Shown here piece by piece: positions 1 to 60,287 of a stretch of DNA of 60,287 nt. This DNA is from an uncultured Bacteroidota bacterium (GTDB lineage Bacteria > Bacteroidota > Bacteroidia > Flavobacteriales_D > Parvicellaceae). Location of the stretch: positions 1 to 60,287 of the forward strand of contig CACAYQ010000003.1 of the NCBI GenBank assembly GCA_902536695.1. The letters are read 5' to 3'. Below the pieces are notes generated by a model. It was not told where the DNA came from. It was given only the letters and a program-made list of their open reading frames with translations, and made no database searches. The position numbers and the translations under genes were made by a program. Within the stretch, counting starts at the first letter, position 1. Every line of letters begins with the position of its first letter.

Positions 1-9
1 AGACCAAAA

Positions 10-363
10 TTAATTTAAGTGTAAGCTATCTTTCTTTGCCAATAAATCGATTTCCTCTTCAGGCCAATCTTCATCAGGTACACAACAATCTACAGGGCAA
101 ACAGCTGCACACTGGGGTTCTTCATGAAATCCTTTACACTCTGTACATTTGTCGGTGACAATAAAATAAACGTCCATGTCTACAGGTTCATTCGGATTAT
201 CTGAATCAACAGTGATCATTGAATTTTTTCCAGTGTAGGGACCTTTTAATGATGTTCCCTCGGAAAACTTCCATTCTGCACCACCTTCATAGATTGCCGT
301 ATTTGGACATTCAGGCTCGCAGGCACCGCAGTTTATACATTCATCAGTTATTTTTATGGCCAT
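10..363 (-). CDS. 4Fe-4S dicluster ferredoxin
   Basis: Predicted soluble electron carrier holding two [4Fe-4S] clusters, 117 aa. The first cluster motif is C9-x2-C12-x2-C15-x3-C19-P. The second half has C73, C76, C85, C89-P and an extra CC pair at 93-94, the spacing usual for the long-insert bacterial dicluster ferredoxins. I chose the ATG at 363 because it begins [13 protein letters not shown], the family's usual start; an upstream in-frame start to 390 would run through the promoter region. It is transcribed divergently from the acyl-CoA reductase next door. The redox partner cannot be told from sequence. Confidence 0.93.
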
Positions 364-377
364 TCTACAATGGTTTA

Positions 378-385
378 TATTTTTG
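378..385 (+). promoter_or_regulatory. Candidate -7 box for acyl-CoA reductase
   Basis: TATTTTTG matches the Bacteroidota -7 consensus TAnnTTTG and lies about 20 nt before the ATG at 406. It is interleaved with the opposite-strand box of the ferredoxin. No clear -33 TTG was located. Confidence 0.35.
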
Positions 386-387
386 TG

Positions 388-395
388 CAAATATA
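388..395 (-). promoter_or_regulatory. Candidate -7 box for ferredoxin
   Basis: On the minus strand TATATTTG, an exact match to TAnnTTTG, sits 25 nt before the ferredoxin ATG. With the box at 378-385 it makes a compact divergent promoter. Confidence 0.4.
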
Positions 396-405
396 GAAAT
401 TGAAT

Positions 406-1470
406 ATGACTACAAATACTTTTGTTGATAGAAAAGCTGCATTATCTCAGTGGGGAGCTTCACTAAGATGGTTGTTAAAATCAGAGGAGTGGAATGGTTA
501 TGAAATGGGAATTGAAGAAAGTATTTACAATGAATTTAAATCGGTAGTTGAATTAGCTAATGTTAAAAACCCCTGGTTTACAGAAAAAATGATCCATCAT
601 TCGTTATCTGTGTGGTCAGATCAGATTACACCAGAAAATATAGACAATTGGCTTAACAGTTACTCCATACCAAATCACTCTTCTTCTAAATCAGTATTGC
701 TCATTTTGGCAGGAAATTTACCTATGGTGGGATGGCATGACTTTATTTGTTGTTACCTATTAGGTTTTAAGGTAAAGATTAAACTATCAAAAAGTGACGA
801 TGTGATTATTCAATTTATGATTAAAATTCTTTCATTATTTTCCACTGATCTCATGAATCAGACTGAGATAGTTAATGGGAAAGTGAAAGATTATGATATT
901 GTTATAGCTACAGGAAGTAATAATACCAATAGATACTTTGAATATTATTTTGGAAAAACCCCGCACTTGTTTAGAAAAAATAGAACGTCAGTTGCAATAG
1001 TTGACAATCAAACCACAGAAAATGATCTGAACAAACTTTCTAAAGATGTCTTTGATTATTTTGGACTAGGTTGTAGATCTGTAACTAAGTTATATATAGA
1101 AAAAGGGTTTGATATCAATTCCATATTTAAATCCTTTTATCATGCTAAAGAGGTAATGAATCATGTGAAATACATGAACAATTACGATTATAACAAAGCC
1201 ATTTATTTACTAGAAGATATTTCATTTTTGGACAACGGGTTTATGATTCTTAGAGAAAATGAAAATTTACATTCACCCGTTAGTGTGGTCAATTATGAGT
1301 ATTTTGAAAACATAGTTGAATTGAACGAAAAATTAAAGTATATTCAAGACGAAATCCAATGCAGAGTTGGAATAGAAGGTGTAGCTTACGGAACAGCACA
1401 GAATCCCTCGCTTTCTGATTATGCTGATGGAGTGGACACCATACAATTTTTAATTAATAATTTAAATTAA
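406..1470 (+). CDS. Acyl-CoA reductase, LuxC-like (ALDH superfamily)
   Basis: Likely reduces an acyl thioester to an aldehyde with NAD(P)H. 354 aa from the ATG at 406. The Rossmann-region motif [12 protein letters not shown] (residues 101-112), [16 protein letters not shown] (167-182) and the catalytic-cysteine segment [12 protein letters not shown] with Cys223 fit the LuxC/acyl-CoA reductase family. In Bacteroidota this gene is commonly found next to a dicluster ferredoxin, as here. The carbonic anhydrase starts 5 nt after its stop, so the two are probably co-transcribed. The physiological substrate is not known for this lineage. Confidence 0.85.
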
Positions 1471-1475
1471 TAGAC

Positions 1476-2039
1476 ATGAACGTAAATCAAATCCAAGAGA
1501 GATTAAAAGAAGGCAACAAAAGATACGTGAGTGATCTAGAAAACCCCTCAAGTGATAAGGAATTAAGAGGTTCTTTAACTGGAGGACAACAACCCTTTGC
1601 AATCGTATTAAGTTGTGCTGACTCTAGAGTTGTACCAGAAATGATATTTGACTGTAATATTGGAGAACTATTTGTAGTTAGGGTTGCGGGAAATATTGCG
1701 AATAAAAGTTCGATTGCGAGTATAGAATATGCAGTTGCTCACCTAAATTGTAAAATGATTTTAGTTTTAGGACATGAAAGTTGCGGAGCTGTTACCGCTG
1801 CAGTTAATGGAGGAGATAATGGGCCAAATTTAAATCACTTGACTGATCATATTGCAAATGCAGTACATGCTGGACAGGGCAAGGAACTTGCAGATGTAAT
1901 TAAAATTAATGCGGCTGACAACGCAAAAGCTTTAGCATCTAACAGTCAAATAATCGGTGATGCTGTTGTAAATAATAGCGTTGTGATAAAATCAGCATAC
2001 TATAATTTAGGAAGTGGAGTAGTTGATTTTATAGACTGA
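1476..2039 (+). CDS. Beta-class carbonic anhydrase
   Basis: Interconverts CO2 and bicarbonate in the cytoplasm. 187 aa, usual length for compact beta-CAs. Zinc ligands and the catalytic dyad are all visible: Cys47-x-Asp49-x-Arg51 in LSCADSR and His100-x2-Cys103 in LGHESCG. It follows the acyl-CoA reductase by 5 nt and its stop lies 1 nt from the convergent phosphoribosyltransferase stop. Confidence 0.95.
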   Translation: MNVNQIQERLKEGNKRYVSDLENPSSDKELRGSLTGGQQPFAIVLSCADSRVVPEMIFDCNIGELFVVRVAGNIANKSSIASIEYAVAHLNCKMILVLGHESCGAVTAAVNGGDNGPNLNHLTDHIANAVHAGQGKELADVIKINAADNAKALASNSQIIGDAVVNNSVVIKSAYYNLGSGVVDFID

Positions 2040-2040
2040 A

Positions 2041-2529
2041 CTAGACTAAAAACACTTCATATTTTCCACTAGTTATTTTTACGGATATGTGTTCCTGAAG
2101 GGTAGTAGACAGTGTTAATCCAGCCCAATCAGCCTTTATAGGAAATGATCTATGTCTTCTGTCAATAAGAGAAATTGTTTTCATTCCAGCGATTTGCATT
2201 GATGTTAAATAAGCTGCTGCGTGCATTAACGTCTTTCCCGTGTTAAGCACATCGTCTATTAAGATCACTTTTTTGTTCTTTAAGTTTATAACTGGACTAA
2301 GTTCGATATTTTCAATTGCTGGAGTTTTTTTATTGACTTTTAACTCTACAAGAGAGATGTTAAATTCACCTTTTAATTTTTCTGTAAAATATTCAGCTAA
2401 TGAAAATCCATTTTTACTAATTCCAACTAATACAAGATTTTTTTCATTGAAATTATCTTCTATTATTTGATGAGTAATTCGTTGAAGTTTTTTTATGACT
2501 TCTTCATGATTTAAAATTTGATTTTTCAC
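2041..2529 (-). CDS. Phosphoribosyltransferase (PyrR/Hpt-like)
   Basis: 162 aa type I PRTase. The PRPP-binding motif VILIDDVLNTGKTLMHA occupies residues 88-104. The N-terminal part (LVLVGISKNGFSLAEYF) resembles PyrR and hypoxanthine PRTases. A uracil/PyrR-like role is likely but the base specificity cannot be read from the sequence. It is 21 nt downstream of the TonB receptor stop on the same strand. Confidence 0.75.
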   Translation of the reverse strand: MKNQILNHEEVIKKLQRITHQIIEDNFNEKNLVLVGISKNGFSLAEYFTEKLKGEFNISLVELKVNKKTPAIENIELSPVINLKNKKVILIDDVLNTGKTLMHAAAYLTSMQIAGMKTISLIDRRHRSFPIKADWAGLTLSTTLQEHISVKITSGKYEVFLV

Positions 2530-2550
2530 CTTACTTCTTTTTTATGAAAT

Positions 2551-5199
2551 TCAAAATCTTGCTACTAATTTAAGATTTAATCTTCTGGAAGTTAAAAAAC
2601 TAGGAACGGAATATTTTCTTCCACTTACATCGTTAATCCAAGTATAATTCGTTGTATTTGATATATCTAGTAGATTAAACACTTCAAAAGCAATCCACAT
2701 GGCATCTATTTTATGAATAATTGATTTTTTGCTGTATTTTGATTTGTCCGTGGTCGATTGAATTAAATCTTTCGAAAATCCAATATCAATTCTTCTATAG
2801 AGAGATGATCTGAGAGTATCTGAAAATCGTTCATTTCCTGGCGGCCCATAAGGTAAACGCGTTCCAAACAGAATATTTATGTTCAGTTTCATTGTACTCC
2901 ACTTTATTTTCTCTGTGTCCCAATCATCAGGCATCTCATCTTGAAAAAATAGAGAAAAGGATAACCTCTGATCAGTAGGTCTTGGAATGTAGCCTGGTTC
3001 AATAAAAGAACTATCAGTTGCAATATTGTCTATTGTATATCCAGGTACTATTTTTTCGCCATTTGCATTGAAATAATGATAGTACCCATCATTTGTGATA
3101 TCCTCTTTGGTTTGCAACCAACTTAATGAAGCATAGGACTGTATTCCTTTCACAAATTCACCATTAATTTTAAAGTCAATTCCTCTTGCATATCCTGTTG
3201 CGTTATTTTCTCCGTAATAATTTACTCTTACATTTTCTATTTCATAAGGAATAATATCATCTAGTAACTTGTAATATAACTCAGAACCTGCCTTAAATTT
3301 TCTTCCCCACATATCAAACACCATATCTCCTCCTAACACAAAGTGGATGGATTTCTGTGCTCTTATTCCAGGGTTTAATTCACCCGACAAATTTCTTGCT
3401 GCCCTGAAAAAAGGAGGTTGATAATAATAACCCGTAGCTGCTCTAAAAGTAATATTTCTTCTGTAATAGGCATTATTTTCAAATTTGTATATGGCAGGTT
3501 TCCATTTGAAGTTAATTCTTGGAGAAAATACAGTTTGTTGATTATAAGTCCAATGGTTTCCTCGAATTCCAACTGTCAAGGTGAAATAATCGTCATCAAA
3601 GAAACTGGTATCTACATGTTTTTTTTGTAGAGAATCATGGTTTAGAAGTTCAATTTTTCTTTGCTTATTAAATCGAATTCTGTGTTGAAGAAAACCTGTT
3701 ATTCTAGAAGAATTCATTTCTGTATTGGCATGAACAGCTTTGCTTAGCTCAAGATATTGGTATGGAATATTTGCTGGGTTAGTATAACCTATGCTGTCTG
3801 ACGGTTTGGGAGTGTTAAAACGAGATGAATCAATGTAATTCCATTCATTTATATTATTAGTGACATAATCTCGTTGGAATTTTACTCCCCAATTTGTTCT
3901 ACTGTTGTCTTGCTGAAAATCGCCTTTATGGTAAATATTATATACATTGGCTTTCAACTCATTTCTTGCGTGATTTAAAAATGCACCAACTCCTCTGTTG
4001 TAGGCGACTTCGCCATATTCGTCACTCCCCAAATCCCGTTCTAATTCATCAAGCCTGTATTCACCTAATACATCGAAAAATTCAGTCTCATCTGTATTAA
4101 AAGTGGATACAAAGTAATTCAGATTTAATTTCTCTGATACCTGATGCTTTAGCGTTAGTGCACTCATCCATGTTTTAAATTGAGTATTCTCTTGTCCTTC
4201 ATAATACACCGTAAATCTCAAGGCTTCATTTATACTTCCAAAATTAGTTTCTCTGTTTTCAGGTTGGACTGAGAATAGATTATTCGCTAGGCTACCGTAA
4301 TAGCTTAATTTTATATCCTCGTTTACTTGATAGTTGATTAATCCTTGTACATCTGTAAATCGTGGCTTATATTCTCCTTTTGTATCCAAGACTCCTAATA
4401 AGTAAGCATTAGTTCTGTATCGAACACCCACATTGTAATTTAGTCTATTGTTTATTTTATCTTGAATTTGAAATTGTGCACCAAGTAAACTAGTTGTAAT
4501 ATTTGCTCCAAATGATTTTGGTTCTCTGTAAGTAATGTCTAATACACTAGAAAGTTTATCCCCATAAATGGCATCAAAACCACCTGCTGAAAAAAGGATG
4601 TTTTCAATCATAGAGGGATTTATAAAACTCAGTCCTTCTTGTTGCCCAGATCGAGCTAAAAATGGTCGGTATACTTCAATTCCGTTTACATATATTAAGT
4701 TTTCATCAAAGTTGCCTCCCCTTACATTAAATCCTGAAGATAATTCATTGTTTTGTCGTACTCCAAAACCTATGGATGAAAGCAGACCTTCAATATTTGA
4801 ACTCGGAAGAGCCACGTTTGAGGCATCAATAGTGGGTAATAATTCTATTGGTGAACTACCTGGGTCTACATATTCTACTTCTAGCGTTTTTAGGGTTTTG
4901 TTTTTAAGTTTAACATTTAATTCTATGTCATTTTTTGCCGATATTTTTTTCTCTACCTTTTTATAATTTACGTGAGAAAAATATATGGATACTTTTTTTT
5001 CTGTTGGGATATTTAATTGGTATTCTCCTTTATCGTTTGAAGTGGTTCCTTTATTGTGGTAGGGTTCTATTACACTTACATCACGAATTGGGTTCCCCTT
5101 TTCGTCTTTGATTACTCCACTAATTTTGATCGTTTGAGCCTGCATGAAAGCGCATATAAACGAGAAAAAAGCAATAGAAAATAATCGATTTAGCGTCAT
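2551..5199 (-). CDS. TonB-dependent outer-membrane receptor
   Basis: 882 aa. Signal peptide (start MTLNRLFSIAFF, cleavage after AQ), then a carboxypeptidase-like regulatory domain (about residues 25-110, GVIKDEKGNPIRDVSV), a plug domain (LLSSIGFGVRQNN, FNVRGGNFDENLIYVNG) and a beta-barrel ending in a C-terminal aromatic, LNLKLVARF. The ATG at 5199 was preferred because it gives a clean signal peptide and starts 2 nt after the upstream gene's stop; a longer reading to 5250 overlaps that gene. No SusD partner is adjacent, so the substrate is unknown. Confidence 0.9.
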   Translation of the reverse strand: MTLNRLFSIAFFSFICAFMQAQTIKISGVIKDEKGNPIRDVSVIEPYHNKGTTSNDKGEYQLNIPTEKKVSIYFSHVNYKKVEKKISAKNDIELNVKLKNKTLKTLEVEYVDPGSSPIELLPTIDASNVALPSSNIEGLLSSIGFGVRQNNELSSGFNVRGGNFDENLIYVNGIEVYRPFLARSGQQEGLSFINPSMIENILFSAGGFDAIYGDKLSSVLDITYREPKSFGANITTSLLGAQFQIQDKINNRLNYNVGVRYRTNAYLLGVLDTKGEYKPRFTDVQGLINYQVNEDIKLSYYGSLANNLFSVQPENRETNFGSINEALRFTVYYEGQENTQFKTWMSALTLKHQVSEKLNLNYFVSTFNTDETEFFDVLGEYRLDELERDLGSDEYGEVAYNRGVGAFLNHARNELKANVYNIYHKGDFQQDNSRTNWGVKFQRDYVTNNINEWNYIDSSRFNTPKPSDSIGYTNPANIPYQYLELSKAVHANTEMNSSRITGFLQHRIRFNKQRKIELLNHDSLQKKHVDTSFFDDDYFTLTVGIRGNHWTYNQQTVFSPRINFKWKPAIYKFENNAYYRRNITFRAATGYYYQPPFFRAARNLSGELNPGIRAQKSIHFVLGGDMVFDMWGRKFKAGSELYYKLLDDIIPYEIENVRVNYYGENNATGYARGIDFKINGEFVKGIQSYASLSWLQTKEDITNDGYYHYFNANGEKIVPGYTIDNIATDSSFIEPGYIPRPTDQRLSFSLFFQDEMPDDWDTEKIKWSTMKLNINILFGTRLPYGPPGNERFSDTLRSSLYRRIDIGFSKDLIQSTTDKSKYSKKSIIHKIDAMWIAFEVFNLLDISNTTNYTWINDVSGRKYSVPSFLTSRRLNLKLVARF

Positions 5200-5201
5200 G
5201 T

Positions 5202-5825
5202 CTAATTTTTGAAATCCCCTCTTTTCCAAGCCTCGATAAATTTTGCCCAAGCAATTGGATTTAACAAATTGTTCGGTGGGTATTGACCAGCATAATATAA
5301 TTTACTTTGTATTTGCTGTTGTTGCCATTTGAAATTTAATCCACCATCCATCGGAGTGAACTGCATCCTTTCATTAAGTTGAGATCTGGACAAGTTTTTC
5401 ATTGCTCTTTTATAGTCATCATTTGGAATTTCTGTTTCTACAAAAGCTTTTGCAAATTGTTCTTTTGATGGCCATGGATATACAACGGCTGTTTTAAGCA
5501 AAATAGTATCTTGGAATAGAACCTGAATGAGAGAGTATTTATTTGTTGATAACGTGTCAGGTATGACAAAAGATGTTTTTTTATACCCAATACAACTGAA
5601 ATTTATAGTATCGCCCTTGTTAGCTACAAAAGAGAAATAGCCAAAATAATCTGATGTGGTTCCTCTTTTAGTCTTTTTATCGATGATGCTGCAATAGGGG
5701 ACAGGTTGCAAACTGTCTTGTGAAATTACAACTCCACTAAACTGAATTAAATTGGTTTGTGAAACTGAATTTTTGGTAATTCCAAAAAGCATTACTAGTA
5801 TGATACAACTGTAAACTCGGATCAA
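5202..5825 (-). CDS. Carboxypeptidase-like regulatory domain protein
   Basis: 207 aa exported protein. The hydrophobic N-terminus (RVYSCIILVMLFGITK) ends at a VSQ site. A beta-sandwich carboxypeptidase-D regulatory-like domain follows (FSGVVISQDSLQPVPYCSI, GTTSDYFGYFSF) with a C-terminal region rich in Q and aromatic residues. It lies 2 nt upstream of the TonB receptor and is probably its partner lipoprotein-like or periplasmic component. Function unknown. Confidence 0.8.
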   Translation of the reverse strand: MIRVYSCIILVMLFGITKNSVSQTNLIQFSGVVISQDSLQPVPYCSIIDKKTKRGTTSDYFGYFSFVANKGDTINFSCIGYKKTSFVIPDTLSTNKYSLIQVLFQDTILLKTAVVYPWPSKEQFAKAFVETEIPNDDYKRAMKNLSRSQLNERMQFTPMDGGLNFKWQQQQIQSKLYYAGQYPPNNLLNPIAWAKFIEAWKRGDFKN

Positions 5826-5854
5826 TTTTTAAATTTAATCATGTAAATTTAAAG

Positions 5855-6913
5855 ATGCTAAGTTTTAAATTGATATCAGCTAAACTGTTTTTTGTCATTT
5901 TTTGTGTATTACAGGGTTCATCGCAAATTATTTACCCAATTGCTAACTACAGTTCTGTTGGTGATATTGCTTACAGGTCTAACTTTAATCCAGATTTAAA
6001 CTTAGATTTTTATGCTGCTGGTCCAAACTTTAATTGGGATTTTTCATCTATTCTATATTTAGGTCAAGATTCTTTGGTAAACTCTGAAGTTAATCAAACC
6101 CCATTTGCTTATCAACTCTTTTTTAATAATATTTTTTTGTACCCAAACCATGTAGCCAATTTTGCCCAAAAAGGATTGGACATAGATGCAGTACCTAATT
6201 TACAAATAACAGACCGATTTGATTACTTTCGAACCTCCTCATCTAGTTTAAAAAAAGTAGGTTTTGGTGCAAATATTAATGGACTACCAGCTTCAGTTCG
6301 ATATGATACGATTGAAACCATATATAATTTTCCTCTTTCCTACGGAGATGCTGACTCTTCTAGGGCATATTATCTAGCTTCTTTACCATCGCTAGGCGCC
6401 TATGGACAATGGATAAGAAGAGAGTATGAGGTGGATGGCTGGGGTTCATTACAAACTCCTTTTCAAACTTATGACGTCATTAGAGTACGAACTACAATAA
6501 AACAAAGAGATACTTTATATGTGGATCAGTTTCAATTTGGAACCACATTTGATCAACCCGATATCACCTTATTACAATGGTTTAGTTTAAATGAAGGATT
6601 CCCTGTCTTAGAAGTGTCTTTTCAAGGTGGATTTCCTATTCAGTCATGGTATTTAGATCAATTACATGTTGGAGTTAATGATAAGGAAAAAGACATAACT
6701 TGTTATCCAAATCCAACAACAGATAGGGTTTCTTTCAATGCTAATAATCTCTCCAAAGGATTTATAGTTGAATTGCTGGATGGGGTTGGAAATCAAATTT
6801 TTTCTTGCGAAGAATGCCTTTCTATTTCATTAGGTCACCTGAGCAATGGGATTTATATTGTAAAAGTGTACTCAAATAAAGATCAAGAAGTTTTTAGGAT
6901 ATTAAAACAGTAA
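5855..6913 (+). CDS. Secreted protein with T9SS C-terminal sorting domain
   Basis: 352 aa. Signal peptide ends near GSSQ (residue 24). The central roughly 240 residues are not recognised. The last about 80 residues form a type A T9SS sorting domain: CYPNPTTDRVSF, then VELLDGVGNQIF, ending with NGIYIVKVYSN and FRILKQ. Divergent from the TonB pair. Predicted to be secreted and attached at the cell surface. Confidence 0.85.
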   Translation: MLSFKLISAKLFFVIFCVLQGSSQIIYPIANYSSVGDIAYRSNFNPDLNLDFYAAGPNFNWDFSSILYLGQDSLVNSEVNQTPFAYQLFFNNIFLYPNHVANFAQKGLDIDAVPNLQITDRFDYFRTSSSSLKKVGFGANINGLPASVRYDTIETIYNFPLSYGDADSSRAYYLASLPSLGAYGQWIRREYEVDGWGSLQTPFQTYDVIRVRTTIKQRDTLYVDQFQFGTTFDQPDITLLQWFSLNEGFPVLEVSFQGGFPIQSWYLDQLHVGVNDKEKDITCYPNPTTDRVSFNANNLSKGFIVELLDGVGNQIFSCEECLSISLGHLSNGIYIVKVYSNKDQEVFRILKQ

Positions 6914-7115
6914 AACCCCAATGCCAATTCATAAAATGAGGATAACAACATTTTAATATTTATTATTTGATTGACGGTGATCCCCTAAAACAATTTCTGT
7001 AGAGACATTAAAAGATAGAATATAATTTAGATAGGCTATAAAATATTTTCCAAATAGATCTGCTAAAGCTCATACAGGTATTACACTTAATATCAAAACA
7101 GTAATGAGCTTTAAT

Positions 7116-7868
7116 TCAAATTAATTTTTGAGCCCACAAAATTAATCTTTCGCTGTTAGTATGATAGTTTTCAAGTTCATAATTTCCAAACGTAGAGTGA
7201 ATAGTGTAGCCTGTTTTCAATAGCATTTCCTCAAAATCATTTAAATCAAATAGTTGTACTTTTTCATTGAAATGAAATTGTTTATTTCCATCCTTAATTT
7301 TAATTTTTTTAAGAATAAAATTTCCGGATATACATTTTTCAATATTAAAATGAACATCATTAATTCTTTTTTCTTCGGAGCTAAATTTATCATTTCTAAT
7401 GACATCAGGGTTTAAGAAATCAACTAGTAGATGACCGTTTTTTTTGAGTTGTTGATGAACACATTTTAGTACATCTAAATTTTCTTCAATGGTGTTAAAA
7501 TAACCAAAGCTTGTAAACAGGTTGAAAACGTAATCATATTTTGTATTGTGATTGAAATTTCTCATGTCACCTATGAAGAATTTCATGTTATCTTTTTTAG
7601 TTGAATTAGCAATTTTGATGTTGTTTTTAGATAAATCTAAGCCATGCACAGAGTTGAAAAAAGAGCTCATCTTTAAAGCATGCCTTCCTTTTCCACACCC
7701 TAAATCCAATACGGTAGCCTCAGGATCAAGTTTTAATTTTTGGACTATATTTTTAATGAATAAATCAGCTTCATTTTGACTTCTGTTTTGATATAGAAGG
7801 TGATAATATTCAGAATTGAACCAATCTTCAAACCATTCATTTTTTTTCACTCTTTCATTTTTATCCAA
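7116..7868 (-). CDS. SAM-dependent methyltransferase (class I)
   Basis: 250 aa. Motif I VLDLGCGKGRHAL (residues 53-65) and an acidic residue at the end of beta-2 (HGLDLS) identify a Rossmann methyltransferase, with FIGDMRNF as the motif II region. The substrate is unknown. It stands alone between the T9SS protein and the SiaB gene. The 200 nt downstream (6914-7115) hold no gene I can support. Confidence 0.85.
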   Translation of the reverse strand: MDKNERVKKNEWFEDWFNSEYYHLLYQNRSQNEADLFIKNIVQKLKLDPEATVLDLGCGKGRHALKMSSFFNSVHGLDLSKNNIKIANSTKKDNMKFFIGDMRNFNHNTKYDYVFNLFTSFGYFNTIEENLDVLKCVHQQLKKNGHLLVDFLNPDVIRNDKFSSEEKRINDVHFNIEKCISGNFILKKIKIKDGNKQFHFNEKVQLFDLNDFEEMLLKTGYTIHSTFGNYELENYHTNSERLILWAQKLI

Positions 7869-7927
7869 AACTAGTATTTTAATTAGTTAGATCGTCCTAT
7901 TTAGTGCTAGAGCTAATAACAATTTAT

Positions 7928-7935
7928 TATATTTG
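7928..7935 (+). promoter_or_regulatory. Candidate -7 box for siaB-like gene
   Basis: TATATTTG, an exact TAnnTTTG match, sits 8 nt before the ATG at 7944. The transcript would have almost no leader. Confidence 0.4.
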
Positions 7936-7943
7936 CATCTGTA

Positions 7944-8504
7944 ATGAACACGGATATTTTTGATTTATATAAATTGATGGAAAGAGATTATGTTCTCTTG
8001 GCCTTTAAAGGTTCTATCACTTCTGAGCTTTTAAGCTCAGTTTTTCAAATTATGGAGTCAAAAATGGAAGATTTACAAGATTCACCTAAAATAAGAAAAC
8101 GAGTATTCAATGTATTAGTTGAATGTTTACAAAATCTTTATCATCACATAGATGAATTTGAAATAGTTGGATCACCCGAAGAGCTTGCTGAAAAAAAGTC
8201 CGCTATTTTCAGTATTAGTAGAACCCCAGAGTCCTATGATATAGTCACAGGAAACTACATTGATCAGGCTAATGTAAAAGACATTTCCCAGAAAATTGAA
8301 TACATTAATTCTCTTGACAAAGATGAATTAAAAGCGTATTACAAAGAGGTGCTAAACAATGGGGTGTTGAGTAAAAAAGGTGGGGGTGGCTTAGGTCTTA
8401 TTGATATAGCAAGAAGATCGGGATCAAAATTAGATTACAATATCAGAGAAATTAGCGATAGTTTTTCTTTCTTTACATTAACAGTTAAAATTTTAAAAAA
8501 ATAG
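7944..8504 (+). CDS. SiaB-family protein kinase (DUF6272)
   Basis: 186 aa GHKL-fold kinase-like protein. The N-box is in VFNVLVECLQNLYHH (residues 54-68) and the glycine-rich ATP lid is KKGGGGLGLIDIARRSG (about 141-157). In Pseudomonas, SiaB phosphorylates SiaC to control biofilm signalling; that is established for the family. Here the gene is followed 4 nt later by a DUF1987/SiaC-like gene, so a kinase-substrate pair is likely. No SiaA or SiaD partner is nearby, so the output is open. Confidence 0.82.
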   Translation: MNTDIFDLYKLMERDYVLLAFKGSITSELLSSVFQIMESKMEDLQDSPKIRKRVFNVLVECLQNLYHHIDEFEIVGSPEELAEKKSAIFSISRTPESYDIVTGNYIDQANVKDISQKIEYINSLDKDELKAYYKEVLNNGVLSKKGGGGLGLIDIARRSGSKLDYNIREISDSFSFFTLTVKILKK

Positions 8505-8508
8505 AACC

Positions 8509-8883
8509 ATGGGAGATTTTATATTAGAAGGGTCAGCTAAAACACCAGTAGTAGAACTAAAAAGCAGTGGTGATTTGCTTTTGAAAGGTAGATCTATTCC
8601 AGAAAATTCAATTGAATTTTACAAGCCAATAATTGATTGGATTGATTCTTATAGTCAATCTGTAAGCGAAAAAACTGTTTTAAGTGTTCAACTGGAATAT
8701 TTCAATACCAGTTCCTCTAAATGTATACTAGATGTATTTAAAAAATTAGAATCTTTAAGTGGAACTAATGTGGAAGTTAAATGGTATTATGAAGAAGATG
8801 ACGAGGATATGTTAGAAGCAGGTGAAGATTATGAAGCCATTATTGATTTACCTTTTGAAATGATTGAAGTAGAAGAAATCTAA
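8509..8883 (+). CDS. SiaC-like regulatory phosphoprotein (DUF1987)
   Basis: 124 aa. Fits DUF1987: an N-terminal beta strand region (KTPVVELKSSGDLLLKGRS), ENSIEFYKPIIDWIDSY, then LEYFNTSSSKCILDVFKKL carrying the Ser/Thr cluster (about residues 66-69) that corresponds to the phospho-site region in SiaC. Acidic C-terminus. Co-oriented with the kinase and followed by a strong terminator, so the two form a unit. Confidence 0.82.
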   Translation: MGDFILEGSAKTPVVELKSSGDLLLKGRSIPENSIEFYKPIIDWIDSYSQSVSEKTVLSVQLEYFNTSSSKCILDVFKKLESLSGTNVEVKWYYEEDDEDMLEAGEDYEAIIDLPFEMIEVEEI

Positions 8884-8907
8884 TATTAACCATATTTAGT
8901 TAATTTT

Positions 8908-8938
8908 AAGGCTGTCATTCACGACAGCCTTTTTTTTT
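8908..8938 (+). terminator. Rho-independent terminator after siaC-like gene
   Basis: Perfect 9-bp stem AAGGCTGTC/GACAGCCTT with a 6-nt loop (attcac), followed by a run of T. The T-run ends at the cmk start codon (8939), so no independent cmk promoter fits between terminator and gene. Confidence 0.9.
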
Positions 8939-9625
8939 ATGAAAAATTATATTATTTCCATAGATGGCCATTCAGGATGTGGAAAAAGTACTCTAGCTAA
9001 AAAACTAGCTTTAGAGTTGCGGTACACCTACGTTGATACTGGTGCTATGTATAGAGCGGTAGCTCTTTTTGCTCTTCAAAATGGTTTGATAGATGAAAAA
9101 GGTAAATTAAAAGCGGATGCAATCAATGAGGTAGAAAAACTAGTAATTGATTTTACCGAGCCAAATGAACAGGGGGAGAGTTATATTCAATTGAATGGTC
9201 TCGTTGTGGAAAAAGAAATTAGATCCATTGAGGTTTCTGACAGAGTAAGCGAAGTTAGTAAACATGAATTCATCAGAAGAAAATTAGTATTAATTCAACA
9301 AAAATTCGGTAAAGAACAAAATATAGTAATGGATGGAAGAGATATAGGAACAGTAGTTTTTCCAAATGCCGATATCAAATTTTGGATAAAGGCATCTGCT
9401 CAAAAAAGAGCAGAAAGAAGGTGGGAAGAGTATAAGTCCAAGGGTGAGTATGTTGAATTTCAAAAAGTACTTGATAATATTATTTCAAGAGACAAGCAAG
9501 ATTCTAACAGAGAAGTAAGTCCCCTAAAAAAACCAAAAGGAGCAATTGAGATAGACACTTCTAATATTAATATAGAGCAGACTTGTGATTTGGCATTGTC
9601 CTATGTAAAAAAATTATTACCCTAG
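8939..9625 (+). CDS. cmk: Cytidylate kinase
   Basis: Phosphorylates CMP/dCMP with ATP. 228 aa, family length. P-loop GHSGCGKST at residues 10-18, DTGAMYRAV in the nucleotide-binding region, and MDGRDIGTVVFP plus the lid RAERRWEEYK. First gene of a tight set cmk-truA-ABC exporter: truA starts 4 nt later. Its start codon directly abuts the upstream terminator. Confidence 0.97.
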   Translation: MKNYIISIDGHSGCGKSTLAKKLALELRYTYVDTGAMYRAVALFALQNGLIDEKGKLKADAINEVEKLVIDFTEPNEQGESYIQLNGLVVEKEIRSIEVSDRVSEVSKHEFIRRKLVLIQQKFGKEQNIVMDGRDIGTVVFPNADIKFWIKASAQKRAERRWEEYKSKGEYVEFQKVLDNIISRDKQDSNREVSPLKKPKGAIEIDTSNINIEQTCDLALSYVKKLLP

Positions 9626-9629
9626 CTAA

Positions 9630-10382
9630 ATGCGATATTTTTTTGAAATAGCATTCAATGGTAAACCTTATCACGGCTGGCAGATTCAAGAAAACGCGAT
9701 TACCGTTCAACAAATAGTTCAAGAAAAACTTCAACTTATTTACAAAAATGAAAAACCGATTGTTACTGGTTGTGGGAGGACAGATGCAGGTGTACATGCA
9801 GAACAGTTTTTTTTTCATGTGGATATTTCCACCATTGTAAACCTTGATAAGTGCTGTTTTCAAATAAATAATATGTTGCCGATTGAAATACAGTTAAAGA
9901 ATATATATCTTGTAAAAGATGATGCTCACGCCAGATTTGATGCCTTGAGCAGAACGTATGAATACCGTTTTACCACCCTTAAATCACCATTTAATACAGG
10001 ATTTGTAGCCTACATCTCTGGAAAAATCAATGTAAATAGCATGAACGAGTGCTGTGAAATGATTAAAGGTAAACATGATTTTACTTCGTTTAGTAAAACT
10101 CATACTGATGTAAATCACTTTTTCTGTGAGATTTTAGAGGCCGAATGGATTAAAAAAGATGAACAAATTATTTTCCGGGTGAAAGCCAACCGATTTTTGA
10201 GAAATATGGTTAGGGCATTAGTTGGAACGATGGTTTTGGTTGGAAAAGAAAAAATTTCTTCGTCTGATTTTGAAAAAATCTTGATGTCAAAGGATCGAAC
10301 TAATGCTGGTCCTTCTGCGAAAGCGCACGGATTGTTTCTAACGAATATCTCATATCCAAATCAGATTTATGTCAAAGAGTAA
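9630..10382 (+). CDS. truA: tRNA pseudouridine(38-40) synthase
   Basis: 250 aa. Catalytic aspartate Asp52 lies in the signature GCGRTDAGVHAEQ. LSRTYEYRF and RFLRNMVRALVGT are further TruA motifs. Modifies U38-U40 in the anticodon arm. Lies between cmk and the ABC exporter; its 3' end overlaps the exporter start by 14 nt. Confidence 0.96.
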   Translation: MRYFFEIAFNGKPYHGWQIQENAITVQQIVQEKLQLIYKNEKPIVTGCGRTDAGVHAEQFFFHVDISTIVNLDKCCFQINNMLPIEIQLKNIYLVKDDAHARFDALSRTYEYRFTTLKSPFNTGFVAYISGKINVNSMNECCEMIKGKHDFTSFSKTHTDVNHFFCEILEAEWIKKDEQIIFRVKANRFLRNMVRALVGTMVLVGKEKISSSDFEKILMSKDRTNAGPSAKAHGLFLTNISYPNQIYVKE

Positions 10383-12144
10383 AGTTTGGGATACACCTTT
10401 ATTTAAAAGGATCTTATGGGCTTCAAAACCTCATCGTTCGTTACTTATAAGGGGAATACTATTGACAGTTTTCCTTGCTTTATTATCGCCCGTTAAACCC
10501 TTTATTATTGGAAAGTTAGTAGGTGATTATGTGAGATTAGGGGATGAAAAGGGTTTATTAATAGGAACTATCTTAGTTATTGGTTTACTTGTCATTGAAT
10601 CTGTTTTTCTAATTGTGGTTTCCTACACTTCTAGCGATTTGGGTCAACGCGTAGTTAAAGATCTTAGAAACCGGTTATTTACGCATATAACTAAATTGAG
10701 ATTAAAATATTTTGATCAAAATCCTATTGGTATGCTTGTTACAAGATCGGTAAGTGATATGGAAACTATTGCTGAAATTTTTTCTCAAGGAATATTAGTA
10801 ATTATAGGTGATTTATTAAAACTATTCGGTGTTTTAATATTTATGTTTTACATCAATTGGAAATTGACACTTTTAGTGCTCATACCCATACCTTTATTAA
10901 TCGTAAGTACAAACATATTTAAGAGGGCTATTAAAAATTCTTTCCAAGAAGTTAGAAAACAAGTATCTTCTCTAAATTCATTTGTTCAAGAACACATTAC
11001 TGGTATGAATGTGGTTCAAATTTTTAGCAGAGAAAATGTAGAGGCAAAAAAATTCAATAAGATTAATCTAGCCCACAAAAAAGCTCACATAAAGGGCATT
11101 ATGGCCTATTCTGTTTTTTTTCCTGTTGTGGAGACGTTGAGTGCTTTATCCATTGCTATTTTAGTTATTTATAGCGTATGGTCAATTTCCTACGGAAACA
11201 CAGACTATGGTACTGTAACTACCGAAATGATGTCATTTATTTTATATGTCCATATGTTATTTAGACCGATTAGAATGTTAGCAGATCGATTTAATACCCT
11301 GCAAATGGGTATGGTAAGTTCGGCTAGGGTTTTTGATCTTCTTGATAATGATGAGATTATTCATCAATCGGGAAATAATCAACTGGAATCATTTAACGGA
11401 CAGATAAGCTTTAAAAATGTTCATTTCAGTTACGATGGACGATCAAAAGTTTTTGATGGCCTATCATTAGATGTTAGATCAGGAGAGACCATTGCTGTGG
11501 TTGGTCCGACAGGTGCAGGTAAAACTTCTCTAATTAATTTAATATCAAGATATTATGAATTTCAAGAAGGAGAAATATTATTAGATGGAATGGATATTAG
11601 ATCCATATCGCTTTCTTCTTTGCGTTCAAAAGTTGCAGTGGTTTTACAAGATGTATTTTTATTTAATACATCCGTACTAGAGAATATAACCCTAGGGAAA
11701 GAAGAAATTGAATTAGAGGAGGTTATAGAGGCTGCTAAAAAAGTGGGCGTACACGGTTTTATTTCTCAGCTTGACGGTAGTTATGAATTTCAAGTTAAAG
11801 AGAGAGGAGGTGTTCTTTCTTCTGGGCAAAGACAACTTATTTCATTTTTGAGGGCATACATTTGTAAGCCAGATCTATTGATTTTGGACGAAGCTACATC
11901 TTCTGTTGATTCTGGTGCTGAAGAGTTGATTCAAAAAGCTACCAAAGTAATAACGAAGGACAGAACTTCTATTATTATTGCACATCGCTTATCAACTATT
12001 AAAAATGCAGATAGAATATTAGTTATTGATAGGGGTAAGATTATCGAAGAGGGCAACCATAATACATTAATTCAAAAGAAAGGTCATTATTTTGATCTTT
12101 ATGAGAATCAATTTCTAAAGGAAGAATCTATACTGCCGTCTTAG
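10369..12144 (+). CDS. ABC exporter, MsbA/multidrug type (half transporter)
   Basis: 591 aa with a fused six-helix transmembrane domain (about residues 20-310) and an ATPase domain. Walker A GPTGAGKTS (379-387), signature LSSGQRQ (483-489), Walker B LLILDEATSSVD (503-514), H-loop IIIAHRLST. Likely a homodimeric lipid or drug exporter in the inner membrane. Overlaps truA by 14 nt (translational coupling) and overlaps the convergent uvrA stop by 4 nt. Confidence 0.92.
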   Translation: MSKSKVWDTPLFKRILWASKPHRSLLIRGILLTVFLALLSPVKPFIIGKLVGDYVRLGDEKGLLIGTILVIGLLVIESVFLIVVSYTSSDLGQRVVKDLRNRLFTHITKLRLKYFDQNPIGMLVTRSVSDMETIAEIFSQGILVIIGDLLKLFGVLIFMFYINWKLTLLVLIPIPLLIVSTNIFKRAIKNSFQEVRKQVSSLNSFVQEHITGMNVVQIFSRENVEAKKFNKINLAHKKAHIKGIMAYSVFFPVVETLSALSIAILVIYSVWSISYGNTDYGTVTTEMMSFILYVHMLFRPIRMLADRFNTLQMGMVSSARVFDLLDNDEIIHQSGNNQLESFNGQISFKNVHFSYDGRSKVFDGLSLDVRSGETIAVVGPTGAGKTSLINLISRYYEFQEGEILLDGMDIRSISLSSLRSKVAVVLQDVFLFNTSVLENITLGKEEIELEEVIEAAKKVGVHGFISQLDGSYEFQVKERGGVLSSGQRQLISFLRAYICKPDLLILDEATSSVDSGAEELIQKATKVITKDRTSIIIAHRLSTIKNADRILVIDRGKIIEEGNHNTLIQKKGHYFDLYENQFLKEESILPS

Positions 12145-14918
12145 ATGTATTTCTTAAGATGTTCTTTGGTGTAGGATTGGATATTGCTTTTTACCATATT
12201 TTCAGGTGTGCCTTGAAAATTTAAATTACCTCCCTCATCGCCTCCTTCAGGGCCAAGGTCAATAATCCAATCTGCTGTTTTAATAATATCCATATGATGC
12301 TCGATGATTATGACATGGTGGCCAATATTGATGAGATTTTGTAGTGATTTAATGAGTTTGTTCACATCGTGAAAATGAAGTCCTGTGGTAGGTTCGTCAA
12401 ATATGAAAAGTTTTCTTTGTGTGGTTTTTTTACTGGTTAAGAAAGAGGCTAATTTTATTCGTTGTGCTTCACCACCACTCAAAGTATTGGAAGATTGACC
12501 AAGTTGAACATATTCTAAACCGACATCGTTCAGCGCTTCAATTTTCGATTTTATTTTTTTGCAATAGGTGTCGTTTTCATCAAAAAATGATAAACTTTCC
12601 TCCACAGTCATTTCTAGGATTTCAGCTATATTTTTATTTTTAAACTTTACTTCAAGTACTTCTTCCTTAAAACGCTTTCCATTGCAATCTTCGCATGTTA
12701 AATGAACATCTGCCATAAATTGCATGGAAATGGTTATTTGTCCTTCTCCTTGGCATTTTTCGCATCTGCCACCGTCTACATTAAAGCTGAAAAACCCTGG
12801 CTTGAAACCATTTATTTTTGCATGCTGTTGTCGAGCAAATAATTGCCTGATGTCATCATAGCCTTTAATGTAAGTTATAGGGTTTGACCTTGAACTTTTT
12901 CCAATAGGGTTTTGATCTACAAATTCCACACTGTCTATTAAGTTATGATCCACCTTAACACTTTTAGCATGGACAGGTTGTTTTATGCCTGTAATGAAAA
13001 ATCGTTCAAAATATTTGAACAGAATTTCGCCTACTAAAGTTGATTTTCCACTTCCGCTGACACCTGTAACCACACAAAAAGCACCCAATGGGAATGAGAC
13101 ATCTATATTTTTTAAATTGTGCAAAAATGCTCCTTTGACTTTTATAAAATCTTTAGCTTTTCTTCTAAATTTTGGTAATTCAATGTTTAATTGTTGGGTG
13201 AGGTACTTTGCTGTTAAGCTATCTTTTGAAGCAATCAGTTTTTGGTGATTACCTTTAAAAACTATCTCTCCACCATTTCTTCCTGCTCCTGGGCCAATGT
13301 CAATAATTTCATCAGCAGACATCATCATATCTTCATCATGTTCAACAACAATCACAGAGTTACCAATGTCTCGTAATTTCTTTAATACTTCAATTAGTTG
13401 TAAACTATCTCTTGGATGTAATCCTATTGAGGGTTCATCAAGGATATACATGGAGCCAATTAATGAACTTCCTATAGATGTAGCTAGGTTAATTCGTTGG
13501 GATTCACCTCCTGAAAGTGTATTGGTGGGTCTGCTTAACGTAAGGTAATTTAATCCTACATCACTTAAATACTTTAGTCTAGATTTTATTTCAGTTATTA
13601 ATCGATTAGCTATTTGAAATTCTTCTTTTTCAAGTGATATGGAATTAAAAAATAATAGTGCATCTTTAATGCTAAGAGCGTTGATTTCGCTGATGGATTT
13701 CCCATCCACTTTAACATAATTTGCATCTTTTCTTAATCGATTTCCATTACAGGAAGTACACATCGTTTTGCCTCTGTAACGAGCTAGCATTACCCTGAAT
13801 TGAATTTTATACGTTTTTTGTTCTAAGTATTTGAAAAAGGCATTTAACCCCTTGAAATATTGATTCCCTTCCCATATCAATGACTTATTTTCATCACTTA
13901 ATTCAAAATATGGATCATGAACGGGGAAATTGAAATGATGTGCGTTTTGAATGAGCTTGTTTTTCCATCTACTCATTTTTTCGCCCTTCCAGCATGTTAT
14001 GGCGTCTTCATAAATACTCAAACTGGGGTTAGGGATTACTAAATTAGGGTCAATACCAATTATTTTACCAAAACCTTCACAAGTTTTACAAGCTCCAAAG
14101 GGATTATTGAAGGAGAAAAAATCCAAAGAGGGCTCTTGAAAGATTAGACCATCCTTTTCAAACAGGTTATTAAAATCTTTTTCTACAGCTTCATTAGTAT
14201 TGAAATAAATGATTTTACAGCGTCCTTTCCCCTCGTGAAATGCCATTTCTAAAGACTCACTTATTCTGGATTGGTTTTCGTCAGAAGAATCATTTGTTAT
14301 ACGATCAATAATCAACAAATCATCTTTTTCTACTCCTTCCTTTTCAATAGATATAATTTTATTTTTTTTCCATTTTTTACTGAACCCTTGCTGTAAATAA
14401 ATATTAGCTTGATCTGTATTTAATCTTCCTTTAGGAATTTGGATAGGGGAGCAAATCAAAATTTTTGTTTTCTCAGGAAGTTGAAGTATCCAGTTTAGAA
14501 CATCTTCGGGAAAATCTTTAGTAACTTGTTCTTGACTAACCGGAGAAATGGTCTTTCCTATACGAGCAAATAACAATTTGAGAAAGTCATGAATTTCGGT
14601 AGTTGTACCTACAGTACTTCTCGGATTAGATGAATTTACTTTTTGTTCAATAGCTATTGCAGGCGAAATTCCTTTGATATCGTCCACATCAGGTTTTTCA
14701 ATTCTTCCTAGAAACAATCGAGCATAAGCGCTCAAACTCTCGATGTATCTCCTGTGTCCTTCGGCATATAATGTATCAAAGGCTAAAGAGGATTTTCCTG
14801 ACCCAGATACTCCAGTAATAACCGTTAACTTATTTCTTGGTATGGATACATTAATGTTTTTTAGGTTATGTACTCTTGCCCCTTTAATTTCTATGTGCTC
14901 TCTCTTTTCTTTACTCAA
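12141..14918 (-). CDS. uvrA: Excinuclease ABC subunit A
   Basis: Damage-recognition ATPase of nucleotide excision repair, 925 aa. Two ABC modules, each with GVSGSGKS (first near residue 36), signature LSGGESQR and LSGGEAQR, and Walker B YILDEPS and FIFDEPT. Zinc-finger CxxC pairs are visible: CKTCEGFG/CTSCNGNR and CEKCQGEG/CEDCNGKR. Complete. Start chosen at MSKEKREHIEIKGARVHNL, the usual family N-terminus. Confidence 0.97.
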   Translation of the reverse strand: MSKEKREHIEIKGARVHNLKNINVSIPRNKLTVITGVSGSGKSSLAFDTLYAEGHRRYIESLSAYARLFLGRIEKPDVDDIKGISPAIAIEQKVNSSNPRSTVGTTTEIHDFLKLLFARIGKTISPVSQEQVTKDFPEDVLNWILQLPEKTKILICSPIQIPKGRLNTDQANIYLQQGFSKKWKKNKIISIEKEGVEKDDLLIIDRITNDSSDENQSRISESLEMAFHEGKGRCKIIYFNTNEAVEKDFNNLFEKDGLIFQEPSLDFFSFNNPFGACKTCEGFGKIIGIDPNLVIPNPSLSIYEDAITCWKGEKMSRWKNKLIQNAHHFNFPVHDPYFELSDENKSLIWEGNQYFKGLNAFFKYLEQKTYKIQFRVMLARYRGKTMCTSCNGNRLRKDANYVKVDGKSISEINALSIKDALLFFNSISLEKEEFQIANRLITEIKSRLKYLSDVGLNYLTLSRPTNTLSGGESQRINLATSIGSSLIGSMYILDEPSIGLHPRDSLQLIEVLKKLRDIGNSVIVVEHDEDMMMSADEIIDIGPGAGRNGGEIVFKGNHQKLIASKDSLTAKYLTQQLNIELPKFRRKAKDFIKVKGAFLHNLKNIDVSFPLGAFCVVTGVSGSGKSTLVGEILFKYFERFFITGIKQPVHAKSVKVDHNLIDSVEFVDQNPIGKSSRSNPITYIKGYDDIRQLFARQQHAKINGFKPGFFSFNVDGGRCEKCQGEGQITISMQFMADVHLTCEDCNGKRFKEEVLEVKFKNKNIAEILEMTVEESLSFFDENDTYCKKIKSKIEALNDVGLEYVQLGQSSNTLSGGEAQRIKLASFLTSKKTTQRKLFIFDEPTTGLHFHDVNKLIKSLQNLINIGHHVIIIEHHMDIIKTADWIIDLGPEGGDEGGNLNFQGTPENMVKSNIQSYTKEHLKKYI

Positions 14919-14977
14919 AACTAATTTAACAGGTGACTAAATTAACAGAATTGCTTTCAGTTATGAATTTTGTTTCT

Positions 14978-14985
14978 TATATTTG
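14978..14985 (+). promoter_or_regulatory. Candidate -7 box for ECF sigma gene
   Basis: TATATTTG, an exact TAnnTTTG match, 66 nt before the ATG at 15052. Confidence 0.35.
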
Positions 14986-15051
14986 AATCAAATTTAAATC
15001 ATCGCCTATACAACAATTCTACTTCAACCTTTATTAATTAAAACGTAGAAT

Positions 15052-15645
15052 ATGTATGCTTCAAAAAGCGATGAGTTTCTCATTCTTCAATTTAAATCTG
15101 GTAATGATAGTGCATTTGACGTGCTATTGTCTCGCTACCAAACCAAAGTATTTTCTTATATAATGCAATTAGTTAAGGACTATGATTTAGCTAATGATGT
15201 TTTTCAAGAAGTATTTATAAAAGTAGTTATTAACCTAAAAAAAGAGTCCTACCACCACGAAGGTAAGCTGCTTTCCTGGATTCTTAGAATTGCACATAAT
15301 CAAGTAATAGATCATTTTAGAAAGTCAGCAAAGATGCCTATTGCCGGTAGAACTACAGCTAATCCAGATTTTGATATTTTTAGCGTGATTAAATTGGAAG
15401 AAAGTTCAGTTGAAGACGTGATGATAAATGAGCAAATACTAAAAGAAGTTCGTTATTTAATTGAGGAATTACCTCAAGATCAAAAAGAAGTGGTTAAAAT
15501 GCGATTTTTCATGAAAATGAGTTTCAAAGAAATATCAGAAAAAACCAATGTAAGTATCAATACCTCTTTGGGTAGAATGAGATATGCATTGATTAATCTT
15601 AGAAAACTCATAAACGAAAAGGATTTAGTATTAACAAATTATTGA
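15052..15645 (+). CDS. ECF-family RNA polymerase sigma factor
   Basis: 197 aa. Sigma region 2 (FDVLLSRYQTKVFSYIMQLVKDYDLANDVFQEVFIKV split over residues 18-55) and region 4 (ELPQDQKEVVKMRFFMKMSFKEISE, HTH near 140-180 with SINTSLGRMRYAL). There is no adjacent FecR-type anti-sigma; the only neighbour is a 46-residue reading frame downstream. Confidence 0.9.
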   Translation: MYASKSDEFLILQFKSGNDSAFDVLLSRYQTKVFSYIMQLVKDYDLANDVFQEVFIKVVINLKKESYHHEGKLLSWILRIAHNQVIDHFRKSAKMPIAGRTTANPDFDIFSVIKLEESSVEDVMINEQILKEVRYLIEELPQDQKEVVKMRFFMKMSFKEISEKTNVSINTSLGRMRYALINLRKLINEKDLVLTNY

Positions 15646-15706
15646 ATTAGTAACAATAAGTAGGAATCATTCTCGTTCTTAGTTAAAACAACTAAAAGCC
15701 TATGGT

Positions 15707-15847
15707 ATGAATTCTACTAAAAATGTTACAATTAAAAAAAATAAGCCTAATAGTGAAGTGCTCTTTTCCATTAGGTCATTTGCAAGAGCATATCAAAACA
15801 GCACTTCAAAAAAATATGTGAAATCTATTGCTTGGGTTGAAAATTAA
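15707..15847 (+). CDS. Small basic protein, 46 aa, downstream of ECF sigma
   Basis: ATG at 15707 opens a 46-codon frame encoding a Lys/Ser-rich protein (KNKPNSEVLFSIRSFARAY in the middle). It starts 61 nt after the ECF sigma stop and its end overlaps the convergent dehydrogenase stop by 4 nt. Small proteins in this position after ECF sigma genes occur in flavobacteria, so it may be a conserved companion. The claim rests on the open frame and position alone. Confidence 0.5.
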   Translation: MNSTKNVTIKKNKPNSEVLFSIRSFARAYQNSTSKKYVKSIAWVEN

Positions 15848-16734
15848 GCCTTGAAATTATCTGAAACAATGAGTTCTTTAGTTCCATGGCTCCAATTGTA
15901 AAATCCTTCGCCTGATTTAACACCTAATTTCCCTGCAGTGACCATATTCACTAACAGTGGACATGGTGCATATTTAGGATTCCCGAAACCATCCTGAAGA
16001 ACTTTAAGTATGGCTAGACATACATCTAGTCCTATGAAATCAGCTAATTGTAGAGGCCCCATTGGGTGTGCCATTCCGAGTTTCATTACGGTATCAATCT
16101 CTTCCACACCTGCTACACCTTCATGAAGGGTAATAATTGCTTCATTGATCATGGGCATCAAAATTTTATTAGCCACAAAACCTGGAAAATCGTTTACCTC
16201 AACTGGAACTTTTCCAATTATTTTAGATAGTTCCATTATGGTTTGAAGCGTTTCATTTGATGTAGAATAGCCTTTTATTACTTCAACCAATTTCATTACG
16301 GGTACAGGGTTCATAAAATGCATTCCAATAACCTTATCGGCTCTTTTTGTTACCGCTGCAATTTTGGTTATGGAAATAGAAGAAGTATTGGTAGATAAAA
16401 TGCAATTTGCAGGCGCAAACTGATCCATTTGTTTGAAAATAGACAGCTTTATATCCATGTTTTCTGTGGCTGCTTCCACTACAAGATCGGCATCAGATAC
16501 TCCTTCTTTTAGATTGGTAATTTTATGAAGATTTGAGAGTGTTTTTTCTTTGGTTTCTGTTGTAATTTTTTCTTTAGAAAGCATTCTATCTAGATTTTTT
16601 TCAATTGTTTTGAATGCCTTGTCCAGTGCTTCAGTTGAAATATCAATAAGATTTACCTTATAACCATTTTGAGCGAATACATGTGCAATCCCATTTCCCA
16701 TTGTACCGGCTCCAATTACAGCAATATTTTCCAT
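15844..16734 (-). CDS. 3-hydroxybutyryl-CoA dehydrogenase
   Basis: 296 aa, single-function short form. NAD-binding GAGTMGNGIAHVFAQNGY near the N-terminus, the 3HCDH signature region VEVNDFPGFVANKI, and MHFMNPVPVMKLVEVI with the catalytic His. Oxidises (S)-3-hydroxyacyl-CoA in fatty acid or butanoate metabolism. 34 nt downstream of the sugar transferase gene. Confidence 0.93.
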   Translation of the reverse strand: MENIAVIGAGTMGNGIAHVFAQNGYKVNLIDISTEALDKAFKTIEKNLDRMLSKEKITTETKEKTLSNLHKITNLKEGVSDADLVVEAATENMDIKLSIFKQMDQFAPANCILSTNTSSISITKIAAVTKRADKVIGMHFMNPVPVMKLVEVIKGYSTSNETLQTIMELSKIIGKVPVEVNDFPGFVANKILMPMINEAIITLHEGVAGVEEIDTVMKLGMAHPMGPLQLADFIGLDVCLAILKVLQDGFGNPKYAPCPLLVNMVTAGKLGVKSGEGFYNWSHGTKELIVSDNFKA

Positions 16735-16768
16735 AAATTTTTTTCGGCAAATATAGGATACTTTTTAA

Positions 16769-18166
16769 CTATTTGCCATCTCCTTTGATCATTATAATAG
16801 CAGTGTAAAAAAGGATTTTTACATCTAGAGATAACGACATGTTTTCTACATATAACAGATCAAATTTTAATCTAGCTACCATTTCATCTACATTTTCTGC
16901 GTAGCCAAATTTTATTTGTCCCCAACTGGTAATTCCAGGTTTCACTTTTAATACGTGTTTGTAATGAGGCGCCTTCGCTACAATTTTTTCGATGTAATAT
17001 TCGCGCTCAGGTCTTGGTCCTACTATAGCCATATCTCCTTTGATTACATTGAAAAACTGGGGAGTTTCGTCTAAACGTGTTTTACGCATAAATTTTCCAA
17101 TAGCAGTAATTCTTGGATCATTTTGACTAGAAAGTTGAGGTCCGTCTTTTTCAGCTTCTGTTATCATAGATCTGAATTTGAAAATCCAAAAAGGGTTTCC
17201 ATACAGACCAATTCGTTTCTGTTTAAAGATAATGGGGCCTTTTGACCCTGTTTTAATAAGAAAAGAAAGTAGTATAAAAACTGGAAGTAAAATCAGAATA
17301 GCTAGGATCGATAAAAGAACATCCACAATTCTCTTCGTTATCTTTTCCCAAGGACTTAATATTTCTGGATTAACTGAAATTAATAAAGCTCCAAAGATGG
17401 AACTCATTTTAACAGAACCAGTTAAAATGTTATACATATCTGCTATTACTTTTATGCTTACGTTAAGATCTGCTACATCATTTATGATATTATTTATTTT
17501 CTCATGTTCCTTTGGCTCTGTAGCAATGATAACTTCTTCAATTCCATTGCTTTGAATGACGTTCTTAAGCGCTTCGTAATCTCCAAGTTTTTTTAGGCCG
17601 GTATCCAACATCATATCAGGCCCACCATTAGTTGAGATATATCCCTTGAAAAAATAGCCTGAAGATTTTTTTAGGTTCTGTATTTCCAATAACGTTTCCT
17701 TTGCTTTGTTTCTACTTCCAATAATTAACGTATTAAATCCGATGAATCCATTGTGGACTTTTCTTACGATATTTGTCGTGATAATAATTCTAGGGATAAA
17801 GGTCAAAGTGGTGTGGAGCACTATCAATGCTAAAATGAGGTTATAATAGTCCTGATACGAATTGATTTGGTCATCCAGTAGAAAAGCAAAAAAGATTAAG
17901 ATAATACCTAAAAAGGATTGAGATAGAGTTTGTGTAATTTCTTTTATTCTGTACTTTTTATAAACGGATTTATATTGACCCATTGCAGCATAAATGAATA
18001 GCCAGAAAATGGATAATAGAATGGTGCTTAATACGAGCTTTTGATTTATTTCAAAAGGATACTCCTCTATGTATGTTTTTCTAAAAAAATTAAAACAGAC
18101 CCATGATGTGGAGGCTGTAACCCAGTCAAAAATTAGAAATACTATCCAAAAGTATTTTTTTTTCAT
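16769..18166 (-). CDS. Polyprenyl glycosylphosphotransferase (initiating sugar transferase)
   Basis: 465 aa. About four N-terminal membrane helices, a CoA-binding-like central domain, a fifth helix (VLLSILAILILLPVFILL) and the C-terminal bacterial sugar transferase domain with FKFRSMITEAEKDG, DETPQFFNVIKGDMAIVGPRPERE. Starts exopolysaccharide or lipid-linked glycan synthesis by moving a sugar phosphate to undecaprenyl phosphate. Overlaps the upstream lipoprotein stop by 4 nt. Confidence 0.92.
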   Translation of the reverse strand: MKKKYFWIVFLIFDWVTASTSWVCFNFFRKTYIEEYPFEINQKLVLSTILLSIFWLFIYAAMGQYKSVYKKYRIKEITQTLSQSFLGIILIFFAFLLDDQINSYQDYYNLILALIVLHTTLTFIPRIIITTNIVRKVHNGFIGFNTLIIGSRNKAKETLLEIQNLKKSSGYFFKGYISTNGGPDMMLDTGLKKLGDYEALKNVIQSNGIEEVIIATEPKEHEKINNIINDVADLNVSIKVIADMYNILTGSVKMSSIFGALLISVNPEILSPWEKITKRIVDVLLSILAILILLPVFILLSFLIKTGSKGPIIFKQKRIGLYGNPFWIFKFRSMITEAEKDGPQLSSQNDPRITAIGKFMRKTRLDETPQFFNVIKGDMAIVGPRPEREYYIEKIVAKAPHYKHVLKVKPGITSWGQIKFGYAENVDEMVARLKFDLLYVENMSLSLDVKILFYTAIIMIKGDGK

Positions 18167-19047
18167 GGTCTAAAAATCACTTTTATATTGTCCAGTCTAA
18201 CCCGGATATCGTCTTGCTGATCAGTGTTTTGAATTCTAAAGTAGAGGTCAAATTCTGTTGCGCTAGGAAAAAAGTTGGTGGCATCAGGAATGTACAAATA
18301 GGTTTTATTCCACACTACTGTATCTAAAAAATCATAAGTAGGGATGAAGGTAATTAGAGGTTGTCTTACATAAGATGGTATAAAATTGTCTTTGTGAAGG
18401 ATACCTACTTCAAACGGGTAGTTATTAGCATAGTTTATTTCCATAAATGCAGGTACATTTATATTTTTAGGAAACTGATTGAATTCCAATTCATTTGTCC
18501 TCATTTCAAATATTTCTTGATTTGAACTTAACGCGATTTCACCTATGTTAGAACCATCAAATAAAATATCTGCTGGCTGATCTATAATCACTAAATCAGT
18601 GTCAGAAATGATGAAGGTTTCAAATTTAGATTGTGGGTCTTCGAAATCTTCTAGCCAAATGTAAAGTTGTTCTTCATACTCAGTTTCGGGGTATAACCAT
18701 ATAATGCTATCTGGTATTAGATTTACATCTAAAATGTAAGGTTTGTAAAAAGGATACTTGGTTCTATCTACAGAAATGCCATTTTGTTTTATTCCAGGGT
18801 GAAGTTTTAAGGCATGATTGCCTTCAAAGTGAAGTGGGATGGTGTTAGGTAATTCATATACTCCTGCAAGGTTCCCGTCAACATAAACCCATACGTCTGT
18901 AATTTTTTCACTAGCAGACCCCTGACTACTGTGTGTTATATCAAAATCAAATTCTTCTACGTGAATAAAGGAGGGTATTTTTTCAGGTCTATCAAAAGTC
19001 TCGCAGCTCCAGAACAAAAAAATGAATATAACCCAACTATGCTTCAT
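18163..19047 (-). CDS. Lipoprotein of unknown function
   Basis: 294 aa. Short hydrophobic N-terminus with a lipobox LFWSC at residues 11-15. The remainder is beta-rich and I recognise no domain. It sits between the Gfo/Idh/MocA dehydrogenase and the sugar transferase, overlapping the latter by 4 nt, so it is co-transcribed with them and may act in surface polysaccharide work. Confidence 0.7.
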   Translation of the reverse strand: MKHSWVIFIFLFWSCETFDRPEKIPSFIHVEEFDFDITHSSQGSASEKITDVWVYVDGNLAGVYELPNTIPLHFEGNHALKLHPGIKQNGISVDRTKYPFYKPYILDVNLIPDSIIWLYPETEYEEQLYIWLEDFEDPQSKFETFIISDTDLVIIDQPADILFDGSNIGEIALSSNQEIFEMRTNELEFNQFPKNINVPAFMEINYANNYPFEVGILHKDNFIPSYVRQPLITFIPTYDFLDTVVWNKTYLYIPDATNFFPSATEFDLYFRIQNTDQQDDIRVRLDNIKVIFRP

Positions 19048-19091
19048 TAAAAATTGAACGCGAAAATATCAAATTTATTATGATTTCGAGG

Positions 19092-20063
19092 TTAATTTTG
19101 ACCTACTGTGATTTGTTCTGAAATTTCAATAGCTAACTGCAATACTTTTTGTGCTGATAGGAGATCAACTTCTGGGCTTTTATTTTGATGTATTGAATTC
19201 ACAAAAGATTTTAATTCTTCTTCAATGGGATTAGTTTCTGAAGATTTTTCAGTTTGCATCACAACTTTTTTCTTTCCTTTCGGGCCCAAATCAATGATCG
19301 GGACAAATGGTTCTGGTTCCTTTAGTTCTTCTAGGCAAATTAATTCAAATTGTTTATTCAAAAAATCTACCGATATGTAAGAGTCTTTTTGAAAAAAGCG
19401 AGATTTCCTCATATTTTTAAGGGACATTCTACTGGCCGTTAAGTTGGCAACACACCCATTTAAGAATTCAATTCTTGCATTCGCTATATCTGGTGTGTCG
19501 CTTAGTACCGAAACACCGCTAGCATGAATACTTTTAATGGGAGAATTAACGACATGTAAAAGAATGTCTAAATCATGAATCATAAGATCTAATACAACAG
19601 ATACGTCTGTTCCTCTAGGGTTAAATTGAGCAAGTCTATGGGTTTCGATAAACTTAGGCTTGGAAATTTCTTTTGATGCTTTTTTGAAAGCAGGATTAAA
19701 CCTTTCAACGTGACCAACTTGGGCTTTTACATGATGCTTATTGGCTAGCTTAATTAGATTTTTTACTTCTGAAATGGTGTGAGTAACAGGCTTTTCAATA
19801 AAAACATGTTTTCCGTTCACTATCGCTTGTTGTGCACAATAATAGTGGGAGAGTGTTGGCGTGACAATATCCACAATATCGCAAACTTTTATTAAATCAT
19901 CTAGACTTTCAAACGATTTTACATCAAGAGAAGTGGTAACCTGCTTACTTACATCATCATTGATGTCATAGAACCCCATTAAATCTACAAATGAGGATTC
20001 CTTTAAAATTTTAAGATGAATTTTCCCTAGATGACCAGCTCCTACGACTCCAATTTTTAGCAT
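19092..20063 (-). CDS. Gfo/Idh/MocA-family oxidoreductase
   Basis: 323 aa. N-terminal Rossmann domain GVVGAGHLGKIHLKIL (residues 5-20) and the family motif HVFIEKPVTHT. Acts on a sugar or sugar-nucleotide with NAD(P). First gene of the cluster with the lipoprotein and initiating sugar transferase, consistent with nucleotide-sugar modification. Confidence 0.88.
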   Translation of the reverse strand: MLKIGVVGAGHLGKIHLKILKESSFVDLMGFYDINDDVSKQVTTSLDVKSFESLDDLIKVCDIVDIVTPTLSHYYCAQQAIVNGKHVFIEKPVTHTISEVKNLIKLANKHHVKAQVGHVERFNPAFKKASKEISKPKFIETHRLAQFNPRGTDVSVVLDLMIHDLDILLHVVNSPIKSIHASGVSVLSDTPDIANARIEFLNGCVANLTASRMSLKNMRKSRFFQKDSYISVDFLNKQFELICLEELKEPEPFVPIIDLGPKGKKKVVMQTEKSSETNPIEEELKSFVNSIHQNKSPEVDLLSAQKVLQLAIEISEQITVGQN

Positions 20064-20187
20064 AACTATACTGAAACGACCAAATTTAATAAATATTGGT
20101 TTTTATCATAAATTATTAACACCAGATGTTAGCAATATTTGATATTCTAGTTGTAATTTTTCGTTAAATGATAGTTCTTTTGTATTG

Positions 20188-20832
20188 ATGAATGAAGCGA
20201 AGTATATTGGTTTAAGAGGAAAGTTAGTTGAAGAACTTGAAAGCAAGGGGATTACAGATAGAAAGGTGCTAGATGCGATAAATGTAATTCCAAGGCATCT
20301 TTTTCTAGATCCTGTCTTTCGAGATAAATTTGCATATGAGGATGCTGCTTTTCCGATAGGTGAAGGGCAAACCATTAGTCAACCATACACGGTAGCTTAT
20401 CAAACTGAGCTTCTACATGCGAAAAAAGGGAGTAAGGTGTTAGAGATTGGAACCGGTTCTGGATACCAAACGGCTGTTTTGTGTCAGCTGGGTGTAAAGG
20501 TGCATTCTATTGAAAGACAGAAGAATTTGTTCAATAATGCAAAGCTTTTTTTAAATCAAAATGGATATAGGGCCCATCTTTATTTTGGAGATGGATTCAA
20601 AGGGAAGCCTGCATTTGCCCCTTTTGATGGTATTATTGTAACCTGCGGTGCCCCATACGTTCCTGAAGAACTGAAATATCAATTGACCGTGGGTGGAAGA
20701 ATGGTTATACCTGTAGGTGAGCAAGATGTGCAACAAATGAAAGTAATTGTCCGTTTAGAAGGTGAAGTATTCGAAGAAAACACCTATGGAGACTTTAAAT
20801 TTGTGCCTATGATAAAAAATATAAAAAACTAA
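20188..20832 (+). CDS. pcm: Protein-L-isoaspartate O-methyltransferase
   Basis: Repairs isoaspartyl damage in proteins with SAM. 214 aa. Motif I VLEIGTGSGYQTAVL, and GQTISQPYTVAYQTE, the Pcm substrate-site motif. ATG at 20188 chosen over the in-frame TTG one codon upstream. Confidence 0.94.
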   Translation: MNEAKYIGLRGKLVEELESKGITDRKVLDAINVIPRHLFLDPVFRDKFAYEDAAFPIGEGQTISQPYTVAYQTELLHAKKGSKVLEIGTGSGYQTAVLCQLGVKVHSIERQKNLFNNAKLFLNQNGYRAHLYFGDGFKGKPAFAPFDGIIVTCGAPYVPEELKYQLTVGGRMVIPVGEQDVQQMKVIVRLEGEVFEENTYGDFKFVPMIKNIKN

Positions 20833-20838
20833 AAATCA

Positions 20839-21546
20839 ATGACTTATAATAATTCATATAAACAAATAATTAAATACTTTATCATTTTATTATTTCTGTT
20901 AGCATCTCCTTTTTATCATGCTCAAGATAGCATAAATACAACAGAAAATTACGTATCCATTGAAGGTCAAATATACCCTTCTTTTAATATGGATCAGTAT
21001 AGACCAAAAATAAAGTTAAGGTACTTTTTAAATGAAAAATCTGCCCTCCGGTTTAATATCAACGTAAATAGAGAATCGGATTATTTTGAGATTAGAGAAA
21101 TCAATGGCAATGGAGTGGGAAGCGTAGAAAGAATTAATGCATTACATCATTTTTCTTTTGGTTATGAGGGATATAAAAAATATAATAACACGTCAATATA
21201 CACTGGAATTGAAGGTATCGTTGGTTTTGGAAGAAATGATGAATATGGATCAAGAACGGATTCTCTCATTTTTATTCCGGACCAGAATTATAACATCAAA
21301 AGGCCTATCAGGCAATATGGTATACGATTATTATGTGGTTTAGATCAATATCTGACAACAAATTTATTTATTGGAACAGAGATGGGAATTCAATTTATTC
21401 AAACCAATTATTTAGATGGCTCGTATCAAGTTTTAGATCAAAGTTCTCAAACTTCTTCAAATGTCACCTCAATTATTCCAAAGTCCAATGAGCAAGTATT
21501 CTCATTAGGAGGTGTAGGTTGCTTGAGAATTGGTTGGGTTTTTTAA
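20839..21546 (+). CDS. Outer-membrane beta-barrel protein, unknown
   Basis: 235 aa. Signal peptide up to YHAQ (about residue 29), then alternating amphipathic strands typical of an 8-10 strand barrel (LRYFLNEKSALRFNINVN, YTGIEGIVGFGRN, NLFIGTEMGIQF), ending CLRIGWVF with a C-terminal Phe. Follows pcm by 6 nt. No specific function recognised. Confidence 0.72.
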   Translation: MTYNNSYKQIIKYFIILLFLLASPFYHAQDSINTTENYVSIEGQIYPSFNMDQYRPKIKLRYFLNEKSALRFNINVNRESDYFEIREINGNGVGSVERINALHHFSFGYEGYKKYNNTSIYTGIEGIVGFGRNDEYGSRTDSLIFIPDQNYNIKRPIRQYGIRLLCGLDQYLTTNLFIGTEMGIQFIQTNYLDGSYQVLDQSSQTSSNVTSIIPKSNEQVFSLGGVGCLRIGWVF

Positions 21547-21597
21547 TCTGTTTACAGTTATTTAACATTGAATTACGTGTATGTAATGTATTTCGTA

Positions 21598-21605
21598 TAT
21601 ATTTG
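21598..21605 (+). promoter_or_regulatory. Candidate -7 box for rpsO
   Basis: TATATTTG, an exact TAnnTTTG match, 38 nt before the rpsO ATG. A TTG lies 27 nt upstream of it, longer than the usual spacing, so the -33 element is unsure. Confidence 0.4.
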
Positions 21606-21643
21606 CTGCCGTTTAGCATTACAATAACTTAAATAGTGTTGAT

Positions 21644-21913
21644 ATGTATTTAGATTCAGAAAAGAAAAGAGAATTTTTTAAAAAGCACGGTAAGGGGGAG
21701 TCCGACACCGGTTCAGCAGAAGGTCAAATTGCATTGTTTACTTACAGAATTAGTCATTTGACCCAACATTTAAAGGCCAACAAGAAAGACTATAATACTC
21801 AAAGATCACTTATTAGATTAGTTGGGAAGAGAAGAAGTCAGTTGGATTATTTAAAGGATAAAGATATTGAACGATACAGAGCGATTATCAAAAAATTAAA
21901 AATCAGAAGATAA
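21644..21913 (+). CDS. rpsO: 30S ribosomal protein S15
   Basis: 89 aa, standard length. GESDTGSAEGQIALFTYRI and the C-terminal RRSQLDYLKDKD are S15 hallmarks. Linked to pnp downstream, the classic rpsO-pnp order, with a hairpin between them. Confidence 0.98.
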   Translation: MYLDSEKKREFFKKHGKGESDTGSAEGQIALFTYRISHLTQHLKANKKDYNTQRSLIRLVGKRRSQLDYLKDKDIERYRAIIKKLKIRR

Positions 21914-21938
21914 TTTAACTGTTAACATGTATTTGAGG

Positions 21939-21968
21939 GGACTATTGCGCTAGCGTAATGGTCCTTTT
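21939..21968 (+). terminator. Hairpin with T-tract between rpsO and pnp
   Basis: A stem of about 11 bp (two G-T wobbles) between GGACTATTGCG and GCGTAATGGTCC with a 3-nt loop, followed by a T-run. It can act as terminator or attenuator and as an RNase processing site limiting pnp expression. Confidence 0.75.
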
Positions 21969-21992
21969 TTTGTTAAAATTAAAATAAAATAA

Positions 21993-24143
21993 ATGAATAT
22001 AATCAATGAAAAAATCAGTCTTCCGGGAGGAAAAGAAATCTCCATTGAGACTGGTAAATTAGCTAAGCAGGCAGATGGTTCTGTGATAGTAAGGATGGGA
22101 GACACCATGTTATTGGCTACCGTAGTTTCCAATCCAGATGTAAAAGACGGAGTAGACTTTATGCCTTTGACCGTAGATTACAGAGAAAAGTTTACATCTA
22201 CAGGTCGTTTTCCAGGAGGATTTCTCAAGAGGGAGGCAAGACCAAGTGATGAAGAAATATTAACCATGCGTTTAGTTGATAGGGCATTAAGACCGTTATT
22301 CCCAGATGATTTTCACGGAGATACACAAGTTATGATTCAGTTGATATCATCTGAAAAAGAAAATATGCCGGATGCTCTAGCTTGTTTGGCAGCTTCAACA
22401 GCTTTAGCTGTGTCAGATATTCCATTTAATGGACCTGTTTCGGAAGTTAGAATTGCTAAAAAGGACGGAAATCACATCATAAATCCCACATTTGAAGAAT
22501 TAAAAGGGGCAGATATGGATATGGTCATTGCTGGAACATTGGACAGCATTGTGATGGTGGAAGGTGAAATGAATGAAGTAAGTGAAGCGGATATGCTTGA
22601 AGCTATAAAGGCTGCTCACGAGGTTATTAAAGACCAATGTAACTTACAGTTGACCATTGCATCTAAAGTGGCTAAATCAAGCCCAAAGAGAGAATATAGC
22701 CACGAAACACATGATGAAGAATTAAAAAATAAAATTCATGCTTTTGCCTATGATAAGTTTTATGACATTGCTAAGCAAGGTCTTGCTGATAAGAAGAAAA
22801 GAGGTGAACTTTTTGGTGCAGTAAAAGAGGAGTTTAAAGTTACTTTAACTGAAGAAGAACTAGCTGAAAATGGATTTTTATTAGGTCAGTATTTTAAAGC
22901 TACCCAAAAAGAAGCTGTAAGAAGAGTAGTGCTTGATGAAAAAATCAGATTAGATGGCAGAACAACAACAGAAATAAGACCTATAGCATGTGAAGTAGAT
23001 TTCTTACCTGGATTTGTTCATGGTTCTGCCTTGTTTACAAGGGGTGAAACACAGTCTTTAACCGCTTTAACCTTAGGAAGTTCTCTAGATGTACAGCGTA
23101 AAGATGGAGCTTTAATGCAGGATGATTTAGATTTCTTATTACACTACAATTTCCCTCCTTTCTCCACAGGAGAAGCTAGACCAATTAGAGGGGTAAGTAG
23201 AAGAGAAGTAGGTCATGGAAATTTGGCACTAAGAGCTCTTAAACCTATGTTACCTGGAAAAGACGTTAATCCATATACAATCCGATTAGTTTCGGATATC
23301 TTGGAATCTAATGGTTCTTCATCTATGGCTACCGTATGTGCCGGTACGTTGGCGTTAATGGACGGTGGTGTAAAGATGAAAAGACCGGTTTCTGGAATTG
23401 CTATGGGATTAATTACAGATAACGAAGGTAAGTATGCTATTCTTTCAGATATTCTTGGTGACGAGGATCACTTAGGAGATATGGACTTTAAAGTGACTGG
23501 TACCGAAAATGGAATTACAGCATGTCAAATGGATATTAAGATTGATGGTTTAGATTATGAAATGCTTGAAAATGCACTTAATCAAGCTAAAGATGGTAGA
23601 ATGCATATCCTAGGGGAAATGATGAAAGCTATGGATGCACCGAGAGCAGATTATAAATCATTTGTTCCTAGAATTGAAACGGTTGAAGTTCCAGAAGATA
23701 CCATTGGTGGAATCATTGGTAAAGGTGGAGAGACTATTCAGAAAATGCAAGAAGAAACCAATACTTCCATAAGCATTGGAGATCCTGAAGATGGAATGGC
23801 TATCGTAGAAGTCTTTGCAGACGATAAAGAAGGAATGGAAGAGGCGCTTAGAAGAATTAACCTTATTGCATATCCTCCAATACCTGAAGTAGGAGAGGTG
23901 TACAATGGTAAGGTGAAAAACATCGTTACTTTCGGAGCTTTCCTTGAGATTTTACCTGGAAACGATGCTTTGTTGCACATTTCTGAAATTGATCATAAGC
24001 GAGTAGAAAAGGTGGAAGATTACTTAAAAGTAGGAGATGAGCTTGAAGTAAAGCTAATTGGTAAAGATCCTAAGTCTGGTAAGCTTAAAATTTCAAGAAA
24101 AGCTCTTCTTGAAAAGCCTGCTCCAAAGCAAGAATCGGAGTAA
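21993..24143 (+). CDS. pnp: Polyribonucleotide nucleotidyltransferase (PNPase)
   Basis: 716 aa. Two RNase PH domains, an alpha-helical linker (about 240-320), KH domain with [12 protein letters not shown] (about 570-582) and S1 domain starting [18 protein letters not shown] (about 630). Phosphorolytic 3'-5' RNA degradation. Follows rpsO. Confidence 0.98.
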
Positions 24144-24163
24144 TTCAAATCAAATAATTATAG

Positions 24164-24191
24164 AAAAGCCATATTTATTGTGGCTTTTTTT
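24164..24191 (+). terminator. Terminator after pnp
   Basis: 8-bp stem AAAAGCCA/TGGCTTTT around a 9-nt loop, continuing into a T-tract. Confidence 0.85.
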
Positions 24192-24272
24192 GTTTATTTT
24201 TAAAAGGAATGTAACCTAATTTCGTTTTGGGACGTTATAGTATTTCCCATTTTCAATGGTTAACACACATAG

Positions 24273-25139
24273 ATGAGACAACTAAAAATAACCAAACAGG
24301 TCACCAATAGGGAGACCGCTTCGCTTGATAAATATCTTCAGGAAATTGGCCGTGTTGATTTGATTACAGCAGAGGAAGAAGTAGAATTGGCTAAGCGAAT
24401 TAAAGAAGGAGATCATATTGCTCTTGAGCGTTTGGTTAAAGCAAACCTTCGTTTTGTAGTTTCTGTATCAAAGCAGTATCAAAATCAAGGGTTAACCTTA
24501 CCAGATTTAATTAACGAAGGAAATCTAGGGTTGATCAAAGCTGCTCAACGATTTGACGAAACCAGAGGTTTTAAATTTATTTCTTATGCAGTTTGGTGGA
24601 TTAGGCAATCTATTTTACAGGCGTTGGCTGAACAATCTAGAATTGTACGTTTACCGTTGAATAAAATTGGTTCTATTAATAAGATCAACAAACAGTTTTC
24701 TGCACTAGAACAAAAATTTGGACGCTCTCCAACACCAGAAGAAATTGCGGAATCGTTGGATATTACTATCGAAGAGGTGAAGCAATCCATTAAAAATAGT
24801 GGTAGACACCTATCGATGGACGCTCCGCTATCTGATTCTGAAGATAGTAACAACATGTATGAGGTAATGTCGTCTGATGAGTCGCCTAAGCCCGATAAGA
24901 TTCTGATGAATGAATCGTTGAGAAGAGAAATTGAACGTTCTTTATCTACTTTAACACCAAGAGAGGCGGATGTCATTCGTTTGTATTTTGGTTTGAGTGG
25001 TAAACACCCTATGACTTTAGAAGAAATAGGAGAAAAGTTCGATTTAACCAGAGAACGAGTCCGTCAGATCAAAGAAAAGTCTATTCGAAGATTAAAACAC
25101 ACTTCTCGTAGTAAGTTGTTAAAATCTTACTTAGGTTAA
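24273..25139 (+). CDS. rpoD: Primary sigma factor (sigma-70, SigA type)
   Basis: 288 aa, the short housekeeping form of Bacteroidota. Regions 1.2 ([17 protein letters not shown]), 2.3-2.4 ([19 protein letters not shown]), 3 ([18 protein letters not shown]) and 4.2 ([20 protein letters not shown]) are all present. Would recognise the TAnnTTTG boxes noted here. Confidence 0.96.
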
Positions 25140-25194
25140 TATTTCCAAAGCTTTAATTCTTTTGTTTTCTTTGCGGTGAATTTAATTCTTCTTC

Positions 25195-25845
25195 ATGAGT
25201 CATCTTATTGCGCCATCTTTATTAGCTTCTGATTTTGCTAACCTCCAAAAAGAGTGTGAAATGCTTAATAACAGTAAGGCAGATTGGTATCATTTAGATG
25301 TAATGGATGGGGTTTTTGTTCCCAATATTTCCTTTGGAATTCCAGTGATTGACTTCATTAATAAACATACCTTAAAGCCTCTTGATGTACATTTAATGAT
25401 TATTCAACCAGAACGTTATATAACACACTTTAAAAATGTGGGAGCCAATATTTTAACTGTTCATATAGAAGCTTCCACACACCTCCATAGAACGTTACAA
25501 GCTATCAAGCAAGACGGCATGAAAGCTGGTGTGGCGTTGAACCCTCATACCAACGTGGAGCAGTTAGAGCCCACCTTAGAAGAAATTGATTTGGTGTGCC
25601 TAATGTCAGTTAATCCTGGATTTGGTGGTCAGGCTTTTATTGAAGGTACTTACAGAAAAGTAGAAAAGCTAAAATCCATGATAGCTAAAGCGGGTTTAGA
25701 AACTAAAATTGAAATAGATGGTGGAGTAACTTCAGCCAATGCCAAGCAATTGATTGATGCTGGTGCAGATGTATTGGTAGCAGGTAGTTTTGTATTTAAG
25801 GCTAAAAACCCAACACAGACCATAGCAGATTTAAAAAATATTTAA
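25195..25845 (+). CDS. rpe: Ribulose-phosphate 3-epimerase
   Basis: 216 aa TIM barrel. HLDVMDGVFVPNISFG, DVHLMI and MSVNPGFGGQAFI carry the metal and phosphate ligands. Interconverts D-ribulose-5-P and D-xylulose-5-P. Stop overlaps the convergent dehydrogenase stop by 4 nt. Confidence 0.97.
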   Translation: MSHLIAPSLLASDFANLQKECEMLNNSKADWYHLDVMDGVFVPNISFGIPVIDFINKHTLKPLDVHLMIIQPERYITHFKNVGANILTVHIEASTHLHRTLQAIKQDGMKAGVALNPHTNVEQLEPTLEEIDLVCLMSVNPGFGGQAFIEGTYRKVEKLKSMIAKAGLETKIEIDGGVTSANAKQLIDAGADVLVAGSFVFKAKNPTQTIADLKNI

Positions 25846-27050
25846 TCCTTTCCCTCTAAGTAATCTTGTAGATATGCAAAATGTGGAGTAAGTTTCCCGT
25901 CTTTGGTTTCAGATGCTCTGTAAATGATATCCTCTGGATCGTTTCCCAGTAATGGTTCTAATACATGTTCAATAAACATTTCTCCAAAAGATACAGAAGC
26001 GTCCTTGGGTAGTTCACACGGTAGATTGTCCACCGCCATTACTCCAATACAATCTTCTTTGTAAAAATCTACTTCTTCTTCGCTTTGTGCATCATATCCA
26101 TAAAACGGGTTAGCTATAGTAGATGGACGAAGTGTAGTGGCCACAGGACCATCAATATCGCAACTTACATCTGCTACTAAAGAAATATTCCAGTCTGGAT
26201 TTTTGACATCACCTCTTGAAAAAATAAACGGAGAGCGATTATCCCAGTAATGACAGGCTACATAGACATCCGCTGCAGTTGCATATCTCATAAAGTTGGA
26301 GGAATGTCCACTAGGATTTTTGAAGAATGCGGGTATATCAAAGGATGCACCATCATCTCTTTTTACATAATCCTCTACGTCCAGTTGAGTATATACTGGC
26401 TCACCGAAATTAGTACTTAGAAAATCCTCAGGTGAAACTCGTTTTATGTTGGTTTTTTCTAATACTTCTATGGCACCTCCAGCCACTCTCCCTCCTCCTG
26501 TAATGATCAACCTAAAGTTCTTTGGCAAATCCAACATACTTAGTTCACCTTCCATTTCCTTTCTATCCTCACACAAATGAGCGCTTTTAAGCTTATATCG
26601 CTTTGTTTTTAGTCCGTACCCCAATAATCCATTAAAACACCCTACGATGCCTGCAAAACGACCAAATGCGATTAATCTTTGCCCATTCGAATTGGTTATG
26701 GTTTCCCAGTCGATGAGTTGGATATTTTTTTCGATTATGGCTTGTAATAAATCTCTGTTGTAAGGTTGCTTTTTAAACGTGTGGGAAAAGAAGAAGTATT
26801 TTTTATTAGCTATTAAATCTTCAATGGGAACTTCTTTAACGCCTAGGAGTACATCGCAATCTGTGATCTCATCGACAAGATCTATCCCAGCATTAGCGTA
26901 ATCTTCGTCTTTAAATTTTCGAATGTTACTTTTTTGAACGACTAAATCTATCTGGGGGTATTTTTGCTTGATTTCTTGACATTGAGTAGGAGATAGGGGT
27001 ACTCTTTTATCTGGTGGTGTTTTTCCTTCTTTAATGATCCCGATTTTCAT
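25842..27050 (-). CDS. AlaDH/PNT-family NAD(P)-dependent dehydrogenase
   Basis: 402 aa. N-terminal AlaDH/PNT motif GIIKEGKTPPDKRVPLSP, then a Rossmann core around LIITGGGRVAGGAIEVL (about 189-205). The pattern is nearer to lysine-type saccharopine dehydrogenases (LYS1-like) than to true alanine dehydrogenase, as in many Bacteroidota. Substrate not certain. Divergent from ssrA. Confidence 0.8.
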   Translation of the reverse strand: MKIGIIKEGKTPPDKRVPLSPTQCQEIKQKYPQIDLVVQKSNIRKFKDEDYANAGIDLVDEITDCDVLLGVKEVPIEDLIANKKYFFFSHTFKKQPYNRDLLQAIIEKNIQLIDWETITNSNGQRLIAFGRFAGIVGCFNGLLGYGLKTKRYKLKSAHLCEDRKEMEGELSMLDLPKNFRLIITGGGRVAGGAIEVLEKTNIKRVSPEDFLSTNFGEPVYTQLDVEDYVKRDDGASFDIPAFFKNPSGHSSNFMRYATAADVYVACHYWDNRSPFIFSRGDVKNPDWNISLVADVSCDIDGPVATTLRPSTIANPFYGYDAQSEEEVDFYKEDCIGVMAVDNLPCELPKDASVSFGEMFIEHVLEPLLGNDPEDIIYRASETKDGKLTPHFAYLQDYLEGKD

Positions 27051-27077
27051 GCTATGAATTTTGCGTCAAATATAACA

Positions 27078-27108
27078 TTTGTTCCCATTGATAAATTAGC
27101 TAATTTTG
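27078..27108 (+). promoter_or_regulatory. ssrA promoter
   Basis: -33 TTTG (27078-27081), 19-nt spacer, -7 TAATTTTG (27101-27108): a full match to the Bacteroidota promoter. The mature 5' end at 27125 lies 17 nt downstream, leaving a short leader for RNase P processing. Confidence 0.65.
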
Positions 27109-27124
27109 TGTCACTTAATTTATT

Positions 27125-27520
27125 GGGGCCGATTTTGGATTTGACAGCAAGAGAAATAGTTAAGTAAGCATGTCGAGCGTTGTGAATGGTCTCGTAAAAC
27201 ACAATTCACAAGCCTATAAACGGCAATAACAACTACGCGCTTGCAGCTTAATTACAGATGTAATTAGGCCTAATCTCGCAGATAAGATCTGCCTGACAAG
27301 CTGCCCAGCTATGGTTACCTGTTCAGCGGCTATAGTAATTGGGTATCGTTGGTCTGAACTAAGTGGTGTAGCGTCTTGATGCACTGACAAAAACCTAAAA
27401 GACTAAGGATAAATTGGGGTGTTTGTGCTCAGCTTTATTTCTACAATTAATCACAAACTAAGCATGTAGAAAGTTTAATTGTTCCTTGTTTGGACGAGGG
27501 TTCGAAACCCTCCGGCTCCA
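27125..27520 (+). ncRNA. ssrA: Transfer-messenger RNA (tmRNA)
   Basis: Rescues stalled ribosomes. The acceptor pairs GGGGCCG (27125-27131) with CGGCTCC (27513-27519) and has the G3-U identity pair for alanine; discriminator A27520, CCA not encoded. T-arm GAGGG-TTCGAAA-CCCTC at 27496-27512. The tag frame at 27222-27251 encodes GNNNYALAA then TAA. The gene is intact even though an integrated element abuts it, because the element carries a copy of the 3' end. The last 23 nt recur at the junctions over the next 23 kb. Confidence 0.97.
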
Positions 27521-27521
27521 C
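27498..27521 (+). other. Attachment core J0 in ssrA 3' end (attL-like)
   Basis: The last 23 nt of ssrA plus one C. Identical 24-mers occur at J1, J3, J4 and J6; J8 has one substitution. It is the ssrA-proximal edge of the array, followed by the left-end sequence at 27522-27556 that recurs after J5 and J7. Confidence 0.85.
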
Positions 27522-27556
27522 TATTTGATATGTTGTTAATAATTAAATAAGCAAAA
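27522..27556 (+). repeat. Left-end repeat L0
   Basis: TATTTGATATGTTGTTAATA and the following AATTAAATAAGC recur with few changes at 37736-37770 and 48352-48386, each time immediately after an ssrA-like core. Probably the left arm of an integrating element. Confidence 0.7.
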
Positions 27557-27577
27557 ATAGACAAATAACAGGTTAAT

Positions 27578-27605
27578 ATCTCATATTTGAAAAACAAATG
27601 AGATT
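27578..27605 (+). repeat. Inverted repeat in left arm
   Basis: ATCTCATATTTG, a 5-nt A loop, then CAAATGAGAT: a 10-bp stem with a 2-nt bulge. Lies between the attL core and the integrase. Possible protein-binding site or hairpin; no T-run, so not a terminator. Confidence 0.5.
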
Positions 27606-27631
27606 AAATAGAGACAAATAATTACCTAAAA

Positions 27632-27673
27632 TGTTTGACCTATGTTTGACCTGCTAAATTAAATGTTTGACCT
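27632..27673 (+). promoter_or_regulatory. Three TGTTTGACCT arm repeats before the integrase
   Basis: Exact copies of TGTTTGACCT begin at 27632, 27643 and 27664: spacing 11 and 21 nt, about one and two helical turns. The first pair is the same as in every intact junction. The second includes TATGTTTG, which fits a -7 box. Likely arm-type integrase sites that may also regulate the integrase. Confidence 0.75.
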
Positions 27674-27681
27674 TTTTGCTT

Positions 27682-28887
27682 ATGACAAGAATTAGTTTCA
27701 CTACCCGCTTTTTTATTAAACACCGAAATAACAATGATCATTTATATGTTAGAATCATTGTAAATAGAAAGTCATCAGAAATATCCTTAAAGAGAACAGT
27801 TTATTTAAGACATTGGGATGATAAACGACAACAATTTAAAGGTGGCAGTGAAGTTTCCCAGTCATTAAATCATTATATGAACGATGTTAGAGGAAAGTTA
27901 ATAGCTATTCACACTCATCTAACTAGCAACGAGGAATACTATGATTCCAAAATAATCAAAAACATATTTCTAGGCCATGAACTGAGAAAACATTTTATCA
28001 TAAAAGAGTTTGACATTCACAATGAAAAAATTAAAGTTTTAGCTAATGAAAATAAAGAATATAGCATTGGCACTTATAAAAGATTTAAAACTGCTAGAAA
28101 TCATTTAAATGACTTTATTAGATATAAAGGAAACAATGATCTAGTTTTTGGAGCTATAACTAGTGAATGGATACACGACTATGAATATTTTTTAAAAACT
28201 CAAAAGAATATTAGTCATAATACAAGTCTAAGATATATCAAGCTATTTAAAAAAATATATGGGATTGCTCTTAGAAATGGATGGGTTAAGAAAGATCCTT
28301 TTAATTCATTTAAGATACGATTCCAAACAGTCAACAGAGAACATCTTTCCTTGAATGAAATAAAAACAATTAAAGAAAAAGAACTCCACACTGATCGATT
28401 AAATCAGGTAAGAGATGTCTTTCTTTTTTGTTGTTTAACTGGTTTTAGATATTCTGATGTTAAGGATCTTACCAAACATGATATTCATATTAATACTGAT
28501 GGAAGTAAGAGTATTATCAAGAAAATAAAAAAGACAAAAGGAACAGTTAGAATTCCATTAATAAAACCAGCTTTAGAGATCGTTAATAAATATGAAGATG
28601 ATTTTTATTGTAAAGTAAAAGGGGTACTTCTTCCAGTTGTTAGCAATCAAAATACCAATGCCTACTTAAAAGAGATAGCAACATTATGCGGAATTGAAAA
28701 AAACTTAACCTTTCACATTGCAAGGCACACTTTTGCAACAGTCTTTTTAGAGCTTGGTATTTCAATGGAGTCAGTAAAAGCTATGCTAGGTCATTCTGAT
28801 ATAACAACAACCCAGATTTATGGTAAGATAACTGATAAAAAATTAATGGAAGAAATGGATAATTTAAAAACAAAAATTAAGTTATGA
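27682..28887 (+). CDS. Tyrosine recombinase (integrase)
   Basis: 401 aa, complete. N-terminal arm-binding region, SAM-like core-binding domain (about 105-215) and catalytic domain. All active residues are present: Arg256 in LTGFRYSDV, Lys286 in KTKGTVRIPL, His345-x2-Arg348 in FHIARHTF, His371 in LGHSD, Tyr380 in TTTQIYGKI. I chose the ATG at 27682; a TTG at 27667 is in frame but lies inside the third arm repeat. It sits right beside ssrA, the target, as is usual for tmRNA-integrating elements. It is the only site-specific recombinase intact in the array, so it is the best candidate to act on all junctions. Confidence 0.95.
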   Translation: MTRISFTTRFFIKHRNNNDHLYVRIIVNRKSSEISLKRTVYLRHWDDKRQQFKGGSEVSQSLNHYMNDVRGKLIAIHTHLTSNEEYYDSKIIKNIFLGHELRKHFIIKEFDIHNEKIKVLANENKEYSIGTYKRFKTARNHLNDFIRYKGNNDLVFGAITSEWIHDYEYFLKTQKNISHNTSLRYIKLFKKIYGIALRNGWVKKDPFNSFKIRFQTVNREHLSLNEIKTIKEKELHTDRLNQVRDVFLFCCLTGFRYSDVKDLTKHDIHINTDGSKSIIKKIKKTKGTVRIPLIKPALEIVNKYEDDFYCKVKGVLLPVVSNQNTNAYLKEIATLCGIEKNLTFHIARHTFATVFLELGISMESVKAMLGHSDITTTQIYGKITDKKLMEEMDNLKTKIKL

Positions 28888-29513
28888 TTGAAATAGATTC
28901 AAATACAATAGTTACAGAAATATTTCTAGAATGTTTTAAAGAGTTGCATCTAAAAAAGCAATCAAACCATGAGGATTTAAAGATGTCAGTTCAAAAATAT
29001 TGCGAACAACTTAATTCTGGAAGAGTAAAATATTTAAGAGAAAAGATTTTATTTATCTCTAATAAAATTGATTTAAAATCATTGAATTTAGAACAAAAGA
29101 AATCGTTGTTTTACATTAATACATTCCTTGATTCATATTCACAAATTGTAAAAAAATCAGATTCTGATATTTTAGATGAAATTTTAAATCCTGAATTTGA
29201 AGAATTAAATAAAGCCGAGGATCCAATAAAGCTAGATTTAACTCAAGCAGAAATACTCGGAATTATTGAAGGGATTTTTCAAGTTTTTTCAAAAGAAAAG
29301 ATTAGTTCAACTAAACTTTTTAAGTTTTGCTCTAATAATTTCAATTCAATTAGATCTAAATCAGATATTCAAACTATTGAATCGTACAAGGAATGTTATT
29401 ATGGTAAACTTAATGTCATAGGTAATAAGACTGGTAAACATAAAATTCGTTATGAAAAAGAAAAAATCATTCAAAAGCTTGAAATGATAATTTCTCATAT
29501 AAATACAAATTAG
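28884..29513 (+). CDS. Unknown protein translationally coupled to integrase
   Basis: 209 aa, charged, Lys/Glu-rich, predicted mostly helical; no domain recognised. Its ATG overlaps the integrase stop (ATGA), which suggests equal dosage with the recombinase. The C-terminal part (GKLNVIGNKTGKHKIRYEKEK split around residue 180) is basic. Candidate recombination accessory or DNA-binding factor, by position only. Confidence 0.7.
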   Translation: MIEIDSNTIVTEIFLECFKELHLKKQSNHEDLKMSVQKYCEQLNSGRVKYLREKILFISNKIDLKSLNLEQKKSLFYINTFLDSYSQIVKKSDSDILDEILNPEFEELNKAEDPIKLDLTQAEILGIIEGIFQVFSKEKISSTKLFKFCSNNFNSIRSKSDIQTIESYKECYYGKLNVIGNKTGKHKIRYEKEKIIQKLEMIISHINTN

Positions 29514-29539
29514 TAAGACTTACAGTAAGGTTACTAATT
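29508..29539 (+). promoter_or_regulatory. Inverted repeat, candidate operator
   Basis: AATTAGTAA (29508-29516) and TTACTAATT (29531-29539) form a perfect 9-bp inverted repeat, with a nested CTTAC-A-GTAAG in the centre. It overlaps the stop of the upstream gene and lies 37 nt before the excisionase-like gene. Probably an operator; a weak T-less hairpin is the alternative. Confidence 0.5.
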
Positions 29540-29575
29540 AGTTTCACATTGGTTTATTTGTCTAAAAGAAAGACA

Positions 29576-29851
29576 ATGAATCTTGATTTAATTACAAAAA
29601 ACGACTTAAATGACTTTAAACTTGAACTAGTCAATCTAATCACTGACATTCTAAGTAAAAGTCAACCTAAAAAAAAAGAAATTCTTTCCAACGAAGATGT
29701 AAAAGACCTATTAGGAATTTCTACAGGCACTCTGAGAAAATATAGAATTACAGGAAAAATTTCCTACACCAAAATTGATGGCATTTTGTATTATAAATAC
29801 GAAGATGTTATAAAACTTATTGAGTCTAATAAATTTAACTCATTAGGTTAA
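29576..29851 (+). CDS. Excisionase-like HTH protein (MerR/HTH_17 type)
   Basis: 91 aa. N-terminal helix/coil (about 1-33), then a winged-helix of the HTH_17 type: ILSNEDVKDLLGISTGTLRKY followed by a wing ISYTKIDGILYYKYEDVIKLI. This is the usual form of Bacteroidota element excisionases, which bind att arms and steer the integrase. ATG at 29576 preferred over a non-ATG start further upstream. Confidence 0.8.
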   Translation: MNLDLITKNDLNDFKLELVNLITDILSKSQPKKKEILSNEDVKDLLGISTGTLRKYRITGKISYTKIDGILYYKYEDVIKLIESNKFNSLG

Positions 29852-29867
29852 AAAATATTGATTAGGC

Positions 29868-30030
29868 TCTGGTGAAGACCAACCTGATTGGACATGACCG
29901 AGGGATATACTGAGGTTGACTTTTAAGGGATGTCAAATAACCTTTGGCATCCTAAGAGAGTGTTCCGAAAAACTTAAAACCAACTTGATAATTCGGCAAG
30001 TTCGCCCAGTTATCTTGTATGGGCGAACTG
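29868..30030 (+). other. Structured intergenic element (possible origin or ncRNA)
   Basis: About 160 nt between the excisionase-like and Rep-like genes with at least four helices: TGGT-gaag-ACCA near 29870; CAACCT paired with AGGTTG around it; GGATGTCAAA (29928-29937) with TTTGGCATCC (29943-29952); CCGAA with TTCGG enclosing AACTTG/CAAGTT; and GTTCGCCCA (30000-30008) with TGGGCGAAC (30020-30028). More GC-rich than its surroundings. Could be the double-strand origin nicked by the Rep-like protein, or a folded RNA. It matches no RNA family that I can name. Confidence 0.6.
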
Positions 30031-30047
30031 TACCTAATTGAGAAATA

Positions 30048-30530
30048 ATGATAGGAAAAATATACGAAGAGAACACTAAATCAATACCAAGTATGAAAGA
30101 AGCATATATAAAATGGCTAAATGAAGAAGATTGGATTTTTTTTACAACCCTTACAACTAGTTATGAATTGACACAAAAGTCTGCTAGGAGAGCAGCAGAG
30201 AGATTTCATAAATATTTAAAAAACATATCAGATGATCATTGCAAGATGTTCTTTGTTTCAGAAAAGTTTGAATTAAAAGATGGGTATCATCTTCATGCTT
30301 TAATTAATTTACCAGATAAATTTCATGAGTTTATTTATTTCAATAAAATCATATCATCTTGGCAATTAGCAGCTGGTACATTTAATAAAAAAATGGATGA
30401 AAATGGATTTTATCAAGATCAAAAACCATCGAGAATAGATCTTCAAAAATATGACAAGAAGAAAGGGGCCAAAGGTTATTGTGCCAAATATATTTTTAAA
30501 AAGAATTGCGATTACGATATATTAACATGA
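30048..30530 (+). CDS. HUH-type Rep-like endonuclease
   Basis: 160 aa, a single catalytic domain. The three motifs of rolling-circle Rep proteins are in order: motif I FFTTLTT (31-37), motif II GYHLHALI with His81-x-His83, motif III GYCAKYIFK with Tyr144 and Lys147. No helicase domain follows. Such proteins nick an origin for rolling-circle replication or transfer. It lies 17 nt after the structured element, a likely substrate. The next gene overlaps its stop (ATGA). Confidence 0.78.
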   Translation: MIGKIYEENTKSIPSMKEAYIKWLNEEDWIFFTTLTTSYELTQKSARRAAERFHKYLKNISDDHCKMFFVSEKFELKDGYHLHALINLPDKFHEFIYFNKIISSWQLAAGTFNKKMDENGFYQDQKPSRIDLQKYDKKKGAKGYCAKYIFKKNCDYDILT

Positions 30531-30760
30531 TTAAAGATTTATCAATAAAGGAAAGAAAGGCTATAAAAAAGTATTTAGTTCATGGAGATTTAAAAAGAGT
30601 AGCTAAAAAACTCAATTTATCCAACTCAGCAATACATGGTTTTTTCAATGGAAAGTCAAATAATCCAGAAATTTTAGATGAGTTGCTTAAATTATTGAGG
30701 AAATATGCTAAAAACAGGGAAGATATTGGTACTATTTTGGGCAAAATAAATGCAGAATAA
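30527..30760 (+). CDS. Small HTH-like protein
   Basis: 77 aa, start ATG at 30527 overlapping the Rep-like stop. KKYLVHGDLKRVAKKLNLSNSAIHGFFNGK reads as a helix-turn-helix of the homeodomain/XRE kind (about residues 14-42), followed by a leucine-rich helix. Probably a regulator of the element. Confidence 0.65.
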   Translation: MIKDLSIKERKAIKKYLVHGDLKRVAKKLNLSNSAIHGFFNGKSNNPEILDELLKLLRKYAKNREDIGTILGKINAE

Positions 30761-30836
30761 GTGAAGAAACAATACAGAGTTTACTCAAAAAATATTCAGA
30801 ATTAGCAAATAAATACTTTAAAAAATATGTAGCCTA

Positions 30837-31526
30837 CTATCTAAATACAGCCTTAAGACGCTTAAGTAATTCAGAAAGTACTTTGTCATCTAGTTCTAAA
30901 TCAAAGTTGTCAGCTACATTACTATGAAACCTTATTGCATCTTTAATATATTTTTCTTGACGTTCATAATTAAAACGTTTCCAAGATTTATTGTTTTTTT
31001 TACTGTTATGAAATTTTAATAATAATTGAATATTATCTGGATGATGATTTCCCTGTTCTTTTTTATTTAGAAGGGCTTGTGCATGATCAAGTTCAAAGTC
31101 CAAGCTAAAAAAATCTTTAAAAGCTTTTTGAATATTTCTAAATTCATCTAACCTGTATAACTCAAAAATTTTTAAGTTGTCTTTAGCTTGACTTATAATT
31201 TCAGAACGTTTGATTGGCTCAATATCGTCATTTACATCTCTTTCTAAATTGATTTGTTGTTCTTGATCTGTTAGGTATTTAACTTTTCTTGGTCGTTCAC
31301 TTTCGTCTATAATTACATTCTTGAACCCACCTGCTGAAAGTCTTGATGAAATTCTTGCAGCAATTTCTCTTAGTCCAGTTGTATCATTTTTCTGCCCCTT
31401 AGCTTCTTTTTCAGCTTTTTTATATAAATCTGGATACATTTCGCTTACTTTCTGAGCCCATTCAGAAACGGTAATAAAATCATTAAATGTTTTTAAAGCC
31501 TCTGCATATTTTTCATAAATTTTCAT
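30837..31526 (-). CDS. HNH endonuclease
   Basis: 229 aa. The C-terminal HNH nuclease core has FELDHAQALLNKK (His148), HHPDNIQLLLKFHN (Asn165, His173) and KKNNKSW. The N-terminal half is helical and unrecognised, with a possible DNA-recognition role. Overlaps the unknown gene upstream by 4 nt. Resembles type II restriction-like HNH enzymes, but no methyltransferase is present. Candidate defence or mobility nuclease. Confidence 0.75.
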   Translation of the reverse strand: MKIYEKYAEALKTFNDFITVSEWAQKVSEMYPDLYKKAEKEAKGQKNDTTGLREIAARISSRLSAGGFKNVIIDESERPRKVKYLTDQEQQINLERDVNDDIEPIKRSEIISQAKDNLKIFELYRLDEFRNIQKAFKDFFSLDFELDHAQALLNKKEQGNHHPDNIQLLLKFHNSKKNNKSWKRFNYERQEKYIKDAIRFHSNVADNFDLELDDKVLSELLKRLKAVFR

Positions 31527-32071
31527 TTTAATAGTCCTGTCTTCAGTGCTTCTTGTTTAATAGTATCTAAATGCTTTATAAAGTCCTTACATAACCACAT
31601 TAATTTTACAGGGTCTTTTATGTCACAGAAGTCAGTCAGTTTACCGCAAACCTGTCGGGAAGGTACAGGTGTCTCAGAGTTCTTGTGGTCAATAAATATT
31701 TTGTCGTAGGCCTGCCAGCGACTGTCAACTAAGTCACCATATTCTTCGTTTGTCTCGATCTCAATGTCTACCTGCTCCAATTGGCTGAGCATTCCTTTTC
31801 CGAGTTTACCTTGATTGAAAACTTCTCCGATAATTATCTCTGAAAGTGTTGGTTGTGAGGAGAACAGTCGGAACCCCAACTGTGTCGTCCAAGCACGAAA
31901 GACGAATAGTTCCGCTATTGTTTTCTTTTTATTGTCAACACCATCCAAAAAGTCCGAATAATGTCCACTGTAGTTCATTAGGTAGAAGTGTTGTCCAAGT
32001 TTGATTCTCTCATTTATGTTGTCTGCTGTCAAGGTGTCTTGCTTGCCGAAAAGTTTTCCTAAAAGTCCCAT
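31523..32071 (-). CDS. Unknown protein paired with HNH endonuclease
   Basis: 182 aa. N-terminus MGLLGKLFGKQDTL is short and amphipathic, not a signal peptide. No domain recognised. More GC-rich than the integrase module beside it. Overlaps the HNH gene by 4 nt and starts 17 nt downstream of an attC-like hairpin, so the pair may be a captured cassette. Function unknown; immunity or sensor partner is only a guess. Confidence 0.65.
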   Translation of the reverse strand: MGLLGKLFGKQDTLTADNINERIKLGQHFYLMNYSGHYSDFLDGVDNKKKTIAELFVFRAWTTQLGFRLFSSQPTLSEIIIGEVFNQGKLGKGMLSQLEQVDIEIETNEEYGDLVDSRWQAYDKIFIDHKNSETPVPSRQVCGKLTDFCDIKDPVKLMWLCKDFIKHLDTIKQEALKTGLLK

Positions 32072-32087
32072 TTTCTATTTTTTAATG

Positions 32088-32144
32088 TGCGATAACGTTT
32101 TGGCTAAGCTGCGTTTTAATGCAGTTTAGGTTTTGTTGGCAGTA
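32088..32144 (-). repeat. attC-like site between cassettes
   Basis: On the minus strand TGCCAAC ... GTTATCGCA flank a central stem CTAAACTGC/GCAGCTTAG (9 bp, one G-T) with an 8-nt loop. Terminal AAC...GTT with an imperfect central hairpin is the layout of integron attC sites. It contains the stop of the kinase gene and precedes the 182-aa gene, the position expected of an attC. The boxes do not meet the full RYYYAAC/GTTRRRY consensus. Confidence 0.5.
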
Positions 32145-32809
32145 GTGTTTTTTATTATCTTCAAATTTTTAAGTTCAGTATTATCAATTACCAAATCTGC
32201 TTGTTCTTCGGGTTTATTCTCGTCAATATAGATTTTTGAAGCTTTATGGTATCTATTGTCATATTTCTCTTTGGTCGCTTTTAATCCGCCCAAAAGTTTA
32301 ATATCTCTATTCATTCCACGAAGCAAAGCTGTTTTGAAATCTGTTTTTAAATAAATTTTCAAATCCCAATGATTTCTATATTTTGGCTTAAATAAATATG
32401 CCCCATCCGTTATAAGAACAGTTTCGTTGTCAATTTTGGTTGGTTTTAAATTCAAATACTCATCTGTTTCCAAATCATGAGTTGCTTTTGTAATATTTGG
32501 AATTTCAGATTGTGATGATTTTAGTACTTTCTCAACAAAGGCTACTTCATCATAGGAATCTTCATAATAACCTTTAGCGGAATCACGTCCTTGTTTATAT
32601 CGGACTTCTTTATTAAAGTGAAAACCATCAATTGAAATCTGTTTCGCATTTATATTTTCAGAATTTAGATATTCTGTAAGTTTTCCCGCAAAAATAGTTT
32701 TCCCTGTTCCTTCAATTCCATTTATCGCAACTCTGATAGGTTTAGATTTTTTCGCCCTAATTGAGACTATGCTATTTTTAATCAGTTCTAAAGTTTCTGT
32801 TTCGTTCAT
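32126..32809 (-). CDS. Uridine kinase-like P-loop kinase
   Basis: 227 aa. Walker A GIEGTGKT (residues 31-38), ISIDGFHFNKE (the Asp/His motif of uridine and phosphoribulokinase-like enzymes), VLITDGAYLF and the lid LLRGMNRDIKLLGG. A nucleoside or related small-molecule kinase; exact substrate unknown. It is bounded on both sides by GTTGGCAGTA/TACTGCCAAC attC-like edges and so looks like an integron-type cassette. Confidence 0.75.
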   Translation of the reverse strand: MNETETLELIKNSIVSIRAKKSKPIRVAINGIEGTGKTIFAGKLTEYLNSENINAKQISIDGFHFNKEVRYKQGRDSAKGYYEDSYDEVAFVEKVLKSSQSEIPNITKATHDLETDEYLNLKPTKIDNETVLITDGAYLFKPKYRNHWDLKIYLKTDFKTALLRGMNRDIKLLGGLKATKEKYDNRYHKASKIYIDENKPEEQADLVIDNTELKNLKIIKNTTANKT

Positions 32810-32819
32810 CTGTTATATT

Positions 32820-32911
32820 ACTGCCAACGAGGGAATATACGTATTACGTTTATTTCCTTTATAAATATACATGAAAACTTAAATAAACGTAAATAGCATT
32901 AAGTTATGGTC
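32820..32911 (-). repeat. Second attC-like site
   Basis: ACTGCCAAC at one end and GTTATGG at the other enclose a strong stem, TTACGTTTATTT with AAATAAACGTAA (12 bp), around a loop of about 25 nt. Same GCCAACGAGGGAATA edge as seen degraded at 37604-37621. It lies between the kinase start and the arm repeats of J1. Confidence 0.5.
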
Positions 32912-32915
32912 AAAA

Positions 32916-33008
32916 TGTTTGACCTATGTTTGACCTCTGGATTTTTAGATTTGTAACCAACTGGAAATAAACAGATTACAAGTAGGGTTCGAAACCCTCC
33001 GGCTCCAC
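32916..33008 (+). repeat. Junction J1 (attR-like, intact)
   Basis: Two TGTTTGACCT repeats from 32916 and 32927, TTGTAAC/gattacaa inverted repeat, and the 24-nt ssrA-derived core at 32985-33008, 69 nt from the first repeat. Right boundary of the integrase-bearing cassette C1. Confidence 0.88.
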
Positions 33009-33033
33009 TAATTATTGATTTATTAGTTGTTTT

Positions 33034-33828
33034 TTATTTACCTAACTTTAATATTCTAAATGCTCCTTGAATTACCAATACAAAAACGATTGTTCCTATA
33101 ATTAAATCAGGCGTACTTGAATTTAGCCAATTTACCAAAAGTCCAGCTATTATAACTCCAAAATTGATAATTACATCATTAGAGGTGAAAATCATACTCG
33201 CTTTCAAATGAGCTTCTTCTTTATTATTTGACTTTTGTAAAATGTAAAGACAAATTCCGTTTGCAATAAGTGCGAAAACCGAAACGATAATCATTGTCGA
33301 AAAGTCAGGAAGTTTCTCGTCTACAATAAATCGCCTTAAAACTTCCGAAAATCCGATAACAGCAAGTATTATTTGAAAATATCCAGCAAGTTTTGCTATC
33401 CGCTTTTTTCTTGTTAAAGTTCCACCAACTGCAAACAAACTAATTCCGTATACAAAGCTGTCGGCAAGCATATCTAGACTGTCTGCAACTAATCCCATTG
33501 ATTTTGAGATTATTCCAGTTGTCATTTCGATTAGAAAAAAGGCAAAGTTTATCAATAGAATTGTCCAGAGCAGTTTTTTCTGGTTTGAGTTTTCATTAAA
33601 TTCAGTTTGGTAGGTTTTTTTAGTAGAGATTTTCTTACCACCTAAATTCAGTTCAATAATAGACTTTTCGATTTGGTCAATTTCTCCGTTATGAAAAACA
33701 GTCAATTTTCGGTTTGGTATATCAAAAGTCAAATTCGCAATATTTGAAATTCCATCCAGTTTCATACGGATTAGATTTTCCTCCGAAGGACAATCCATTT
33801 TAGTAATCTCAAATATTGATTTATTCAT
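33034..33828 (-). CDS. Cation diffusion facilitator-like transporter
   Basis: 264 aa. An N-terminal HMA-like domain without its CxxC (FEITKMDCPSEENLIRMKL, about residues 5-70), then five to six helices with the CDF signature LVADSLDMLADSFVYG (about 115-130) and FTSNDVIINFGV. Probably exports a divalent metal such as zinc or cobalt. Sole gene of cassette C2, reading toward ssrA. Confidence 0.85.
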   Translation of the reverse strand: MNKSIFEITKMDCPSEENLIRMKLDGISNIANLTFDIPNRKLTVFHNGEIDQIEKSIIELNLGGKKISTKKTYQTEFNENSNQKKLLWTILLINFAFFLIEMTTGIISKSMGLVADSLDMLADSFVYGISLFAVGGTLTRKKRIAKLAGYFQIILAVIGFSEVLRRFIVDEKLPDFSTMIIVSVFALIANGICLYILQKSNNKEEAHLKASMIFTSNDVIINFGVIIAGLLVNWLNSSTPDLIIGTIVFVLVIQGAFRILKLGK

Positions 33829-33948
33829 TTAGTTTCTTGGTTTTTTGATGTTAAACAAAAGGAGGTAATAAAATTGATGGTTTTACTTTTTTTAAAGATA
33901 TAAGCAAAAAATCATTAGAGTTAAATAAGAACAATTAGTTAGTAAAAA

Positions 33949-33992
33949 TGTGTGACCTATGGGTTTTTATATTTGTAATTCACTAGAAATAA
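33949..33992 (+). repeat. Junction relic J2 (arm without core)
   Basis: TGTGTGACCTAT, then gggtttttatatttgtaa and ctagaaata, a decayed single arm. The core is missing; the DNA runs directly into a foreign coding fragment. Confidence 0.55.
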
Positions 33993-34155
33993 AATTAATG
34001 TGGCAACGGCTCAATCCACTTTTAGTTCTTTAAATGAATCTCAAGACCAAGATATGCAAAATCAGTTAGCTTCTTTTGAAAAAGAATTCAACTCTTGGAA
34101 AGGTGATAGAGAACAGATAGACGATGTATGTGTAATGGGAGTTAGAATAACTTAA
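33979..34155 (+). pseudogene. C-terminal fragment of a SpoIIE-type phosphatase
   Basis: An open frame to the TAA at 34155 ends FNSWKGDREQIDDVCVMGVRI, characteristic of the C-terminus of Bacteroidota TPR-SpoIIE (PP2C-like) phosphatases. Only the last about 50 residues exist, with no start or catalytic domain, and the 5' edge merges with the J2 arm. A captured or left-over gene end, not functional. On the + strand, unlike the neighbouring cargo. Confidence 0.65.
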
Positions 34156-34196
34156 TGTACAAATTGATTTAAATAAGCACATTTTATGTCATAAAA

Positions 34197-34289
34197 TGTT
34201 TGACCTATGTTTGACCTCTGGATTTTTAGATTTGTAACTAATTGGAAATAAACAGGTTACAAGTAGGGTTCGAAACCCTCCGGCTCCAC
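34197..34289 (+). repeat. Junction J3 (intact)
   Basis: TGTTTGACCT twice (34197, 34208), perfect inverted repeat TTGTAAC (34232-34238)/GTTACAA (34256-34262), core 34266-34289 identical to the ssrA end. Confidence 0.9.
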
Positions 34290-34325
34290 TATAGAATCTT
34301 ACACTACAATTTTTTTTAATGGACA

Positions 34326-36572
34326 CTAATTTTTGTATACCGTTTTATCAAGGTATTCACTTATTTGATCAAACGAAAATGAAATTGTACTACCATTATC
34401 TACACTTCTGCAAGCATTAGATAAATTCCAATCAGCAAAAAAACTGATACCATCATTTGAAATACTGATTTCTAGCTCATTCATGTCATATTTTAAATCT
34501 TCAGGCAGTATTCCAAAACAATCTGTTGATTCATTAAAATATTTTTCATAATCTTCTCTGATCAGTTTATTAATTTCTTTGATTAAATTTAGTTGTTTAG
34601 CATTAAAAATTTGGGAATTATTAACCATTAAATATTTGTCGTCAATTTTTAAGTAAAGTATTTGACTTTTTTCCAAATATCCTCTGTAATCCTCGACTTC
34701 AGTGGTTGTTACAATTCTTATATTTTCATACTCACAAGTTGTTACAGTTTTTTCATTATTGAGGTATCCTTCAATCAAATCATTATATTCTTCTTTTGAG
34801 TAATCTTTTTCAGTACACATTACTTGTTTTTCTTGACGACTAACTTCGAACTTCAATTTTTTTAAATTTTTAGAATTTTTCCAATATCCATAAAGAATAC
34901 TTCCTTTAATAGATCCTTCAAAAATTCCAGTATTATCTCCTTTTTGATTAAATTCTTCAATTGTAAAAATTCCATCATAAATTTCTCCTGCTAATTGCAA
35001 AAATGTGTTGCTCGTCTTATATCTGTATCTTCCTCCAATTTTGTTGTCGGAGCTATTTAAATACATTTCAATTGCATATTTATCATCAATTAAGCCTAGA
35101 TACTTTCCTTCAATTATGTTGTTTGAAAATATTCCTTCATTTTTTATAATGTACGACACTTTCCAAGGCTTATACTTAAAAACTCCTTTTTCTTTTTTTC
35201 TATAATTACCATATAAAAAATGCGTTCCTGGTTTAGCTGGAACTACTATACTATCTGTGGAATATCCACTAAACTCTATCACGTTTAATTTATTTTGTTG
35301 CCTTTTCGGTAATAAATATTGCGAAGAGTCATCAACCCAATAACTTATGTCAATATATTCTGGGTAATCTTTTTTGAATATTGGAATTTTAGTAAAACCC
35401 TTATCAGTATTCACAGTAAAAGTTCTAGTATTTGAGTCTATTGGTCCACTCTTGAGAAGATCTTCAATAAATCTTGAAGGTAAAGTAGCTCTTAGATGTA
35501 TTTTATCAAGTGCTGTAGTAAGCGCTTCTTGAATTTGTAACAAAAAATAATTGGGGTTTTCATTTTTATCAATAGAAAGTATAGTTAATATTTCTTTAAT
35601 AGCATCTTTGTCCTCTGAATTAATCTTAGAAGTCATAATTTGCAAATTTAAAATCGAGTCTATTGCTTTTTCATTATAATCTCCGCTTTTAACAATTTTT
35701 CTTAGAAGTTTAGTGTCAAAACTATAGAAGTAATTTTGGTCCAAAGATGTATTTTTTACATAAAAATTATTTGCTTGATAATTTGAAAGATATAGAACAA
35801 GATCATATTTAAGCTTATCTATTAAATACATGGTAGTATCTAATTTTAAATCAATTTTTTGTCTTTTTATTTTTTTTAAAAGCTTGGTGGTGTAACTGTT
35901 AGAGTCAAAAGTTTTAAAATCAAATTCAGAAATTGTATATGGTCTGATTATTAAGCTGGAAATTAATTTATCAAAATTTAGATTATTATCAGAAACTAAT
36001 GCTGTGCTTAATTGTTCTGAAAATTCAATTAGTTGATCTTCCAAGATATAAAAATCAGTTTGGTCGCATGTATTTCTAAGTCCGTTTGTTAGTTTATTAA
36101 GGTCTTTTTGATTTTTTCTAAGAGCTTTGTTAAAGGATTCAAGTTTTTTTGGGTTTTGACTAATTTCCCAAATGTTTTGTAACTGAGAAAAAAGAGTAGA
36201 CTGTTCTAATAAAATAAAATATTCATTCCAAATTTTATGGCAATCACTTAATTGTTCATCACTTAATAAATTAACCTCTTTATTATAATTACTTACAATA
36301 AAATTATTCAAGTTTGCACAACTATGAAATATACTATCACTAACAATTTTTAGGTATTGTATGTAACGAAAAGACTCTGTGCCCATCCCTTTCATAGCCT
36401 GTAAACTGTATTCAGTTTGGATATCAGACATAAGCTTGTAATTATAATTTAAGCGATTATTAATTTCCTCGTTGAGTTTTAAATCTAGTTCAACAAAATC
36501 ATTAGGATTGGAATTACAACCTAGTAAGCTAAAAAATATTACAAAAGCTACACTAAAAATTACTTTATTCAT
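34326..36572 (-). CDS. Large lipoprotein of unknown function
   Basis: 748 aa. Lipobox SLLGC near residue 19. The first about 330 residues are helical; a later part repeats a beta motif (NKIGGRYRYKTSNTFLQLAGEI, GSIKGSILYGYWKN), and the C-terminus resembles a DUF3298-like fold only weakly. Sole gene of cassette C3. Function unknown. Confidence 0.75.
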   Translation of the reverse strand: MNKVIFSVAFVIFFSLLGCNSNPNDFVELDLKLNEEINNRLNYNYKLMSDIQTEYSLQAMKGMGTESFRYIQYLKIVSDSIFHSCANLNNFIVSNYNKEVNLLSDEQLSDCHKIWNEYFILLEQSTLFSQLQNIWEISQNPKKLESFNKALRKNQKDLNKLTNGLRNTCDQTDFYILEDQLIEFSEQLSTALVSDNNLNFDKLISSLIIRPYTISEFDFKTFDSNSYTTKLLKKIKRQKIDLKLDTTMYLIDKLKYDLVLYLSNYQANNFYVKNTSLDQNYFYSFDTKLLRKIVKSGDYNEKAIDSILNLQIMTSKINSEDKDAIKEILTILSIDKNENPNYFLLQIQEALTTALDKIHLRATLPSRFIEDLLKSGPIDSNTRTFTVNTDKGFTKIPIFKKDYPEYIDISYWVDDSSQYLLPKRQQNKLNVIEFSGYSTDSIVVPAKPGTHFLYGNYRKKEKGVFKYKPWKVSYIIKNEGIFSNNIIEGKYLGLIDDKYAIEMYLNSSDNKIGGRYRYKTSNTFLQLAGEIYDGIFTIEEFNQKGDNTGIFEGSIKGSILYGYWKNSKNLKKLKFEVSRQEKQVMCTEKDYSKEEYNDLIEGYLNNEKTVTTCEYENIRIVTTTEVEDYRGYLEKSQILYLKIDDKYLMVNNSQIFNAKQLNLIKEINKLIREDYEKYFNESTDCFGILPEDLKYDMNELEISISNDGISFFADWNLSNACRSVDNGSTISFSFDQISEYLDKTVYKN

Positions 36573-36627
36573 CTCAATTTTACTTGAACAATAAAATTAT
36601 ATAAAATATCAAATCATTTCACTTAAA

Positions 36628-36720
36628 TGTTTGACCTATGTTTGACCTCCGGATTTTTCGTTTTGTAACTAGCTGGTAATAAATAGGTTACAAGTAGGGT
36701 TCGAAACCCTCCGGCTCCAC
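36628..36720 (+). repeat. Junction J4 (intact)
   Basis: Arm repeats at 36628 and 36639, TTGTAAC/GTTACAA, core 36697-36720 identical to the ssrA end. Spacing 69 nt. Confidence 0.9.
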
Positions 36721-36785
36721 TTAGTGATTTACTTAAGAAAAACGACTAAATTAAACTTTGTAGTGCGTATCCCGAAGGGTATGCA

Positions 36786-37583
36786 CTATACAAAATGTTG
36801 TAGCCAGTTTCTTTTCATTAAAAGTGTATTCTTATTAATTTCAAACTTGATTCCTTTTTTTAATTTGTATAGAACTGTTAACCCAATAATAAAAACAACT
36901 GTAATAATTCTAAAAATATTCGCATAAGTTCCCCCAAACGCATTATCGGAAACAGAGAACATCATCCAAAATAAATTCATAAAGAGATGTAAAAAAATGG
37001 AAACCCATAGGTTGTAATTCCACTCTACGTATACCCAAGCAAATAAAATCGCTCCTAAAAACGTAGTTAAGAAAATCCCGACTAACGTTGTAAAATCTTG
37101 ACTTTGATATAAGTGACCTAAGGCAAATACTAATGCACCAAATACAATTGACAGAATAAATCCAATATTCGTAAATCTATATATTTGTCCAAATAAAATT
37201 CCTCTAAAAAATAATTCTTCTACAAATGCTGCAATTAAAGCACCCATTAGAATTCTTGTAAAGGTTAATTCTGTATTAAAGTCAAAAAGAACAGCATAAC
37301 CTATAAGCATTGGAAATGAACATATTAAAGCAAATAAAAATCCTTTTCCTATTGATCCATTTAGTCCCAATACATCAGGGAAGTTTTTGAATTTATGAAT
37401 TATTCCAACCCCTGTGAATAGAGGAATTCCGATAATCAGATATGTTATAAAATGACAAACTCCAATATTACTTATAAATTCATTTAACAATTTACGTATG
37501 TCAGAAAAGAACATCTGTTGGAGTGCATAATAGACTCCAAAGAACATAATCGTTATCAATACTACTTTTATTGTTTTATTCAT
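36786..37583 (-). CDS. CPBP-family intramembrane glutamic protease
   Basis: 265 aa, seven to eight membrane helices. Motif 1 VEELFFRGILFG has the EExxxR catalytic pair; FALGHLYQ and FLHLFMNLFW supply the later histidines. These proteases or CaaX-like enzymes often accompany bacteriocin or stress functions. Sole gene of cassette C4. Confidence 0.88.
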   Translation of the reverse strand: MNKTIKVVLITIMFFGVYYALQQMFFSDIRKLLNEFISNIGVCHFITYLIIGIPLFTGVGIIHKFKNFPDVLGLNGSIGKGFLFALICSFPMLIGYAVLFDFNTELTFTRILMGALIAAFVEELFFRGILFGQIYRFTNIGFILSIVFGALVFALGHLYQSQDFTTLVGIFLTTFLGAILFAWVYVEWNYNLWVSIFLHLFMNLFWMMFSVSDNAFGGTYANIFRIITVVFIIGLTVLYKLKKGIKFEINKNTLLMKRNWLQHFV

Positions 37584-37619
37584 TTAGTTTTTTTTCAAAA
37601 ATTGGCTACAACGAGGGAA

Positions 37620-37735
37620 TAAACGTAATACGTTTATTTCTTCACTTTTAAGTATGTTTTAAATTTATAAACAAAACGAATAAGTCCTTTCAAATCAGAG
37701 TGAAAAGAGTTCGAAATCTGTCCCTTTGGGTCCAC
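37620..37735 (+). repeat. Junction J5 (type B)
   Basis: Palindrome TAAACGTA-A-TACGTTTA at 37620-37636, then a core-like segment 37707-37735 that begins GAGTTCGAAATCTG and ends GGGTCCAC. It is followed by a copy of left-end repeat L0. Palindrome-to-core distance is 87 nt, the same as in J7. No TGTTTGACCT arm. Confidence 0.7.
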
Positions 37736-37770
37736 TATTTAATATGTTGTTAATAATTAAATTAGCAAGG
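37736..37770 (+). repeat. Left-end repeat L5
   Basis: Copy of the 27522-27556 sequence (tatttaatatgttgtt, then aataattaaattagc), directly after the J5 core. Confidence 0.7.
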
Positions 37771-37775
37771 GGGGT

Positions 37776-38120
37776 TTAATTCTTTACATATCTCATTCCC
37801 TCAATCCCTCTATTAAGTTTTACTTCAATTTTTACAAGTTTATTATTTTCATTAATAAGTTTTACTATTTCAAAATTATTAACTAAAATTCTTATTTCAT
37901 CTTTAGAAGCTAATTGCGATTCTTGAATAAGTTCACTAGTATTTTTATTTTCTTTTTTAAGTTTGATTGCTAAGTTTGATTTGTTTATAAGCTCAGCTGA
38001 ATAGTTTTTTTTATTTTCTTCACCAAGAATAAATGTTTCGTTTGGTGGAATTGATAATTCTGATTTTAGAGTTGTACAAGAGAACGCTAAAACAAAAGTT
38101 ACAAAAATCAATCTCTTCAT
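37776..38120 (-). CDS. Small lipoprotein
   Basis: 114 aa with lipobox LAFSC at residues 11-15. Lys/Asn/Glu-rich, a central helix, and a C-terminal beta segment. No domain recognised. One of three small exported proteins in cassette C5. Confidence 0.6.
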   Translation of the reverse strand: MKRLIFVTFVLAFSCTTLKSELSIPPNETFILGEENKKNYSAELINKSNLAIKLKKENKNTSELIQESQLASKDEIRILVNNFEIVKLINENNKLVKIEVKLNRGIEGMRYVKN

Positions 38121-38200
38121 TTCATAAGTTTTAAACCATTAAAGTAAAAAAAAGTTAAGAAAGCAAAGGGAGGTTAGAGATATAGCTGGAAATATTAAAC

Positions 38201-38566
38201 TTAATTTTCACCTGAAAAAACATAATGATTATTTAAATTGTCATAGTAGACTAATGATAAATATAAACCAGTTGCAGTTCCTCCAATTTCTAATTCCAAG
38301 TTTGTATATGAATCACCATAATGGAAGTAAGTAACAGAACCAAAATATCTTTGTTTTTCAATTTCTATTTCATTGATATTAAAATAATCGCCTTCTATAG
38401 AAATTCTTTTATTGGATATTTCAGAAATTATAATATTGGAGTTCATGTATTTGATAGAGTCATTAATTGATATTTGTCCAATATAAGTTCCAGCAACCTT
38501 GTCAGAGTATTTATTACAACTTGCCAAGATCAACGTAGAAAATACAAATACTATAAGTTTGTTCAT
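38201..38566 (-). CDS. Small lipoprotein
   Basis: 121 aa; lipobox LILASC ends at residue 16. Predicted small beta-sandwich (GTYIGQISIND, YFGSVTYFHYGDS). Unrecognised. In cassette C5. Confidence 0.6.
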   Translation of the reverse strand: MNKLIVFVFSTLILASCNKYSDKVAGTYIGQISINDSIKYMNSNIIISEISNKRISIEGDYFNINEIEIEKQRYFGSVTYFHYGDSYTNLELEIGGTATGLYLSLVYYDNLNNHYVFSGEN

Positions 38567-38643
38567 TTTATGAGTTTTAAAATATTTTAATAAAAATTAA
38601 TCATATATTATTATGTAATTGTTAATCCAATTTTATAAATTAT

Positions 38644-38856
38644 TTAATTGACAGCATAAGATATTTGAATATTACCCAAACAAGGGTGAGTTATTGCTAT
38701 TTGTTCTTCTATATTTCCATGGTCTAAATTGCAAAAAGGTATCTCCCATTTAGTAGAATCACTGCCATATATGGAGCTATAAGAATGAACACTTATAGTT
38801 GATGGAATTAAACATTGTAGAGCAAGTAACAGAATTAATGTTTTATAGGTCTTCAT
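38644..38856 (-). CDS. Small secreted protein
   Basis: 70 aa with an N-terminal signal segment (TLILLLALQCLIPSTIS) and a short mature part with two cysteines. Nine nt downstream of the XRE regulator on the same strand. Might be a small peptide of unknown role or a decayed remnant. Confidence 0.45.
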   Translation of the reverse strand: MKTYKTLILLLALQCLIPSTISVHSYSSIYGSDSTKWEIPFCNLDHGNIEEQIAITHPCLGNIQISYAVN

Positions 38857-38865
38857 TTCTAAGCT

Positions 38866-39075
38866 TTATTTGCCTTCTAAACTAAATTCTAAAATGTCAC
38901 CTGGTTGGCATTCCAAAACTTTACATATTGACTCAAGTGTGGTAAATCTAATTGCTTTTGCCTTACCCTTTTTTAAAATAGATAAATTAGCCATGGTTAT
39001 TCCTACTTTTTGGGAAAGTTCAGTAAGGCTCATTTTTCTTTTAGCTAAGACAATATCTAAATTCACAATAATCAT
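38866..39075 (-). CDS. XRE-family regulator (YozG-like)
   Basis: 69 aa, almost all HTH: MSLTELSQKVGITMANLSILKKGK, then RFTTLESICKVLECQPGDILEF. The YozG/Cro type that is paired with DUF2975 membrane proteins, as here (3 nt apart). Confidence 0.88.
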   Translation of the reverse strand: MIIVNLDIVLAKRKMSLTELSQKVGITMANLSILKKGKAKAIRFTTLESICKVLECQPGDILEFSLEGK

Positions 39076-39078
39076 AGG

Positions 39079-39627
39079 TTAAATGGTTAAATCATTAAGT
39101 TTTTTCATTTTCGCTCCCTGAGAAAATATATGACTTAATACCCATAGGATCAAAGCAAAAATCGGTAGGCTTAATGAAATATTATCTGCCTGAAAATTTA
39201 AGTTTGAGGACAAACTATCGTTAAAACTACTATCAATGGTAATTAAAAACTCAGAAAAAATACCAACTAAAAAAATGGATAATAGTAAATATGAAATCCA
39301 CTTTAAAAATTTGATTGTTTCAATTTCAAAGTATTTACCATTGTATACCAAATTCATGAATTTTGAAAAAAAATGAGTAATTAATATAACTGGAGTGATA
39401 GCTAATGCAGTAATTATTAGTAGCCATAATTTCGATAAAAATGAAACTTCATTAAAGTTTTTATAGTTATTATCACCAAATTTTATGTCACCCTCCAAAT
39501 TGCCTCCGAACAAAAGATAAATAATAACAAATAATATAATTATAGATACCCCAACAGTGAACCAAAAAGATACTTTTGATAAGGTGTTTAGTAGTTTTAT
39601 ACTTCTAGGAATATGATTGTTTTTCAT
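39079..39627 (-). CDS. DUF2975 membrane protein
   Basis: 182 aa with four membrane helices (SFWFTVGVSIIILFVIIYLL, LWLLIITALAITPVILI and two more). DUF2975 proteins are coupled to small XRE regulators and may sense membrane state; the pairing is well known, the signal is not. First gene of cassette C5 on the minus strand. Confidence 0.82.
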   Translation of the reverse strand: MKNNHIPRSIKLLNTLSKVSFWFTVGVSIIILFVIIYLLFGGNLEGDIKFGDNNYKNFNEVSFLSKLWLLIITALAITPVILITHFFSKFMNLVYNGKYFEIETIKFLKWISYLLLSIFLVGIFSEFLITIDSSFNDSLSSNLNFQADNISLSLPIFALILWVLSHIFSQGAKMKKLNDLTI

Positions 39628-39757
39628 CTTAAATATTAATTTTAGTAAAGATAATAAAATTATTGATAAACAATAAATATTTATTATAAAACAATAAATT
39701 ACATAATGAATTTACTCTTAAAAATAGGGTTATATAAGCACATTTAGCGACTTAAAA

Positions 39758-39850
39758 TGTTTGACCTATGTTTGACCTCCGGATTTTCGATTTTGTAACT
39801 AATTGGAAATAAATAGGTTACAAGCAGGGTTCGAAACCCTCCGGCTCCAC
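39758..39850 (+). repeat. Junction J6 (intact)
   Basis: Arm repeats at 39758 and 39769, TTGTAAC/GTTACAA, core 39827-39850 identical to the ssrA end. It is preceded by ataagcacattt, also found before J3. Confidence 0.9.
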
Positions 39851-40060
39851 CTTGTGGGACAGTTTCAATTTTTTCGAAAACTGTCCCTTATTTTTTTCTT
39901 CTAAGTTCTTGTCTGTCTGTAAGATATATCTAAGTGCATCGTTGATTCTAGGTGTTCGACATTTTTTTCCATCAAATTGTAGTTTTTCTGGAAAAATCGA
40001 ACTTATAATTTCCTGTTTTTGAGCCACAGTTGATTTATCATGTGGGCAATATTTTCTTCA
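39851..40060 (-). pseudogene. Relic of a serine recombinase C-terminus
   Basis: A minus-strand frame encodes QEIISSIFPEKLQFDGKK and RTPRINDALRYIL, the tail typical of Bacteroidota large serine recombinases (SIFPEKL...YRTPRxNxA). No start or catalytic domain; the frame opens right after a stop at 40060 and then runs into the J6 core, where it reads VEPEGFEP, the antisense of the tmRNA end. A leftover of another mobile element. Confidence 0.6.
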
Positions 40061-40063
40061 TGT

Positions 40064-40639
40064 TTAACCATGACAGTTAGTGGTTATAAAGAGTTTGTTT
40101 TTGCACGATTCCTCAGCAAGAGCGATTCGTATCACCTCTGCATAGCCCAGTGCAATTCGGAATGAATTTTCGAGTGGTAAATCTAGTACAAAACTGATAA
40201 AACTCCGGATACAACCGGCATGAGTAATGATAACTACATTTTTATACTCGGTTGTTTGTAGTTCCTCCATAAATGAAACAATACGTTGATGCAATTCTGC
40301 ATAGGATTCAGCACCTCCTGCTTTTTCATTTACAAAATCCTGCATCCATACTGAAAGTGATGTTGGTTCGATTTTATCCCATGATTTATTTTCCCATTCA
40401 CCAAAATTCAATTCCATCAATCTGTCATCAAACACAGGATCATTGCTTAGTTTTGCCGCCAGTTTTGAGCATCGTTGCAATGGGCTTGAATATACTTTAT
40501 CGAATTGTTTGGGCAATTTTTTTAGAATGGCTATAAACTCCTTTTCAAACAAATGCTCCTCAGGAGGTAAATCAGTTTGCCCGTAGCAAATGCCTTTTTC
40601 TATTGCTGGATTTGTATGTCTGATTAAATGAACTTCCAT
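40064..40639 (-). CDS. cobC: Histidine phosphatase, probable alpha-ribazole phosphatase
   Basis: 191 aa phosphoglycerate-mutase-like phosphatase. Catalytic RHT near the N-terminus (MEVHLIRHTNPAI) and VVIITHAGCIRSF. By context, CobC removes the phosphate from alpha-ribazole-5'-P or adenosylcobalamin-5'-P. ATG at 40639 gives the standard MEVHLIRHT start and overlaps cobS by 16 nt. Last gene of the B12 operon. Confidence 0.82.
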   Translation of the reverse strand: MEVHLIRHTNPAIEKGICYGQTDLPPEEHLFEKEFIAILKKLPKQFDKVYSSPLQRCSKLAAKLSNDPVFDDRLMELNFGEWENKSWDKIEPTSLSVWMQDFVNEKAGGAESYAELHQRIVSFMEELQTTEYKNVVIITHAGCIRSFISFVLDLPLENSFRIALGYAEVIRIALAEESCKNKLFITTNCHG

Positions 40640-41394
40640 ACACCAAGACAATAGATTAAGGTTACCACTTCATTAATTTGTTGGGCAGCGCCCAGGCAAT
40701 CGCCCGTGTAGCCATCAATCCACTTTTGAAAATAAGCAGCCAGATAAACCTTCATGCCATAAACCGGAACAAACACTGCCACTATCCACCAGTTATTGAA
40801 TAAAACAAGGGCTGGCAGCACCCAAACACTTCCTATTAATAGGTTTTTAAAGGTAAGCTCCTTGGCTATGGGTTTGATTTTACTGCTGGCATCTTCGCGT
40901 GAATAACTGTGCGTGTAAACAATCGTTAATGAACTCCAACGACTTAGCACATGTGCCAGAACCAAGCTTTTAAGTGCAAACCATTGATTTAATTCAAGCA
41001 AGGAAATAAGTACAGCCATTTTTAAAGCAAATAATAAAATAAATCCAACCACAGAATAAGTGCCTACACGACTGTCTTTCATGATTTCAAGAATTTGGGA
41101 TTTGGTCCAGCCACCGCCGAAACCATCGCACACATCTCCAAAGCCATCTTCATGAAAAGCGCCTGTCATCAATACAGAAACTGCCAGAGCCAATATTACG
41201 CACACTGAAATAGGAAGGATGAAAAGACTGCCGTATATTACAAGTGCCATAGCCAAACCTATCAGCCAACCAATCAACGGAAAATATCGCGTTGCCTTAT
41301 TGAGATAATCTTCCGAATGGTCCACCCAAACCGGGCATGGAATGCGAGTATAGAACATCAATGCGGTAAAAAATATGCGTAATTCTTTTTTCAT
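40624..41394 (-). CDS. cobS: Adenosylcobinamide-GDP ribazoletransferase
   Basis: 256 aa membrane enzyme that joins activated cobinamide and alpha-ribazole. Signature HEDGFGDVCDGFGGGWTK (about residues 81-98) and TRYFPLIGWLIGL. Overlaps cobT by 4 nt. Confidence 0.94.
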   Translation of the reverse strand: MKKELRIFFTALMFYTRIPCPVWVDHSEDYLNKATRYFPLIGWLIGLAMALVIYGSLFILPISVCVILALAVSVLMTGAFHEDGFGDVCDGFGGGWTKSQILEIMKDSRVGTYSVVGFILLFALKMAVLISLLELNQWFALKSLVLAHVLSRWSSLTIVYTHSYSREDASSKIKPIAKELTFKNLLIGSVWVLPALVLFNNWWIVAVFVPVYGMKVYLAAYFQKWIDGYTGDCLGAAQQINEVVTLIYCLGVWKFI

Positions 41395-42392
41395 TTTTTA
41401 TTTGTTACACCTGCATTTTCAAAACTTGCCATTTCATTCATAAACCTTACGGCACTTTCAATAATGGGGTATGCCAAGGCGCAACCCGTTCCTTCTCCTA
41501 GTCGCAGACCTAAATTTAAAACTGGCTTCTCCCCTAAATAATTAAGTAATAAAGCATGGCCTTTTTCATCGCTCAAATGGCAAGACAAGGCATTGTTTTT
41601 TATGGCAGGGTTGATGTTGAATGCACACAGATACGCACAACCTGCAATAAATCCATCTATGAGCAGCAACATGTTTTTATCATATGCGGCAAGCATTGCT
41701 CCGCACATTTGGGCAATTTCAAATCCTCCGAAATACTGCAATGCTTCTATAGCATTTGTAGGTTGATCATGCTTTTTTTGAACTTCTAGAAGTGTATTTA
41801 TTTTAAAAGATAGTTGTTTATCATTTAAACCCGCTCCTTTTCCAGCACATTGTTCTAAAGGAATGCCGCTGATTGAACTCATTAATAAACTAGCCGAAGA
41901 AGTATTGCCAATGCCCATTTCGCCAAAGCCTACCACATTACAACCTTCTTTATGTAGTTCCTTCACTATTATTTCTGCTTTTTCAAAGCAGTTTATTAAA
42001 TGTGCTTCAGTCATGGCAGGTTTCTCCAGCATATTAGCAGTGCCCTTTGCAATTTTAGCATCTACAAGTACTTCGTTAGGATCAAATTCATAATTAACTC
42101 CTGCGTCAATTACTTTAAGGTTTATGCCATGCTGTTTGCAAAAAACATTAATAGCTGCACCACCGTTTAAGAAGTTTAGCACCATCTGAGAGGTTACTTC
42201 TTGCGGGTAGGCACTCACTCCGCATTTGGCAATGCCGTGGTCGGCTGCAAAAACAAGCATGGTTGGATTTTTCAGTTCCGGCTTTTCACTTTGTTGAACA
42301 AGACAAATTTTGGCTGCTATTTCTTCCAGCATCGCCAATGATCCTATGGGCTTTGTTTTGTGGTCAATTATATGTTGAATACGTTCGATCAT
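41391..42392 (-). CDS. cobT: Nicotinate-nucleotide-dimethylbenzimidazole phosphoribosyltransferase
   Basis: 333 aa. Makes alpha-ribazole phosphate, the lower ligand of B12. KTKPIGSLAMLEEIA, FAADHGIAKCGVSAYPQEVT, NFLNGGAAINVFC and GFGEMGIGNTSSASLL are CobT signatures; the catalytic Glu lies in the C-terminal LGEGTGCALA region. In the middle of the operon. Confidence 0.96.
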   Translation of the reverse strand: MIERIQHIIDHKTKPIGSLAMLEEIAAKICLVQQSEKPELKNPTMLVFAADHGIAKCGVSAYPQEVTSQMVLNFLNGGAAINVFCKQHGINLKVIDAGVNYEFDPNEVLVDAKIAKGTANMLEKPAMTEAHLINCFEKAEIIVKELHKEGCNVVGFGEMGIGNTSSASLLMSSISGIPLEQCAGKGAGLNDKQLSFKINTLLEVQKKHDQPTNAIEALQYFGGFEIAQMCGAMLAAYDKNMLLLIDGFIAGCAYLCAFNINPAIKNNALSCHLSDEKGHALLLNYLGEKPVLNLGLRLGEGTGCALAYPIIESAVRFMNEMASFENAGVTNKK

Positions 42393-42395
42393 ATT

Positions 42396-43091
42396 TTAAT
42401 TTACAGGCAGTAAATCGCAAAACCAAAAACTGCTTTTTGTTCCATTATTGTTATATTCCCTTAAAATCGTTTCACCCTTTGTGAAGGCCACTTCTTTTTT
42501 ATAGTAGGGAGCATAAAAGCAAAACGTATGAAACTCCCCGTTTTCTCCACAAGGGTCAATACCTAAAGGCAAATCATTAATGAAATCCTCGTCAATTACT
42601 TTACCTGCAAATGATTTATCAAGCAAAGTCGCATTTACACACACTACCACTGCTTTGAAACCTGAATCAATAAATTCATGCATTAACTCTTTTGTATTTC
42701 TTTTCCAAAGCGGAAAAGCACATTGAATTGCGAAGGCTTGCAATTGTTGCTCTCGATACTTCTTTAAATCTTCCAGAAAAATATCACCAAAGCCTGAATG
42801 GGTAAAACCTTTATTTTTTAAATCCTGCACCTTTGAGCGCATAAGGTTTTCGTAGGTCTGATTATCCGTTTGTTCGGGCAGCAGCAGTTGTTCGTTTATT
42901 ATACCAATGGCTTTTAACTGCTTATTCAAAAGTTCAGTGCGCAAGCCGTGCATACTTACCCGATTGTGATGTGCATTGATCGATGTGAGCAAACACTCTA
43001 TGCTAAAGCGTTCATCCTGCAACAAATAATGCAGGGCCAAGGCTGAATCTTTCCCAGTACTCCAATTGAAATATGTTTTATACTGAGGCAT
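42396..43091 (-). CDS. Dph6-like PP-loop ATPase in B12 operon
   Basis: 231 aa. PP-loop FNWSTGKDSALALHYLL near residue 8 and a diphthine-ammonia-ligase-like fold (GFTHSGFGDIFLEDLKKYRE, PLWKRNT, GIDPCGENGEFHTF). Bacteria lack diphthamide; such genes recur in Bacteroidota B12 clusters, where an amidation or precursor role is plausible but not shown. Starts inside the end of the membrane protein gene (14-nt overlap). Confidence 0.78.
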   Translation of the reverse strand: MPQYKTYFNWSTGKDSALALHYLLQDERFSIECLLTSINAHHNRVSMHGLRTELLNKQLKAIGIINEQLLLPEQTDNQTYENLMRSKVQDLKNKGFTHSGFGDIFLEDLKKYREQQLQAFAIQCAFPLWKRNTKELMHEFIDSGFKAVVVCVNATLLDKSFAGKVIDEDFINDLPLGIDPCGENGEFHTFCFYAPYYKKEVAFTKGETILREYNNNGTKSSFWFCDLLPVN

Positions 43092-43650
43092 TTCTTAATT
43101 TTAATACAGGAAATTGTTTTTGTGCCATTGCAAATACTCCAAACAATACGCCTGAGTAAAATAAATCTCCGAAAAATGTTCCTTTCAAAAACGGAATACC
43201 TGCGGCATAGCAAGTCATTAAGCCTTCAAATGTTTTCGGATACATCGTTCCGTCCGCCCACACGCCAAAATTTGAAACCAAAAAGAAAATTGCGGTAGAC
43301 GTTAATGCTCCTGCAAATACTCTTTGTGGATTAGTTTTCTGCAAAATGAAAATTCCTGCAAGCGTGATGAAAAGGTAACTGCCGTATTGCCAATAGAACC
43401 CTTTATAAAACCAGGTAAATTCAGGGTAATATTGTGCATAGATTAGATTATTAATAAACAAATCGCTTAACCAGGTGGTAGCTGTAGGAATTAAGAACGC
43501 TTGCCACTTTTTTGCGAAATAAGCCGCACCAAATAATCCGATAGCACCAAGTGGTGAAAAATTGGGCATGTGGGGAGTGATGCGACTGAAAGCTGCTAAA
43601 ACAATAAGCAGCGTCAATACACTAAAACGAAGGTTGATGGATTGTTTCAT
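43078..43650 (-). CDS. DUF6580-like membrane protein (ECF S-component-like)
   Basis: 190 aa with about five helices. NFSPLGAIGLFGAAYFAKKW is the DUF6580 motif. In B12 operons such proteins are predicted substrate-binding components of vitamin uptake (ECF type); no energising module is in the window, so this is inference. Confidence 0.68.
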   Translation of the reverse strand: MKQSINLRFSVLTLLIVLAAFSRITPHMPNFSPLGAIGLFGAAYFAKKWQAFLIPTATTWLSDLFINNLIYAQYYPEFTWFYKGFYWQYGSYLFITLAGIFILQKTNPQRVFAGALTSTAIFFLVSNFGVWADGTMYPKTFEGLMTCYAAGIPFLKGTFFGDLFYSGVLFGVFAMAQKQFPVLKLRNASV

Positions 43651-43655
43651 ATTGA

Positions 43656-44696
43656 TTAATTTTTGAAATAAAAGTCACCGGGAATTATTCCGGCTAAATA
43701 CGTTTTTACTAAAGTTCCATTGGCTTGATACACATAAATTTTCCCACGCTGAACATAGTCAATGGCATCAGCCACTAAAATTTCTTTGGTTTGGGGATGA
43801 ATACCAAGCCCATAAAAATTTCTTCCATCTGTGGGTATCAAAGTTGTTGAAGGAAGCGCATTAGCATTTATCGGCATTTGAACCACGCCTTCATTCAAAA
43901 AATACAATGTGTCGTTGGTGCCGTTTATATCCAATCTTCTGGGTAAATCATTTGCGAGGTTAAACGTAAAAGAAATCTCAACCGTATTTTCAATGGGATT
44001 GATGCGATGGAGTGTTGCATTGATGTTATTGCTGTTACTGCCACTGCACAGTACCCAAAGTTTGCCGTTCCGGTCTTCTATAATAGAGTTAGCCCCTGCA
44101 CCAATTTCTATGCTGTCTGTAAGTTGATCGTTCATGGTATTGATAATGTACAATTGATTTCGTTCTCTGTTGGTTACAAAGGCTTTGCCATAAGCCAACA
44201 CTAATTCTTCTGTCCAGCCAGCACAGGCAATTTCGCCTGTACGTTGGTTGCTGCTTAGGTCAACAATCGAAATGGCATCATCATATAAGTCGGTAACATA
44301 GGCTTTGCTATTGCTTACAGGTAAAAAATATCGTGGCGAGTTGAATCCGGTGATGGTTGCAACTGATACAAAAGTATTTGCATTGACCACCTCAATTTTG
44401 TTGGAATTATTTACCACAATATAAGCCAAGCCATTAAAAAAATACATGGATTGGCACACGTCACCCAAAGGTCTATTATTGGTAGGTTCAAATAAATCAG
44501 GTACAGCATCCGCCAATCCTTCTTCATAGAAACTCACCGCGGCATTGCCAAATTGAAAGTTGCCTTCGTTGGTTATATATACACCATCTTCACTGCCCGT
44601 AAGAATCGGATTTTCAGGTAAAGGTGGTATATCTTTTCTACATGCTTGTAGAAAAATGATAACCAAGAATAAACTCCATATTCGCTTTCTAATCAT
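43656..44696 (-). CDS. Surface beta-propeller lipoprotein, BtuG-like
   Basis: 346 aa. Lipobox FLQAC (about residues 15-19). The rest is a YncE-like seven-bladed propeller (DUF5074) with repeats such as VVNNSNKIEVVNANTF, AYVTDLYDDAISIVD and AFVTNRERNQLYIIN. In Bacteroides BtuG is such a propeller that binds B12 very tightly and caps BtuB. The context (B12 riboswitch, BtuB) supports that role here. Overlaps the next gene by 8 nt. Confidence 0.75.
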   Translation of the reverse strand: MIRKRIWSLFLVIIFLQACRKDIPPLPENPILTGSEDGVYITNEGNFQFGNAAVSFYEEGLADAVPDLFEPTNNRPLGDVCQSMYFFNGLAYIVVNNSNKIEVVNANTFVSVATITGFNSPRYFLPVSNSKAYVTDLYDDAISIVDLSSNQRTGEIACAGWTEELVLAYGKAFVTNRERNQLYIINTMNDQLTDSIEIGAGANSIIEDRNGKLWVLCSGSNSNNINATLHRINPIENTVEISFTFNLANDLPRRLDINGTNDTLYFLNEGVVQMPINANALPSTTLIPTDGRNFYGLGIHPQTKEILVADAIDYVQRGKIYVYQANGTLVKTYLAGIIPGDFYFKN

Positions 44697-45684
44697 TTTG
44701 TATGAGTAATCTTTGAGTAATATTTCCCTGTGTAGTTTGAATGTTTAAATAATACATACCTGGCTGATAACCGCTTAAATCTAGCGAAAGTTGACTATTT
44801 TGTTTTTCTTCAGAAGAAATTGTAGAGATTTGCCCTAACGCGTTGATTAAATTAATTTCCTGTATAAGTGTATTTTCGAAAAATTGAATAGTTACAAAAG
44901 TATGCGCAGGGTTAGGAAACACTTGAACATTTTTTGAGAAAATGTGTGTTTCCACACTCACTGTACTTTGTTCGATCACACCTACAGCATCCAAATCAAA
45001 ACCGCTTGAAGCAAAGGGAGTATTCCACGGGTCGTTTATTTTGTTACCCAACTGATCGAATGTGGCAAACGAATCTTGAATACAGCCAACTACATCAATC
45101 ACTTTTACATGTGTAATTGCATTCACATTCAAACCCGCTTGATTTGCAAGTTCATCTAAGTCAAAAGGAGTCCCATATTGTGCCCGATATTTTCCCGCAA
45201 GGTTATTTATTTTAGTGGCATCTATATTACCAAAACCTCCCACTTGCACAATGTCTTGTGTAAGCGAAGTGGCAGGAAAACGGAAAAAATTGATTCCATC
45301 AGAGCTGACCTCTACAAAAGCTAATTCCAAAAAATCGTCACTGAAACTGTTTTCAAAAACAGCAAAATCCCAGCCCAGTCCATTGTCTATGGGTTCATCA
45401 AAAGTGAGGATACCATAGCCTCCATCTCCCAAACTTACTACGCCACTGCTACCGCCAGCCATTCCAATAGCCATAGAGCTGTCTCCTACCGAAGCAAAAC
45501 CTAAAGAAGTATTTGAAATATCTTGATAACCTCTTACAACGGTGCAACCACTTGCCCATGATGTAATAATAGAACTGTCTTTAAAAATAGCCGTAGAGCT
45601 GGGCTGTCCTGCGGGCGGGGCAAATTGAGCATAGGAGCACTTGGCACCTATGCTTATTAATGTGATTAGAATAAATGATTTCAT
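44689..45684 (-). CDS. T9SS-sorted surface protein in B12 operon
   Basis: 331 aa. Signal peptide ends at SYAQ, a beta-sandwich region with SLGDGGYGILTFDEPI, LGWDFAVFENSF and FDLDAVGVIE (a motif of cell-surface proteins found by BtuB), and a type A sorting tail (VQVFPNPAHTFVTIQF ... GMYYLNIQT). Start overlaps the truncated gene upstream (ATGA). Probably helps bind or hold corrinoids at the surface. Confidence 0.75.
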   Translation of the reverse strand: MKSFILITLISIGAKCSYAQFAPPAGQPSSTAIFKDSSIITSWASGCTVVRGYQDISNTSLGFASVGDSSMAIGMAGGSSGVVSLGDGGYGILTFDEPIDNGLGWDFAVFENSFSDDFLELAFVEVSSDGINFFRFPATSLTQDIVQVGGFGNIDATKINNLAGKYRAQYGTPFDLDELANQAGLNVNAITHVKVIDVVGCIQDSFATFDQLGNKINDPWNTPFASSGFDLDAVGVIEQSTVSVETHIFSKNVQVFPNPAHTFVTIQFFENTLIQEINLINALGQISTISSEEKQNSQLSLDLSGYQPGMYYLNIQTTQGNITQRLLIQND

Positions 45685-45899
45685 TTTTTCAAAAATCTTG
45701 AATGGTTGATATTAGAGACTCTAGAAATTATCAAATTATTTTCCCAAGTGGCGTCCTGAAAATCTACTACTAAAATAGAAGAATCTGTTCCCCTGCCTGT
45801 CCAGTATTGAGCATCTGATAAGGTAAACTGTGCTTTAATCGTGGTGCTGCACAGTAAAATGAATAAGGCAAACATTAATTGTTGAAATTGTTTTTTCAT
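45681..45899 (-). pseudogene. Truncated surface-protein gene (72 aa)
   Basis: Signal peptide, then FTLSDAQYWTGRGTDSSILV and VDFQDATWENN, the first part of the larger surface proteins (KYWVGTGTD..VxDFQDG) common in B12 operons, and then an unrelated tail HSRFLKK. The usual mature domain is missing, so an internal deletion is likely. It still ends with an ATGA overlap to the next gene, keeping translational coupling. Confidence 0.6.
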
Positions 45900-45910
45900 T
45901 ATTTTTTGAT

Positions 45911-47848
45911 TTAGTTGTTAAAAAATAAATTGTTGGGTTTATTAAATTGAAAAGAAATTCCTCCTAGAAAATTGATGCCCGGCATGGGGCGGTTACTCAT
46001 AATCTGATATTCTTCATTCCAGATATTGTTGATTTCAAAAAATATTCTTCCTGGATAAGATTTGAACTGAACACGGTAAGATGCCTGTATAGCACCTAAA
46101 TCAAAGGGCTTTAAATATTGAGTATTGTCTGTTGAAGTGTATCTATAACCGGTATAATTATGGCGATAGCTGATTATAAAGGTTTGATAGGTAACAGCCA
46201 CTTTTGCTACTCCACTGTACATTGGAGTGTAAATCAATTGCCTACCAATTGAAGCATCATTTTGTGTTTTGGCTTGTTGATTTTCAGACAACACATAATT
46301 CGTTAACAGCGTTAAGGCAACACGAAATTTTTTATGGTTGTAAGCAAATGTGTTGTTGGTTTCCATGCCTCTGCTCCAAACTTGCATTAAGTTTTGTGGG
46401 CTCCAAAAACTTACGCCTGGCAACCAGATAATCCAATTGTTAATGTTTCGATTAAATAAAGTAAGATTAGAATTGAATGAAGTACTCTTTTGTTGAAACT
46501 GAATCTGGAGTCCTCCTTCTTGTGCGTATCCTGATTCAGGCAAGAGATTAGGATTGCCACCGGGTGTCCAATACAAATCGTTCATCGTAGGTATGCGATA
46601 TACTTTAGATACAGAAGCTCTGGCAGTAAGCCATTTAAATATTTTATAATTATTTCCTAAAGAAAAAGTAAAGGGTACAAACTCATTGTCCATCGACTCT
46701 GCTCTGCCTGTTATTCGAGTTTGAAATTTTTTATTCTTAGTTTGAAATTGATAGGCGGCAAACAATGCGATTCTGCTTTGTGTGGGATTTTGTTCAAAAC
46801 TCTCATTTCTGGCGGTGGCAAGAGTGTGGTGCAAACCTATATTAATCTGATGTAAAGGATGTAAAGTGATTTTAGTTTCTGCTTCAGAGACAAGTTGCTG
46901 AGTTCTGCTTGTTGTATGGATTTCTGAAAGTGCATCAGCAAAAACTAATTTCTCATTTAGCCAGGCGGTACGAACATAAGTGGCAAACTTTCCTCTTTGA
47001 TATGTCCACTCTGCATGCAATCGCAAGGCATTATCTTCTTGCGAGGCAAGGCTTTGTTGTTGTAGCATTGTAGGAGGTAAATTGCGGTTGGTGGTTTGCA
47101 ACCAGGCATTCAAACTGAGTGCGCTATATTTGCCAATTAGCCATTTATTTTCGTTAATGATGGCCCTGTTGCTAAGATTGGCATGGGTTTGTCTTTTTTC
47201 AGTTTCAATGGTGCTGTATATATTGGTGAATGGAAAATTATTTTGGGCTGTGGCATTTAAAAATTGAATTGATGAAACCCATTTTTTTTGGCTGACTTCC
47301 AAAAATAAATTTTGACGATAATCAGCAAAACATCCGAACGAAGCATCTCCTTTAATGGTGAGGCCTTGATTGAATCTGGGCTTATTGGCAAAGTGAATCA
47401 CTCCAGCAACAGCTCCACTTCCAAACAATGCACTGCCTGCTCCGTGTTGAATATATAATTCGTCTGCAGCAGCTACAGGGACTAAAGACAAATCTAATTG
47501 CCCATTCATGGGGCTTGAAAGTGAAATGCCGTTCCACAAAACGGCTGTATGATTCGCACTGCCTCCTCTAAAAGCAGTGGTTGCCAGAGAACCTAAGCCA
47601 TAAGATTTGATAAAGATCGGACTTTCATCTGCCAATATTTCAGCAACATTTCTGTGCAGATAGTTTTGTTTTTGAATAGAATCGAAAGTAGTGGTTTGTA
47701 AGCCTGTTTGGTGATGTGTAAAACGGAATGCCTCAACCTTTACCTCTTTCAGCAATATTATAGAATCAGGCTCTACAGCTTGCGTCCACACCAACTGAAC
47801 TTTCAGGACGAGAACTGCCCATAAGATGTAATTAAAAATTGACTTCAT
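45911..47848 (-). CDS. btuB: TonB-dependent cobalamin receptor (BtuB-like)
   Basis: 645 aa. Signal peptide to about residue 22, plug domain (LLKEVKVEAFRFT TonB-box region, TTAFRGGSANHTAVLWNGI, AGSALFGSGAVAGVI), and a barrel with the C-terminal part GINFLGGISFQF. No carboxypeptidase-like domain. The B12 riboswitch directly upstream makes corrinoids its likely substrate. First gene of an eight-gene operon to 40064. Confidence 0.88.
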   Translation of the reverse strand: MKSIFNYILWAVLVLKVQLVWTQAVEPDSIILLKEVKVEAFRFTHHQTGLQTTTFDSIQKQNYLHRNVAEILADESPIFIKSYGLGSLATTAFRGGSANHTAVLWNGISLSSPMNGQLDLSLVPVAAADELYIQHGAGSALFGSGAVAGVIHFANKPRFNQGLTIKGDASFGCFADYRQNLFLEVSQKKWVSSIQFLNATAQNNFPFTNIYSTIETEKRQTHANLSNRAIINENKWLIGKYSALSLNAWLQTTNRNLPPTMLQQQSLASQEDNALRLHAEWTYQRGKFATYVRTAWLNEKLVFADALSEIHTTSRTQQLVSEAETKITLHPLHQINIGLHHTLATARNESFEQNPTQSRIALFAAYQFQTKNKKFQTRITGRAESMDNEFVPFTFSLGNNYKIFKWLTARASVSKVYRIPTMNDLYWTPGGNPNLLPESGYAQEGGLQIQFQQKSTSFNSNLTLFNRNINNWIIWLPGVSFWSPQNLMQVWSRGMETNNTFAYNHKKFRVALTLLTNYVLSENQQAKTQNDASIGRQLIYTPMYSGVAKVAVTYQTFIISYRHNYTGYRYTSTDNTQYLKPFDLGAIQASYRVQFKSYPGRIFFEINNIWNEEYQIMSNRPMPGINFLGGISFQFNKPNNLFFNN

Positions 47849-47974
47849 TCTTTTCCATTAAGTTCATTACTTATTTTGTAATGCTTCGGAAAGAATAGAA
47901 AAGACAGAATAAGCCCACAGAATAGGGGAAACTTATTTAACTCGACTAAAAGCTTCAATCCACGAAAGCATTGT

Positions 47975-48142
47975 CAATTCGGAATAGGCAGGTCTCCTGA
48001 CTTGTAACGGTGTTTGCCGTCCTTCCCGCTTTTGGCAGTGGACATTATTTGCAAAACCTTTGTTGCGTTACTTACAGTTGCGGGACAGTTTGCGATTTTC
48101 ACACAATTCCCTTTCAATCTACAATTAAGTAAAACCTTTCCG
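47975..48142 (-). promoter_or_regulatory. Cobalamin (AdoCbl) riboswitch
   Basis: On the minus strand: the B12 box AAGTCAGGAGACCTGCC (about 48003-47987), CCCGCAACTGTAAG in the conserved core, GGGAAttgtgTGAAAATC near the 5' end, and CGGGAAGGACGGCAAACACC. These are the hallmarks of the class. Located 127 nt upstream of btuB, so it should switch the operon off when cobalamin is plentiful. Confidence 0.93.
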
Positions 48143-48235
48143 GTTGATAAAATAAAGTAAAGAACTTTTCGGTTGTAAATTTATGTTTTTTTTTAGTTTT
48201 CTCAGTATTTTTTTTGGGTGCTGAACAATGTTGGG

Positions 48236-48351
48236 ATAAACGTAATACGTTTATTTTTTCTCTGTTAAGCATGATTTAAATTTATAAATAAAACCAATAA
48301 GTCTTTTCAAATCTTATTGAAAAGTGTTATAAATCTGTCCCTTTGGCTCCA
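48236..48351 (+). repeat. Junction J7 (type B)
   Basis: Palindrome TAAACGTAATACGTTTA at 48236-48252, then a core-like segment 48323-48351 ending GGCTCCAC with the same CTGTCCCTTT insertion as J5. Spacing 87 nt as in J5. Followed by left-end repeat L7. Between J7 and the next gene (48387-48488) I see nothing supportable. Confidence 0.7.
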
Positions 48352-48386
48352 CTATTTAATGTGATGTTGATAATTAAATCATCAAA
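48352..48386 (+). repeat. Left-end repeat L7
   Basis: Third copy of the left-end sequence (tatttaatgtgatgttg, then ataattaaatcatc), more diverged than L5. Confidence 0.6.
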
Positions 48387-48488
48387 ATGAATTTAAACAA
48401 ATTGAAATTAAATTACGTCACTAAATCGCTACTGGCTTACATAATAAATGTTGAAAGTGAACTTTTCTACTATATTGCATATAAATAG

Positions 48489-49067
48489 TTAATAATTGCC
48501 TGCTTCTTCTGCTGTTGCAATGTCAGCCAGTTCTTTTGTTGTAAGATCTCTAGAATTTACCCAAAATGCAATTATTTTATCATTTTTATTAAAATAAGCT
48601 TGGATCAGCTCATTGGTCCTTATAGTTGTGTCAGGTAAAATAGTGGTATTATCAAAAACACTTAATACCATACATCCATTATCGTCATTAACATTTTTAA
48701 TTGATGTTCCCCAAATAGGTTTCCAAGTGGTATTGGCATTTTTAAACCATTCTTTTAAAATAGCTATATGTTCGTCACTTCCATTTATACTTTCGCCATT
48801 TGGACCGCTTATTTGTATAGAATCGGAGTTCATTTCACGAATTTTCTCATAATTTCTTTCATTGTGAAACTTGATGTATTCGTTTAGAAGATCGACACTC
48901 TTTTGATTGCCAATCATTAATCCACCACTAGCATTATAATCCCATATATTTGAGAAACCTGCAGTGGTTACGGGGGTTTTTTCTTCTACGTTATTATTTG
49001 AAATTTCTTGTTGTGTACAATTAGATAAAATTAAAATTATTAAAATTGATGTGATAGTTTTTTTCAT
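48489..49067 (-). CDS. SnoaL-like lipoprotein
   Basis: 192 aa. Lipobox LILSNC at residues 12-17. A nuclear-transport-factor-2-like domain follows: VDLLNEYIKFHNERNYEKI, EHIAILKEWF, DTTIRTNELIQAYFNKNDKI. Function unknown. Sole gene of cassette C7; its leader is almost the same as that of the T9SS gene in C10. Confidence 0.72.
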   Translation of the reverse strand: MKKTITSILIILILSNCTQQEISNNNVEEKTPVTTAGFSNIWDYNASGGLMIGNQKSVDLLNEYIKFHNERNYEKIREMNSDSIQISGPNGESINGSDEHIAILKEWFKNANTTWKPIWGTSIKNVNDDNGCMVLSVFDNTTILPDTTIRTNELIQAYFNKNDKIIAFWVNSRDLTTKELADIATAEEAGNY

Positions 49068-49197
49068 ATTAAATACTGGTTTTTTATAAAAATAATAAAT
49101 TTATTAGTAAACAATAAAAAATTGTTATTTGACAATAAACTTTTGATTTAATTAATTTTTTTCGGATCGAAAATTAAATATACTTAACTCCGTAAAA
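49068..49197 (-). repeat. Leader repeat, copy 1
   Basis: About 130 nt upstream of the SnoaL-like gene are nearly identical to 53499-53628, including attagtaaacaataaaaaat, tgttatttgacaa and taattaatttttttcg. It holds the minus-strand promoter region of the gene and abuts the J8 arm. Confidence 0.8.
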
Positions 49198-49290
49198 TGT
49201 TTGACTTATGTTTGACTTCCGGATTTTTCAGTTTGTAACTATCTGAATATAAATAGGTTACAATTAGGGTTAGAAACCCTCCGGCTCCAC
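49198..49290 (+). repeat. Junction J8 (near-intact)
   Basis: Arm repeats are TGTTTGACTT at 49198 and 49209 (one change each). TTGTAAC/GTTACAA kept. Core 49267-49290 has one C-to-A change (gggttagaaa). Spacing still 69 nt. Confidence 0.87.
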
Positions 49291-49358
49291 CTAAGATACA
49301 TAACACGGATAAAAATTGGAAAATTTCATGTTGGCAATCCTTTAATCTTGTTTTGTAC

Positions 49359-50615
49359 TCATTTAATAATGAATTGTTTTGAAACAATGTGCTGAGAAGA
49401 TTGAAATCGAAGGTAGTAAATTCCTCCATTCATTTCTTTCAGTTCTATAAAATTTCCAACAGGTTTACCCTGTTCCATTATTTTTTGACCAATTGTGTTA
49501 AAGATAGTTATTTTATCTATCTCGATATCCGTATTAAATTTCATAATGTGAGTAGCTGGATTAGGATACAGATGTATTTCTGGTGCTGAAGAAATTCTAT
49601 TTTCTACTTTACTAAGGTTGTAAAATGATCTGGCAAAGTCATAGTTATCCACTTGAAGTTCATAGAAATAATCATTATTTGATAGCGGGGTAGATGCCAG
49701 TATGATTCCACTAATTACATCAACCATTTTTAAATAGGTTCCTACTTCGTTTTGCACGTAAATGATATACGTTTGAGTTGATTGATCGAAGCATAACCCC
49801 CCAATGGCATATCCAGGTAAATAACCGCTGATAACTGGATTTTGAGTATTTACTGAAACTATGGATCCTGTGTTAATATCAATTTCTGCTAATTTTAAAT
49901 GAGTATAATAGCTAAAGAATGAAGGACTAAAATTGGACGAATCTACGTCTTGCACAAGCCCATAAAGTGTATTGTTATTCACGTTGAATTCTAAAGCAGA
50001 GAATCGATATCCACTTTGAAATAGAGTAGGGGAAGATAAAATACTCCCATCCAACACATTTATACTGTACAATTTGGTTTGATTTCCGCTGACACCCATG
50101 AATAAAAATCTTCCTGTATTGGAGTCAAATGTAGAGTTTCCAATCGCCACTGCATTAACACCAGGTAAAGTAGTGATTGAAGTGGCTTGTCCAGTTTGAG
50201 TATCAATTTCACCAAAGTGTTCCATAGATCCATCCCACCATAATCCATACAGTTTATCGTGTTGTAGATCATATTCAATTTCAATGGGTTGAACACCCGT
50301 TAAGTTAAAATCATTAGAAGTACTATCGTCAATGTCCATTACATAAAGTCTATTACTATTATTGGAATTAAATCCCCAGCAGAAATAGCGTTTGTTTTGT
50401 TGATCGTATGCAGTTGCTCCTGCAGCTACAGCTACTAGGGAATTAGTACTAACTTTAAAAGTTGTATTTCCATTAGATGGATTAATGTTGACTACATCAA
50501 ATGGGATTGACATATTTCCGTTTACTGTTTTTTTAAGTCCGTAGAGTGTTTGCCCTATTAGTATTTGCGAAGAAAAAGAAATAAAAACGAAAACGATTAT
50601 TGTAGATGTTTTCAT
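49359..50615 (-). CDS. T9SS-sorted propeller-like surface protein
   Basis: 418 aa. Signal peptide to IGQ (about 22), a beta-propeller-like body (TLYGLKKTVNGNMSI, KLYGLWWDGSMEHFGEID, LYGLVQDVDSSN), and a type A sorting tail HLYPNPATHIMKF ... GGIYYLRFQS. Function unknown. Cassette C8. Confidence 0.8.
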   Translation of the reverse strand: MKTSTIIVFVFISFSSQILIGQTLYGLKKTVNGNMSIPFDVVNINPSNGNTTFKVSTNSLVAVAAGATAYDQQNKRYFCWGFNSNNSNRLYVMDIDDSTSNDFNLTGVQPIEIEYDLQHDKLYGLWWDGSMEHFGEIDTQTGQATSITTLPGVNAVAIGNSTFDSNTGRFLFMGVSGNQTKLYSINVLDGSILSSPTLFQSGYRFSALEFNVNNNTLYGLVQDVDSSNFSPSFFSYYTHLKLAEIDINTGSIVSVNTQNPVISGYLPGYAIGGLCFDQSTQTYIIYVQNEVGTYLKMVDVISGIILASTPLSNNDYFYELQVDNYDFARSFYNLSKVENRISSAPEIHLYPNPATHIMKFNTDIEIDKITIFNTIGQKIMEQGKPVGNFIELKEMNGGIYYLRFQSSQHIVSKQFIIK

Positions 50616-50687
50616 ATTTTAATTTTAAAATTTAATCCGAATTTCCAATTTTTTTTAAATGTAGATTTAATCCAGTACAATGCAAAA

Positions 50688-50803
50688 TGTTTGACCTATG
50701 TTTGACCTCCAGATTTTCAGATTTGTAACTATCTGGAAATAAACTGGTTAAAAGCAGGGTTCGAATCCACCTGTGGATCATGAAATAAACCCTCCGGCTC
50801 CAC
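50688..50803 (+). repeat. Junction J9 (core split by an insert)
   Basis: Intact arms at 50688 and 50699. The core starts 69 nt on at 50757 as gggttcgaa, is broken by about 23 nt including TCCACctGTGGA, and resumes as accctccggctccac to 50803. Confidence 0.82.
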
Positions 50804-50816
50804 TATTATTTCTTAA

Positions 50817-51695
50817 TTATTTTCGAATAAATTTTTTATTCAAGGGATCATATTCTAATTCAATATCATTTAGATTTAAAAATATTGTTGACCAATCTTC
50901 ATTGTCTATTTCAACTTGACTTTCAAGCCAATATTCTCTAGAATATGGTGCAAACTCTAAAGTGGCTATCAATTTATTTCCTTTTTGAGGAAATAAGTAT
51001 GTAATGTTAAAAAAATCACCTATTACATCATTAATTGTTTCAACAGTTTTGTTTGCTTCTTTAAACTTTGGTAAATATTTTTCTATAATATAATCAACTG
51101 TATCTGATATTAAATCTCTAGCTATTAATTTTGGTATCATGTTTTCATTTATTACATTTTGTATGCTATCCATAGATTTTGATATGTTATAAAAACTAGT
51201 TTTGTGATCAAAGTCTTGACCATCATATTCAGCAATTGTTATTCCTAAGGTTGCAGAACTATCTAAATTTTGGAATACTTTTACTTGACTTATTATATGC
51301 TTTTTATTTACTAAATATAACCCTTTGAAAAAAGCATCTTCTGCCACTTGTTCATATTCGCTAAAAAGCTCAAAATATCCGTTATCTACATCTATAATTG
51401 AATCCCAAGGTTTTAATTCATCAGGTAAATAATCAACACCTATGAGATTATGTTTCAGTTCTAGTGCTTCAAGAATATTGACGGGGTAAATAGAAGTCTT
51501 ATTATTTAAATTAGGTTCTTCTTCCAAATTATTTGTGGAATCATTTTCCTTTAGAATGGAATCTTCAAAGTTTGCATTGGTACTGTCTACAGCTATAAGA
51601 TTAAACGATTCAATAACTGATTTTTCATTGAGTTGTTCATTATTCTGACAAGAAAAAAGAATTGAAATTGGAATAAGTATGAATATTCTTTTCAT
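50817..51695 (-). CDS. Lipoprotein of unknown function
   Basis: 292 aa. Lipobox SILFSC near residue 16. The region 20-70 is Asn/Glu/Ser-rich and probably disordered; a mixed alpha/beta domain follows. No domain recognised. In cassette C9, 42 nt downstream of a disrupted lipoprotein gene. Confidence 0.68.
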   Translation of the reverse strand: MKRIFILIPISILFSCQNNEQLNEKSVIESFNLIAVDSTNANFEDSILKENDSTNNLEEEPNLNNKTSIYPVNILEALELKHNLIGVDYLPDELKPWDSIIDVDNGYFELFSEYEQVAEDAFFKGLYLVNKKHIISQVKVFQNLDSSATLGITIAEYDGQDFDHKTSFYNISKSMDSIQNVINENMIPKLIARDLISDTVDYIIEKYLPKFKEANKTVETINDVIGDFFNITYLFPQKGNKLIATLEFAPYSREYWLESQVEIDNEDWSTIFLNLNDIELEYDPLNKKFIRK

Positions 51696-51737
51696 AAGTA
51701 AGCAATAAATATAAAAAAACTAACCAGCAGCACCATT

Positions 51738-52232
51738 TTATCGAAATTCAAAATCACCATTTTCTTTTTTTGTAAAAATGAAATAATAACAACTTAAAAA
51801 GGGTAATTTTATTTCCGCCCCTTGATAAGTTGATCTTAATGAAATATAATTTGAAATAAATCCATCATCAAGTATGACCATATATAATTCTTCCTCGTTT
51901 TTATATTTATCTAAAATTGATTTTCCATGAGTTTTTTTAATTTGGAAACAAACAAAATCATTTGATTTTAGTAATCCTTCTTTCAACGCTTGGTTAATTA
52001 TGGATTTTAATTGAATATTAATTTCACTTGACAATTTTAAAACTTCATTATTGGGAATTATTATAGCGGTTGCCATAACAGATTCATGAGAGTAAATAGA
52101 GTCTTTTTGTGAATTATTCGTTTGTACAATCAAAGAAGAAACTTCATTTGAGGATTTTTGCACTTCCAAATTGCAACTAACTTAAGTAAATAGTAAGCAA
52201 AATAAGATTATAAGGTTTGATTTTTCAATCAT
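51738..52232 (-). pseudogene. Lipoprotein gene interrupted by a stop in its signal peptide
   Basis: From an ATG at 52232 the frame reads MIEKSNLIILFCLLFT, a TAA (52184-52182), then VSCNLEVQKSS and 140 more open codons. The segment is a lipoprotein signal peptide whose lipobox spans the stop. The rest (LYMVILDDGFISNYISL, ending NGDFEFR) has no recognised domain. Either a recent nonsense mutation, read-through, or a sequence error. A TTG at 52169 is the only later start near the N-terminus and gives no export signal. Confidence 0.65.
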
Positions 52233-52293
52233 TAATCAAATTTATAAATCAATAGGCAAATAGATGTATATAGGTATATTTTATGTTATTAAA

Positions 52294-52322
52294 TGTTTGA
52301 CCTATGTTTGACCTCGGGATTT
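52294..52322 (+). repeat. Junction relic J10 (arms only)
   Basis: Two exact TGTTTGACCT repeats (52294, 52305) then cgggattttt; after this the match stops. No core where it is expected, near 52363. Confidence 0.75.
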
Positions 52323-52379
52323 TTATTACCCTAATGGTTCAATACTTACAAACTAAATACGAAATGTAGTATTTAAGAA

Positions 52380-53498
52380 TTATTTTGAAATTATAAACTT
52401 TCTTTTAATATTATCTCCAGCACTAAACAAATAAATACCATGAGATAAATTTTCAGTATTAAGTCTTGTTAAGTTTGAACTTATCAGACCAGTTAGAACA
52501 ATCTTACCACTGTTGTCTATAATAGCATATTTAGTCCCAATATATTTCGAGTCCGACTTTATATTTAAAATATTGTTTGCAGGGTTTGGATAAATATCCA
52601 TATCAATACTTTCAATTTCATTAGTTGAAACTGTACTAGTGATTTCTAAATCATCAAAATGAATTTGAAACATGTCAGAGACTCCATGATGTCTTAGAGC
52701 AATATATCCTTCATTATGAGTGTATCCAGATATTGCAAAGGATCTTTGTGCCCAACTCGTACCACATGCATCTCCTCCTGATGCAATGGTCTCATTAAAA
52801 AAATAGGTCGAATTTTCAAGAGATGAAATGTTATAATCATTACCAAAATATATAGTGTAATTTTCCTGACACCAGGCAGGATCAACTCCTCTTACTTTCC
52901 ATGCCAAATTTGCGTCAGTAATTCCAGTCATATCAATTGGCCCAAAGACTACCCAACAGTCTGGACTTAATGCTCCTTGGTTTAGAGTCCAAGAATCTGA
53001 ACCGGCAAAAGTGTTTCCAGTGTTGTCTGATGTATAATACCAATAATTTCCAGGATTTCCATTATTCGTATGCCATGGTGGACCAAAAGGCCAACATGAA
53101 GCTGTTTCAAAATCATTAAAATAAGGAATTGCATCTGGGCAGTCAGCAGATGTAGTCCATAAATCAGGACCATTATTTCCATTATCATACCAACTTCCAG
53201 TATCACTTGCGCATATTGATCTTATTGTGAAATAATAGTCTGTAGCAATTGAAAGTCCTGTAATTGAAGAAGGAAAGGATGTAAAAGTGAAAGTTTGAAC
53301 TCCTGCAGGAGCAGGTGTTCCCGGAGTAAAGGTACTTCCTTCATTATATTGAATTTCATAAGAAATTATGGATGGGTCGTTGGTTCCATTAAAATCTGCT
53401 GATGTACTGGTCATCATCCAAGAAGTTATTGTTGGATTAGGACATTGACTAAAATAAGTAGCTGATAATAAAATAAAAAGGATGGTAATTTTTTTCAT
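52380..53498 (-). CDS. T9SS-sorted protein with fibronectin III-like domain
   Basis: 372 aa from the ATG at 53498 (MKKITILFILLSATYFSQ signal peptide); a start further upstream lacks that signal. Fibronectin III-like domain (SYEIQYNEG ... DYYFTIRSIC), a jelly-roll domain with W and G-rich turns (FNDFETASCWPFG ... HFDDLEIT, about 130-290), and a sorting tail DIYPNPANNILNIKS ... HGIYLFSAG. Probably an adhesin-like or enzyme-associated surface protein. Cassette C10. Confidence 0.83.
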   Translation of the reverse strand: MKKITILFILLSATYFSQCPNPTITSWMMTSTSADFNGTNDPSIISYEIQYNEGSTFTPGTPAPAGVQTFTFTSFPSSITGLSIATDYYFTIRSICASDTGSWYDNGNNGPDLWTTSADCPDAIPYFNDFETASCWPFGPPWHTNNGNPGNYWYYTSDNTGNTFAGSDSWTLNQGALSPDCWVVFGPIDMTGITDANLAWKVRGVDPAWCQENYTIYFGNDYNISSLENSTYFFNETIASGGDACGTSWAQRSFAISGYTHNEGYIALRHHGVSDMFQIHFDDLEITSTVSTNEIESIDMDIYPNPANNILNIKSDSKYIGTKYAIIDNSGKIVLTGLISSNLTRLNTENLSHGIYLFSAGDNIKRKFIISK

Positions 53499-53628
53499 GT
53501 TAAATACTGGTTTTTTTATAAAAATAATAAATTTATTAGTAAACAATAAAAAATTGTTATTTGACAACAAATTTTTGATTTAATTAATTTTTTTCGCACC
53601 GAAAATAAACATATTTAACTCCGTAAAA
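53499..53628 (-). repeat. Leader repeat, copy 2
   Basis: Near-identical to 49068-49197 through the start-codon side and promoter region, diverging slightly near the junction (ttcgcacc versus ttcggatc). Confidence 0.8.
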
Positions 53629-53715
53629 TGTTTGACCTCAGGATTTTTCAGTTTGTAACTAGCTGAAAATAAATAGGTTAAAATTAGGGTTCTAATCCGC
53701 TTATGAATCACAAAA
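53629..53715 (+). repeat. Junction relic J11 (one arm repeat lost)
   Basis: A single TGTTTGACCT, then ggatttttcagtttgtaact and the core position at 53687, 58 nt on, exactly 69 minus one 11-nt repeat. The core is gggttcta followed by AATCC-CTTATGAATCA, which resembles the J9 insert. From 53716 to 53888 I see nothing else supportable. Confidence 0.7.
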
Positions 53716-53888
53716 AAATCTAGCCCTTCAGTATTGCTCCGTAATTTATCTTAAACAAAAGTTTAAATTATGATACCACAATCGTGTTAAATATGTAGAT
53801 TCAAATTCTAAATCATCAAAACGAATAAAAATTGTATTTACTTATAATAATGCCTTTTAGGTTGATTTATTAATTTAACTTTAATTAC

Positions 53889-54473
53889 ATGAAAAATCTC
53901 ATAATAATTGGTCATCCAGATAAAAATTCGTTTTGTTACAATGGAATATTTAAAACTGTTTTAAGTGAGTTGCAGAATAAATCAGAAGAGATTGAAATTA
54001 TTGATTTATATAGATGTAGTTTTGCAAGACCCAGAGATCAATTAGTAGAATCGTTTAAAAAACTAATAACCTGGTCCGAAAATATTTACATCATATCTCC
54101 AGTATGGTGGTTTAGACTTACACCTAGGACAGAAACTTTTTTTGACGAAGTTTTTACCCCTGGCTTTGCTTACAAATTCATTAATATAACTAAAACATAT
54201 GCATATCCTAAACCATTTCTAAAGGATAAAAAAGTTAGAACTTATATTACCCATGGGTCTCCTTCGTTACCTGTGCTAACATTGTATGTGAATTCTGTAA
54301 AACTTAGACTCGTTATGGGAGTCTATACATTTGTATTTGGATGGAGGTTGTCCTTATTTACAAAAACTAAGCAATTTTGGTCTGTTCCTTTTGTCTCTGA
54401 TGCAAAGAGAAAAAAGTATTTAGAGTCCGTTAAAAGAGATATAAAAAAAGATATTTTAAAAAACACTAGATGA
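53889..54473 (+). CDS. Flavodoxin-fold NAD(P)H oxidoreductase
   Basis: 194 aa. FMN-binding IIGHPDKNSFCYNGIF, then the flavodoxin-like SPVWWFRLTPRTETFFDEVFTPGFAYKF and YITHGSPSLP. Member of the MdaB/KefF/NQO family: two-electron reduction of quinones or similar. Stop overlaps the sod start by 4 nt. On the + strand, against the trend of the array. Confidence 0.87.
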   Translation: MKNLIIIGHPDKNSFCYNGIFKTVLSELQNKSEEIEIIDLYRCSFARPRDQLVESFKKLITWSENIYIISPVWWFRLTPRTETFFDEVFTPGFAYKFINITKTYAYPKPFLKDKKVRTYITHGSPSLPVLTLYVNSVKLRLVMGVYTFVFGWRLSLFTKTKQFWSVPFVSDAKRKKYLESVKRDIKKDILKNTR

Positions 54474-55000
54474 GAAAAATAGTTTTTTTATTGAGTTTTT
54501 ATTGTTGGTTTTCATGTGGTTCTCACGAAACAAACAATAATACTAAAGCGATCACCGCTGTTTGTCTGTTAAATTCAGCAAGTGGCAGCTCAGTAGTGGG
54601 TAAAGCGGTATTCACAGAAATAAATAATAAAGTTACATTGGAGATTGATGTAAAAGGCCTAAGTTTTGGATATCATGCATTTCATATTCATGAATTTGGT
54701 GACTGCAGTTCTATTGATGCAAAGTCAGCTGGTGGCCACTGGAATCCAGATAATCATAAACATGGAAAATGGGGGACCGAATCTCATCATAAGGGAGACA
54801 TTGCTAATTTGTTCGCTGATTCCTCGGGTAGGAGTAGTTTAAAGTTCGAAACTGATTTGTGGTGTTTGGATTGCGATGATGAATCAAAGAATATTTTAAA
54901 TAAATCCTTAATTATTCATCAAGGACCAGATGATTTTCACTCTCAACCTTCGGGAAATGCAGGAAAAAGAATCGCCTGTGGGGTAATCAATTTGAATTAA
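54470..55000 (+). CDS. Cu/Zn superoxide dismutase
   Basis: 176 aa. Lipobox FSC at about 14-16 suggests a lipoprotein or export. Copper and zinc ligands are seen: FHIHEFGDC, GGHWNPDNHKHGKW, HHKGDIANL, HQGPDDFHSQPSGNAGKRIACGVI. Detoxifies superoxide outside the cytoplasm. Coupled to the flavodoxin-fold reductase. Confidence 0.93.
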   Translation: MRKIVFLLSFYCWFSCGSHETNNNTKAITAVCLLNSASGSSVVGKAVFTEINNKVTLEIDVKGLSFGYHAFHIHEFGDCSSIDAKSAGGHWNPDNHKHGKWGTESHHKGDIANLFADSSGRSSLKFETDLWCLDCDDESKNILNKSLIIHQGPDDFHSQPSGNAGKRIACGVINLN

Positions 55001-55023
55001 AATAATACAGTAAGCAATTAAAA

Positions 55024-55104
55024 GGCTAACCTATGTTTGACTATTGATTTATAACTAATTGAAAATATAGGTTATGAGTATGATTTGTAATCAATCTTGG
55101 ATTT
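55024..55104 (+). repeat. Junction relic J12
   Basis: gctaacctatgtttgac, ttataactaattgaaaat and ataggttatgag follow the arm and inverted-repeat order of the intact junctions; the core (from 55081) is no longer recognisable. The farthest and most decayed copy; no more were found to the window end. Confidence 0.5.
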
Positions 55105-55178
55105 TAAATATAGATTACAGTACCCCTCCTAACTCTACTTACCCAAAAAATCTTTCTTTACAGAGATTAGCATCTTCA

Positions 55179-56207
55179 TTATTTTTTCCCTTCTAAAAGT
55201 ACTTTGATCATGCTATGTTCGGCTTCTAAAAATATTCCTTGCTTATATGTGAAATGTCCATATCCCAAATTATCTGATCTGAAATTTACTTTAATACCTA
55301 ATTTATTTTGGTAATAATTACGGAGCCAATTACCAATTTCATGTGGACATAATTTATCATCAGAAGCGTGCCAAATACAAATATTACTATTCTTTATTTT
55401 GCGAGGATCAAATCCCCAATCGTAACATACATCATATGCTGTTTCATAAGTAACTCCAATACTTCCTCTTATTACAGCTCTTTTTATAGTATTTCTCATG
55501 ATTTTGAAAGTATCAGATGTGCTTGGTATTTTAATTGCTTTCAGTGTTAGCCAAGGAGACATTTTAACTAACATTAAATGCATCACAGAAAAATACCATA
55601 GCATGTAAAATTTTTGAATGGTGGCTGTATTGGGTAATGAATCAGAGCCAATTGCTGAGATTATATCTTCTTCCTTACTTACCTTAGATGGCAGTAATGG
55701 AGCATTAAGTCCGAAACCTTCGCAGCGTTCTTGAAAATAATACGCTGCAGCCATTGCGTGTGCGGTTCCTTGAGAGTGCCCCATAATCATAAACTTTTCA
55801 ACACCCTCTTTTTTAAGAACAGCCTCTAAATCCTCCCTTGGCCAATCTACAACTTGTCTCCCCGGCTTCATATCCGAAAATCCATAACCAGGCAAACTAA
55901 TGGCAATACCTTTTAGGCCTAATTCTATGCAGCATTTTTCATTAAAATTAACTTCACTTAAAGCTTCAGGACCTGAACCATGAATGCATATTATAACCTT
56001 GGATTGAGGATCCGTGTTTCCAAAAACAAAATATTCTACTTTTCGAGAATCATCGGTTATAACATATTTCCCTCCATCATTCTCAAGAACTTGATAATCG
56101 AATGATTGTTGTCCTTTTTTTAAAATTAAGAAACCTGAAAGTGAAAGGATCAGATAGATAGAAATTAATATGATTATAAAATATCCTAAAATATAAATTA
56201 CAATCAT
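55179..56207 (-). CDS. Alpha/beta hydrolase, membrane-anchored
   Basis: 342 aa. One N-terminal membrane helix (GYFIIILISIYLILSLSGFL), oxyanion-region IHGSGPEAL, nucleophile in MGHSQGTAHA, Asp in WHASDDKLCPHE and His in LGYGHFTYKQG. Substrate unknown. Confidence 0.85.
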   Translation of the reverse strand: MIVIYILGYFIIILISIYLILSLSGFLILKKGQQSFDYQVLENDGGKYVITDDSRKVEYFVFGNTDPQSKVIICIHGSGPEALSEVNFNEKCCIELGLKGIAISLPGYGFSDMKPGRQVVDWPREDLEAVLKKEGVEKFMIMGHSQGTAHAMAAAYYFQERCEGFGLNAPLLPSKVSKEEDIISAIGSDSLPNTATIQKFYMLWYFSVMHLMLVKMSPWLTLKAIKIPSTSDTFKIMRNTIKRAVIRGSIGVTYETAYDVCYDWGFDPRKIKNSNICIWHASDDKLCPHEIGNWLRNYYQNKLGIKVNFRSDNLGYGHFTYKQGIFLEAEHSMIKVLLEGKK

Positions 56208-56298
56208 TTTAAATTTTAATTACAAATTGTTGAGTAGATCTCCGATTAAAATAACTTTCTAAAATTTAAGTCTTCGCCTCAATTGGTAGAATAAATAA

Positions 56299-56565
56299 CT
56301 AAATGGTCAGTGGCTCAAAAGTATATCTAGTTGGAACAAAATTATGTTCTTTAAAAATTTGTTGTGTTGATGGTTTAGCTAGCCATTCTTTTAGTTTTGC
56401 AGGATTTACATCAAAAAAAAGTTCTAAAACAGTTTGCTCATCAATTTTACTAAAAATACTTTTTGAAGAATCGCACCAATTTGAAAACTCAGATTTTACT
56501 TTATCATACCCATTAGTTTTAAAATCATCAGCGTCATTGCAACTAGCCATAAGCATTAAATTCAT
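56299..56565 (-). CDS. Small conserved protein, unknown
   Basis: 88 aa. ASCNDADDFKTNGYDKVKSEF, DEQTVLELFFDVNPAKLKEW and FVPTRYTFEPL: a compact soluble protein, similar in feel to other about 80-90 aa bacterial proteins of unknown role. An internal ATG two codons on is also possible. Confidence 0.6.
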   Translation of the reverse strand: MNLMLMASCNDADDFKTNGYDKVKSEFSNWCDSSKSIFSKIDEQTVLELFFDVNPAKLKEWLAKPSTQQIFKEHNFVPTRYTFEPLTI

Positions 56566-56679
56566 ACTATTTAATTTAAGTTATACGTAGTTAAATGTAA
56601 GAATAAACAAATAGACCTTTCATATTGGATCGTAAAGTTTTTCAGATCTATCTACTTTTAACCACTTATTTTTTGGATT

Positions 56680-57717
56680 TTATTTATGAATAATTTTTTT
56701 CACAACAGTTCCATCATCATAGATATAAAGAAGAAGTTGGTTCGCCTTTTGCCTGGCTTCTTTACCCAGTAAATCAACTATTTTTTCAAGTCTTCTATAA
56801 TTTACAATATTAGTATTTAAGATATTAAGAGAATTACATCCAATCAGACCCATCATATCATATTTAGATACAAAATTCCATACTTCAATATTTGCATTTA
56901 TATCTTGATTTGCCCAAAATGACAGAGGAGAAGGCCAATCGTGATCTCCATTAATAATTTTTAATTCTTCAACTGAAACACATCCGTCACCATTTTGCCA
57001 TGAATATCTTTCTACGGTACTCCCATCAGATGTATTTATATTAGGAATTTGAGATATGATTGGGTTAATATCTGTATTATTATTAGTTGCCCAAAAATTA
57101 TTTATTTCTGAAACAGAAAAATAAACTCCGTTCAGCCCACTGTAGGGGTGTGTGCCATCAATAGTTCCATTAATTGTTAAGACAGCGGTTGGATGAGTTA
57201 AATTGCAATTATTAAAAGCGCCTATAAAAGCTCCTCCAGCAACTGAAGCTACTGCGCTAATCCTAGAATTTAATTGACAAGCTAAGTCATATGTGAACAT
57301 CCCTCCAAGTGAATATCCACAGGCATAAATTCTATCCATGTCTACATTGTAGCTAGAAGAGATAGTATTTATAAGTGTTTCAACAAAAAGTATATCATTA
57401 TGATTTGTTGGTTCCTTGTGAATCCAATTTGTCGAATTACCATCATTTGGATCTGCAAGTGCTTGAGGGTATACTAAAATAAAGCCGGCAGTATCAGAAA
57501 CAGATCTAAAGTCAGCTTCATAATTCATAAAGTCATTAGCAAATCCTGATCCTCCATGAAAAGCAAATAATAATGGAGTTGAAACAGATGGAGAATAAGT
57601 CTGTGGGACGTAAATAATATATTCTCTATTATTACCATCATAAAAAATATTTTCAGTACTTAATTGTTGCGTAAGACCCAAACATGGGATACATAATAAA
57701 AAGAGAATTTTTTTCAT
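56680..57717 (-). CDS. PHB-depolymerase-like esterase with short T9SS-like tail
   Basis: 345 aa. Signal peptide to LTQ (about 18). LFAFHGGSGFANDF, nucleophile in ACGYSLGGMFTY, and GDHDWP with the late His: an LpqC/poly(3-hydroxybutyrate) depolymerase or feruloyl-esterase-like hydrolase. The last about 30 residues (KIVDLLGKEARQKANQ ... YIYDDGTVVKKI) form a short sorting-like tail shared with the CotH gene at the window end. Confidence 0.8.
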   Translation of the reverse strand: MKKILFLLCIPCLGLTQQLSTENIFYDGNNREYIIYVPQTYSPSVSTPLLFAFHGGSGFANDFMNYEADFRSVSDTAGFILVYPQALADPNDGNSTNWIHKEPTNHNDILFVETLINTISSSYNVDMDRIYACGYSLGGMFTYDLACQLNSRISAVASVAGGAFIGAFNNCNLTHPTAVLTINGTIDGTHPYSGLNGVYFSVSEINNFWATNNNTDINPIISQIPNINTSDGSTVERYSWQNGDGCVSVEELKIINGDHDWPSPLSFWANQDINANIEVWNFVSKYDMMGLIGCNSLNILNTNIVNYRRLEKIVDLLGKEARQKANQLLLYIYDDGTVVKKIIHK

Positions 57718-57762
57718 GTAGAATCTAATTTACAAATGAATTTAAAAATTAGGTTAAATGAG

Positions 57763-59529
57763 CTATTCGATTTTTACAAATTCAAATCCACTGTAGTATA
57801 AGTTTCCATTTTCTAGTATTCTGAGTACATCACCATTACCCCTTCCAATTCCTCCTAGTACTGCAGATTTATCTGAAATCATATCAAAATGAAGAGTTCC
57901 TGAAAACATGGATTTAGATTTTAAATCCACTTTTAAAAATCCACTCTTCTCAGATGCGGTTAGTTTTAAATCAGAAAAATCATATAATCTATTTGTAGTT
58001 TCATAGATTTTACCAGTTAACTCATATTTTCCATACATTGATTTCCAGCTTTCGGGGTATGGTAAATTGACTTTATTTTTTTTCCCTAGATAAAATTCGT
58101 ACTTAGTTTTTGTATCTAACCTTTTAGCGTATATTTCATCGTTTACTTTCGTGAATTTAAATTCTTGATCTTTAATTTTGATGGGAATAAACCCAAAAAC
58201 CCATACTTTGAGCGAATAATTATTACTGTTTGTTTTCTTGTATAGTATAGCTTTTACAGGTCCCTGTTTAAATTTGATTTTATTTATATCCTTTACATCC
58301 ATTATTAGTTGACCTAAATTATATTTTCCAAAAATTTCATCGTCTTTAGGTGTGACTCCCTTGTAGGAAATCGGTGTGATGTAATCTAAATCCACCTCGA
58401 TGTCCTTAGATCTTTCTAGATAAATTTTTAAAAGCTTAGAAGCTTCTGACATACTTCTTCCGTTAACTGAATTGGTAAGAACAACAGCCCCAACTTTTTG
58501 TTCCGGTATATACGCAAAGTCGGCATGAAATGCATGTGTGTCTCCTCCATGTCCGATTATACTTACAATAGTACTATCCTTTTTTTTATGGTTTTTTATC
58601 TTAATACTGTCTATCATAAGAGCATAGCCATAAGCAAAAGGTTGAGTTAACGAAACGTTCGTAAGCTGATCACTTTCCATATCTACTATTGAGTTCGATG
58701 ATATAATTTGATTGCTTTTAAAAGAACCATCACCGATAAGCATGGATATAAAATTGCTCATATCAATAACATTGCTAGAAATAAAACCAGCAGCTACGTC
58801 TCTAACAGTAGGCTCTACAGTTTCCTTATTGCCATCATACGTTTTTGAAGTATTACTCAATTGATAACCAATAGAACTAGACGTCATATTTAGGGGAGTA
58901 AATATATTTTGTCTTAAGTAATCACCGTAGCTTAGACCGCTTACTCTTGATATAACTTCACCAAGTAACCCATAACCCACATTGGAGTATGCCGATATGT
59001 ATCGTCTTGGTGATATCAATCTTTGCTTGTTCAGTTCTTTAATTACCCATGAAATGGTAGGTGGATTATCCACAAAAAAGCCATTAGCGATATCGCTGGG
59101 TAGTCCGGATGTATGGCTAAGTATGTCGTTTATATAAATTTGGTTGCCGTCATTAAATGGGTTTTCTATTTTTAAATCAGTCAAATAATCCTTAATTGAA
59201 TTGGTCACACTTAGCTTATTTTGTTCTTGTAATTGCATGATGGATAGGGCAGTAAATGCTTTAGTAATTGACCCGATACCATAGATTGTATTTGCATTTG
59301 CTTTCTTCTTATTTTCTAAATCAGAAAACCCATAGCCCGTTGCATACACTATTTCTCCTTTATCCACAATAGCAATACTGGTTCCCGTGACTTTATTTCT
59401 TTTTAGAAGAGTAGTATATGTGCTGTCTATTTTAGCTCTCAGCTCCTCAGAAATCGTATTAATTTGAGCTGCCCCAGAGTAGGACATGGTGAAGCATACA
59501 GCTATTAATATGACAGAATTTTTATACAT
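57763..59529 (-). CDS. Serine hydrolase, beta-lactamase class C type
   Basis: 588 aa from the ATG at 59529, which gives a signal peptide ending SGAAQ. Catalytic SITK (S-x-x-K, about residue 86), YSNVGYGLLGE (Y-x-N) and GHGGDTHAF with the third motif. C-terminal domain of about 200 aa is beta-rich, as in DUF3471-like class C hydrolases. Probably acts on peptidoglycan peptides or other amides. A TTG start at 59544 is possible but less likely. Confidence 0.85.
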   Translation of the reverse strand: MYKNSVILIAVCFTMSYSGAAQINTISEELRAKIDSTYTTLLKRNKVTGTSIAIVDKGEIVYATGYGFSDLENKKKANANTIYGIGSITKAFTALSIMQLQEQNKLSVTNSIKDYLTDLKIENPFNDGNQIYINDILSHTSGLPSDIANGFFVDNPPTISWVIKELNKQRLISPRRYISAYSNVGYGLLGEVISRVSGLSYGDYLRQNIFTPLNMTSSSIGYQLSNTSKTYDGNKETVEPTVRDVAAGFISSNVIDMSNFISMLIGDGSFKSNQIISSNSIVDMESDQLTNVSLTQPFAYGYALMIDSIKIKNHKKKDSTIVSIIGHGGDTHAFHADFAYIPEQKVGAVVLTNSVNGRSMSEASKLLKIYLERSKDIEVDLDYITPISYKGVTPKDDEIFGKYNLGQLIMDVKDINKIKFKQGPVKAILYKKTNSNNYSLKVWVFGFIPIKIKDQEFKFTKVNDEIYAKRLDTKTKYEFYLGKKNKVNLPYPESWKSMYGKYELTGKIYETTNRLYDFSDLKLTASEKSGFLKVDLKSKSMFSGTLHFDMISDKSAVLGGIGRGNGDVLRILENGNLYYSGFEFVKIE

Positions 59530-59673
59530 TTTAACCAAATTCAACTCGTTTATAAACTAATCTATCGAAATTGTTTTTAAATATAAATTCATATTATTTT
59601 TTCTTTTTAAGTACATCTGTTATAATATCAGTAATAAAATAAATAAGTGTTTAAAAATGGTTAACATTTTAAT

Positions 59674-60287
59674 TTATGGGCTAGCCTTACATACCTTCTC
59701 TGCCGTTCCGTCACTGAAGATGTAGATTAATGGTTTATTAGCTTTAAACCCCGTTTCTCTGCCTAGTAAATCTATTATTTTAACCAATTCTTTGTTAGGA
59801 TCAACCACATTTTCTATATGATTGATACAAGGATGCGAATGGTTCCCAGGAATTTGAATTTGATTAAATCCGGTATTTATTCGCTCATTGAGATATTCCG
59901 CTACTCCCTTCTTCACGTGTGCACCAAAACTGTGGTTAACAGCATACAGGAAATCAGTAAATTGAAAACCATAATCCATGGAATAATAGGTATCGGATTG
60001 AACAGCACTGCTCAATAAACTAACTTTCAGCTGTAATTCATTATACCAATCTGATGAATTTAAATCAGTTAAAATTTGATCTAGGTAGGTATTAAACAGA
60101 TCATTGTAAAAGGGATAAGAAAGTAACCTTACTATTAGCGGTCTGTTGGTGTTATGCCAGCTGTTTAAATCCCTATTGGCCCAATCGATACCAAACCAGT
60201 CAATACCAAACGTATTATCCATATCGTATTCAATAAATACAAATTTCCCGGTTGATGGTTGTCGATACAAGTAATAATTATTCTTGT
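59674..60287 (-). CDS. CotH-like protein with T9SS-like tail (5' end beyond the window)
   Basis: Partial: the frame stays open to the window edge, so only the last about 204 residues are seen. FVFIEYDMDNTFG is the metal-binding CotH kinase motif (DxDxxFG). The C-terminus DLLGRETGFKANKPLIYIF matches the short tail of the esterase at 56680. Probably a secreted or surface kinase-like protein. Confidence 0.75.
   Translation of the reverse strand, partial: KNNYYLYRQPSTGKFVFIEYDMDNTFGIDWFGIDWANRDLNSWHNTNRPLIVRLLSYPFYNDLFNTYLDQILTDLNSSDWYNELQLKVSLLSSAVQSDTYYSMDYGFQFTDFLYAVNHSFGAHVKKGVAEYLNERINTGFNQIQIPGNHSHPCINHIENVVDPNKELVKIIDLLGRETGFKANKPLIYIFSDGTAEKVCKASP

Follow-up and report, generated by a model that had tools for sequence, protein, structure and literature searches.

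Kazlauskas et al. (2019; PMC6668415) described integrated plasmids and other integrated elements with HUH Reps and mentioned among them a cluster from Bacteroidetes whose members are unassigned. The conjugative element ICEBs1, which has a relaxase, replicates by rolling circle once excised and has a stem-loop single-strand origin (PMC4595007). We analyzed 60,287 nucleotides of DNA (the window) from an uncultured bacterium of the family Parvicellaceae, on a contig that belongs to a Bacteroidota-like genome bin estimated to be 62% complete. The window contains an element that resembles those of Kazlauskas et al. in having an HUH Rep, no virion genes, site-specific integration, and direct-repeat bounds, but differs from them in that the Rep is a bare nuclease of 130 to 160 amino acids (aa) without a helicase and in that its xis and rep are separated by a long folded region with covariation. 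The arrangement, a folded intergenic region near an HUH gene that we propose as the origin, is like that of ICEBs1, although the present unit has no conjugation genes.

The Rep itself can be compared with two groups of viral proteins. Like the SIRV1 ORF119 Rep (PDB 2X3G), it is a minimal single-tyrosine HUH nuclease without a helicase; however, that relative comes from a linear rudivirus genome whose ends are hairpins, whereas the present rep belongs to an element with an integrase, which would form a circle on excision. A PF23343 match and structural matches in BFVD relate it to microvirus replication initiators and other PF23343 proteins, from which it differs in having half their length and in belonging to a unit without capsid or other virion genes. 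A Rep beside its origin is already known in general, but the folded origin structure proposed here looks uncatalogued.

The Rep-bearing unit at the tmRNA gene

The tmRNA gene (27125 to 27523, plus strand, as are the other parts of the unit) was identified by Rfam model RF00023 (160.8 bits), by ARAGORN, and by the repeats of its 3' end. That 3' end forms the left attachment site (core, 27498 to 27522), and its next repeat forms the right one (32985 to 33009), so that the smallest version of the Rep-bearing unit spans about 5.49 kb. The arm-type repeat ATGTTTGACCTATGTTTGACCT (27631 to 27652) precedes a tyrosine integrase (27667 to 28887; PF00589, PF13102, and PF17293, all above cut-off), whose stop is overlapped by ORF2 (28884 to 29513). 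ORF2 had no family match; in a layout comparison it occupies the slot of a 250- to 320-aa ORF in four tRNA islands described below. An excisionase-like helix-turn-helix protein (HTH_17; 29576 to 29851), recognized by PF12728 above cut-off and by excisionase PHROGs, is followed by the folded region (29852 to 30047) and by the 160-aa minimal HUH Rep (30048 to 30530), assigned from its motifs, profile matches, and an AlphaFold model. The Rep stop codon is overlapped by a gene for a small helix-turn-helix protein (30527 to 30760) with a weak HTH_3 match. Inserted at the tmRNA 3' end, the element thus has the order integrase, ORF, xis, folded region, Rep, and an integrase, an xis, and flanking att repeats, the marks of an integrative element, were all found in the window.

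More copies of the tmRNA 3' end lie near 34.3, 36.7, 39.8, 49.3, and 50.8 kb, and ATGTTTGACCTATGTTTGACCT is found a short way upstream of most copies. Since tmRNA 3'-end repeats bound the Rep-bearing unit and further copies follow it, this unit is the one with the integrase in a row of otherwise integrase-less cassettes. No Rep is carried by the cassettes downstream of it. The first-pass annotation of this DNA had suggested a nicking origin that lets "an excised cassette or element" replicate; an element agrees with the integrase, the xis, the att repeats, and the delimited islands, but the Rep belongs to the integrase unit and not to a cassette.

Several other observations concern the array. 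The integrase-less gene cassettes stand in a row at 27498 to 39862 and 49190 to 52320, with separators of about 110 nt that combine the arm repeat with the tmRNA 3'-end core, so that the tmRNA gene has an array like that of an integron next to it. One additional site of the cassette type (L015) is on contig C39 of the same genome. A degenerate att-like copy at 37722 to 37768, 89% identical over 47 nt to the tmRNA end and the DNA directly after it, is possibly a former chromosomal right end that was moved by the array. At 50750 to 50810, an insertion (GGTTCGAATCCACCTGTGGATCATGAAATAAACCCTCCGGCTCCACT) splits an att core, and a partial copy of the arm repeat (AATGTGTGACCTATGGGTTTTTA) within a cassette at 33900 to 34160 is perhaps a decayed site.

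The Rep protein and its relatives

Single-protein searches for relatives of the Rep returned nothing from the genome, viral, plasmid, and phage collections, and relatives were reached only through family or profile searches. A search with PF23343 (replication-associated protein) led to a protein 39% identical to the window Rep (L022), a two-row profile reached small Reps from a different class of the same phylum, and a seven-row profile added two intact Reps and one broken Rep in the window's own taxonomic order. In the resulting 10-member alignment, W29, F32, T34, E72, H81, H83, Y144, and K147 show no variation or almost none, and the motifs FxT (F32 and T34), HxH (H81 and H83), and YxxK (Y144 and K147) are invariant in all 10 homologs. 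The second tyrosine of the window's YCAKY varies among the homologs. PF23343 matches 8 of the 10 family members; the window Rep, at 27.5 bits, falls just below the cut-off of 27.8.

The family profile found SIRV1 ORF119 (E value, 3.5e-6) as its best sequence match among solved structures. The AlphaFold model of the window Rep (pLDDT, 80; pTM, 0.75) gave 63 viral matches in BFVD at an E value of ≤0.001, the named ones being replication proteins and the best having an E value of 2e-12 and 31% identity, and gave weak matches in the PDB, with the parvovirus NS1 nuclease at the top. With 160 aa and no ATPase domain, the protein has no helicase. A CRESS-type Rep, which would have a C-terminal SF3 helicase domain, was ruled out on these grounds, and a classical relaxase (MOB) did not fit because the catalytic tyrosine is C-terminal to HxH, the Rep order, and not N-terminal. 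The earlier description of a Rep-like protein with motif I, HxH, and YxxK but no helicase is borne out, and, judged by sequence and predicted structure, the product is a genuine minimal HUH nuclease of the rolling-circle initiator type.

Some of the relatives have features of their own. A small ORF directly follows the Rep in two int-xis-Rep elements (L028, 8274 to 8621, and L104, 1211 to 1459); the first is a DUF5681 protein, and the second is similar to it by eye. At L037 (1366 to 2068) and also at L109, a small Rep has a structured 319-nt upstream region (z, -4.3) and an adjoining divergent tyrosine recombinase. The Rep homolog at L033 (1345 to 1989), like that at L056, has an additional N-terminal segment that looks like a helix-turn-helix; its surroundings are a restriction-modification island that also has resolvase-like genes, and there is no tyrosine integrase close by. 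The element also matched DNA in genome G460 (L007), but inside a coding region, and that match was taken as chance.

The folded region and its counterparts

Between the end of the xis-like ORF (29851) and the start of the Rep-like ORF (30048) is a gene-free gap of 196 nt that we propose as the origin region. Folded as RNA, the gap reached -60.8 kcal/mol, whereas its shuffles averaged -40.8 (z, -4.99; none of 200 shuffles folded as well), and DNA folding parameters gave a z of -4.14. This strong fold is not chance. Upstream stretches of 60 nt that fold as well were found at 2 of the 53 ORF starts in the window, and the Rep start is probably one of the two. A long-range closing stem (about 29858 to 29866 paired with 30034 to 30044) encloses several hairpins and extends the folded part to about 29858 to 30044, so that the fold noted in the first-pass annotation is real but its length, put at about 160 nt, was slightly short.

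Four structures stand out in the region. Hairpin A (29862 to 29887), which has nine pairs, an asymmetric 3/1 inner loop, and a GRAG loop, is common to the window and the tRNA islands. A long central hairpin is predicted at 29919 to 29961, an AACTTG/CAAGTT inverted repeat lies at 29982 to 30002, and the last hairpin within the closing stem is a perfect 10-bp hairpin (29999 to 30029). Its arms are GTTCGCCCA (30000 to 30008) and TGGGCGAAC (30020 to 30028) with an extra A-T pair (29999/30029), its 11-nt loop is GTTATCTTGTA, and it ends 18 to 19 nt before the Rep ATG, in agreement with the perfect hairpin first placed 20 nt ahead of that start.

The inverted repeat and the 10-bp hairpin contain candidate nick sites (a caret marks the putative cut). 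CTTG^ATA (29984 to 29990), inside the inverted repeat, is the sole CTTGATA on the plus strand of the unit; the second candidate, ATCTTG^T, is in the loop of the 10-bp hairpin, and each of these sequences occurs once on that strand, both within the folded region. They resemble the nick sites of phiX174 (CAACTTG^ATA) and pC194 (ATCTTG^ATA). This likeness was noticed post hoc, and CTTGATA occurs 21 times in the whole window on both strands; therefore, we treat it as a lead only. The sequence around the proposed sites is not conserved across the homologs.

Counterparts of the region were found in four islands of another Bacteroidota class (L051 to L054), each with an integrase, an ORF, an xis, about 300 nt, and a Rep of about 130 aa, followed by cargo (HNH nuclease, ResIII helicase, AbiEii-like ATPase, and reverse transcriptase). 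Each island ends at a tRNA gene, and a 16- to 21-bp repeat of the tRNA 3' end precedes the integrase, which gives island sizes of 8.4 to 10.3 kb. The islands are compact, with a near-constant front module and variable defense-like cargo, and in L054 the reverse transcriptase (10384 to 11519) adjoins a helix-turn-helix gene. Their xis-Rep regions fold with z scores of about -7 to -8.6 in the sense direction and -5 to -9 in the antisense direction. The covariance check proposed in the first-pass annotation turned up compensatory changes: 14 of 66 consensus pairs are changed on both sides yet still paired, among four sequences of which two are close.

A plain local alignment of the whole region between the window and the islands was not significant, its best version being matched by 188 of 2,000 shuffles. 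Hairpin A, just downstream of the xis stop in the window and the islands, reads TTAGG-CTC-TGGT-GAAG-ACCA-A-CCTGA (26 nt) in the window and TCGGG-CAC-TGCT-GGAG-AGCA-A-CCCGA in the islands, with an identical asymmetric inner loop and all nine pairs kept, two of them by double change and one as U-G. Nowhere else in 531,664 background bases, from which other members of the group had been left out, did a site combine the inner seven pairs with 18 of 25 identities, and about one per 5 Mb is expected in random sequence. The chance of such a match in the gap is about 4e-5, a figure that is truly weaker since the motif was picked after looking. A covariance model built without the window ranked hairpin A fourth in the 60-kb window (12.7 bits; E value, 0.056), or about 1e-4 for the gap alone. 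We conclude from these comparisons that hairpin A of the window and that of the islands are likely homologous. The same pattern in 45 viral contigs was counted as chance, as these contigs had no convincing Rep (best E value with the Rep profile, 0.81), and a MAFFT pairing of the islands' TCGA hairpin with the window's CTTGATA stretch was set aside, since the hairpin order differs.

The folded region accompanies the Rep in the window and the four islands but is not universal beside family Reps. In L022/L028 and L104, xis and Rep follow each other in the same order but are just 47 to 74 nt apart, and there is no comparable folded region; thus, their origin would be elsewhere or much smaller. In most homologs, a hairpin ends about 18 to 35 nt ahead of the Rep start, with differing sequences, and CTTGAACCTTCT directly follows this hairpin in both L103 and L104. 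A recurring pre-Rep hairpin of varied sequence is expected for an origin recognized by its own Rep and also for a leader that controls rep translation.

Function of the folded region

We consider it reasonably probable that the Rep and the folded region upstream of it are the rolling-circle initiator and origin region of an integrative plasmid-like element at tmRNA. Gene order, att repeats, catalytic motifs, folding, covariation in the counterparts, and one shared hairpin are the observed basis, and we favor an origin because a Rep adjoins the region, because HUH Reps have been described in other integrated elements (PMC6668415), and because excised ICEBs1, which has a stem-loop origin, replicates by rolling circle (PMC4595007). 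We infer excision, nicking, copying, and the exact nick site as follows. The integrase and Xis would excise the element as a circle, and the Rep would nick one strand at a hairpin in the folded region, either at 29987/29988 (CTTG^ATA) or in the ATCTTG^T loop, and remain attached through Tyr144. A host helicase and polymerase would then copy the circle, and the remaining hairpins may be Rep-binding sites, a single-strand origin, or both. Of the nicking origin first suggested, the identity of the Rep and its link to the structured region are supported by homologs in another class and by compensatory changes.

The main rival, a possible but rather doubtful one, is that the region acts in cis as an RNA leader: in the int-ORF2-xis-rep transcript it would limit Rep synthesis through attenuation or control of translation, and the origin would be at another place, for instance within rep. 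The region is probably part of the operon transcript, as a leader would be, since 29852 to 30047 contains no Bacteroidota -7 promoter motif, and the pre-Rep hairpin of most homologs and the U-G wobble in hairpin A also suit RNA. However, no U-run follows the last hairpin, Rfam gave no match (E values up to 5 were admitted for the window region, up to 1 for the island loci), and 200 to 300 nt is large for simple translational control. The folds themselves point both ways. G-U pairs make up 3% in L035 and 10 to 16% in the others, including 16% of pairs in the window fold. The low share in L035 and the similar folding of both strands in the islands fit DNA, whereas the higher share elsewhere suits RNA, as does the poorer folding of the window's antisense strand (z, -2.5).

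Very unlikely, in our judgment, is a mobilization relaxase with its oriT, in which the nicked strand would be transferred by a helper conjugation system and not replicated in the cell. The chemistry is identical, integrative mobilizable elements often have one HUH protein with an adjoining oriT, and int/xis islands with cargo suit that class; nevertheless, HxH followed by tyrosine is the reverse of classical relaxases, the relatives are Reps, and neither the unit nor any of the four islands showed an accessory or coupling protein. We give still less credence to a decayed or domesticated, nonfunctional module whose fold is left over: remnants of the family exist (in L055 the Rep is broken and no integrase lies close by) and the window assembly is fragmentary, but the integrase, xis, and Rep are all open with intact motifs, and the fold is strong. 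A retron was rejected because the unit has no reverse transcriptase, and an IS200/IS605 or REP-associated transposase was rejected on the YxxK Rep motif and on the presence of an integrase and att repeats in place of transposon ends.

Returning to the element as an origin-bearing one, it is conceivable, but improbable, that a tmRNA cassette-collecting integrase carries its own minimal rolling-circle initiator and origin and that excised cassette circles multiply before reinsertion or transfer. Integrons are not known to multiply excised circles in this way, and the element would owe its unusual character to this connection with the cassette row, if true. More generally, integrated elements of two Bacteroidota classes pair a minimal helicase-free HUH Rep with a specific folded region that covaries. 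If the circles replicate, this would explain how small islands with defense-like cargo, or cassettes next to tmRNA, can be amplified without conjugation or virion genes.
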